Below, piece after piece: positions 1 to 64,000 of a stretch of DNA of 64,000 nt. The stretch covers positions 868,001 through 932,000 of the forward strand of contig NC_068975.1 of the NCBI RefSeq assembly GCF_016808095.1, given 5' to 3'. The translations under genes were made by a program, and so were the position numbers. The stretch is from Vigna angularis. Taxonomy: Eukaryota > Streptophyta > Magnoliopsida > Fabales > Fabaceae. Below the pieces are notes generated by a model. It worked only from the letters and a program-made list of their open reading frames with translations. It was not told where the DNA came from and made no database searches. Within the stretch, counting starts at the first letter, position 1. The number at the start of each line of letters is the position of its first letter.

Positions 1-307
1 ATTAGACCCACATTATATCCTAACATTACACCCTGCTGCAAAACAACATTGTCCTCAAGGTTGGAACCGTGAAGCTTGATCTCATGGCTCTTCTTCATCA
101 TCATGTTATCATATGAAGCGAACCCACTGGCAACTGCCCTCCAATTCAGGTCTGGAGGCTTGGGTAGTGGCAAATCCTCCTCCAATGACTTCCACTCTTC
201 CTGGATTCTTTTAGCCCAATTTTGTGAAATCCTCAAAATCTCATCTCTGTCCTCATTGGCTCTTGTAGCAACAACACTTTCAGTAGTCGCTCCATCTGCT
301 TGCAAAC

Positions 308-404
308 TCTCAAGTAAAATTTCCACACTCCCAATATGTGTTATTGCTGCCCAACTCTCATGTAAAATTTCCACACTCCCAATATGTGTTACTGCTGCCC
401 AACT
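308..404. repeat. Two tandem copies of a 48 bp repeat inside element A
   Basis: A 48 bp unit containing TTTCCACACTCCCAATATG is repeated back to back with only a couple of substitutions. It falls in the degenerate internal region of element A, so it is a local duplication of retroelement coding sequence. Confidence 0.8.
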
Positions 405-1426
405 CTCACATAGCATGCTTCTCCTGTTCCCTTCAACTCTCTTTAGTAGATTTTTCCAAGAAAGGTTCTTGGATTTTTGGTGCCAGGTCTTGAACCCCTG
501 GACTACATTTTCTTTGCTGTTTGGGTGTCCTTTTGTTGATCCTTTGGTGTTTTGAACTTCAGAAGCATTTGCTGCTCCTGTTGTTTGACCTTGGGTGTCA
601 GTCCCTTCATTAGTGGTCAACTCTTCTCTTTTCACCCACGGAAAAACAGGTTTTTCCTCACCCTTCCTAGCTCCAATATTGTCAATGGCATCCTCTTCTC
701 CTTTTTGTTCCCAATTGATTGAATTGTCTCCTTCACCTGAGTGTTTCTTTGCTTTCTTGATGTCTTGTAGAAGTTCCTCTCTTCTTTCCTCTCTTGCATT
801 GTAAACAGACTCAACTAGGTTGCTCCCTGACACCACTGTTTTAACCCCAGGCCTCAACAATTTTCCCCCCTTCTTCACTGTTTTGACATACACACCACAA
901 CCTACCACACTATCTCCACTAAAAACAACAGTTTTTGCAACTTTCTCAACAGCAGTCACACCAATGTCTCCATCACAGTTTTCGTCATTGCCTTCCTCTT
1001 CACATATATTTTCTTCTCTCCTATCCTGTCCTCTAATTTTTGCAAAACCATCAACACTAAAAACAACAGCTTCTGTTTCTCTTTTCCTCTCCCTATTGGT
1101 TGAATATTCTTCTCCATATGAGGGTTTCTTGGCTTTCTTGATGTCTAGGAGACTATCTTTCAGAACATACCTACTCGTTTTTCCCTTTTTCTTTCCTTTC
1201 ATGACAAATTTCTCACTTCTTTCTAAGCCCTTTATGAGAATCCTGATTTCTTGCCGCATTTCTTGCATATTTCTTCTCCATTCTGCCATGCTCATTTTTG
1301 GTTCTGCCCTGCTCATTTTCTGTTCACTGGTCCTCCTCTCCAAGGTATTGTCTCTTCCTTCCATGCTTCCACCCTTTCTTGATCACTTCTTGATCTGCAA
1401 CCTTTGATCCGGCGGGTCAGACCAAT

Positions 1427-1698
1427 TGTTAGGAACCCAAAATTGAAAAGAGACAAAAGGGTAATATTTTTTCTTGTATAGACTGTATAGAACACAGAGA
1501 ATAGGAGAACACTCTCTCCTCCAATAGTCTCCCCTTCACAAAGAGCCAAAGCTCAATCTTCAAGATTTTCCAAAAGTTAACTCTCATTCCAGGACCCTCT
1601 AACTATATAAAGGAAACCAACCTCACTCACCCTAAGAACCTAACTAACACTATTTCTAAATTTGTTTCCTTCTATTATACCCACATTATATCCTAACA
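1427..1698 (-). repeat. 5' LTR of element A
   Basis: This 272 bp LTR has TGTTAGGA...TCCTAACA inverted ends. On the minus strand a TATA-like TTATATAGTTAG sits near 1603. The primer-binding sequence abuts its left end at about 1407-1424. Confidence 0.75.
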
Positions 1699-1744
1699 AT
1701 CCCTTACATAGTCTTCAAAAAAAAACCTGGCTCAAGATACCACT

Positions 1745-2163
1745 TGTTAGGTTTATCAAGAAGGAGGTTCATTGGAGAATACAACACCAAGGAGATCTGA
1801 GCCTAACCACATAAGGAATTGACACCACTATCTACACAAAACCTTAAGACAATGGGTTAATGGATATTCAACCTTATATGGTGCTCTATTTTCTCATTTC
1901 TATCCAATGTAGGACTTAGAATCACACTTGGAAACAATGAATATGTTCGAAAATCATCCAAGGAACCAACCTCCATTCACACAGAATGTAACAAATCTTG
2001 TTAGCTATCATAGATACAAAACAATGTGTCTGTCTCAAGACACCTTCCCCCTTTATATAGCTAATCCCCCAAGGGACACTACACAACCTGACAACCCCCA
2101 CCTAACAACCCCTACACCTCTTAACAAACTCTATTTTGTGTTCTATTTCTTTTTCTCCTAACG
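1745..2163 (-). mobile_element. Ty1/copia-type 5' LTR, minus strand
   Basis: Starts TGTTAGGTTTATC and ends near CTCCTAACG. On the minus strand it is followed by TGGTATCTTGAGC (1730-1742), a typical copia primer site of initiator-Met tRNA type. The interior of this element was displaced by element A to its left. The right edge lies in copia polymerase sequence that continues at 2164, so this LTR element was itself inserted in an older copia element. Confidence 0.6.
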
Positions 2164-2959
2164 TAGACCCTCATGGTCCTATCAGCATACTTCCTTTGAG
2201 ATATAACAATACCATTGTTGGATTATCCTATCTTAATCCTCAAGATATATTGAGTTTTCCAAGATCTTTGATCTAAAAGTGGTGACAAAGGTGTTGTTTC
2301 ATCTAGGAGATGCCATGGTGGTCACTGCTTGTGAGAACGATATCATGAATAGATATTGTTAAATAGATACACCAAACACTTGAGTGATGGTAAAAGACTA
2401 AGTGATTTTCCTCATTGTGAGTCATACTAAATTGTTGAACAAGATTGCTAAAACTTCCAAACCATGCCCTAGGAGACTGTTTCAGGCCATATAAAGTTTT
2501 GTAGAGATAAAATACCAATCCAAAAAACTCGCTTTAAGCAACAAAACCTGGTGGTTGCTCCATTTAAATTTCTTACTTTAAATCTCTAGTAGAAAAAACA
2601 ATTTTGACATCTAGTTGGTAAAGAGGTCATTGTTGAAAATCAGCCATAGCTATAAATAAGTGAACAAAAGATTATTCAAACAAAAATTTTTTGTAACCTT
2701 TTGCCACAAGGTGAGCATTGAGATGACAAATAGTAACGATAGCAAAAATCCACCTAAACCCAACAACCAATTTCCTAGATGGTAATGGGATGAGCTTCCA
2801 AGTTTCACTATTATTAAGAGCATTGCTTTCATGAAGCATGGTTTGACGCCAATCAAGATGGGCTTAAGGATCATCTATAGATTTTGGAATTGACACAGAA
2901 GAAATAGACTAAAGGCAAGTATAAAAAGATGGAGTAATCTAGGGTAACTCGAAGCAGTG
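2164..2959 (-). pseudogene. Ty1/copia reverse transcriptase fragment, decayed
   Basis: Minus-strand reading frames give consecutive copia RT blocks: an N-terminal block (2650-2874) with WKLIPLPSRK and VVGFRWIF, a Q-L-D-x-K block near 2600, then YGLKQSPRAWF and a degenerate catalytic block (HDIVLTSSD where DDIVLTGSD is usual) in 2303-2518. A tail resembling ISQRKYA lies near 2200. Stops and frameshifts separate the blocks, so it cannot make an active enzyme. It is interrupted by an LTR at its left and a TRIM at its right. Confidence 0.8.
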
Positions 2960-3346
2960 TGTTAAGAAATGGACTTTACGCCTAATTTAACATTACAAAA
3001 TTGACTTGTAAAGTGAGGTTTGCACCTACTTATATACTCAAAAGTAGCCTTATCACTAGTGTTTCGAAACTTCCAACACCCCTCCTCACGCCGAGGTATA
3101 TACATATTGTGCATGGGACTAGATATTAACGAGTGGTCTGATAGCGGCCTAATAGCGGGTGGAACAATATGCCTAACAAACAACAAATTTTGCTATGATA
3201 GGCTCTAAACCATGAGTCTGATACCATGTTAAGAAATGAACTTTAAGCCTAACTCAACCCTACAAAACTGACTTATAAGGTGAGGTTTGCTCCTACTTAT
3301 ATACCCTAAACTAGCCTTATTAGTAGTCGATGTGAAACTTCCAACA
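2960..3346 (-). mobile_element. TRIM (terminal-repeat retrotransposon in miniature), complete copy
   Basis: Two LTRs of about 119-120 bp (2960-3078 and 3227-3346) start TGTTAAGAAATG and end CTTCCAACA. They enclose 148 bp with no coding capacity. On the minus strand the right LTR is followed by TGGTATCAGAC, a Met-tRNA primer site (about 3217-3226), and the left LTR is preceded by a purine-rich tract (complement of CCCCTCCTCACG). Flanks are CAGTG on the left and CAATG on the right, an imperfect 5 bp target duplication. The same family ends the window at 63731. Confidence 0.85.
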
Positions 3347-3735
3347 CAATGTAATGAGGAGAGATATTACGGGTATAGCGTATACCTTTATGAAGGACAA
3401 TTAGAAGTGTAGACACTTCATCAAAGATAATCTTGGCAAGATGTTTTCACAAAAAGCTTCCTCAAGGTAGATTTGAGGATCTTGTAGGCAAGTTGAGAAT
3501 GATTGATATTCATTTACCAACTTGAAAGCAAATTATTTGGATAAATGTTTTCATAATATTTCCATATTGATTAGGAAAAATGTCTTTATAATCATCCTAT
3601 TCATTTCGGCATATTTTTATTTTCTTATTTTAAAGGTTTTGATTATTACAAAATAGAGATTATGAGAATGTAATTTGTGTGATTGTTATCAATAAATAAT
3701 TCTCATTTATTTCTTCTAAAATAACTCCTTACCTC
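3347..3735 (+). pseudogene. 3' end of a copia element (RNase H tail) and LTR remnant
   Basis: Plus-strand sequence around 3430-3510 decodes, with stops, to the usual end of copia polyproteins (a D-x-FTKS motif, then a leucine-rich tail and I-D-I-H-L-P-T-like residues). AT-rich sequence to about 3735, ending in an AATAAATAATTC stretch, resembles the LTR that follows. It is decayed and non-functional. Confidence 0.55.
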
Positions 3736-4491
3736 ATTAGTGTATCCAATATATCCAAAGTTGCATTCTAAGGAATCAGTCAAGTTCCTTTTTCTTTAAA
3801 TCTTAATTTTGTGTTATATTTTAATCTCTCCAAACTTTTAAATTTTTCTGTAGTCTTTGATGCTAATACTTGAACTGTGTAAGGAAATAAAAAATCATTT
3901 TATTTATTAACAATCACACATAAGGAAATCAGACTTACTTTCATTTATTTTGAGATATGATCAAGATGATTTTAAATATTTTATTGTATTCTGACATAGT
4001 CAATAATTTGGAAGGATGAGGCTTTAAAGTTAAATTTGAGGTATGGATTAGTGGCTTATTGGTTTTCTTCTCTTACTTTTTTTTTGTTGTGGTGGGTGAG
4101 TCATAAAGGTACAGTATAAACATAATGATTTTTATTTAGACATACAAAAGACATGTGGCCAAATGTAAGTCAAAAAGTTGTGATCATCAGAAATATTCCG
4201 AAATCCCACTAAACTAGGAACAATAACTAAAACTAAGTAATTGACTACACCCCTATGTAATCAGAGTGCCTTGTATCTTATGATTGTGGGGACTGTTTTT
4301 TTCTCTCCTTTATTTGATTGTTAGAATTATGAGATGTATCCGATTTCATCTTTAGAATAGTTTACAGTTAGATGATCTATTAAGATTTATTCTTTTATAT
4401 TTCATTATTTAATTTGAATTTTTATAATTATATGTATATCTTATTAGAATCAGATATATTAGAATGATTTATTGGTGTATATCATATCATG
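3736..4491. other. AT-rich non-coding stretch
   Basis: No exon, RNA gene or clear repeat boundary recognised. If the host gene continues upstream of 4840, this is intronic. Confidence 0.5.
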
Positions 4492-4790
4492 TGTTAGGAT
4501 TCTAAGTGTGAGTTTGGTCTCACATTGAGTAGGAATGAGTCTAAAGAGTAGCATATAAGAAAGAAAACCGACACACTCATTGTCTTAAGGTTTTGAGTTG
4601 GATGTGATATCTTGGTTATATAGTATGCTCACGGCTCATTGGTGCCAAATCTCCCTAGCGTTTCCCCTTGGAAGAACCCTACATCATGCATATAGAATAA
4701 AATATCCATTAATTATTTTTTTGTAATAAACTTGTGTAAAACAGACTCTATAGTGTAGTCCATACAAACAGTTTTCAACTGTTGCATCCA
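4492..4790 (+). repeat. LTR-like remnant
   Basis: Begins TGTTAGGATTCTAAGTG and contains TTGTCTTAAGGTTTTG. The minus strand of the copia LTR at 1745-2163 has the same module (ATTCTAAGT ... TTGTCTTAAGGTTTTG). It is probably a solo or truncated LTR of a related family in the intron before the first visible FAM91A1 exon. The right boundary is uncertain. Confidence 0.4.
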
Positions 4791-4839
4791 TATATTTTTC
4801 TCTCTTTCAACAATTTTTATACTTTTGGCGGTGATTCAG

Positions 4840-13869
<9,030 letters not shown>

Positions 13870-14484
13870 TTCTGCAGTTAACATAGATTACAGTGCATTG
13901 AAAAGCATGACCGCTGGCCAATCATGTTGTTACCATCTTCGACATTGTTGATTATGTATCCACGTAGTTGGGTTCAGATTGAAGCCAAGTTTCATATTTT
14001 CTTGTTGTAAAACTATAGTTGTTAAAAACTACATTCAATGCTCGACCTCTGTGGCAGTACCAGCAGCCTTAAGTTTTACTGACCTGGTTTTCTATTTGAA
14101 ACAAGGATGTATAACACGATGCGAAACAGATTTTGAAACTTGTAGACTGATTGTTCTTTCTAAAACATTTCTCCTCGTGTCCCAACTTTTTTTCCATGTT
14201 TTCATGTATACCTTTCTACTTGCTCAAGCTTTTAGTCTTTGTTATTAAGGATATCAAAATCTTACTCAAGATCGGAAATGGAAGTATGGGAAATATGGAT
14301 CGTTCATTGGTAGATCGTTACCAGGATAGTAAGATCCTATAAAATTTATGAAATTCATATACGCGCATACAAAATCGTTATATATCTCGGTTGAAACACA
14401 TAATTTCACTACAATTCAACATGACAAACAAAATAAAATATAATATATAAATAGCTACATACGAACAATTCCTAGTTACAAAAC
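13870..14484. other. 3' UTR and downstream flank of the FAM91A1-like gene
   Basis: AT-rich sequence after the stop codon. Nothing else recognised. Small frames at 13979-14342 lack homology I can name. Confidence 0.5.
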
Positions 14485-15651
14485 TGTTAAGTATACTACA
14501 GTTGACTTGTATAGGTTACATTTGCATTTTAGAGATGTAAGTCTTATTATTGTACTACAACATTATTTTCTTTCTTTTATGAATAGCTGTCAGTTTCTAT
14601 TACATCTATCAGAAGACTACATCTATAAATAGACATTGTACCTATGATTCAAAGTGTGTTACAGAAATAAAACAGTTCAGTTTATTGTTCACTTTCTCTC
14701 TCGTTTCTCTGTTCACTTTCTCTAAGATATTTAGAGATTTTCTTCACCGATCGAGATTCTTCAAGTTTGTCACTCATTTCATTCTTGTTCAACGTTGAGA
14801 CTGCTTCTGCTTTAGTTTCTAGTATTTTGAATTGGTCCATTGTTTCAATTCATCGATGTTCTCAATTCGTGCATTTGCTTGGTGATGCGTTCTCAATTCA
14901 TATTCAATTCAGTTTTCACTCGGTCAATTGTTCCAGATTTGACTTGCTTTAGGTTCAGATCTGTTAATTGAAGATTTTAATCAGTGAATTGTCTCAGTTC
15001 TTTGTTAATTCAAGGTGTAATTGGTGAATTATGTCAGAACTGGTTCATGAAAGCTTCCTCTTCATTTTAATCTGAGTTGCTTGTTGTCATCTTTTTCTCA
15101 GCTCGATTATTCTTGTAATAGCCATTCTATCGTGCGTTTCTGATTTACGAAGTTCATCTTGCTTAAGCTGGTATTAATTCAACTGTACATCAACGTATTT
15201 TTGCTGGTTCGTTCTCGCTTCAGTGTTTTTCTCCTTCGCGTGGCGATTTTCATTTGTTGGCTTACTATGGGTTCTACTTCATTTCCTACATCCATTGCTG
15301 AAAAATTGGATGATTCTAATTACTTACATTGGCCTCAATATGTAGAACTAGTGATTAAGTCACAAACTGCGCTTTGTTGTCAATTCTGTCGTTCCACCTA
15401 GATATCTTAATGACATTGACTGTGCTAATGGTATAGTTAATCATAAGTATGAGACTTCGAGGTTCAAGATCAAACTCTATTGGTATGGCTTCAATCTATT
15501 CTGTCCAAATCTGTTTTATCCATATCTCTTGGATGTAGCCGCTCTTATGATGTTTGGGAGAAGATTCTTAAGTATTTTAGCCTTCAAACTAAGTTTGGTG
15601 CTAAACATTTGATAGCAACCTCCTTAGCTAGGTTAGGCCAAAGTTAGAAAA
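14485..15651 (+). mobile_element. Ty1/copia 5' end: LTR, leader and broken gag
   Basis: An LTR-like stretch starting TGTTAAGTATACTAC (14485) holds a TATA box CTATAAATAGACA (about 14622) and a leader. TGGTATTAATTCA near 15169 may be a degraded primer site. A gag start at 15270 (ATGGGTTCTAC...) reads FPTSIAEKLDDSNYLHW, the copia gag N-terminal signature, and loses frame near 15390. The downstream DNA to about 15620 still decodes to gag-like YLNDIDC..., SYDVWEKILKYFSLQT and GAKHLIAT. The element is cut off near 15650. Confidence 0.7.
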
Positions 15652-16405
15652 TGTGTATGGAGGAATGTTTCCTTGGATGGATGGTGAGAAAATGTGGTGG
15701 TAAATGGTCCAAGGATGATGAACTAAGGTGTGGAAAACGTAAAGCTCATGGTCTCTAGGAGATATGGTGATGGTGGTGTAGTGTTTGGTGGCTCCAAGAG
15801 AGGTGAGGCCAACTCAAGGAGGAAGGTGATTAGAGGGACATCTAGGTTGCTCTAATCTTGATCTAGGAAATGCATGGCCAAATTTGGGCAGCATAACATT
15901 AATAAACTTTCAAGATTATTACAAGAGAGAAGACACCTCTATATATAGGCAATGATGTCTCCTAAAAACCCTAAAAACATGATCTCCCACCTTTTCACTC
16001 ATTGACCAAAACTATTATCCTTCTAGGATGGAGACAAGTGTCACAAATCCTCTACAATGGTGGAGGGACATGTGGCCACTACAAAAAAGAAAACCTCTCC
16101 AATCCTAGAGTGCCATATGGCCACTACAAAAGGCAAATCATCTCCAATGGAAGCATGACACATGACACACACTTTCCACTTGGTTTGGATGTCTAACTTA
16201 AAGAAAACCTTATTAGGTCTTAATACAAGCCTTAAACAAACATACACTACATAGCTGAATACAATGGCCTAAACAACCTACACTACTCTTTAAGTTATGA
16301 TGGTTCCAAAGGTGGTCCACAAGGTAGAGTTGATACCATCTTCAAGGATGAATTCCACTCTTCTTTAAAGTGTTTGACCATGGCTAGAGGATTTGTCATC
16401 ATTAT
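15652..16405 (-). repeat. Gypsy-type LTR remnant, minus strand
   Basis: On the minus strand the sequence just upstream (about 16405-16440) reads like a gypsy polyprotein end (ATTTGAGGGCAAATCC) and a short purine run. The LTR body would start TGATGACAAATCC. A TATA box CCTATATATAGAGG lies near 15935. The left boundary is guessed at TGTGTATGG. Confidence 0.45.
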
Positions 16406-16856
16406 CTCCCTATTGAAAAGGATTTGCCCTCAAATCTTCAACATGGGCTAAAGCAACTTCCTCTTCATTATCTCCAATTCTTCCTTACTTTTCCGTCGGG
16501 GTCAAATACCCATTTTATAACACAAGTTAGAATAAGTGTTATAATAGTGAGTATGTGAAGGATACAACTCCCAAGAAGGATACACCTTAAATAAGATGCA
16601 CCTTAAATAAGATGAATGATTAAGGTCTAGGAAAGTAGGAGCATGTATCTTGATGATTTTATTTCCAACACAATAATCCTTTGGGTCTTTTCTTACCATG
16701 ATTCTATAGGAAGATAGTAAGGAGACCTTTACATATTTAGACAATCCTTTGGTCCTTAACATCATAATTTTCTTGTTGGGACATTCTTGAGACTTGTGCA
16801 TTATGCTTTGACACTTAGAACAAAATGTGTCTTTAACACTAACACAACATAGGATC
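16406..16856 (-). pseudogene. Gag zinc-knuckle fragment of a gypsy element, minus strand
   Basis: A frame within 16502-16915 contains CSKCQSIMHKSQEC, a CX2CX4HX4C zinc knuckle, followed by PNKKIMMLR, as in gypsy gag proteins (CPNRR-type tails). The rest of the frame has no recognisable domain. It lies between the LTR remnant on its left and the primer site of the outer element on its right, with no clear boundary, so these may be parts of different insertions. Confidence 0.6.
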
Positions 16857-16874
16857 GCTTGACCGAACCGTTGG

Positions 16875-16892
16875 TCCCCAACAGTAGTGCCA
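16875..16892 (-). other. Primer-binding site of the outer gypsy element
   Basis: The minus strand reads TGGCACTACTGTTGGGGA, a degraded form of the Athila/Tat primer site (TGGCGCC...GCCGGGGA). It abuts the outer LTR end at 16897 after a 4 bp spacer, as in the inner element. Confidence 0.6.
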
Positions 16893-16896
16893 AATT

Positions 16897-16946
16897 TGAT
16901 CGAGGTCGTACCCAAATCAAATTAATATGCAATTAAAGTGCAGTAT
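16897..16946 (-). repeat. Outer LTR, left piece, interrupted by the tandem array
   Basis: Starts TGATCGAGGTCG and ends at AGTAT, directly before the array. Its continuation, starting at the same AGTAT, is at 54995. The sequence aligns with the inner LTR (GCAATTAAagTGCAGTATA, then ACTAGGAAGT), so both belong to related families. Confidence 0.7.
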
Positions 16947-17707
16947 TGATACGGCTGTCGCGGCCGATCAAATTTGATGTGCAATTAAGAATGCAGTATA
17001 GTTACTAGGAAGTGACTCCTAGGTCGTCTCTCAAGGACCAATTTTTGTCGGTTCAGTCTTACACGAAAAAGGGATGGTTTTGTGGATGTTTTGTACGGAA
17101 AATAAAATTTAAAACTGGAAATTAAATAAAACAGAATTAAAAACACTGAAATAAATCTTAACGACGGTAAAAACTGAACGGTAAAAGACTGTAAAAATAG
17201 AAAATGGAAAATTACGCAGTGTGCGGTAAAAGACGGTAAAAATCAGTAAACGGAAAATTTAACAGTGTTTGAAATTAAAATGCTGGAACAATAAACATGC
17301 AAAAACATAACAGCAGTGTAAATAAAATTTACCCAAAGCAACAGTGAAAATGAACAGTAAAAACAACGTTGAAAATAAACTGAACGGTAAAAAGAAATGA
17401 CTGAATTTAACTGTGTGGAAAATCATTACTGGTAAAATTTAACAGATAAAATAAAAACACTTAACATGAAAATAAAATTCATCAAAGATTCAATACTTGA
17501 AATTAAATTCGTTGAACAGTACAACTAAAAATGAAATGACACGTTCAGAAATGAAAACTACGTTTTGGCACTGAAATTAAAATACAGAGAGTTTTGGAAG
17601 AGGAAGAGGCAAGAGCCTCCTCCCAGACGTGGGTAGTTCCTACACTACTCCTAAAATCCACTAAAATCTGCTTCCCAAATCTCATCCCTCTGCCCCCAAA
17701 TTCTGCC

Positions 17708-17716
17708 AATTTATAG
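17708..17716 (-). promoter_or_regulatory. Putative LTR promoter TATA box
   Basis: CTATAAATT on the minus strand, in LTR copy 1. Repeated at the same place in the other LTRs (+8820, +17640, +26463, +35286). It would drive gag-bearing transcripts leftward. Confidence 0.5.
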
Positions 17717-19260
17717 CTCCTGAAGCTACTCCTGTTACTTCTCTTTTTGTGCACACTTGAACGTGACTTTGCCATCCAGCACCATTTCTCAATTTTGTCT
17801 TTTAGCAACTTTCTTGATCAATTAATTTTCCACTTTTGTTTCCTTGTGGACGTGAAAAAGCCTTCCATTTCTCTTCACCACTTCATTGCTAATGAATAAA
17901 ATATTCCAACTTAGACCGTGGCAGCTGCTTCCCCCTGGACGTAATACCATTCTCATGCCACCATGACAACACACCACTTCCTTTCTTTTCCAAACACACA
18001 CACGCTGCTGGACCGTGGTGAAGGGCTGCATGCTGGACGTTGCTGCTTCCTGGATGGTGCTTCTTCCATTTGAAGAACGGAAGAGCTGCTGCTGCTCATC
18101 TTCATTCAAGTGCTGCGTGAACTGCTGCGTTTGGTGGAGGATGCTGGAAATATGGACGTCTGGATGGAGTTGCTTCGCTTGCTAGAATGGAGAACACCAC
18201 TGCTGCACGTGTGCTGCACCAAAGGGACCGTGAGCTTCTCTATCCTTCCAGCCAGTTGCACTCCTTACGTTCCAATCTCCAATTGTCTTCAATTTTTACA
18301 AGCCATAAACGTTAAAAAGCGTGAGTGGTGGACCATGTGCTAGCCAAAAATAAAATGGAGAAAACCATTCAGATTTTTCCATGTGGGCCGTGAGATGTGA
18401 GCTGCCACTTAATTTAATTGAAGCTTTCCAAATTGATGGCTTCATATTCACGTTCCAGACAAGAGAGTTTGGTGGTTCCCATGTTGCAAAATGTATGCTC
18501 TTGATGTATGTTTGCCAAAATGAATGAAGAAAACTTCTTGGTTCCGTGAGTTTTGCTAGAGTGCTTTTTTAGTGGTGAATGGACCCCATATTTTAGCATT
18601 TGTTATCTCCTTTAACACCTTGCACGTATTCTTTCTTCAATCAATCTTTTACAAGAGTAATAATAACAAAAGAAGGTGTGTACGTGCTTCTCTCCAAAGG
18701 TTGAAGGCTTCTTCTTTTTTTTTCAAAGCTAGGTGGGCCGTGTGTTATATTTCAACAAATTCACTTTCATTTTTGAATTCCTCCCAGACGTGATGTGTTC
18801 CAAAGTATCAACTAAATGCCAAAATAAAACCTTGAATGGGAAAATAAAACCGTGGAGTGGTGGCTGGTATTCTTAAGGCTGTGTGGTGTGTAGGAGTTCT
18901 AAATCAAATTTTTTATTTTAACACACAAAATAAATCAATGCAAAATCCATTGAGCTCTCCTTCTTGTGAACACTCTGCGGAGAGTCTTAGCACTGTCCAA
19001 TGATCAATTCCAGCCACCACAAGTACTAAACATCAAGCAAACAATGCAAACATTTTAGAACACTCAAAACAGTAATTACTGGACTGACATAGGAGAGTAA
19101 ACAAAATACTGGGAACAGCACAAAACGAATTTTAACAAACGAAAAGCTATACGTGAAAATAGACATCTAGACGAAACTATGAAAAAAAATTGCATGCAAA
19201 ACGGATAAGAATTGAACTCAAACGAAGACACACAAGTTGACACAACATTCACGCAGCACT

Positions 19261-19295
19261 GGTAATCGTTTACAGCACCCCTGTAAACGATTACC
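19261..19295. repeat. Perfect 15 bp inverted repeat in the LTR
   Basis: GGTAATCGTTTACAG, a CACCC loop, then the exact reverse complement. Repeated in the other LTRs at 28081, 36901, 45724 and 54547. It lies in U3 about 1.5 kb upstream of the putative TATA box. Confidence 0.9.
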
Positions 19296-19708
19296 CGAGA
19301 GGAATTGCAAATTTGTACAGAAAGTCCAACACAGGTACTCAGTCAGGTGAACACAGGTCACCATTGGCAAAAAAACTGACTTTTAGGCACTTCTGCCCCT
19401 GTCTGAGGCTTGTTCAGGTGTTCCAGTGGTGTATATTGGTTTCAAAACCAATTTTATTTCTTAAAATTAATCAATACAATGTGTAAATAAACATTCTTCT
19501 AAATGTCCCAAATTGTGTTTCCTAAATTTCCCTTGCAATCACTAATGCAAATAAATAACTCAAATAATTCAAATTAATTGAAATTAGAATTTTTGGTCAA
19601 ATTAAGTACATTTAGTGAAAACGGGAAAATACCGGACACTTTAGCACAATTCCCTGATCAAATTTGGTACAATAAACTAAGTGAAGTGTATAAAATATCG
19701 ACTCATCA

Positions 19709-20751
19709 AGTATATACTAGGAAGTAACTTTTTGGTCGTCTCTCAAGCACCAACATTTGGTTCAGTCATTAAATCAAACACATAGTGGGGGAAAATTTGG
19801 ATAGATTTTTGTGAACTAAAATTAATCAATTAAAACACGAATTCAAAAAATTATCCTAGGGTATTTTTACTGGAAACAATGTGTTTTGATGAAGAATGAA
19901 CGTGGACCAAACTTGTGGAGTTGTGGAATGTGATGATAATTAGAGAGTAAGATTAATGTTATGTTTAGGGTCAGTTGTGACTTGTGGTTGAGATTGGAGC
20001 ATGAGTGAGTGTTGGGGTGTACTTGAATATGTGGTTGATGAGCTTGAGAGTGGAGAATAAGTCTATTAGTTGTACCTAGTAAATCCTGGTTCTATCTACA
20101 AATAGGTGCTTCCTTTTTCCTTATGTGCAAAGGAAGGGTTGTTCGGGTATTGAACCTTCCTTGTGTGGGGGTGATGGTGTCTTCCTTGCCCTTGTGTGGC
20201 AGGATTACATATTCATTAGCTGGATTGCGGGTCTACTCGAGCGTATCTATAGGGGAAGCTACAAATTGGTCTGTACGATCGGCTACAAGCGGGTGAGATA
20301 GGGTACAATAGTGTGACTGATTCTTTCCACTATGGTGTACATGGTACGGTGATGCTCATGGTGTTATTTATGACTGGGGTAGTCATGATGGTGGTGTATC
20401 TATGGTGATGATCATGGTATTGTAGATGCTTCATGTGATGCTATGTTGATAGTGGTGTTACTATAATTATTATAGTAAGTAGTTAGCACAAATGCTAATG
20501 AATGGATAGCCAATGGTCTTTGCATGAGATGTTAGTGATGACATCAAGGTTCAAGGGTCAAGGATCAAAGATTGAAGATCAAGGATCGAGAATTGAGTAA
20601 TTCATTATGATTAAGTTGATATGCTAGAGGATTAGGAATCTTATTGTTTAATACCATTGGGCATGGGGAGGTTTATGGTTGATATATTCAGTGTGCTTAT
20701 ATCTTATTATTATTATGATTGTTTTATCGGTAGCTTTCCCCATACATGTTT
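19709..20751. repeat. Outer-LTR flank captured in unit 1
   Basis: Identical or nearly so to 54995-56037. Starts AGTATATACTAGGAAGTAAC and stops at CATGTTT, where the array joins to the truncated internal region. Contains ATGGTG-rich low-complexity sequence and a run of AAGGATC-like short repeats (about 20540-20595). No gene. Further copies are at 28529-29571, 37349-38391 and 46172-47214. Confidence 0.85.
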
Positions 20752-21900
20752 AAGGTAAATAATTTCAACTCAATGTACTCAAGAAAACAAACACAAGTAG
20801 ACTTGGCAAGCTTCTAATTATCAATACTTAAAACATATGCATGTTCAGATCAAAAGGTCTTTACTGGGTTGTAATGGGGCCAAGTACAGGGGAGGATAAA
20901 TTTGGATAAGTAGCTATAGCTGAGAAGAAATAGAGGTGCACTAGGAAAAAATGTAAACACAGTGAAATCTCACCCAAACCTCTAATTCAATCCTCTTCTC
21001 GACTCCATTATTCACAAAAATTATTTTTCAATTTTTTTTCTCTTTTTCTCATCATTTTTTTTTATCCTGTCTTCTTTCTTTTCTTTTTTCTTTCTTTTTT
21101 TTATCACACAACAGGATATAAATTATCATTTCAAAACATGACGAGGAACCAACTAGCCAATTCATCAAAATTCCCAAGGAGACCACACTTATTCACAAAA
21201 TACTTCTATAGCTCCAAACTTTCCTAAGGTTAAGGTAATCATTTGTTTTTCACTTAGGGTCAGTGTATGAGCTTTAAAACAAACAAATGGGGAAAGTATA
21301 GGCTCAAAGGGGTTATCAAAGGATAATAACATGGTAGGCTTATTTGGCTAAAGAGGCTCAAGAATAAAATTGCCTTTATCACTTCTAAACATGCATATAA
21401 ATCAAGTATATCAAAAAGAATCAAGCCAAGGCATATGTGCAAGAAATCAAGAGTCATATCACACAAGAAAGAACATTAAGTGGCTCAAATCTCACATAGG
21501 GTATCCGTGTTATAATCAATTCAACCTCTTGAACACATAATCATCTTTCCAAGCAGAGAAAAACAAGGATTGCAATCTATAAGTATTAAGTAAGTGAAGG
21601 AAAAATATACAACTTAGACATCATCCAGAAATCAAGAGAAAAATGTAAAATTTATTGCACACAAAACTCGATAAAAATAACTTAAAACAGAAAAAATTTA
21701 ACACTAAAAAACAAAAAATTTAACACACAAAATACATACTAACAGAAACTAACAGAAAATTCAAAATTTCTCCCCAGTAGACCACACTTAAATCACACAA
21801 TGTCCTCAGTGTGTAACAATCATCAGATTATCAATTTCAAAGCAGTCAAATAATATAGACAAGTGCAATAAAAAGTTAGGAAATGGGAAGAAATTTTTCA
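20752..21900 (-). other. Unit 1 internal region, post-gag untranslated part
   Basis: On the minus strand it contains GAGGACATTGTGTGATTTAA GTGTGG (around 21785-21805), a motif typical of the region between pol and the 3' LTR in Tat/Athila elements. No coding sequence. The left edge at 20752 is the duplication breakpoint; the normal polypurine tract and 3' LTR junction are missing. Confidence 0.6.
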
Positions 21901-21979
21901 ATAACATCCATCAGTAGATGTTATCATTGACATCCATCAGCAGATGTCTAAATCACCTAGCACCCTTCAGAAGATGCTA
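21901..21979 (-). other. Three consecutive stem-loops with similar 8-nt loops
   Basis: Stem 1: ATAACATC and GATGTTAT (21901-21908, 21917-21924). Stem 2: GACATC and GATGTC (21929-21934, 21943-21948). Stem 3: TAGCACC and GATGCTA (21958-21964, 21973-21979). Each loop is 8 nt. Read on the minus strand the loops are TACTGATG, TGCTGATG and TTCTGAAG. Stem 3 pairs fully only as minus-strand RNA, where the odd pair is a G-U wobble. Present in all four units. Confidence 0.7.
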
Positions 21980-22015
21980 ATAATTTTTAATTAATTTTTT
22001 TTTTTTTTGAAAAGG

Positions 22016-22117
22016 AGACCGGTACTGTGACAACAGTCTCAGTGGCAAAGACCGGAACTGTTGCTACAGTGGAAAGAAATCTGGCTATAAAAGGGTACCT
22101 CCTCAGCGTCAGAGCGC
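22016..22117 (+). promoter_or_regulatory. Putative promoter of the WOX-like gene, unit 1
   Basis: TATAAAAG at 22086-22093. Upstream are two ACTGT-N4-ACAGT palindromes (22024-22037 and 22057-22070) with centres 33 bp apart, each preceded by GACCGG(T/A). A CT-rich leader follows, as in many plant 5' UTRs. Transcription would start near 22115-22120. Equivalent promoters lie upstream of the other three copies. Confidence 0.65.
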
Positions 22118-22257
22118 CATTTCCTCACCTAGCCTCTCTCTCTGCTCTCCTCTCTTCTCTCTTCTCGAGCGTCTGGATCTGCGAGGAAGCTCTGTCACCG
22201 TGCCATCTGAAGAGTCCGAGATCAGCGAGGAGCTCCTCTGCCAGCCTACTACTCCAG

Positions 22258-22914
22258 GTAAGTTCTCTGCACCTTGGATCTCTATTTCTTCCTTTTCTGC
22301 TTCTCTGCTGTTATTACCATCCTGCTTTCCTGCTTTCCATTTTTTCTTCTCTGACCTCTTGCCTGCTCTCCCTCTTTTCCATTTTCCTGCTTTCCTTTAT
22401 TTTTCTTCTTCTGCCGATCTATCTTCTTTCCTTTCTTTCCTCCCTTTACCGCTTTTTCTGCTATTATTACCTTCTTGCTTTCCTGCTTTCCTGCTTTATT
22501 TTTTTTTTAAAAGAAAAACACATAAAACACAACTGTCAAAAAAACTTAAGGGGTATATCGGCTGGAAACCAGACGTTAATCTCCCTTCGATTGAAGGTAT
22601 GGCAGAGACAATCGGGTAGAACAACGCCACGTACCCCACTTAAAAATAAAACACAAAAACATAATAACATGAATGACATGGACAAGGACAACTGAACGTA
22701 GATTCGTTTAGGACCCCTTTGCAAGGACCGTGAAACAGATCAAAGACCAGACACTGAAACATCAAATACAGACTGGACAAAATAAATCTAAAAGGAAACA
22801 ACAACAAATAAAGAAAACACAGACTAATCTAATATTTTTTTTTATGCTTCTTATTTTTCTGTTTTTGTTTTTTTTTTTTTTTTTTTTATTTTTTTCATTT
22901 TTTCCATGTTTTAG
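22258..22914 (+). other. 5'UTR intron of the WOX-like gene, unit 1
   Basis: 657 bp, GTAAGTTC at the donor and a long poly-T tract before the TTTTAG acceptor. Pyrimidine-rich start with repeated CCTGCTTT. Long reading frames crossing it (22027-22695, 22200-22619) are composition artefacts. The poly-T length varies between array copies. Confidence 0.7.
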
Positions 22915-22917
22915 AAT

Positions 22918-23452
22918 ATGATGAGCGAGATGGAAATCGAGAGATACACAAGTCAGCGGTGGCGTCCAACAGATGATCAGGTCAAGATGATGACCAACAT
23001 CTTCAATTATGGGGTCACTCATCCAAGCCGAGCGCAAATCGTCGAGATCACGTCTCGACTAAGGACCTTCGGAGATGCCAGCGAATACAACGTGCACTGC
23101 TGGTTCAACAACCACGGCAATCGGGTCAGGCGCTGGCAAGCGGATATAGACCCCACTGGCACTCAGTTTTCACAACTGCCGCTGTACATGTATGGTAAGA
23201 ACTCTCATCAGATCTCAATTTTATTGAATTTTTTTTTTCTATTAAAATTAACACAATTTTTTTTTTTGGTTGAAAGAATACGACTGGGTAATAATGAGGG
23301 CACCGAGGCTGCTGGACCTCTTCCCCATTCCCATCATAATCGATCCAGAAACAGAGATTCCTTCGCCTCCGCTCGTGACTTTTCGTACCAGAGCTCCCTC
23401 AACGGAGCTCTCCCTTAGACCACCACAACCAGCTCGACAATTCTTTCGTTGA
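22918..23452 (+). CDS. WUSCHEL-like (WOX) homeodomain protein carried by the retroelement, unit 1
   Basis: Predicted CDS joins 22918-23194 and 23277-23452 (150 residues). The leader exon (about 22117-22257) is spliced at CCAG|GTAAGT to TTTTAG at 22913-22914. It has no ATG, so ATG 22918 is the first start codon in the mature RNA. Intron 2 (23195-23276) is GTAAGA...AAAG and keeps frame (G|AA). Residues about 10-72 form a homeodomain of WOX type: RWRPTDDQ, a Gly-Val-x-His-Pro-Ser turn, QIVEITSRLRTFG, and the recognition helix NVHCWFNNHGNRVRR (WOX proteins have NVFYWFQNHKARER). The C-terminal end has TELSLRPP, an LxLxP EAR-like or WUS-box-like motif. WOX proteins are plant transcription factors controlling stem-cell fate. 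It lies tail-to-tail with gag. Function here is inferred from sequence alone. Confidence 0.82.
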
Positions 23453-24114
23453 ATTTGTTTTTATTTTCTTATTATTTTTTTTTTATGTTTTTGATGGCCG
23501 AGTGTGGCCAGAATATTAATGAGGACTGTAATATGGACAATTAATTTTTATGTTTTTATGTTTTTAATTTTTTTTATGTTTTTTTTATATGGTTTGTAAT
23601 ATTAACGATCAGAAATGATCGAACCCCGAACATCATTATTATGTTTTTATGTATTTTTGCATTGTTTTTTTTATTATTAATAAATGCACTCAAATTAGTA
23701 CTTCAGCACAAACTATATACTCTGCCCTATTACAGCAACTTTACTCTCTGATTTTTTTTTTTTATTATTATAACAAAAAAAACTAAAAAAAATAAATAAA
23801 AACAGAACACATAATTTAACAAAACAAAAGACCTAATATCGAACACAAAAAATTAAAACATATAAAACGCAAATGTAAAAAAAAACAACAGACAAAACAC
23901 ATATTTACAATACATACATAAAGAAAATAACACACGTGAAAGAGAACATACATTTTTTTTTTAAATTTTGTTTTTTTTTTTTTTTTTTTTTAAAACAAAA
24001 AAAAAAAACACACCAAACATAAACACAGATTAAAACTAACAAGTTATCAGAATCTCCCCCCAAATTCATAAACTAAGAAAATTAAGGGAAGAAGGAATAG
24101 GAAAACTTCCCTGG
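23453..24114. other. Convergent intergenic region between WOX-like gene and gag, unit 1
   Basis: Very AT-rich with poly-T and poly-A runs. AATAAA near 23679 could be the polyadenylation signal of the WOX-like gene. A purine tract on the minus strand (GAATTTGGGGGGAGATTC, about 24051-24068) resembles the polypurine motifs that follow pol in Tat/Athila elements and marks where pol appears to be deleted. Confidence 0.55.
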
Positions 24115-25356
24115 TTATGGTGGGTGTTGCCAAATTTGGACAATCAGGGATATGCTTTCCATCACATGATTCAGCAGAGAAAATATTAAGAGAAACTGTG
24201 TCATCAGTATTGCCCTATCATCCGCAACAAAATGTTTCTTCTTTCTTCTCATAGCAGTATACTCTTCTTCAGTAATCATTAATTTCTTAATGTCAGCACC
24301 TGCATTCTCTTTTAACTCTGCATCCTTGTCATCAAACTCACAATTAATAGCATCGGTAATAAACTTAGAGTTTGGCTGTAATGCATAATCAATTTCAGCA
24401 CAAATGGAGCAAGAACCAGATTCACAGTCACATTCAAAATTTTCAGAAAACTGTGCTAAATCAAAGTTTAATCCTAACTCTGTAAAGTCATCAGATTGCA
24501 CAGTTTTTCTTTCAAAATTAATATTGACGCTACTCTCACTAATGGGTTCAATGGCTGACACTGAATTAAAAATTTTAGAATGGTCAATCAAATTTGTATC
24601 AGTATCAGTCATAAACCCTATAGAATCAGTGTGCGTCAAATCACATGCATTTGAATGTGTAGGCAAATCTGGTAAAATTGGAATCTCAGGTTCAGAATAA
24701 ACCTGTTTTTGCTCACTGAGAAGTTTCTTACCAAACTCCAAGTTATCAGCTGCATCCTCAGGGCTATCAGTGTCAGAATCCAGAACAAGCTGCTCAGGTT
24801 CTTCCTTTGCTACCTCAATTGGACTTTCACCAGTCAGCTTGCAGAGCAACTTCCTCGCTTCTGTTGGGGTCATATCCATCCAACATCCACCAATAGCTGC
24901 ATCCACAAGTATCCTTTCATTGTCCAGGAGCCCTTCATAAAAATAAGTCAAGAGCAAATGCTCTGGAAATTGGTGGTTTGGACAAGTTGTGCAGAGCCTG
25001 TTAAACCTCTCCCAATAATCTGCCAGGCTTTCTTCTTGAAATTGCTCAATGGCAGTGATCTTCATCCTAATGCTGGTCACCTTTGCTGCTGGAAAGAACT
25101 TGTCAAAGAATTTTTGTTGTGTTTCCTGCCAACTATTAAAAGGATACTGGTATATGAACCAGTCTCTTGCTTCATCTTGCAGGGACATGGGAAACATTTT
25201 TATCAACATTGTCTCCTTGGAAACACCAGCAGGTCTCATAGATAAACACACCAAACTAAACTCCTTGAGGTGCCTGTATGGATCTTCATGTGCCAACCCA
25301 AGGAATTTGGGAAGACACTTGACTAGATCATACATCCAGTCTTGAGAATCTGTCAT
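24115..25356 (-). CDS. Gag of the array retroelement, unit 1
   Basis: Intact 413-codon frame. Residues about 15-170 carry the retrotransposon gag domain of the Tat/Athila lineage: HLKEFSLVC, DEARDWFIYQ, FFDKFFPAAK, YWERFNRLCTTCPNHQ and LLTYFYEGL are ordered as in that family. The second half is acidic, with a CDCESGSCSIC cluster (C-x-C-x4-C-x2-C) instead of a classical CCHC knuckle, and ends with a hydrophobic tail. No protease or polymerase follows, so the protein could package element RNA but needs enzymes from an autonomous partner. The leader from the primer site to ATG is about 390 nt. Confidence 0.9.
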   Translation of the reverse strand: MTDSQDWMYDLVKCLPKFLGLAHEDPYRHLKEFSLVCLSMRPAGVSKETMLIKMFPMSLQDEARDWFIYQYPFNSWQETQQKFFDKFFPAAKVTSIRMKITAIEQFQEESLADYWERFNRLCTTCPNHQFPEHLLLTYFYEGLLDNERILVDAAIGGCWMDMTPTEARKLLCKLTGESPIEVAKEEPEQLVLDSDTDSPEDAADNLEFGKKLLSEQKQVYSEPEIPILPDLPTHSNACDLTHTDSIGFMTDTDTNLIDHSKIFNSVSAIEPISESSVNINFERKTVQSDDFTELGLNFDLAQFSENFECDCESGSCSICAEIDYALQPNSKFITDAINCEFDDKDAELKENAGADIKKLMITEEEYTAMRRKKKHFVADDRAILMTQFLLIFSLLNHVMESISLIVQIWQHPP

Positions 25357-25743
25357 TTTCTCTATTCTAGTTCAAAACCTATCTCAGACCTGGACTTTCA
25401 CTTCAAGCAAGGATTATAAAAAATATACAGAAGCATAACATGGAGTAAAACTAATATTTTCAGTTTTTTTTATTTTTTTATAAATTTTTTTTTTAATTAA
25501 CACACATAATACAAAACACAACACAATAAAAATATAAAAGACAAAACATATAGTAACACAACATAATTGAAAAACACAACAAAAATGTAGAACAAAAACC
25601 TGGAACTGAAGTGACAACGCCGCCAAAATTTGCTGAAGGTGTCGTTGTCGCCTACAAAAATATACAAGACAAAACACACAAAACACACATATTAACAAAA
25701 CAAAAATTTACACAACAAAAATCTAAAACCAAACCTTCATTGG

Positions 25744-25761
25744 TCCCCGGCAGCGGCGCCA
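25744..25761 (-). other. Primer-binding site, unit 1
   Basis: The minus strand reads TGGCGCCGCTGCCGGGGA, five bases after the LTR end ...CCGTATCA. This is the Tat/Athila-type tRNA primer site. Identical sites are at 34564-34581, 43387-43404 and 52210-52227. Confidence 0.9.
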
Positions 25762-25766
25762 AAATT

Positions 25767-28528
25767 TGATACGGCTGTCGCGGTCGATCAAATTTGATGT
25801 GCAATTAAGAATGCAGTATAGTTACTAGGAAGTGACTCCTAGGTCGTCTCTCAAGGACCAATTTTTGTCGGTTCAGTCTTACACGAAAAAGGGATGGTTT
25901 TGTGGATGTTTTGTACGGAAAATAAAATTTAAAACTGGAAATTAAATAAAACAGAATTAAAAACACTGAAATAAATCTTAACGACGGTAAAAACTGAACG
26001 GTAAAAGACTGTAAAAATAGAAAATGGAAAATTACGCAGTGTGCGGTAAAAGACGGTAAAAATCAGTAAACGGAAAATTTAACAGTGTTTGAAATTAAAA
26101 TGCTGGAACAATAAACATGCAAAAACATAACAGCAGTGTAAATAAAATTTACCCAAAGCAACAGTGAAAATGAACAGTAAAAACAACGTTGAAAATAAAC
26201 TGAACGGTAAAAAGAAATGACTGAATTTAACTGTGTGGAAAATCATTACTGGTAAAATTTAACAGATAAAATAAAAACACTTAACATGAAAATAAAATTC
26301 ATCAAAGATTCAATACTTGAAATTAAATTCGTTGAACAGTACAACTAAAAATGAAATGACACGTTCAGAAATGAAAACTACGTTTTGGCACTGAAATTAA
26401 AATACAGAGAGTTTTGGAAGAGGAAGAGGCAAGAGCCTCCTCCCAGACGTGGGTAGTTCCTACACTACTCCTAAAATCCACTAAAATCTGCTTCCCAAAT
26501 CTCATCCCTCTGCCCCCAAATTCTGCCAATTTATAGCTCCTGAAGCTACTCCTGTTACTTCTCTTTTTGTGCACACTTGAACGTGACTTTGCCATCCAGC
26601 ACCATTTCTCAATTTTGTCTTTTAGCAACTTTCTTGATCAATTAATTTTCCACTTTTGTTTCCTTGTGGACGTGAAAAAGCCTTCCATTTCTCTTCACCA
26701 CTTCATTGCTAATGAATAAAATATTCCAACTTAGACCGTGGCAGCTGCTTCCCCCTGGACGTAATACCATTCTCATGCCACCATGACAACACACCACTTC
26801 CTTTCTTTTCCAAACACACACACGCTGCTGGACCGTGGTGAAGGGCTGCATGCTGGACGTTGCTGCTTCCTGGATGGTGCTTCTTCCATTTGAAGAACGG
26901 AAGAGCTGCTGCTGCTCATCTTCATTCAAGTGCTGCGTGAACTGCTGCGTTTGGTGGAGGATGCTGGAAATATGGACGTCTGGATGGAGTTGCTTCGCTT
27001 GCTAGAATGGAGAACACCACTGCTGCACGTGTGCTGCACCAAAGGGACCGTGAGCTTCTCTATCCTTCCAGCCAGTTGCACTCCTTACGTTCCAATCTCC
27101 AATTGTCTTCAATTTTTACAAGCCATAAACGTTAAAAAGCGTGAGTGGTGGACCATGTGCTAGCCAAAAATAAAATGGAGAAAACCATTCAGATTTTTCC
27201 ATGTGGGCCGTGAGATGTGAGCTGCCACTTAATTTAATTGAAGCTTTCCAAATTGATGGCTTCATATTCACGTTCCAGACAAGAGAGTTTGGTGGTTCCC
27301 ATGTTGCAAAATGTATGCTCTTGATGTATGTTTGCCAAAATGAATGAAGAAAACTTCTTGGTTCCGTGAGTTTTGCTAGAGTGCTTTTTTAGTGGTGAAT
27401 GGACCCCATATTTTAGCATTTGTTATCTCCTTTAACACCTTGCACGTATTCTTTCTTCAATCAATCTTTTACAAGAGTAATAATAACAAAAGAAGGTGTG
27501 TACGTGCTTCTCTCCAAAGGTTGAAGGCTTCTTCTTTTTTTTTCAAAGCTAGGTGGGCCGTGTGTTATATTTCAACAAATTCACTTTCATTTTTGAATTC
27601 CTCCCAGACGTGATGTGTTCCAAAGTATCAACTAAATGCCAAAATAAAACCTTGAATGGGAAAATAAAACCGTGGAGTGGTGGCTGGTATTCTTAAGGCT
27701 GTGTGGTGTGTAGGAGTTCTAAATCAAATTTTTTATTTTAACACACAAAATAAATCAATGCAAAATCCATTGAGCTCTCCTTCTTGTGAACACTCTGCGG
27801 AGAGTCTTAGCACTGTCCAATGATCAATTCCAGCCACCACAAGTACTAAACATCAAGCAAACAATGCAAACATTTTAGAACACTCAAAACAGTAATTACT
27901 GGACTGACATAGGAGAGTAAACAAAATACTGGGAACAGCACAAAACGAATTTTAACAAACGAAAAGCTATACGTGAAAATAGACATCTAGACGAAACTAT
28001 GAAAAAAAATTGCATGCAAAACGGATAAGAATTGAACTCAAACGAAGACACACAAGTTGACACAACATTCACGCAGCACTGGTAATCGTTTACAGCACCC
28101 CTGTAAACGATTACCCGAGAGGAATTGCAAATTTGTACAGAAAGTCCAACACAGGTACTCAGTCAGGTGAACACAGGTCACCATTGGCAAAAAAACTGAC
28201 TTTTAGGCACTTCTGCCCCTGTCTGAGGCTTGTTCAGGTGTTCCAGTGGTGTATATTGGTTTCAAAACCAATTTTATTTCTTAAAATTAATCAATACAAT
28301 GTGTAAATAAACATTCTTCTAAATGTCCCAAATTGTGTTTCCTAAATTTCCCTTGCAATCACTAATGCAAATAAATAACTCAAATAATTCAAATTAATTG
28401 AAATTAGAATTTTTGGTCAAATTAAGTACATTTAGTGAAAACGGGAAAATACCGGACACTTTAGCACAATTCCCTGATCAAATTTGGTACAATAAACTAA
28501 GTGAAGTGTATAAAATATCGACTCATCA
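25767..28528 (-). repeat. LTR copy 2
   Basis: 5' LTR of unit 1. Primer site adjoins at 25744-25761; outer flank AGTATATAC adjoins at 28529. Confidence 0.93.
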
Positions 28529-31500
28529 AGTATATACTAGGAAGTAACTTTTTGGTCGTCTCTCAAGCACCAACATTTGGTTCAGTCATTAAATCAAACA
28601 CATAGTGGGGGAAAATTTGGATAGATTTTTGTGAACTAAAATTAATCAATTAAAACACGAATTCAAAAAATTATCCTAGGGTATTTTTACTGGAAACAAT
28701 GTGTTTTGATGAAGAATGAACGTGGACCAAACTTGTGGAGTTGTGGAATGTGATGATAATTAGAGAGTAAGATTAATGTTATGTTTAGGGTCAGTTGTGA
28801 CTTGTGGTTGAGATTGGAGCATGAGTGAGTGTTGGGGTGTACTTGAATATGTGGTTGATGAGCTTGAGAGTGGAGAATAAGTCTATTAGTTGTACCTAGT
28901 AAATCCTGGTTCTATCTACAAATAGGTGCTTCCTTTTTCCTTATGTGCAAAGGAAGGGTTGTTCGGGTATTGAACCTTCCTTGTGTGGGGGTGATGGTGT
29001 CTTCCTTGCCCTTGTGTGGCAGGATTACATATTCATTAGCTGGATTGCGGGTCTACTCGAGCGTATCTATAGGGGAAGCTACAAATTGGTCTGTACGATC
29101 GGCTACAAGCGGGTGAGATAGGGTACAATAGTGTGACTGATTCTTTCCACTATGGTGTACATGGTACGGTGATGCTCATGGTGTTATTTATGACTGGGGT
29201 AGTCATGATGGTGGTGTATCTATGGTGATGATCATGGTATTGTAGATGCTTCATGTGATGCTATGTTGATAGTGGTGTTACTATAATTATTATAGTAAGT
29301 AGTTAGCACAAATGCTAATGAATGGATAGCCAATGGTCTTTGCATGAGATGTTAGTGATGACATCAAGGTTCAAGGGTCAAGGATCAAAGATTGAAGATC
29401 AAGGATCGAGAATTGAGTAATTCATTATGATTAAGTTGATATGCTAGAGGATTAGGAATCTTATTGTTTAATACCATTGGGCATGGGGAGGTTTATGGTT
29501 GATATATTCAGTGTGCTTATATCTTATTATTATTATGATTGTTTTATCGGTAGCTTTCCCCATACATGTTTAAGGTAAATAATTTCAACTCAATGTACTC
29601 AAGAAAACAAACACAAGTAGACTTGGCAAGCTTCTAATTATCAATACTTAAAACATATGCATGTTCAGATCAAAAGGTCTTTACTGGGTTGTAATGGGGC
29701 CAAGTACAGGGGAGGATAAATTTGGATAAGTAGCTATAGCTGAGAAGAAATAGAGGTGCACTAGGAAAAAATGTAAACACAGTGAAATCTCACCCAAACC
29801 TCTAATTCAATCCTCTTCTCGACTCCATTATTCACAAAAATTATTTTTCAATTTTTTTTCTCTTTTTCTCATCATTTTTTTTTATCCTGTCTTCTTTCTT
29901 TTCTTTTTTCTTTCTTTTTTTTATCACACAACAGGATATAAATTATCATTTCAAAACATGACGAGGAACCAACTAGCCAATTCATCAAAATTCCCAAGGA
30001 GACCACACTTATTCACAAAATACTTCTATAGCTCCAAACTTTCCTAAGGTTAAGGTAATCATTTGTTTTTCACTTAGGGTCAGTGTATGAGCTTTAAAAC
30101 AAACAAATGGGGAAAGTATAGGCTCAAAGGGGTTATCAAAGGATAATAACATGGTAGGCTTATTTGGCTAAAGAGGCTCAAGAATAAAATTGCCTTTATC
30201 ACTTCTAAACATGCATATAAATCAAGTATATCAAAAAGAATCAAGCCAAGGCATATGTGCAAGAAATCAAGAGTCATATCACACAAGAAAGAACATTAAG
30301 TGGCTCAAATCTCACATAGGGTATCCGTGTTATAATCAATTCAACCTCTTGAACACATAATCATCTTTCCAAGCAGAGAAAAACAAGGATTGCAATCTAT
30401 AAGTATTAAGTAAGTGAAGGAAAAATATACAACTTAGACATCATCCAGAAATCAAGAGAAAAATGTAAAATTTATTGCACACAAAACTCGATAAAAATAA
30501 CTTAAAACAGAAAAAATTTAACACTAAAAAACAAAAAATTTAACACACAAAATACATACTAACAGAAACTAACAGAAAATTCAAAATTTCTCCCCAGTAG
30601 ACCACACTTAAATCACACAATGTCCTCAGTGTGTAACAATCATCAGATTATCAATTTCAAAGCAGTCAAATAATATAGACAAGTGCAATAAAAAGTTAGG
30701 AAATGGGAAGAAATTTTTCAATAACATCCATCAGTAGATGTTATCATTGACATCCATCAGCAGATGTCTAAATCACCTAGCACCCTTCAGAAGATGCTAA
30801 TAATTTTTAATTAATTTTTTTTTTTTTTTGAAAAGGAGACCGGTACTGTGACAACAGTCTCAGTGGCAAAGACCGGAACTGTTGCTACAGTGGAAAGAAA
30901 TCTGGCTATAAAAGGGTACCTCCTCAGCGTCAGAGCGCCATTTCCTCACCTAGCCTCTCTCTCTGCTCTCCTCTCTTCTCTCTTCTCGAGCGTCTGGATC
31001 TGCGAGGAAGCTCTGTCACCGTGCCATCTGAAGAGTCCGAGATCAGCGAGGAGCTCCTCTGCCAGCCTACTACTCCAGGTAAGTTCTCTGCACCTTGGAT
31101 CTCTATTTCTTCCTTTTCTGCTTCTCTGCTGTTATTACCATCCTGCTTTCCTGCTTTCCATTTTTTCTTCTCTGACCTCTTGCCTGCTCTCCCTCTTTTC
31201 CATTTTCCTGCTTTCCTTTATTTTTCTTCTTCTGCCGATCTATCTTCTTTCCTTTCTTTCCTCCCTTTACCGCTTTTTCTGCTATTATTACCTTCTTGCT
31301 TTCCTGCTTTCCTGCTTTATTTTTTTTTTAAAAGAAAAACACATAAAACACAACTGTCAAAAAAACTTAAGGGGTATATCGGCTGGAAACCAGACGTTAA
31401 TCTCCCTTCGATTGAAGGTATGGCAGAGACAATCGGGTAGAACAACGCCACGTACCCCACTTAAAAATAAAACACAAAAACATAATAACATGAATGACAT

Positions 31501-31738
31501 GGACAAGGACAACTGAACGTAGATTCGTTTAGGACCCCTTTGCAAGGACCGTGAAACAGATCAAAGACCAGACACTGAAACATCAAATACAGACTGGACA
31601 AAATAAATCTAAAAGGAAACAACAACAAATAAAGAAAACACAGACTAATCTAATATTTTTTTTTATGCTTCTTATTTTTCTGTTTTTGTTTTTTTTTTTT
31701 ATTTTTTTATTTTTTTCATTTTTTCCATGTTTTAGAAT
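28529..31738. other. Unit 2: outer-LTR flank, untranslated internal region, stem-loops and WOX promoter
   Basis: Repeats 19709-22917. Captured flank 28529-29571, duplication junction at 29571/29572, three stem-loops from 30721, TATA box near 30907. No additional gene. Confidence 0.8.
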
Positions 31739-32273
31739 ATGATGAGCGAGATGGAAATCGAGAGATACACAAGTCAGCGGTGGCGTCCAACAGATGATCA
31801 GGTCAAGATGATGACCAACATCTTCAATTATGGGGTCACTCATCCAAGCCGAGCGCAAATCGTCGAGATCACGTCTCGACTAAGGACCTTCGGAGATGCC
31901 AGCGAATACAACGTGCACTGCTGGTTCAACAACCACGGCAATCGGGTCAGGCGCTGGCAAGCGGATATAGACCCCACTGGCACTCAGTTTTCACAACTGC
32001 CGCTGTACATGTATGGTAAGAACTCTCATCAGATCTCAATTTTATTGAATTTTTTTTTTCTATTAAAATTAACACAATTTTTTTTTTTGGTTGAAAGAAT
32101 ACGACTGGGTAATAATGAGGGCACCGAGGCTGCTGGACCTCTTCCCCATTCCCATCATAATCGATCCAGAAACAGAGATTCCTTCGCCTCCGCTCGTGAC
32201 TTTTCGTACCAGAGCTCCCTCAACGGAGCTCTCCCTTAGACCACCACAACCAGCTCGACAATTCTTTCGTTGA
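31739..32273 (+). CDS. WOX-like homeodomain protein, unit 2
   Basis: Second array copy. Exons 31739-32015 and 32098-32273, with all splice sites and the TATA box preserved and the same predicted 150 residues. The only differences from unit 1 near the gene are in poly-T tracts (one extra T before the promoter; the 5'UTR intron tract is interrupted by an A). Confidence 0.82.
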
Positions 32274-32934
32274 ATTTGTTTTTATTTTCTTATTATTTTT
32301 TTTTTATGTTTTTGATGGCCGAGTGTGGCCAGAATATTAATGAGGACTGTAATATGGACAATTAATTTTTATGTTTTTATGTTTTTAATTTTTTTTATGT
32401 TTTTTTTATATGGTTTGTAATATTAACGATCAGAAATGATCGAACCCCGAACATCATTATTATGTTTTTATGTATTTTTGCATTGTTTTTTTTATTATTA
32501 ATAAATGCACTCAAATTAGTACTTCAGCACAAACTATATACTCTGCCCTATTACAGCAACTTTACTCTCTGATTTTTTTTTTTATTATTATAACAAAAAA
32601 AACTAAAAAAAATAAATAAAAACAGAACACATAATTTAACAAAACAAAAGACCTAATATCGAACACAAAAAATTAAAACATATAAAACGCAAATGTAAAA
32701 AAAAACAACAGACAAAACACATATTTACAATACATACATAAAGAAAATAACACACGTGAAAGAGAACATACATTTTTTTTTTAAATTTTGTTTTTTTTTT
32801 TTTTTTTTTTTAAAACAAAAAAAAAAAACACACCAAACATAAACACAGATTAAAACTAACAAGTTATCAGAATCTCCCCCCAAATTCATAAACTAAGAAA
32901 ATTAAGGGAAGAAGGAATAGGAAAACTTCCCTGG

Positions 32935-34176
32935 TTATGGTGGGTGTTGCCAAATTTGGACAATCAGGGATATGCTTTCCATCACATGATTCAGCAGAGA
33001 AAATATTAAGAGAAACTGTGTCATCAGTATTGCCCTATCATCCGCAACAAAATGTTTCTTCTTTCTTCTCATAGCAGTATACTCTTCTTCAGTAATCATT
33101 AATTTCTTAATGTCAGCACCTGCATTCTCTTTTAACTCTGCATCCTTGTCATCAAACTCACAATTAATAGCATCGGTAATAAACTTAGAGTTTGGCTGTA
33201 ATGCATAATCAATTTCAGCACAAATGGAGCAAGAACCAGATTCACAGTCACATTCAAAATTTTCAGAAAACTGTGCTAAATCAAAGTTTAATCCTAACTC
33301 TGTAAAGTCATCAGATTGCACAGTTTTTCTTTCAAAATTAATATTGACGCTACTCTCACTAATGGGTTCAATGGCTGACACTGAATTAAAAATTTTAGAA
33401 TGGTCAATCAAATTTGTATCAGTATCAGTCATAAACCCTATAGAATCAGTGTGCGTCAAATCACATGCATTTGAATGTGTAGGCAAATCTGGTAAAATTG
33501 GAATCTCAGGTTCAGAATAAACCTGTTTTTGCTCACTGAGAAGTTTCTTACCAAACTCCAAGTTATCAGCTGCATCCTCAGGGCTATCAGTGTCAGAATC
33601 CAGAACAAGCTGCTCAGGTTCTTCCTTTGCTACCTCAATTGGACTTTCACCAGTCAGCTTGCAGAGCAACTTCCTCGCTTCTGTTGGGGTCATATCCATC
33701 CAACATCCACCAATAGCTGCATCCACAAGTATCCTTTCATTGTCCAGGAGCCCTTCATAAAAATAAGTCAAGAGCAAATGCTCTGGAAATTGGTGGTTTG
33801 GACAAGTTGTGCAGAGCCTGTTAAACCTCTCCCAATAATCTGCCAGGCTTTCTTCTTGAAATTGCTCAATGGCAGTGATCTTCATCCTAATGCTGGTCAC
33901 CTTTGCTGCTGGAAAGAACTTGTCAAAGAATTTTTGTTGTGTTTCCTGCCAACTATTAAAAGGATACTGGTATATGAACCAGTCTCTTGCTTCATCTTGC
34001 AGGGACATGGGAAACATTTTTATCAACATTGTCTCCTTGGAAACACCAGCAGGTCTCATAGATAAACACACCAAACTAAACTCCTTGAGGTGCCTGTATG
34101 GATCTTCATGTGCCAACCCAAGGAATTTGGGAAGACACTTGACTAGATCATACATCCAGTCTTGAGAATCTGTCAT
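32935..34176 (-). CDS. Gag of the array retroelement, unit 2
   Basis: Same 413-codon protein as unit 1, intact. Primer site at 34564-34581 and LTR copy 3 lie upstream on the minus strand. Confidence 0.9.
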   Translation of the reverse strand: MTDSQDWMYDLVKCLPKFLGLAHEDPYRHLKEFSLVCLSMRPAGVSKETMLIKMFPMSLQDEARDWFIYQYPFNSWQETQQKFFDKFFPAAKVTSIRMKITAIEQFQEESLADYWERFNRLCTTCPNHQFPEHLLLTYFYEGLLDNERILVDAAIGGCWMDMTPTEARKLLCKLTGESPIEVAKEEPEQLVLDSDTDSPEDAADNLEFGKKLLSEQKQVYSEPEIPILPDLPTHSNACDLTHTDSIGFMTDTDTNLIDHSKIFNSVSAIEPISESSVNINFERKTVQSDDFTELGLNFDLAQFSENFECDCESGSCSICAEIDYALQPNSKFITDAINCEFDDKDAELKENAGADIKKLMITEEEYTAMRRKKKHFVADDRAILMTQFLLIFSLLNHVMESISLIVQIWQHPP

Positions 34177-34586
34177 TTTCTCTATTCTAGTTCAAAACCT
34201 ATCTCAGACCTGGACTTTCACTTCAAGCAAGGATTATAAAAAATATACAGAAGCATAACATGGAGTAAAACTAATATTTTCAGTTTTTTTTATTTTTTTA
34301 TAAATTTTTTTTTTAATTAACACACATAATACAAAACACAACACAATAAAAATATAAAAGACAAAACATATAGTAACACAACATAATTGAAAAACACAAC
34401 AAAAATGTAGAACAAAAACCTGGAACTGAAGTGACAACGCCGCCAAAATTTGCTGAAGGTGTCGTTGTCGCCTACAAAAATATACAAGACAAAACACACA
34501 AAACACACATATTAACAAAACAAAAATTTACACAACAAAAATCTAAAACCAAACCTTCATTGGTCCCCGGCAGCGGCGCCAAAATT

Positions 34587-37348
34587 TGATACGGCTGTCG
34601 CGGTCGATCAAATTTGATGTGCAATTAAGAATGCAGTATAGTTACTAGGAAGTGACTCCTAGGTCGTCTCTCAAGGACCAATTTTTGTCGGTTCAGTCTT
34701 ACACGAAAAAGGGATGGTTTTGTGGATGTTTTGTACGGAAAATAAAATTTAAAACTGGAAATTAAATAAAACAGAATTAAAAACACTGAAATAAATCTTA
34801 ACGACGGTAAAAACTGAACGGTAAAAGACTGTAAAAATAGAAAATGGAAAATTACGCAGTGTGCGGTAAAAGACGGTAAAAATCAGTAAACGGAAAATTT
34901 AACAGTGTTTGAAATTAAAATGCTGGAACAATAAACATGCAAAAACATAACAGCAGTGTAAATAAAATTTACCCAAAGCAACAGTGAAAATGAACAGTAA
35001 AAACAACGTTGAAAATAAACTGAACGGTAAAAAGAAATGACTGAATTTAACTGTGTGGAAAATCATTACTGGTAAAATTTAACAGATAAAATAAAAACAC
35101 TTAACATGAAAATAAAATTCATCAAAGATTCAATACTTGAAATTAAATTCGTTGAACAGTACAACTAAAAATGAAATGACACGTTCAGAAATGAAAACTA
35201 CGTTTTGGCACTGAAATTAAAATACAGAGAGTTTTGGAAGAGGAAGAGGCAAGAGCCTCCTCCCAGACGTGGGTAGTTCCTACACTACTCCTAAAATCCA
35301 CTAAAATCTGCTTCCCAAATCTCATCCCTCTGCCCCCAAATTCTGCCAATTTATAGCTCCTGAAGCTACTCCTGTTACTTCTCTTTTTGTGCACACTTGA
35401 ACGTGACTTTGCCATCCAGCACCATTTCTCAATTTTGTCTTTTAGCAACTTTCTTGATCAATTAATTTTCCACTTTTGTTTCCTTGTGGACGTGAAAAAG
35501 CCTTCCATTTCTCTTCACCACTTCATTGCTAATGAATAAAATATTCCAACTTAGACCGTGGCAGCTGCTTCCCCCTGGACGTAATACCATTCTCATGCCA
35601 CCATGACAACACACCACTTCCTTTCTTTTCCAAACACACACACGCTGCTGGACCGTGGTGAAGGGCTGCATGCTGGACGTTGCTGCTTCCTGGATGGTGC
35701 TTCTTCCATTTGAAGAACGGAAGAGCTGCTGCTGCTCATCTTCATTCAAGTGCTGCGTGAACTGCTGCGTTTGGTGGAGGATGCTGGAAATATGGACGTC
35801 TGGATGGAGTTGCTTCGCTTGCTAGAATGGAGAACACCACTGCTGCACGTGTGCTGCACCAAAGGGACCGTGAGCTTCTCTATCCTTCCAGCCAGTTGCA
35901 CTCCTTACGTTCCAATCTCCAATTGTCTTCAATTTTTACAAGCCATAAACGTTAAAAAGCGTGAGTGGTGGACCATGTGCTAGCCAAAAATAAAATGGAG
36001 AAAACCATTCAGATTTTTCCATGTGGGCCGTGAGATGTGAGCTGCCACTTAATTTAATTGAAGCTTTCCAAATTGATGGCTTCATATTCACGTTCCAGAC
36101 AAGAGAGTTTGGTGGTTCCCATGTTGCAAAATGTATGCTCTTGATGTATGTTTGCCAAAATGAATGAAGAAAACTTCTTGGTTCCGTGAGTTTTGCTAGA
36201 GTGCTTTTTTAGTGGTGAATGGACCCCATATTTTAGCATTTGTTATCTCCTTTAACACCTTGCACGTATTCTTTCTTCAATCAATCTTTTACAAGAGTAA
36301 TAATAACAAAAGAAGGTGTGTACGTGCTTCTCTCCAAAGGTTGAAGGCTTCTTCTTTTTTTTTCAAAGCTAGGTGGGCCGTGTGTTATATTTCAACAAAT
36401 TCACTTTCATTTTTGAATTCCTCCCAGACGTGATGTGTTCCAAAGTATCAACTAAATGCCAAAATAAAACCTTGAATGGGAAAATAAAACCGTGGAGTGG
36501 TGGCTGGTATTCTTAAGGCTGTGTGGTGTGTAGGAGTTCTAAATCAAATTTTTTATTTTAACACACAAAATAAATCAATGCAAAATCCATTGAGCTCTCC
36601 TTCTTGTGAACACTCTGCGGAGAGTCTTAGCACTGTCCAATGATCAATTCCAGCCACCACAAGTACTAAACATCAAGCAAACAATGCAAACATTTTAGAA
36701 CACTCAAAACAGTAATTACTGGACTGACATAGGAGAGTAAACAAAATACTGGGAACAGCACAAAACGAATTTTAACAAACGAAAAGCTATACGTGAAAAT
36801 AGACATCTAGACGAAACTATGAAAAAAAATTGCATGCAAAACGGATAAGAATTGAACTCAAACGAAGACACACAAGTTGACACAACATTCACGCAGCACT
36901 GGTAATCGTTTACAGCACCCCTGTAAACGATTACCCGAGAGGAATTGCAAATTTGTACAGAAAGTCCAACACAGGTACTCAGTCAGGTGAACACAGGTCA
37001 CCATTGGCAAAAAAACTGACTTTTAGGCACTTCTGCCCCTGTCTGAGGCTTGTTCAGGTGTTCCAGTGGTGTATATTGGTTTCAAAACCAATTTTATTTC
37101 TTAAAATTAATCAATACAATGTGTAAATAAACATTCTTCTAAATGTCCCAAATTGTGTTTCCTAAATTTCCCTTGCAATCACTAATGCAAATAAATAACT
37201 CAAATAATTCAAATTAATTGAAATTAGAATTTTTGGTCAAATTAAGTACATTTAGTGAAAACGGGAAAATACCGGACACTTTAGCACAATTCCCTGATCA
37301 AATTTGGTACAATAAACTAAGTGAAGTGTATAAAATATCGACTCATCA
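34587..37348 (-). repeat. LTR copy 3
   Basis: 5' LTR of unit 2. Same boundaries and flanks as copy 2. Confidence 0.93.
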
Positions 37349-40300
37349 AGTATATACTAGGAAGTAACTTTTTGGTCGTCTCTCAAGCACCAACATTTGG
37401 TTCAGTCATTAAATCAAACACATAGTGGGGGAAAATTTGGATAGATTTTTGTGAACTAAAATTAATCAATTAAAACACGAATTCAAAAAATTATCCTAGG
37501 GTATTTTTACTGGAAACAATGTGTTTTGATGAAGAATGAACGTGGACCAAACTTGTGGAGTTGTGGAATGTGATGATAATTAGAGAGTAAGATTAATGTT
37601 ATGTTTAGGGTCAGTTGTGACTTGTGGTTGAGATTGGAGCATGAGTGAGTGTTGGGGTGTACTTGAATATGTGGTTGATGAGCTTGAGAGTGGAGAATAA
37701 GTCTATTAGTTGTACCTAGTAAATCCTGGTTCTATCTACAAATAGGTGCTTCCTTTTTCCTTATGTGCAAAGGAAGGGTTGTTCGGGTATTGAACCTTCC
37801 TTGTGTGGGGGTGATGGTGTCTTCCTTGCCCTTGTGTGGCAGGATTACATATTCATTAGCTGGATTGCGGGTCTACTCGAGCGTATCTATAGGGGAAGCT
37901 ACAAATTGGTCTGTACGATCGGCTACAAGCGGGTGAGATAGGGTACAATAGTGTGACTGATTCTTTCCACTATGGTGTACATGGTACGGTGATGCTCATG
38001 GTGTTATTTATGACTGGGGTAGTCATGATGGTGGTGTATCTATGGTGATGATCATGGTATTGTAGATGCTTCATGTGATGCTATGTTGATAGTGGTGTTA
38101 CTATAATTATTATAGTAAGTAGTTAGCACAAATGCTAATGAATGGATAGCCAATGGTCTTTGCATGAGATGTTAGTGATGACATCAAGGTTCAAGGGTCA
38201 AGGATCAAAGATTGAAGATCAAGGATCGAGAATTGAGTAATTCATTATGATTAAGTTGATATGCTAGAGGATTAGGAATCTTATTGTTTAATACCATTGG
38301 GCATGGGGAGGTTTATGGTTGATATATTCAGTGTGCTTATATCTTATTATTATTATGATTGTTTTATCGGTAGCTTTCCCCATACATGTTTAAGGTAAAT
38401 AATTTCAACTCAATGTACTCAAGAAAACAAACACAAGTAGACTTGGCAAGCTTCTAATTATCAATACTTAAAACATATGCATGTTCAGATCAAAAGGTCT
38501 TTACTGGGTTGTAATGGGGCCAAGTACAGGGGAGGATAAATTTGGATAAGTAGCTATAGCTGAGAAGAAATAGAGGTGCACTAGGAAAAAATGTAAACAC
38601 AGTGAAATCTCACCCAAACCTCTAATTCAATCCTCTTCTCGACTCCATTATTCACAAAAATTATTTTTCAATTTTTTTTCTCTTTTTCTCATCATTTTTT
38701 TTTATCCTGTCTTCTTTCTTTTCTTTTTTCTTTCTTTTTTTTATCACACAACAGGATATAAATTATCATTTCAAAACATGACGAGGAACCAACTAGCCAA
38801 TTCATCAAAATTCCCAAGGAGACCACACTTATTCACAAAATACTTCTATAGCTCCAAACTTTCCTAAGGTTAAGGTAATCATTTGTTTTTCACTTAGGGT
38901 CAGTGTATGAGCTTTAAAACAAACAAATGGGGAAAGTATAGGCTCAAAGGGGTTATCAAAGGATAATAACATGGTAGGCTTATTTGGCTAAAGAGGCTCA
39001 AGAATAAAATTGCCTTTATCACTTCTAAACATGCATATAAATCAAGTATATCAAAAAGAATCAAGCCAAGGCATATGTGCAAGAAATCAAGAGTCATATC
39101 ACACAAGAAAGAACATTAAGTGGCTCAAATCTCACATAGGGTATCCGTGTTATAATCAATTCAACCTCTTGAACACATAATCATCTTTCCAAGCAGAGAA
39201 AAACAAGGATTGCAATCTATAAGTATTAAGTAAGTGAAGGAAAAATATACAACTTAGACATCATCCAGAAATCAAGAGAAAAATGTAAAATTTATTGCAC
39301 ACAAAACTCGATAAAAATAACTTAAAACAGAAAAAATTTAACACTAAAAAACAAAAAATTTAACACACAAAATACATACTAACAGAAACTAACAGAAAAT
39401 TCAAAATTTCTCCCCAGTAGACCACACTTAAATCACACAATGTCCTCAGTGTGTAACAATCATCAGATTATCAATTTCAAAGCAGTCAAATAATATAGAC
39501 AAGTGCAATAAAAAGTTAGGAAATGGGAAGAAATTTTTCAATAACATCCATCAGTAGATGTTATCATTGACATCCATCAGCAGATGTCTAAATCACCTAG
39601 CACCCTTCAGAAGATGCTAATAATTTTTAATTAATTTTTTTTTTTTTTTTGAAAAGGAGACCGGTACTGTGACAACAGTCTCAGTGGCAAAGACCGGAAC
39701 TGTTGCTACAGTGGAAAGAAATCTGGCTATAAAAGGGTACCTCCTCAGCGTCAGAGCGCCATTTCCTCACCTAGCCTCTCTCTCTGCTCTCCTCTCTTCT
39801 CTCTTCTCGAGCGTCTGGATCTGCGAGGAAGCTCTGTCACCGTGCCATCTGAAGAGTCCGAGATCAGCGAGGAGCTCCTCTGCCAGCCTACTACTCCAGG
39901 TAAGTTCTCTGCACCTTGGATCTCTATTTCTTCCTTTTCTGCTTCTCTGCTGTTATTACCATCCTGCTTTCCTGCTTTCCATTTTTTCTTCTCTGACCTC
40001 TTGCCTGCTCTCCCTCTTTTCCATTTTCCTGCTTTCCTTTATTTTTCTTCTTCTGCCGATCTATCTTCTTTCCTTTCTTTCCTCCCTTTACCGCTTTTTC
40101 TGCTATTATTACCTTCTTGCTTTCCTGCTTTCCTGCTTTATTTTTTTTTTAAAAGAAAAACACATAAAACACAACTGTCAAAAAAACTTAAGGGGTATAT
40201 CGGCTGGAAACCAGACGTTAATCTCCCTTCGATTGAAGGTATGGCAGAGACAATCGGGTAGAACAACGCCACGTACCCCACTTAAAAATAAAACACAAAA

Positions 40301-40559
40301 ACATAATAACATGAATGACATGGACAAGGACAACTGAACGTAGATTCGTTTAGGACCCCTTTGCAAGGACCGTGAAACAGATCAAAGACCAGACACTGAA
40401 ACATCAAATACAGACTGGACAAAATAAATCTAAAAGGAAACAACAACAAATAAAGAAAACACAGACTAATCTAATATTTTTTTTTATGCTTCTTATTTTT
40501 CTGTTTTTGTTTTTTTTTTTTATTTTTTTTTTTTTTTCATTTTTTCCATGTTTTAGAAT
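37349..40559. other. Unit 3: outer-LTR flank, untranslated internal region, stem-loops and WOX promoter
   Basis: Repeats 19709-22917. Captured flank 37349-38391, duplication junction 38391/38392, stem-loops from 39541. Confidence 0.8.
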
Positions 40560-41095
40560 ATGATGAGCGAGATGGAAATCGAGAGATACACAAGTCAGCG
40601 GTGGCGTCCAACAGATGATCAGGTCAAGATGATGACCAACATCTTCAATTATGGGGTCACTCATCCAAGCCGAGCGCAAATCGTCGAGATCACGTCTCGA
40701 CTAAGGACCTTCGGAGATGCCAGCGAATACAACGTGCACTGCTGGTTCAACAACCACGGCAATCGGGTCAGGCGCTGGCAAGCGGATATAGACCCCACTG
40801 GCACTCAGTTTTCACAACTGCCGCTGTACATGTATGGTAAGAACTCTCATCAGATCTCAATTTTATTGAATTTTTTTTTTTCTATTAAAATTAACACAAT
40901 TTTTTTTTTTGGTTGAAAGAATACGACTGGGTAATAATGAGGGCACCGAGGCTGCTGGACCTCTTCCCCATTCCCATCATAATCGATCCAGAAACAGAGA
41001 TTCCTTCGCCTCCGCTCGTGACTTTTCGTACCAGAGCTCCCTCAACGGAGCTCTCCCTTAGACCACCACAACCAGCTCGACAATTCTTTCGTTGA
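40560..41095 (+). CDS. WOX-like homeodomain protein, unit 3
   Basis: Third copy. Exons 40560-40836 and 40920-41095. Intron 2 is one T longer than in units 1-2, which changes only unspliced reading frames; the spliced protein is unchanged. Confidence 0.82.
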
Positions 41096-41757
41096 ATTTG
41101 TTTTTATTTTCTTATTATTTTTTTTTTTATGTTTTTGATGGCCGAGTGTGGCCAGAATATTAATGAGGACTGTAATATGGACAATTAATTTTTATGTTTT
41201 TATGTTTTTAATTTTTTTTATGTTTTTTTTATATGGTTTGTAATATTAACGATCAGAAATGATCGAACCCCGAACATCATTATTATGTTTTTATGTATTT
41301 TTGCATTGTTTTTTTTATTATTAATAAATGCACTCAAATTAGTACTTCAGCACAAACTATATACTCTGCCCTATTACAGCAACTTTACTCTCTGATTTTT
41401 TTTTTTATTATTATAACAAAAAAAACTAAAAAAAATAAATAAAAACAGAACACATAATTTAACAAAACAAAAGACCTAATATCGAACACAAAAAATTAAA
41501 ACATATAAAACGCAAATGTAAAAAAAAACAACAGACAAAACACATATTTACAATACATACATAAAGAAAATAACACACGTGAAAGAGAACATACATTTTT
41601 TTTTTAAATTTTGTTTTTTTTTTTTTTTTTTTTTAAAACAAAAAAAAAAAACACACCAAACATAAACACAGATTAAAACTAACAAGTTATCAGAATCTCC
41701 CCCCAAATTCATAAACTAAGAAAATTAAGGGAAGAAGGAATAGGAAAACTTCTCTGG

Positions 41758-42999
41758 TTATGGTGGGTGTTGCCAAATTTGGACAATCAGGGATATGCTT
41801 TCCATCACATGATTCAGCAGAGAAAATATTAAGAGAAACTGTGTCATCAGTATTGCCCTATCATCCGCAACAAAATGTTTCTTCTTTCTTCTCATAGCAG
41901 TATACTCTTCTTCAGTAATCATTAATTTCTTAATGTCAGCACCTGCATTCTCTTTTAACTCTGCATCCTTGTCATCAAACTCACAATTAATAGCATCGGT
42001 AATAAACTTAGAGTTTGGCTGTAATGCATAATCAATTTCAGCACAAATGGAGCAAGAACCAGATTCACAGTCACATTCAAAATTTTCAGAAAACTGTGCT
42101 AAATCAAAGTTTAATCCTAACTCTGTAAAGTCATCAGATTGCACAGTTTTTCTTTCAAAATTAATATTGACGCTACTCTCACTAATGGGTTCAATGGCTG
42201 ACACTGAATTAAAAATTTTAGAATGGTCAATCAAATTTGTATCAGTATCAGTCATAAACCCTATAGAATCAGTGTGCGTCAAATCACATGCATTTGAATG
42301 TGTAGGCAAATCTGGTAAAATTGGAATCTCAGGTTCAGAATAAACCTGTTTTTGCTCACTGAGAAGTTTCTTACCAAACTCCAAGTTATCAGCTGCATCC
42401 TCAGGGCTATCAGTGTCAGAATCCAGAACAAGCTGCTCAGGTTCTTCCTTTGCTACCTCAATTGGACTTTCACCAGTCAGCTTGCAGAGCAACTTCCTCG
42501 CTTCTGTTGGGGTCATATCCATCCAACATCCACCAATAGCTGCATCCACAAGTATCCTTTCATTGTCCAGGAGCCCTTCATAAAAATAAGTCAAGAGCAA
42601 ATGCTCTGGAAATTGGTGGTTTGGACAAGTTGTGCAGAGCCTGTTAAACCTCTCCCAATAATCTGCCAGGCTTTCTTCTTGAAATTGCTCAATGGCAGTG
42701 ATCTTCATCCTAATGCTGGTCACCTTTGCTGCTGGAAAGAACTTGTCAAAGAATTTTTGTTGTGTTTCCTGCCAACTATTAAAAGGATACTGGTATATGA
42801 ACCAGTCTCTTGCTTCATCTTGCAGGGACATGGGAAACATTTTTATCAACATTGTCTCCTTGGAAACACCAGCAGGTCTCATAGATAAACACACCAAACT
42901 AAACTCCTTGAGGTGCCTGTATGGATCTTCATGTGCCAACCCAAGGAATTTGGGAAGACACTTGACTAGATCATACATCCAGTCTTGAGAATCTGTCAT
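41758..42999 (-). CDS. Gag of the array retroelement, unit 3
   Basis: Intact, same 413 residues. A private T (C in the others) lies just past its stop at 41753. Confidence 0.9.
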   Translation of the reverse strand: MTDSQDWMYDLVKCLPKFLGLAHEDPYRHLKEFSLVCLSMRPAGVSKETMLIKMFPMSLQDEARDWFIYQYPFNSWQETQQKFFDKFFPAAKVTSIRMKITAIEQFQEESLADYWERFNRLCTTCPNHQFPEHLLLTYFYEGLLDNERILVDAAIGGCWMDMTPTEARKLLCKLTGESPIEVAKEEPEQLVLDSDTDSPEDAADNLEFGKKLLSEQKQVYSEPEIPILPDLPTHSNACDLTHTDSIGFMTDTDTNLIDHSKIFNSVSAIEPISESSVNINFERKTVQSDDFTELGLNFDLAQFSENFECDCESGSCSICAEIDYALQPNSKFITDAINCEFDDKDAELKENAGADIKKLMITEEEYTAMRRKKKHFVADDRAILMTQFLLIFSLLNHVMESISLIVQIWQHPP

Positions 43000-43409
43000 T
43001 TTCTCTATTCTAGTTCAAAACCTATCTCAGACCTGGACTTTCACTTCAAGCAAGGATTATAAAAAATATACAGAAGCATAACATGGAGTAAAACTAATAT
43101 TTTCAGTTTTTTTTATTTTTTTATAAATTTTTTTTTTAATTAACACACATAATACAAAACACAACACAATAAAAATATAAAAGACAAAACATATAGTAAC
43201 ACAACATAATTGAAAAACACAACAAAAATGTAGAACAAAAACCTGGAACTGAAGTGACAACGCCGCCAAAATTTGCTGAAGGTGTCGTTGTCGCCTACAA
43301 AAATATACAAGACAAAACACACAAAACACACATATTAACAAAACAAAAATTTACACAACAAAAATCTAAAACCAAACCTTCATTGGTCCCCGGCAGCGGC
43401 GCCAAAATT

Positions 43410-46171
43410 TGATACGGCTGTCGCGGTCGATCAAATTTGATGTGCAATTAAGAATGCAGTATAGTTACTAGGAAGTGACTCCTAGGTCGTCTCTCAAGGA
43501 CCAATTTTTGTCGGTTCAGTCTTACACGAAAAAGGGATGGTTTTGTGGATGTTTTGTACGGAAAATAAAATTTAAAACTGGAAATTAAATAAAACAGAAT
43601 TAAAAACACTGAAATAAATCTTAACGACGGTAAAAACTGAACGGTAAAAGACTGTAAAAATAGAAAATGGAAAATTACGCAGTGTGCGGTAAAAGACGGT
43701 AAAAATCAGTAAACGGAAAATTTAACAGTGTTTGAAATTAAAATGCTGGAACAATAAACATGCAAAAACATAACAGCAGTGTAAATAAAATTTACCCAAA
43801 GCAACAGTGAAAATGAACAGTAAAAACAACGTTGAAAATAAACTGAACGGTAAAAAGAAATGACTGAATTTAACTGTGTGGAAAATCATTACTGGTAAAA
43901 TTTAACAGATAAAATAAAAACACTTAACATGAAAATAAAATTCATCAAAGATTCAATACTTGAAATTAAATTCGTTGAACAGTACAACTAAAAATGAAAT
44001 GACACGTTCAGAAATGAAAACTACGTTTTGGCACTGAAATTAAAATACAGAGAGTTTTGGAAGAGGAAGAGGCAAGAGCCTCCTCCCAGACGTGGGTAGT
44101 TCCTACACTACTCCTAAAATCCACTAAAATCTGCTTCCCAAATCTCATCCCTCTGCCCCCAAATTCTGCCAATTTATAGCTCCTGAAGCTACTCCTGTTA
44201 CTTCTCTTTTTGTGCACACTTGAACGTGACTTTGCCATCCAGCACCATTTCTCAATTTTGTCTTTTAGCAACTTTCTTGATCAATTAATTTTCCACTTTT
44301 GTTTCCTTGTGGACGTGAAAAAGCCTTCCATTTCTCTTCACCACTTCATTGCTAATGAATAAAATATTCCAACTTAGACCGTGGCAGCTGCTTCCCCCTG
44401 GACGTAATACCATTCTCATGCCACCATGACAACACACCACTTCCTTTCTTTTCCAAACACACACACGCTGCTGGACCGTGGTGAAGGGCTGCATGCTGGA
44501 CGTTGCTGCTTCCTGGATGGTGCTTCTTCCATTTGAAGAACGGAAGAGCTGCTGCTGCTCATCTTCATTCAAGTGCTGCGTGAACTGCTGCGTTTGGTGG
44601 AGGATGCTGGAAATATGGACGTCTGGATGGAGTTGCTTCGCTTGCTAGAATGGAGAACACCACTGCTGCACGTGTGCTGCACCAAAGGGACCGTGAGCTT
44701 CTCTATCCTTCCAGCCAGTTGCACTCCTTACGTTCCAATCTCCAATTGTCTTCAATTTTTACAAGCCATAAACGTTAAAAAGCGTGAGTGGTGGACCATG
44801 TGCTAGCCAAAAATAAAATGGAGAAAACCATTCAGATTTTTCCATGTGGGCCGTGAGATGTGAGCTGCCACTTAATTTAATTGAAGCTTTCCAAATTGAT
44901 GGCTTCATATTCACGTTCCAGACAAGAGAGTTTGGTGGTTCCCATGTTGCAAAATGTATGCTCTTGATGTATGTTTGCCAAAATGAATGAAGAAAACTTC
45001 TTGGTTCCGTGAGTTTTGCTAGAGTGCTTTTTTAGTGGTGAATGGACCCCATATTTTAGCATTTGTTATCTCCTTTAACACCTTGCACGTATTCTTTCTT
45101 CAATCAATCTTTTACAAGAGTAATAATAACAAAAGAAGGTGTGTACGTGCTTCTCTCCAAAGGTTGAAGGCTTCTTCTTTTTTTTTCAAAGCTAGGTGGG
45201 CCGTGTGTTATATTTCAACAAATTCACTTTCATTTTTGAATTCCTCCCAGACGTGATGTGTTCCAAAGTATCAACTAAATGCCAAAATAAAACCTTGAAT
45301 GGGAAAATAAAACCGTGGAGTGGTGGCTGGTATTCTTAAGGCTGTGTGGTGTGTAGGAGTTCTAAATCAAATTTTTTATTTTAACACACAAAATAAATCA
45401 ATGCAAAATCCATTGAGCTCTCCTTCTTGTGAACACTCTGCGGAGAGTCTTAGCACTGTCCAATGATCAATTCCAGCCACCACAAGTACTAAACATCAAG
45501 CAAACAATGCAAACATTTTAGAACACTCAAAACAGTAATTACTGGACTGACATAGGAGAGTAAACAAAATACTGGGAACAGCACAAAACGAATTTTAACA
45601 AACGAAAAGCTATACGTGAAAATAGACATCTAGACGAAACTATGAAAAAAAATTGCATGCAAAACGGATAAGAATTGAACTCAAACGAAGACACACAAGT
45701 TGACACAACATTCACGCAGCACTGGTAATCGTTTACAGCACCCCTGTAAACGATTACCCGAGAGGAATTGCAAATTTGTACAGAAAGTCCAACACAGGTA
45801 CTCAGTCAGGTGAACACAGGTCACCATTGGCAAAAAAACTGACTTTTAGGCACTTCTGCCCCTGTCTGAGGCTTGTTCAGGTGTTCTAGTGGTGTATATT
45901 GGTTTCAAAACCAATTTTATTTCTTAAAATTAATCAATACAATGTGTAAATAAACATTCTTCTAAATGTCCCAAATTGTGTTTCCTAAATTTCCCTTGCA
46001 ATCACTAATGCAAATAAATAACTCAAATAATTCAAATTAATTGAAATTAGAATTTTTGGTCAAATTAAGTACATTTAGTGAAAACGGGAAAATACCGGAC
46101 ACTTTAGCACAATTCCCTGATCAAATTTGGTACAATAAACTAAGTGAAGTGTATAAAATATCGACTCATCA
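43410..46171 (-). repeat. LTR copy 4
   Basis: 5' LTR of unit 3. Carries a private T at 45886 (C in the others). Confidence 0.93.
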
Positions 46172-49100
46172 AGTATATACTAGGAAGTAACTTTTTGGTC
46201 GTCTCTCAAGCACCAACATTTGGTTCAGTCATTAAATCAAACACATAGTGGGGGAAAATTTGGATAGATTTTTGTGAACTAAAATTAATCAATTAAAACA
46301 CGAATTCAAAAAATTATCCTAGGGTATTTTTACTGGAAACAATGTGTTTTGATGAAGAATGAACGTGGACCAAACTTGTGGAGTTGTGGAATGTGATGAT
46401 AATTAGAGAGTAAGATTAATGTTATGTTTAGGGTCAGTTGTGACTTGTGGTTGAGATTGGAGCATGAGTGAGTGTTGGGGTGTACTTGAATATGTGGTTG
46501 ATGAGCTTGAGAGTGGAGAATAAGTCTATTAGTTGTACCTAGTAAATCCTGGTTCTATCTACAAATAGGTGCTTCCTTTTTCCTTATGTGCAAAGGAAGG
46601 GTTGTTCGGGTATTGAACCTTCCTTGTGTGGGGGTGATGGTGTCTTCCTTGCCCTTGTGTGGCAGGATTACATATTCATTAGCTGGATTGCGGGTCTACT
46701 CGAGCGTATCTATAGGGGAAGCTACAAATTGGTCTGTACGATCGGCTACAAGCGGGTGAGATAGGGTACAATAGTGTGACTGATTCTTTCCACTATGGTG
46801 TACATGGTACGGTGATGCTCATGGTGTTATTTATGACTGGGGTAGTCATGATGGTGGTGTATCTATGGTGATGATCATGGTATTGTAGATGCTTCATGTG
46901 ATGCTATGTTGATAGTGGTGTTACTATAATTATTATAGTAAGTAGTTAGCACAAATGCTAATGAATGGATAGCCAATGGTCTTTGCATGAGATGTTAGTG
47001 ATGACATCAAGGTTCAAGGGTCAAGGATCAAAGATTGAAGATCAAGGATCGAGAATTGAGTAATTCATTATGATTAAGTTGATATGCTAGAGGATTAGGA
47101 ATCTTATTGTTTAATACCATTGGGCATGGGGAGGTTTATGGTTGATATATTCAGTGTGCTTATATCTTATTATTATTATGATTGTTTTATCGGTAGCTTT
47201 CCCCATACATGTTTAAGGTAAATAATTTCAACTCAATGTACTCAAGAAAACAAACACAAGTAGACTTGGCAAGCTTCTAATTATCAATACTTAAAACATA
47301 TGCATGTTCAGATCAAAAGGTCTTTACTGGGTTGTAATGGGGCCAAGTACAGGGGAGGATAAATTTGGATAAGTAGCTATAGCTGAGAAGAAATAGAGGT
47401 GCACTAGGAAAAAATGTAAACACAGTGAAATCTCACCCAAACCTCTAATTCAATCCTCTTCTCGACTCCATTATTCACAAAAATTATTTTTCAATTTTTT
47501 TTCTCTTTTTCTCATCATTTTTTTTTTATCATGTCTTCTTTCTTTTCTTTTTTCTTTCTTTTTTTTATCACACAACAGGATATAAATTATCATTTCAAAA
47601 CATGACGAGGAACCAACTAGCCAATTCATCAAAATTCCCAAGGAGACCACACTTATTCACAAAATACTTCTATAGCTCCAAACTTTCCTAAGGTTAAGGT
47701 AATCATTTGTTTTTCACTTAGGGTCAGTGTATGAGCTTTAAAACAAACAAATGGGGAAAGTATAGGCTCAAAGGGGTTATCAAAGGATAATAACATGGTA
47801 GGCTTATTTGGCTAAAGAGGCTCAAGAATAAAATTGCCTTTATCACTTCTAAACATGCATATAAATCAAGTATATCAAAAAGAATCAAGCCAAGGCATAT
47901 GTGCAAGAAATCAAGAGTCATATCACACAAGAAAGAACATTAAGTGGCTCAAATCTCACATAGGGTATCCGTGTTATAATCAATTCAACCTCTTGAACAC
48001 ATAATCATCTTTCCAAGCAGAGAAAAACAAGGATTGCAATCTATAAGTATTAAGTAAGTGAAGGAAAAATATACAACTTAGACATCATCCAGAAATCAAG
48101 AGAAAAATGTAAAATTTATTGCACACAAAACTCGATAAAAATAACTTAAAACAGAAAAAATTTAACACTAAAAAACAAAAAATTTAACACACAAAATACA
48201 TACTAACAGAAACTAACAGAAAATTCAAAATTTCTCCCCAGTAGACCACACTTAAATCACACAATGTCCTCAGTGTGTAACAATCATCAGATTATCAATT
48301 TCAAAGCAGTCAAATAATATAGACAAGTGCAATAAAAAGTTAGGAAATGGGAAGAAATTTTTCAATAACATCCATCAGTAGATGTTATCATTGACATCCA
48401 TCAGCAGATGTCTAAATCACCTAGCACCCTTCAGAAGATGCTAATAATTTTTAATTAATTTTTTTTTTTTTTTTGAAAAGGAGACCGGTACTGTGACAAC
48501 AGTCTCAGTGGCAAAGACCGGAACTGTTGCTACAGTGGAAAGAAATCTGGCTATAAAAGGGTACCTCCTCAGCGTCAGAGCGCCATTTCCTCACCTAGCC
48601 TCTCTCTCTGCTCTCCTCTCTTCTCTCTTCTCGAGCGTCTGGATCTGCGAGGAAGCTCTGTCACCGTGCCATCTGAAGAGTCCGAGATCAGCGAGGAGCT
48701 CCTCTGCCAGCCTACTACTCCAGGTAAGTTCTCTGCACCTTGGATCTCTATTTCTTCCTTTTCTGCTTCTCTGCTGTTATTACCATCCTGCTTTCCTGCT
48801 TTCCATTTTTTCTTCTCTGACCTCTTGCCTGCTCTCCCTCTTTTCCATTTTCCTGCTTTCCTTTATTTTTCTTCTTCTGCCGATCTATCTTCTTTCCTTT
48901 CTTTCCTCCCTTTACCGCTTTTTCTGCTATTATTACCTTCTTGCTTTCCTGCTTTCCTGCTTTATTTTTTTTTTAAAAGAAAAACACATAAAACACAACT
49001 GTCAAAAAAACTTAAGGGGTATATCGGCTGGAAACCAGACGTTAATCTCCCTTCGATTGAAGGTATGGCAGAGACAATCGGGTAGAACAACGCCACGTAC

Positions 49101-49383
49101 CCCACTTAAAAATAAAACACAAAAACATAATAACATGAATGACATGGACAAGGACAACTGAACGTAGATTCGTTTAGGACCCCTTTGCAAGGACCGTGAA
49201 ACAGATCAAAGACCAGACACTGAAACATCAAATACAGACTGGACAAAATAAATCTAAAAGGAAACAACAACAAATAAAGAAAACACAGACTAATCTAATA
49301 TTTTTTTTTATGCTTCTTATTTTTCTGTTTTTGTTTTTTTTTTTTATTTTTTTTTTTTTTTCATTTTTTCCATGTTTTAGAAT
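46172..49383. other. Unit 4: outer-LTR flank, untranslated internal region, stem-loops and WOX promoter
   Basis: Repeats 19709-22917. Captured flank 46172-47214, duplication junction 47214/47215, private substitution at 47531, stem-loops from about 48365. Confidence 0.8.
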
Positions 49384-49919
49384 ATGATGAGCGAGATGGA
49401 AATCGAGAGATACACAAGTCAGCGGTGGCGTCCAACAGATGATCAGGTCAAGATGATGACCAACATCTTCAATTATGGGGTCACTCATCCAAGCCGAGCG
49501 CAAATCGTCGAGATCACGTCTCGACTAAGGACCTTCGGAGATGCCAGCGAATACAACGTGCACTGCTGGTTCAACAACCACGGCAATCGGGTCAGGCGCT
49601 GGCAAGCGGATATAGACCCCACTGGCACTCAGTTTTCACAACTGCCGCTGTACATGTATGGTAAGAACTCTCATCAGATCTCAATTTTATTGAATTTTTT
49701 TTTTTCTATTAAAATTAACACAATTTTTTTTTTTGGTTGAAAGAATACGACTGGGTAATAATGAGGGCACCGAGGCTGCTGGACCTCTTCCCCATTCCCA
49801 TCATAATCGATCCAGAAACAGAGATTCCTTCGCCTCCGCTCGTGACTTTTCGTACCAGAGCTCCCTCAACGGAGCTCTCCCTTAGACCACCACAACCAGC
49901 TCGACAATTCTTTCGTTGA
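49384..49919 (+). CDS. WOX-like homeodomain protein, unit 4
   Basis: Fourth copy. Exons 49384-49660 and 49744-49919, with the same intron-2 length as unit 3, so units 3 and 4 are probably sister copies. Spliced protein unchanged. Confidence 0.82.
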
Positions 49920-50580
49920 ATTTGTTTTTATTTTCTTATTATTTTTTTTTTATGTTTTTGATGGCCGAGTGTGGCCAGAATATTAATGAGGACTGTAATA
50001 TGGACAATTAATTTTTATGTTTTTATGTTTTTAATTTTTTTTATGTTTTTTTTATATGGTTTGTAATATTAACGATCAGAAATGATCGAACCCCGAACAT
50101 CATTATTATGTTTTTATGTATTTTTGCATTGTTTTTTTTATTATTAATAAATGCACTCAAATTAGTACTTCAGCACAAACTATATACTCTGCCCTATTAC
50201 AGCAACTTTACTCTCTGATTTTTTTTTTTTATTATTATAACAAAAAAAACTAAAAAAAATAAATAAAAACAGAACACATAATTTAACAAAACAAAAGACC
50301 TAATATCGAACACAAAAAATTAAAACATATAAAACGCAAATGTAAAAAAAAACAACAGACAAAACACATATTTACAATACATACATAAAGAAAATAACAC
50401 ACGTGAAAGAGAACATACATTTTTTTTTTAAATTTTGTTTTTTTTTTTTTTTTTTTTTAAAACAAAAAAAAAAACACACCAAACATAAACACAGATTAAA
50501 ACTAACAAGTTATCAGAATCTCCCCCCAAATTCATAAACTAAGAAAATTAAGGGAAGAAGGAATAGGAAAACTTCCCTGG

Positions 50581-51822
50581 TTATGGTGGGTGTTGCCAAA
50601 TTTGGACAATCAGGGATATGCTTTCCATCACATGATTCAGCAGAGAAAATATTAAGAGAAACTGTGTCATCAGTATTGCCCTATCATCCGCAACAAAATG
50701 TTTCTTCTTTCTTCTCATAGCAGTATACTCTTCTTCAGTAATCATTAATTTCTTAATGTCAGCACCTGCATTCTCTTTTAACTCTGCATCCTTGTCATCA
50801 AACTCACAATTAATAGCATCGGTAATAAACTTAGAGTTTGGCTGTAATGCATAATCAATTTCAGCACAAATGGAGCAAGAACCAGATTCACAGTCACATT
50901 CAAAATTTTCAGAAAACTGTGCTAAATCAAAGTTTAATCCTAACTCTGTAAAGTCATCAGATTGCACAGTTTTTCTTTCAAAATTAATATTGACGCTACT
51001 CTCACTAATGGGTTCAATGGCTGACACTGAATTAAAAATTTTAGAATGGTCAATCAAATTTGTATCAGTATCAGTCATAAACCCTATAGAATCAGTGTGC
51101 GTCAAATCACATGCATTTGAATGTGTAGGCAAATCTGGTAAAATTGGAATCTCAGGTTCAGAATAAACCTGTTTTTGCTCACTGAGAAGTTTCTTACCAA
51201 ACTCCAAGTTATCAGCTGCATCCTCAGGGCTATCAGTGTCAGAATCCAGAACAAGCTGCTCAGGTTCTTCCTTTGCTACCTCAATTGGACTTTCACCAGT
51301 CAGCTTGCAGAGCAACTTCCTCGCTTCTGTTGGGGTCATATCCATCCAACATCCACCAATAGCTGCATCCACAAGTATCCTTTCATTGTCCAGGAGCCCT
51401 TCATAAAAATAAGTCAAGAGCAAATGCTCTGGAAATTGGTGGTTTGGACAAGTTGTGCAGAGCCTGTTAAACCTCTCCCAATAATCTGCCAGGCTTTCTT
51501 CTTGAAATTGCTCAATGGCAGTGATCTTCATCCTAATGCTGGTCACCTTTGCTGCTGGAAAGAACTTGTCAAAGAATTTTTGTTGTGTTTCCTGCCAACT
51601 ATTAAAAGGATACTGGTATATGAACCAGTCTCTTGCTTCATCTTGCAGGGACATGGGAAACATTTTTATCAACATTGTCTCCTTGGAAACACCAGCAGGT
51701 CTCATAGATAAACACACCAAACTAAACTCCTTGAGGTGCCTGTATGGATCTTCATGTGCCAACCCAAGGAATTTGGGAAGACACTTGACTAGATCATACA
51801 TCCAGTCTTGAGAATCTGTCAT
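50581..51822 (-). CDS. Gag of the array retroelement, unit 4
   Basis: Intact, same 413 residues. Primer site at 52210-52227 and LTR copy 5 upstream. Confidence 0.9.
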   Translation of the reverse strand: MTDSQDWMYDLVKCLPKFLGLAHEDPYRHLKEFSLVCLSMRPAGVSKETMLIKMFPMSLQDEARDWFIYQYPFNSWQETQQKFFDKFFPAAKVTSIRMKITAIEQFQEESLADYWERFNRLCTTCPNHQFPEHLLLTYFYEGLLDNERILVDAAIGGCWMDMTPTEARKLLCKLTGESPIEVAKEEPEQLVLDSDTDSPEDAADNLEFGKKLLSEQKQVYSEPEIPILPDLPTHSNACDLTHTDSIGFMTDTDTNLIDHSKIFNSVSAIEPISESSVNINFERKTVQSDDFTELGLNFDLAQFSENFECDCESGSCSICAEIDYALQPNSKFITDAINCEFDDKDAELKENAGADIKKLMITEEEYTAMRRKKKHFVADDRAILMTQFLLIFSLLNHVMESISLIVQIWQHPP

Positions 51823-52232
51823 TTTCTCTATTCTAGTTCAAAACCTATCTCAGACCTGGACTTTCACTTCAAGCAAGGATTATAAAAAATATACAGAAGC
51901 ATAACATGGAGTAAAACTAATATTTTCAGTTTTTTTTATTTTTTTATAAATTTTTTTTTTAATTAACACACATAATACAAAACACAACACAATAAAAATA
52001 TAAAAGACAAAACATATAGTAACACAACATAATTGAAAAACACAACAAAAATGTAGAACAAAAACCTGGAACTGAAGTGACAACGCCGCCAAAATTTGCT
52101 GAAGGTGTCGTTGTCGCCTACAAAAATATACAAGACAAAACACACAAAACACACATATTAACAAAACAAAAATTTACACAACAAAAATCTAAAACCAAAC
52201 CTTCATTGGTCCCCGGCAGCGGCGCCAAAATT

Positions 52233-54994
52233 TGATACGGCTGTCGCGGTCGATCAAATTTGATGTGCAATTAAGAATGCAGTATAGTTACTAGGAAGTG
52301 ACTCCTAGGTCGTCTCTCAAGGACCAATTTTTGTCGGTTCAGTCTTACACGAAAAAGGGATGGTTTTGTGGATGTTTTGTACGGAAAATAAAATTTAAAA
52401 CTGGAAATTAAATAAAACAGAATTAAAAACACTGAAATAAATCTTAACGACGGTAAAAACTGAACGGTAAAAGACTGTAAAAATAGAAAATGGAAAATTA
52501 CGCAGTGTGCGGTAAAAGACGGTAAAAATCAGTAAACGGAAAATTTAACAGTGTTTGAAATTAAAATGCTGGAACAATAAACATGCAAAAACATAACAGC
52601 AGTGTAAATAAAATTTACCCAAAGCAACAGTGAAAATGAACAGTAAAAACAACGTTGAAAATAAACTGAACGGTAAAAAGAAATGACTGAATTTAACTGT
52701 GTGGAAAATCATTACTGGTAAAATTTAACAGATAAAATAAAAACACTTAACATGAAAATAAAATTCATCAAAGATTCAATACTTGAAATTAAATTCGTTG
52801 AACAGTACAACTAAAAATGAAATGACACGTTCAGAAATGAAAACTACGTTTTGGCACTGAAATTAAAATACAGAGAGTTTTGGAAGAGGAAGAGGCAAGA
52901 GCCTCCTCCCAGACGTGGGTAGTTCCTACACTACTCCTAAAATCCACTAAAATCTGCTTCCCAAATCTCATCCCTCTGCCCCCAAATTCTGCCAATTTAT
53001 AGCTCCTGAAGCTACTCCTGTTACTTCTCTTTTTGTGCACACTTGAACGTGACTTTGCCATCCAGCACCATTTCTCAATTTTGTCTTTTAGCAACTTTCT
53101 TGATCAATTAATTTTCCACTTTTGTTTCCTTGTGGACGTGAAAAAGCCTTCCATTTCTCTTCACCACTTCATTGCTAATGAATAAAATATTCCAACTTAG
53201 ACCGTGGCAGCTGCTTCCCCCTGGACGTAATACCATTCTCATGCCACCATGACAACACACCACTTCCTTTCTTTTCCAAACACACACACGCTGCTGGACC
53301 GTGGTGAAGGGCTGCATGCTGGACGTTGCTGCTTCCTGGATGGTGCTTCTTCCATTTGAAGAACGGAAGAGCTGCTGCTGCTCATCTTCATTCAAGTGCT
53401 GCGTGAACTGCTGCGTTTGGTGGAGGATGCTGGAAATATGGACGTCTGGATGGAGTTGCTTCGCTTGCTAGAATGGAGAACACCACTGCTGCACGTGTGC
53501 TGCACCAAAGGGACCGTGAGCTTCTCTATCCTTCCAGCCAGTTGCACTCCTTACGTTCCAATCTCCAATTGTCTTCAATTTTTACAAGCCATAAACGTTA
53601 AAAAGCGTGAGTGGTGGACCATGTGCTAGCCAAAAATAAAATGGAGAAAACCATTCAGATTTTTCCATGTGGGCCGTGAGATGTGAGCTGCCACTTAATT
53701 TAATTGAAGCTTTCCAAATTGATGGCTTCATATTCACGTTCCAGACAAGAGAGTTTGGTGGTTCCCATGTTGCAAAATGTATGCTCTTGATGTATGTTTG
53801 CCAAAATGAATGAAGAAAACTTCTTGGTTCCGTGAGTTTTGCTAGAGTGCTTTTTTAGTGGTGAATGGACCCCATATTTTAGCATTTGTTATCTCCTTTA
53901 ACACCTTGCACGTATTCTTTCTTCAATCAATCTTTTACAAGAGTAATAATAACAAAAGAAGGTGTGTACGTGCTTCTCTCCAAAGGTTGAAGGCTTCTTC
54001 TTTTTTTTTCAAAGCTAGGTGGGCCGTGTGTTATATTTCAACAAATTCACTTTCATTTTTGAATTCCTCCCAGACGTGATGTGTTCCAAAGTATCAACTA
54101 AATGCCAAAATAAAACCTTGAATGGGAAAATAAAACCGTGGAGTGGTGGCTGGTATTCTTAAGGCTGTGTGGTGTGTAGGAGTTCTAAATCAAATTTTTT
54201 ATTTTAACACACAAAATAAATCAATGCAAAATCCATTGAGCTCTCCTTCTTGTGAACACTCTGCGGAGAGTCTTAGCACTGTCCAATGATCAATTCCAGC
54301 CACCACAAGTACTAAACATCAAGCAAACAATGCAAACATTTTAGAACACTCAAAACAGTAATTACTGGACTGACATAGGAGAGTAAACAAAATACTGGGA
54401 ACAGCACAAAACGAATTTTAACAAACGAAAAGCTATACGTGAAAATAGACATCTAGACGAAACTATGAAAAAAAATTGCATGCAAAACGGATAAGAATTG
54501 AACTCAAACGAAGACACACAAGTTGACACAACATTCACGCAGCACTGGTAATCGTTTACAGCACCCCTGTAAACGATTACCCGAGAGGAATTGCAAATTT
54601 GTACAGAAAGTCCAACACAGGTACTCAGTCAGGTGAACACAGGTCACCATTGGCAAAAAAACTGACTTTTAGGCACTTCTGCCCCTGTCTGAGGCTTGTT
54701 CAGGTGTTCCAGTGGTGTATATTGGTTTCAAAACCAATTTTATTTCTTAAAATTAATCAATACAATGTGTAAATAAACATTCTTCTAAATGTCCCAAATT
54801 GTGTTTCCTAAATTTCCCTTGCAATCACTAATGCAAATAAATAACTCAAATAATTCAAATTAATTGAAATTAGAATTTTTGGTCAAATTAAGTACATTTA
54901 GTGAAAACGGGAAAATACCGGACACTTTAGCACAATTCCCTGATCAAATTTGGTACAATAAACTAAGTGAAGTGTATAAAATATCGACTCATCA
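52233..54994 (-). repeat. LTR copy 5
   Basis: 5' LTR of unit 4 and right end of the array. Followed by AGTAT and the continuing outer LTR. Confidence 0.93.
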
Positions 54995-56340
54995 AGTATA
55001 TACTAGGAAGTAACTTTTTGGTCGTCTCTCAAGCACCAACATTTGGTTCAGTCATTAAATCAAACACATAGTGGGGGAAAATTTGGATAGATTTTTGTGA
55101 ACTAAAATTAATCAATTAAAACACGAATTCAAAAAATTATCCTAGGGTATTTTTACTGGAAACAATGTGTTTTGATGAAGAATGAACGTGGACCAAACTT
55201 GTGGAGTTGTGGAATGTGATGATAATTAGAGAGTAAGATTAATGTTATGTTTAGGGTCAGTTGTGACTTGTGGTTGAGATTGGAGCATGAGTGAGTGTTG
55301 GGGTGTACTTGAATATGTGGTTGATGAGCTTGAGAGTGGAGAATAAGTCTATTAGTTGTACCTAGTAAATCCTGGTTCTATCTACAAATAGGTGCTTCCT
55401 TTTTCCTTATGTGCAAAGGAAGGGTTGTTCGGGTATTGAACCTTCCTTGTGTGGGGGTGATGGTGTCTTCCTTGCCCTTGTGTGGCAGGATTACATATTC
55501 ATTAGCTGGATTGCGGGTCTACTCGAGCGTATCTATAGGGGAAGCTACAAATTGGTCTGTACGATCGGCTACAAGCGGGTGAGATAGGGTACAATAGTGT
55601 GACTGATTCTTTCCACTATGGTGTACATGGTACGGTGATGCTCATGGTGTTATTTATGACTGGGGTAGTCATGATGGTGGTGTATCTATGGTGATGATCA
55701 TGGTATTGTAGATGCTTCATGTGATGCTATGTTGATAGTGGTGTTACTATAATTATTATAGTAAGTAGTTAGCACAAATGCTAATGAATGGATAGCCAAT
55801 GGTCTTTGCATGAGATGTTAGTGATGACATCAAGGTTCAAGGGTCAAGGATCAAAGATTGAAGATCAAGGATCGAGAATTGAGTAATTCATTATGATTAA
55901 GTTGATATGCTAGAGGATTAGGAATCTTATTGTTTAATACCATTGGGCATGGGGAGGTTTATGGTTGATATATTCAGTGTGCTTATATCTTATTATTATT
56001 ATGATTGTTTTATCGGTAGCTTTCCCCATACATGTTTGTGTTTGTGTGTTGTGAATGATATTATCGACTATGATCGTATAATATGTAATACGAGAGCAGA
56101 TGATGTTGCAGATGATGTTGAGACATGATAGATTCGAGAGATGACGAAGGGACAGGCTTGGGATTTTATCTAAAATTATTTCATTTAAATTTTAAGAGAA
56201 TGTAATTGGAGTTATTTTATTTTCTTCGTTATTTTCATTGGGCAAGTGTTTTGAAACTATTATGTTTGAATAGATTATGCACATTAAATGTTGAAGTTTT
56301 GAAAAAACATTTTCGCGCTATGATAAAGTTTTAAAACTAT
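54995..56340 (-). repeat. Outer LTR, right piece
   Basis: Continues the LTR begun at 16897 from the duplicated AGTAT. 54995-56037 is the same sequence that is copied inside each array unit; 56038 onward (GTGTTTGTGTGTTG) is unique and shows the undamaged arrangement. The end is not certain; TGTATAACA near 56360 is a candidate. The frame 55943-56128 has no recognisable product. Confidence 0.55.
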
Positions 56341-57000
56341 TATGTCTTGATGGTGTATAACAACCAGGAGAGAAAATTCAGCCACCAAATACACAAAAGA
56401 GCAAGCACATACAACAAAAAGATTAGAAATAACCTAAAGAAGTACAACTATGGAGGATTTAATGAATTAGAACCATATGCACATAGTAAACGATGGAATT
56501 AACATGAAATAAGGATCAGATATTTTTCCTAATATGTTAACGAAACTATAGAAAAAATGTAGGACATGCATACTGTGCGCGTTAGGTGCTGACGGAAAGA
56601 TAAAAAGCTTTCTAACTAGCATGCTTTCCTAAGACAAAGACCAAACCTAAGGCTCTAGATACCACATGATATGGAATAACATGTCTAGATAGAAATAAGC
56701 CTAAGACTAAGCAAGAACAATTAAAAAATGGAATTAAAAAGACTAAAAATGTAAGAGAAATGAGAGGAAACTTAGGAATTTAATGACATGATACTTATAG
56801 ATCCAAAATAAATGCGAAAGAGGATCAACACTTGTTCTTCACTAGATAAGACCCAAAAGGAGACTAAGAGACAAAATTCTATCTCAAAGAAGTAATGCAA
56901 TTGAGGAATGCAAAATACTCTTTATATACCAATTTGAAGGTGTATGTACGAATGAGACCTTAGATTGCTTATATAACACTAAGAGATGAAGTAGGTGGAG
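56341..57000 (-). mobile_element. Copia/TRIM-like fragment, minus strand
   Basis: The minus strand contains TGGTATCTAGAGCC (about 56654-56667), a Met-tRNA primer site, next to an LTR starting TGATATGGAATAAC at 56668. A TATA box GGTATATAAAGAG lies near 56930. No coding sequence recognised. The outer edges are not defined. Confidence 0.5.
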
Positions 57001-57566
57001 AAAACTAAAGAATGTGAGACTTGACAGACATTCAAGTCTGGACGGCCGCCCCTAAGGGTGTTTTAAGTCTCACATCTCTTAATTGTTCCACTTCTAAAGG
57101 GTATATAAGTTACCTAACTAATATAAAGAGCAAAAGTAAAACTATAAAAATACAAGCCACCAAACCTACTTTACTCTTTTTGTATAAAGGAGCCATTGTC
57201 ATTCTTTTGATTCTCTTTTGCCCGGTTGATGATCACATCAATTTTCCTCCTACCTTTTTCAATCCGAGTTATTAGACTAATGATTTCTCTTCACTCAGAT
57301 TTTCATTTGTTGAGTTTTCACTGTACTACTACTCACTAAAAGTAAAAAAACAATGAAAAAGTTCATGTATATACAAATCGTGGATGTACCTGTATCACCC
57401 ATATTTATAAAGAGGAGTATTATGGTATTTTCCTACAACTACAGGTGTATGAAAAAAACTATTCGTGTATAAAGAAGCATAAACCTTACAATATATAATC
57501 GAGGTAAAGAGTTCCTTCGCGTCCTTCAATTTATATAATTATTAACTTTTCATTTCAATTTGAAGG
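57001..57566 (+). promoter_or_regulatory. Upstream region of the glucose transporter gene
   Basis: Contains a 10 bp inverted repeat TGTGAGACTT / AAGTCTCACA (57013-57022, 57065-57074) of unknown role and AT-rich sequence before ATG 57567, including TTTATATAATTATT near 57530. No confident promoter element. Confidence 0.35.
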
Positions 57567-58642
57567 ATGAATTCCCTTCATTCGGTTTCAGCAGCGATTG
57601 TCTATACTCAATGCGACCCAATTCGCAAACCCCTTTCCTTCTACAAAGCCAAAACCAAACCTCACAATCTCAGTTGCTCCTTTCGCCACCCTTCTAATAA
57701 GCTAAGAGTTTCAGCCCTCAAAAGCGACCCGCCCGAGTCGCATCACACTCGTAACTTTGCCGATGACGAAAGAGCAGAGAAATTCCCATTGCGTCAAAAA
57801 GATGCAAATTTTGATTCGGGATGGTTGCCTGCATTTCCCCACGTTCTTGTTGCTTCCATGTCCAATTTTATATTTGGGTATCACATTGGGTCAGTTTTTG
57901 CTTCTATTTTTCTCTCATTTTTTTTGGTTTAACTACCGCCTTACTGCAACTTCACCTTTCATTCTGTGCTGGGAGGATTGATAAATACCTAACATCTGTG
58001 CTGTGATGAGAATGTAACTGGTGTGATTTCTATCAACAAAATAATTCTTTATTTCCTTACATAGTTCAATTGTTTTTAAACATAGTCATGTGAGATAAAA
58101 AAATCTTACAGTGAAGTTACAAGACGATTTGATGAGCAAAATTTTGAGCGGAGTGTGGATTTGAACTAAATAGTTCAGTAGTTATAATCAAAATTCAAAA
58201 AAGCTGGTTGAATGTGTTTCATTGAGGTTGTGAAAGTAAAGCCAGGATGATATTCATTCTCTTAAAGCAAGAATAGATAATTAATGTGGACAGATTATGC
58301 TGTAGCTAAGTATTTGCTAATCTTTTATGTGATAAGTTCAGAATAGCATGATTAGTTTTTAAAACTACATGGTGACTGGATTTGAGTTTCTAGCTTCTAG
58401 TAATGTTTGAATCATTTCAAACTTGATTGCATATTTTACAGAGTCATGAATGGTCCTATTGTTTCCATTGCTCGGGAGCTTGGTTTTGAAGGAAACTCTT
58501 TGATCGAGGGACTCGTGGTCAGTATATTTATTGCTGGTGCATTTATAGGGAGCATAAGTTCTGGTTCGTTGGTGGATAGACTTGGTTGTCGGCTCACATT
58601 TCAGATTGATAGCATACCCTTAATCCTTGGGGCAATAATAAG
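57567..58642 (+). CDS. Plastidic glucose transporter 1-like, first two exons only
   Basis: Exon 1, 57567-57889; exon 2, 58442-58642. GG|GTCAGT splices to TTTTACAG|A, restoring Gly and giving FGYHIGVMNGPIVSIARELGF, the conserved start of the sugar-porter (major facilitator) fold in the Arabidopsis At1g05030 family. The first 75 or so residues are Ser/Thr/basic-rich and fit a chloroplast transit peptide; the family exports or imports hexoses across the plastid inner envelope. Exon 2 holds membrane helix 2 (EGLVVSIFIAGAFIGSISSG) and LVDRLGCRLTFQI, a variant of the usual G-R-R/K loop. The exon ends at a good donor (AAG|GTAGTG). The remaining ten helices are not found up to 64000, so the gene either continues past a transposon-filled intron or is truncated. 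Confidence 0.85.
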
Positions 58643-59660
58643 GTAGTGTACATGGTTGATGATATCTTTAATAACTTCATTTCTTCTTGTGGATCTTGAC
58701 ATTGTCCTGCTTTTATATAAAGATTTTGAGAATGAATCCTTTTAACTGAGTAACACTCTACAGTGTTAAGGTTCTAGACAACAAAAGCATCTTATAATAT
58801 GATTTTTAAAACTAATTAATTATTTGCATGGTTTTAAGATGCATAGTTGTTTTTACGTAGATGTCCTGTGCTTCATAAAGTAACGACTGTTGTTTAATAG
58901 GATTTAAACTATTTTCCCAAACTATCAAAAGTCCTACTTAGTGCTTGGTAAGGGCCAGTTTTATAGGGATATAATTGCATTTTCATTTTATGTTTCAAAA
59001 GCTGTCTCCCTTAGCTTTTGATTACAAGGTTGTTGTCCCCAAAACAAGTTATTTTAAGCATTAACTTACAACATTGTTATGGCACCTTCTGTTTTGTATA
59101 TTCGATCGAATTCAAAAATTTTCATGTGCAGAAGTATGTGACTAAACAACATTGCTAGCTTTATAGAAAATTAAAATAAATTTGTTGGCATGTTTGAAAA
59201 AGATTTAGAGTTCCAAATCAATCTCTCTTCTCATTTTTTGTAATTTCCTACTAAATTTAACCGCTTTTGTTAGATTTCTCCTAATAGAGCTCCTATTTCT
59301 TGGTTTAATTCATCTCAATGAAAGTGGTAGACTTTAGTTGTTTGACAATCACTATCTTGTTGGTTGTTGGCTTTATGCATTTCTAAAATTTCTCATAATT
59401 AAACTTTCTTCAGCTATCTTAAATGGGGAAGGATTGAAATTTACTTAATGCGACACAAGCTTTTTTTTTTCCAAATCCACTGTATTGATAAGTTAAATGA
59501 GTACACTGCTTCTTTTTATCTATTTTAATTATAGAAACAAGGAGCGTTCCTATCTAATAAAGAATATCTAAATTATATATGAATTATTAGAAACATTTTT
59601 ATTTATTCCTGTACCTATCTTTATTATTATAGGAAATCAAATCTCCTATATTGATTGTAT
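58643..59660. other. Intron 2 of the transporter gene, AT-rich
   Basis: No exon or repeat boundary recognised. Confidence 0.45.
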
Positions 59661-59664
59661 TGAT

Positions 59665-60076
59665 TCAATTATCTCGTATAAATAAAACATGTGTTGTCTT
59701 AGAAGTACAAGGTTTCAGCTCAATGTCTTTCTCTTCCCTACAGTTTAACATGGTAGTTTTTTCAAAAGTGTCTTGGCCAGGTAGATCCACTGTCTTTTGA
59801 AGGACTTTTTTTCTCTGTTTTTTTGGTGAAGTTTTCTCAGGTTCACATTGTTCTAGTGCTGCCTCTGGCAAGAGGTTTTGGCAGGGTTTGGATCACGCTG
59901 CACTGATCTATCCAACCATCAAATGCGACATGAAAAACCCATCCACGTGCCTTCACATGCATCTTCTGTCCCGTTCCAAATGTAACTCTGATCAGTGTGT
60001 AGCTGTGCGTGCAACACTTGACAACTGACCAACCTACATTCGGGCCGCCTCCTCCATGCGTTTCTACCCATTTCAT
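59665..60076 (-). pseudogene. Unrecognised frameshifted coding remnant
   Basis: Two overlapping minus-strand frames, 60076-59843 and 59871-59665, read on from each other across one frameshift near 59865. The first is Gly/Trp/Val-rich (ETHGGGGPNVGW, GWVFHVAFDGW); the second is Lys/Glu-rich. Base composition is less AT-rich than the surroundings, which suggests real former coding sequence, probably a transposon protein. I do not recognise the family. Confidence 0.4.
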
Positions 60077-60999
60077 GGTGGCTCCATAAGAGTTTGTTTG
60101 ACAGTCTGATATGCTTTTCTCTCTCGGATTATTTTGTTAATATTATTTTTCTAGATCTAAAAAAACTGTCTTCCAACGTTATATTAATATCTTGAACAAA
60201 GTAAGGTCACATCACTCAAGATATCAAGCAAACCATGAAATCACATATAAAGGGGTATTATTGCTAATGATCACATCATGCAACAATCATATTCTTTGAA
60301 GTCTATACATGAACCAAAGTACCAAAGCTCATCATTGAAATATACAACGAAATAAAGATTTGAAAAAGATAAAACTGTATGAGAGAAAAGAGTTTTATTG
60401 AATTATTCATTGAAAAAGAACTTAAACCTCCATATATAGAGAACTCTAACCCTAAAGTAATGACTACAGAGGGATCTTTAGAATCTTCCAACAACATAAT
60501 TGTAATTATAACAATGCCTTATTGTAATCTCTCAAAATATTTTCTACTGAATCAACATATAGTATTCTAATCTTGAGTATGATTTGTTCTTTGCGGGAAG
60601 TGTGAAAACTCTGTGCTCTTCATTATGTGAAGTTACCCACCTGGGAGAAATATTACTATATCCTCCCTTTGAGAGTAGTCTTATTTATCATCTATCATTT
60701 ACTCAAGTTCTTAGTCTCAAGTGGAGATTGAGAAGAGATAACAAGGAGTGGTCTATGTACTCAATTTTAATCAAGTTTTTATTAGTGGAATCCTTTGAGC
60801 AGTTTCTTATAGGAGAGCAGGCGTAGCATATAGTAGTATAATCTGTTGTTTTGCTTCTGTTTATCTGTTAGATGTTTCACTAGCACGTGAAAAGGAGTAT
60901 CAAACTTTATTCAAGCTCCCTTTTAGAGCTAACTTGTCTTCACATGGAGGCGTATACTTTGTCTGCAAGGAAAAAAAAATACTACTTTTTCATCATATA
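60077..60999. other. Repeat-rich non-coding stretch
   Basis: Contains LTR-like AT-rich sequence (a TATATATAGAG at about 60434) but no boundaries or coding motifs I can defend. Confidence 0.4.
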
Positions 61000-61400
61000 G
61001 TAATAACTCAAGATGCTTTCGCATAGGTAGTTCTAAAAGTCGTCCAAAATGCGAACATTGCCATTGTATTTGACATATCATTGATGGGTGTTGGAAGCTG
61101 CATGGGAAACCCCTTTGTTCACCATATTGCCCAAACATCTACTGTTGGAACAAATGGTGTGCGACATGCCTATCTACTAGTGACACTACTTTGGTGGCAC
61201 ACATTGGTCATTTATTTGTTTGTCTCTCTCAATCCACTTCTCTTGGACCTTGGGTCATTGACTTTGGTGCTGATAAGTGTTTATGTGTGCATTAACTTGA
61301 AATCCTCTAAGAACTTCATTAGTGTTTACGTGTGCATTAACTTGAAATCCTCTAAGAACTTAATAAGTGTTTATGTGTGCTGATTAGTTTGAGGAATTCA
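61000..61400 (+). pseudogene. Copia gag-protease fragment with 45 bp tandem repeat
   Basis: The plus strand decodes to a zinc knuckle (KCEHCHC...H...CWKLHGKP, with a stop) and then PWVIDFGADKC, where copia proteases have DSGA. At 61276-61380 a 45 bp unit (SVYVCINLKSSKN) is repeated 2.3 times directly after the protease motif. Non-functional. Confidence 0.7.
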
Positions 61401-62337
61401 AAAAGACAAAGAAACTCAAAGATGCTCACCACTAAACATGAATTTTATCCATGAGATTATGAAGAACAAAAAAACTTGAAGACAAGAAAGTAAAAGATAT
61501 TGGCAGAAATAGAAATGAGAAAACAGAAAGAAAAGATGAGAAGACTTAGGAGATGGAAAACGGTGCACAGCTTGAAGAAGAGGAAGATGACTCCATGCTT
61601 CTCCAACATAAGCTCCAAGTGAATAATCACCACTTGACTTCTTAGAATCAAGATAAGACCCAACAGAACTTCCTTTACACTCAACGTGATGAGAATTCTC
61701 TCTCAAAATTCAATGTCAAAAGTATTTTATAGGAGAGGAAGCATGGCTAATTATAGGAAAAGACATCTTCTATTGCAAATGTGAATGTAAGAGAAATTAA
61801 ATGCAAATCTTAGTCTAATGATCCTTGGATGAAATGGAAGGAGGGAAATTTGAATTTTAAAAATTCAAACTCCTTTGGTTTAATATATCTCTCCATCACC
61901 ATTAGTATGTGCATCAATGGTGTTCCTATGTTGATGATTCATACACAACTAAGAAATCCTGTTTTGCAAAATTGAAGAATATAGTACTACATTTAAAACA
62001 TTTGTGTAGTTTAAAGTGAGTTAGGAAAACATATTCGTTAGTGTTTCCTAATACGCTTAATAAACAAGCTTTGACTCTTTGGTTCACTTTGATATTTGGG
62101 ATCCTCCCTCCATTATTATTCTTTGTTTCAAATATTTGTTACCTTTATTGATGATTATATTATATTACCTTAATGTAACTTGTTTTGAAATCACCTTTGT
62201 AGTAAGTGTAGTAAGTTAAGTTTTAAACATCCCTTGTCAAGACCATTTGGATATAGTTGTATGAATCTTAAAGTATACTATTAAGAATGCTCTTGGCAAA
62301 GACATTATTTAGGAGGATAAGACTTGAAAAAGAGAAT
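61401..62337. other. Non-coding, LTR-like stretch
   Basis: Minus-strand frames 61416-61706 are low-complexity. Possibly the LTR or leader of a copia element. No clear ends. Confidence 0.35.
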
Positions 62338-62540
62338 GACTTCATTATTTTGATTCATATCAATTACATTCTCCTTACCTCTGTTTGTAGCAATCCAATC
62401 TTCTAAAAAAGGGAAATAAGGAAACAATATACTGAAAAATAATCTAGAAGATCCTACAAATATTTTCTCTGATTAGGAAAATTCTATAGATATTTTCTCT
62501 AATTAAGAAAATTCTATTGATATTTTCTCTAATTACAACA
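62338..62540 (-). repeat. Copia 3' LTR with 30 bp tandem repeats
   Basis: On the minus strand it starts TGTTGTAATTAG right after the polypurine tract TTGAGGGGGAG. At 62461-62535 a 30 bp unit starting TATTTTCTCT is repeated 2.5 times. The left end is approximate. Confidence 0.6.
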
Positions 62541-63185
62541 CTCCCCCTCAAGTTGGTACATGAATATCAATCATTCTCAACTTGTCTACAAGATCTTGAA
62601 TCTACCTAGAGGGGACCCTTTCGTAAAAATAGCTGCTATCTGAAGTTCTGTAGGAACATGAGTTGTAATTACAAAGCCTCTATCTAGATTATCTTTGATG
62701 AAATGTCTGTCAATCTCAATGTGTTTGGTCCTGTCATGTTGTATTGGATTATGGGCAATGTTCATGGCAGACTTGTTGCACAATGTAGTTGCACAAGGTT
62801 TTCCACCTTGACTTTGAGGTCATCCAAAATGATTTTCATCCAGAGTCTTTCACAGATTCCTTGAGCAAGAGCTCGGAATTCAACTTCTACACTAGAACGA
62901 GATACTCTATCTTGCTTTTTGGTCCTTTACGTTACTAGACTATCTCCAAGAAACACACAATACCCAAAAGTAGATTTTGTGTTAGTAATAGAACCTGTAT
63001 TGTCAACATCAGTATATATTTTCATAGTCAATGTATCTTCCCTTTTGAATAATAGCCCATTTCCTGGACTTGACTTCAAGTATTGGTGAATTTTGTCAAC
63101 TGCATAAATTGGATCATGCATAAATTGGCTCACTACACTAAATGCATAAGCAATGTTTGGTCTTGTGTGAGATAGATAAATCAAT
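62541..63185 (-). pseudogene. Ty1/copia RNase H and polyprotein end, minus strand
   Basis: 63184-62927 reads MIYLSHTRPNIAYAFSVVSQ, then YLKSSPGNGLLFKR and STFGYCVFLG, the copia RNase H signature. After a break, 62783-62586 reads NKSAMNIAHNP, RTKHIEIDRHFIK and IFTKG, the classical end. The frame is interrupted between the blocks near 62800-62920. RT and upstream parts are missing because another LTR abuts at 63186. Confidence 0.85.
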
Positions 63186-63730
63186 TTTCCTACGAATCTT
63201 TTTTTCCTAAAACTCTAAAACACACCTATATATACAAGCTTCCCAACAACATAACTACTTACAAATTTTACAAATGTTTTAATTAAAACAATTAGCTCTA
63301 TTTTCCTTTTCCTTTGTTTTTTCTTTAATAGACCTTCATAATATGAGGTCGTCCTAACAATACCCGACCCATCAGGATTGACCTTGTTCTCAAGGTAGAA
63401 TTATGGGAAAAGTTCAGCGATTACAAAGTTCCTCCATTTTTGTGCTCGTTTCTTCCTCATGCCCTTCTATTAACATCAGTTAGTTGAGTTGTTTGTTCTT
63501 GCAAAGAAGATTCTGCTATATTTTTAATCACAGAGAAAACATCCTCTTTTTTTGATCTTTTCTTGAAGCTCTGATTGTGTCAACCTTTTAAAGTTGCCTT
63601 TGTTGTGGCCATCACTGGTAGCCTTTACCTCATTACTGCCCTAGCTGGACCAGATTGAGAAAAAGAATTTGCTTCTGCTACTATATTGGGTTGTGCTGAA
63701 TTAGCCACTGCCATTGATCTTGGAGGTTCT
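63186..63730 (-). mobile_element. 3' end of a gypsy-like element related to element A
   Basis: A truncated LTR (63186-63359) begins TGTTAGGACGACC on the minus strand and contains TATATATAGG. It is preceded by ACCTTGAGAACAAGGTC, the same terminal sequence type as element A. The internal part runs to 63730, where a TRIM interrupts it. Confidence 0.55.
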
Positions 63731-64000
63731 TGTTAAGAAGTGGACTTTAAGCCTAACTCAACCCCAAAAAACCGGCTTGTATGGTGAGGTTTGCACCCGA
63801 CTTATATATTAAAATTTGGTCTTATCTCTAGTCGATGTGGGACTTCCAACACACCCCCTTCACGCCGAGGTATAGACATCTCGAGCGTGAGAGTAGAATT
63901 AATGGGTGGTTCGATAGTAGCCCGACAACGGATAGAATAGAATGCCCACATAGATCTCGCTAGGAAAGGCTCCAACGTGGCTCTGATACCATGTTAAGAA
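63731..64000 (-). mobile_element. TRIM, second copy, cut by the window end
   Basis: The left LTR 63731-63851 starts TGTTAAGAAGTGG and ends CTTCCAACA. Non-coding middle, then the primer site (complement TGGTATCAGA at 63982-63991) and the first bases of the right LTR at 63992. Same family as 2960-3346. Confidence 0.85.

Follow-up and report, generated by a model that had tools for sequence, protein, structure and literature searches.

We report an intact, intron-bearing gene of the WUSCHEL/WOX type that lies antisense to gag within a non-autonomous LTR retrotransposon of azuki bean, Vigna angularis, a structure supported by every unit of a tandem array in the stretch of DNA analysed (hereafter the window: 64,000 nucleotides of contig NC_068975.1, positions 868,001 to 932,000; coordinates below count from its first base). 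The observation is real, goes far beyond chance, and the coding sequence is under constraint across the genome. Our main reading, to which we assign a probability of roughly 0.6, is that the gene is an accessory gene for a small DNA-binding repressor that aids propagation of the element, probably in meristem cells.

A homeobox gene antisense to gag

The array (16946..56037, minus strand by the orientation of gag and the primer binding site) consists of five near-identical LTRs of 3.8 kb each, alternating with four internal regions of 5.0 kb each, so that one unit measures ~8.8 kb (period 8820-8824) and the element with both LTRs ~12.6 kb. LTR 1 (16946..20751, 3806 bp), whose end distal to the primer binding site is fixed by the array edge alone, differs from LTRs 2-5 (25766-29571, 34586-38391, 43409-47214 and 52232-56037, minus strand) by 1, 1, 2 and 1 bases, respectively. 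Inspection by eye of the two array ends revealed no matching target-site duplication, as expected if growth was by recombination; the array thus looks as if it had grown by recombination between LTRs, with an assembly artefact as a possible alternative.

In unit 1, the homeobox gene spans 22016..23452 on the plus strand and has three exons and a 150-aa product. A TATA box (TATAAAA, 22086..22092) precedes exon 1, an untranslated, CT-rich leader (22116..22257) with a predicted transcription start. Intron 1 is predicted to lie in the 5′ UTR (22258..22915), with donor CAG/GTAAGT after 22257 and acceptor TTTTAG before 22916; the coding part of exon 2 runs from the ATG at 22918 to 23194. Intron 2 (23195..23276, predicted) has donor TATG/GTAAGA after 23194 and acceptor GAAAG before 23277, and skipping it restores the frame into exon 3 (23277..23452), which ends with the stop codon at 23452. 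These signals are shared by copies selected elsewhere in the genome by their promoter (described below): the TATA box is kept in 16/19, the intron 1 donor GTAAGT in 18/19 and the intron 2 donor GTAAG in 19/19. The first-pass annotation had described the TATA box, the CT-rich leader, a 5′ UTR intron with consensus sites and a second intron, and all are present where it placed them; its claim of a gene in every array unit likewise holds in 4/4 units, with the further genes at 30837..32273, 39658..41095 and 48482..49919, all on the plus strand. Between the four units, exon 2 and exon 3 are free of differences, and all changes fall elsewhere.

Convergent with the homeobox gene, and on the opposite strand as had been claimed, is a 413-aa gag (24115..25356, minus strand; PF03732, E=3.9e-16). 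The primer binding site TGGCGCCGCTGCCGGGGA (25744..25761, minus strand) adjoins the LTR and is presumably of the tRNA-Asp type; the identical 18 bases are also present at one other locus, L023. Primer site and gag hint at the Athila lineage. Among ORFs of 120 aa or longer, with Pfam as a second check, the internal region contains no pol, and Rfam gave 0 matches across 16900-26000. TR-GAG elements carry gag without pol and measure less than about 4 kb. The description of the carrier as TR-GAG-like is therefore correct for gag without pol and fails on size: with TR-GAG and Athila-type non-autonomous elements, as commonly defined, it shares LTRs, primer site, gag and the lack of pol, but at ~12.6 kb it is far larger than TR-GAG and bears the antisense homeobox gene in addition. 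Relatives of its gag (55-57% identity) occur in the same genome in ORFs of up to 1663 aa, including one at G000:C10:18226252-18226749 and four similar places where they lie within open frames of 506-1663 aa; such open frames are possible autonomous partners.

A WUSCHEL-type protein

The homeodomain predicted by the first-pass annotation is confirmed by profile search (PF00046, E=1.1e-6; score 28.8 bits, cut-off 22.9). It occupies residues 13-72 (22954..23133, plus strand), and a search of PDB sequences up to E=1 lists just two proteins, WUSCHEL (6ry3, E=1.8e-11) and STENOFOLIA (6wig, E=3.3e-11). The same two proteins are the best fold matches of the predicted structure, in which WUS chains superpose at rmsd 0.7-1.2 over about 60 columns. 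This model is good over the homeodomain only (mean pLDDT 56; about 70-83 for residues 11-70 and <50 from residue 83 on).

The homeodomain is followed by a WUS-box-like motif (LLDLFPIP, residues 104-111, 23309..23332) and an EAR-like motif (STELSLR, residues 134-140, 23399..23419), both on the plus strand. Proteins of the WUS clade contact DNA through the homeodomain and recruit co-repressors of the TOPLESS type through the EAR-like tail; the WUS-box consensus is TL[DEQP]LFP[GITVL][GSKNTCV]. Three subfamilies of related genes can be told apart, A (which includes the window gene), B and C, and all three share the homeodomain and the WUS-box-like and EAR-like motifs. Against this form of the consensus, the window motif mismatches at the first and last residues, the first T having been lost in subfamily A, whereas TLDLFPIP of subfamily C mismatches at the last residue only. 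The EAR-like tail reads LSLRL in most members of subfamilies B and C but LSLRP in the window and subfamily A, compared with LxLxL. Similarly, the recognition helix of subfamily A is WFNNHGNR in place of WFQNHKAR in WUS, a change by which binding specificity may differ. Judged from these residues, co-repressor or DNA binding may be altered or weakened in subfamily A.

Relatives within Vigna

A protein search with the window product returned 65 clusters; every one is named from V. angularis, and four have 30-62 members each. A 12-sequence profile search returned 79 clusters, whose sources are V. angularis, V. radiata and V. umbellata apart from one ordinary WOX of Rehmannia; all three motifs occur in 41/79 of these database proteins, as scored with loose patterns and with many of the others being partial gene models. 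A third search found 3242 proteins; among the 120 listed, those with at least 85% query coverage are all from Vigna and the remainder are ordinary WOX proteins from many plants. A search of viral contigs found no relative.

The element-borne genes group together as a single clade (94% support) in a tree of homeodomains, separate from the sampled host-type WOX genes, and two host-type azuki WOX genes (L009 and L010) are distant from them. A single clade suggests one capture, for which a tree of 60 residues and few host WOX is a weak basis, and this tree does not assign the clade to a named host WOX clade.

Intact copies and selection on the coding sequence

We searched the 448-Mb Vigna angularis assembly for further copies and analysed two samples. 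Set 1 was assembled on homeodomain score, with 150 scored out of 631 homeobox candidates, and comprises 40 loci chosen for WOX-like match length: 18 of subfamily A, 1 of subfamily B, 19 of subfamily C and 2 host-type WOX (L009, L010). Such picking could favour intact homeodomains, though exon 3 played no part in it. Set 2 was chosen solely on promoter and leader, both non-coding (40 of 258 candidates scored); 4 of the 40 are the window itself, and we examined the 20 best among the remaining 36.

The genome-wide search that the first-pass annotation had called for found the gene at many loci, and 19/20 promoter-selected copies (the best 20 of 36) are intact, with both exons, an in-frame ATG, no internal stop and a terminal stop. 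The remaining copy, L057, has no exon match and was excluded from dN/dS. L057 and L067 (G000:C3:27560396-27565750) are two promoter copies on the same strand with 3.4 kb between them; as exon matches are missing for 2 kb around L057, it has probably been truncated or rearranged. In set 1, L013 lacks exon 3, the starts of L031 and L047 are doubtful because an isoleucine codon stands at the aligned start M, and stops occur in 1/18 subfamily A loci and 5/19 subfamily C loci. Subfamily C is thus more decayed, and many C copies are dead.

Protein sequence varies far less between copies than do silent sites. Pooled omega in set 2 is 0.126 for exon 2 and 0.183 for exon 3 (190 pairs, window included), with a mean dS of 0.302 and a mean dN of 0.045; intron 1, at a distance of 0.259, diverges about as fast as silent sites. 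Over the whole CDS omega is 0.153 (codon bootstrap 0.097-0.222), and ten disjoint pairs give 0.100. By region, omega is 0.067 at residues 101-114 (WUS-box-like), 0.102 at residues 131-141 (EAR-like) and 0.177 in the homeodomain. The first-pass annotation had held that a ratio near 1 across genomic copies would speak against its reading; we observed 0.10-0.18 in promoter-selected copies, in calculations that skipped stop-containing codons.

Set 1 shows the same reading-frame signature. Codon positions 1, 2 and 3 of exon 2 differ at 6.4, 6.8 and 22.9%, and wrong frames give omega >1.1, save the antisense frame with shared third positions (0.19-0.29). Binned by dS, with saturated-dS pairs absent from the bins, omega of subfamily A at dS 0.5-1 is 0.109 for exon 2 and 0.169 for exon 3, while among the youngest A pairs exon 2 reaches 1.26 and exon 3 only 0.22. 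For exon 3 of subfamily C, omega falls from 3.4 and 1.2 in the two bins of lowest dS (<0.15) to 0.2-0.3 at depth; set 2 has one pair only with dS <0.05. These values fit genes that are constrained during element replication and released afterwards, with inconsistency among the youngest bins. Low variation of the protein relative to silent sites makes a working accessory gene likely.

A second vehicle with the same antisense layout

Beyond the gag-carrying element in which the first-pass annotation placed the homeobox gene, C-type genes ride a second element type with an iMet-type primer site, antisense wherever orientation is readable. We read 20 loci over 10 kb, 18 of which carry subfamily C genes. 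Direct repeats flank the C gene on both sides at 8/18 loci, and a recognised primer site is present at 8/18 (7 of iMet type, 1 of window type), on the strand opposite the C gene in 8/8 of the loci where it was found; the primer site of L014 lies 3.7 kb from the gene, so that its membership in the same element is putative. L022 and L025 have LTR pairs that are 97% identical, between which there are few ORFs of 70 aa or longer, and of these the WOX exon in L025 alone was recognised. Promoter and leader are common to the window and five subfamily C loci, as is LTR sequence in four. At L024 (G000:C8:25759700-25769600), the C gene is flanked by window-type LTR stretches in opposite orientations, a layout that suggests nesting or inversion.

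The orientation relative to gag is also consistent across loci. We compared 36 promoter matches with 51 of 127 other gag matches (those covering most of gag): a compared gag lies within 12 kb of at least 9 of the 36 listed promoter matches, on the opposite strand in 9/9 and 1.9-2.3 kb away in 8.

Binding sites of the WUS type in the LTRs were considered as a route to self-regulation. The window LTR has 7 TGAA pairs against 2.6 expected, a number reached by 7/200 shuffles, and five subfamily C LTRs have 0, so we rejected this candidate.

Relation to known systems

WOX genes between LTRs have been briefly published for sister species. A 2023 meeting report (Naito; PMC10714607) describes, in its accessible part, WOX copies that accumulated in V. 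marina and V. riukiuensis, with >1000 in the latter, mostly between identical LTRs and with target-site duplications. LTR-flanked amplification of WOX genes was thus already on record for two other Vigna species. Those copies and the azuki genes have in common their large number, their surrounding LTRs and their genus; target-site duplications are present in the former and missing at the azuki array ends. The same part of that account does not take up azuki, the antisense layout, a gag partner, introns, subfamilies or selection. A WOX expansion in V. reflexo-pilosa is mentioned with no cause named in the available text of PMC10357499, and the corresponding portion of PMC11410651 holds nothing bearing on element-borne WOX. 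For these genes, our literature search found no account of the antisense layout, of a gag partner, of a second vehicle or of selection, some of which the preprint 10.1101/2022.03.28.486085 may contain. As far as searched, azuki, the antisense layout, the retained introns, the two vehicles and the selection are additions.

Antisense additional ORFs (aORF-3R) are known from the plant elements Grande, RIRE2, Retand and PvRetro13 (PMC7264820, PMC11963269, both in part). Like these, the window gene is antisense to gag and lies between the element's genes and the 3′ LTR. Presence in most copies of the element family and conservation on a par with other element genes are further marks of an aORF-3R, for which the azuki observations are the 19/20 intact promoter-selected copies and their low omega. 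In the sections of the two papers at hand, gene23 of Grande has its own promoter, to which the conserved TATA box and predicted promoter of the azuki gene may correspond, and aORF-3R have no clear homologues or encode TRP28, Smc or other domains, with no homeodomain named among them. By comparison, the azuki gene has a WUSCHEL-type homeodomain and two introns, and its elements lack pol. It resembles WUSCHEL/WOX in homeodomain sequence and fold and in having WUS-box-like and EAR-like motifs in the same order, and differs in its length of 150 aa, its altered recognition helix and its many LTR-borne copies. What antisense genes do in plant retrotransposons is treated as an open question, in part since for most of them no homologue can be recognised (PMC7264820, available part). 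The azuki protein belongs to a known family with members of solved structure, which makes its binding sites, co-repressor partners and developmental effect directly testable.

Possible role of the gene

On one account, a single transduplication brought in a host WOX gene that now rides along as a decaying, functionless passenger. This account accords with the known capture of genes by plant LTR elements (PMC7264820, as far as available), with the stops in 1/18 A and 5/19 C loci of set 1 and with the exon 2 omega of 1.26 in the youngest A pairs. It is contradicted by the omega of promoter-selected copies, and we consider it very improbable; a substitution-only simulation leaves 14-44% of copies stop-free at neutral distances of 0.13-0.05 per copy, compared with 19/19 observed among copies with exons, a rough guide given that copies share ancestry. 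Low dN/dS between copies would likewise arise if a constrained host WOX gene re-seeded the elements by capture or gene conversion, the ratio then being the host's. This we regard as improbable, as the element-borne genes form a clade of their own, apart from the sampled host-type WOX and distant from L009 and L010, and their introns and silent sites diverge together; the comparison covers part of the azuki WOX complement, and a donor inside the clade is possible.

Another account places the function in RNA: antisense transcription over gag would yield dsRNA that controls the element, with the protein incidental. The gene is directed towards gag, which from the layout makes convergent transcription likely, and a control function of dsRNA is among the proposals made for antisense ORFs (PMC7264820, available part). 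Yet constraint tracks the codon frame, which an RNA function does not predict, so we give this account little credence as a replacement for a protein role, with which it could coexist. Finally, copies might be kept since some serve the plant as domesticated WOX genes, the element being a mere vehicle. WOX genes have developmental roles, and the sister species with large WOX amplification are coastal, with an adaptive contribution that the available part of PMC10714607 calls unknown. Low omega over dispersed copies on many contigs is hard to obtain through host-fitness selection at each site; against a benefit to the plant, too, exon 2 is unconstrained in the youngest A pairs, yet exon 3 is not, so that relaxation after insertion is not uniform. 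Service to the plant therefore seems unlikely to us.

We favour an accessory gene that serves the element. Judging from the layout, the antisense position would let promoter, introns and 3′ end survive the RNA intermediate: the reverse-transcribed RNA would be the complement of the gene, in which its splice and poly(A) signals would not be read. By analogy with the WUS clade, the homeodomain would bind DNA and the EAR-like tail would recruit TOPLESS-type co-repressors. Targets could, speculatively, be meristem or silencing genes of the host or the LTRs of the element itself, and the outcome might be new insertions in more cells of the precursor pool of the germ line. More tentatively, and with less confidence than doubt, we suggest that Vigna retrotransposons took over a host stem-cell regulator, an antisense WUSCHEL-type repressor with introns that is carried by at least two LTR vehicles and maintained for the element's benefit, and that acts on the plant's programme for stem cells or for silencing, with the effect that insertions reach more germline-precursor cells. 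If the gene does serve the element, a selfish element bears a plant stem-cell-type regulator under selection. For annotation, the azuki gene models named 'WUSCHEL-related homeobox' include element-borne copies and should be read with this in mind.

Two further features lie outside the array in the window. Gag-like and polymerase-like ORFs at 6866-9735 seemingly belong, by eye, to another, broken LTR element. A 605-aa ORF at 10944-12761 contains a 228-bp tandem repeat and resembles part of a conserved host gene, which we take to be FAM91-like.
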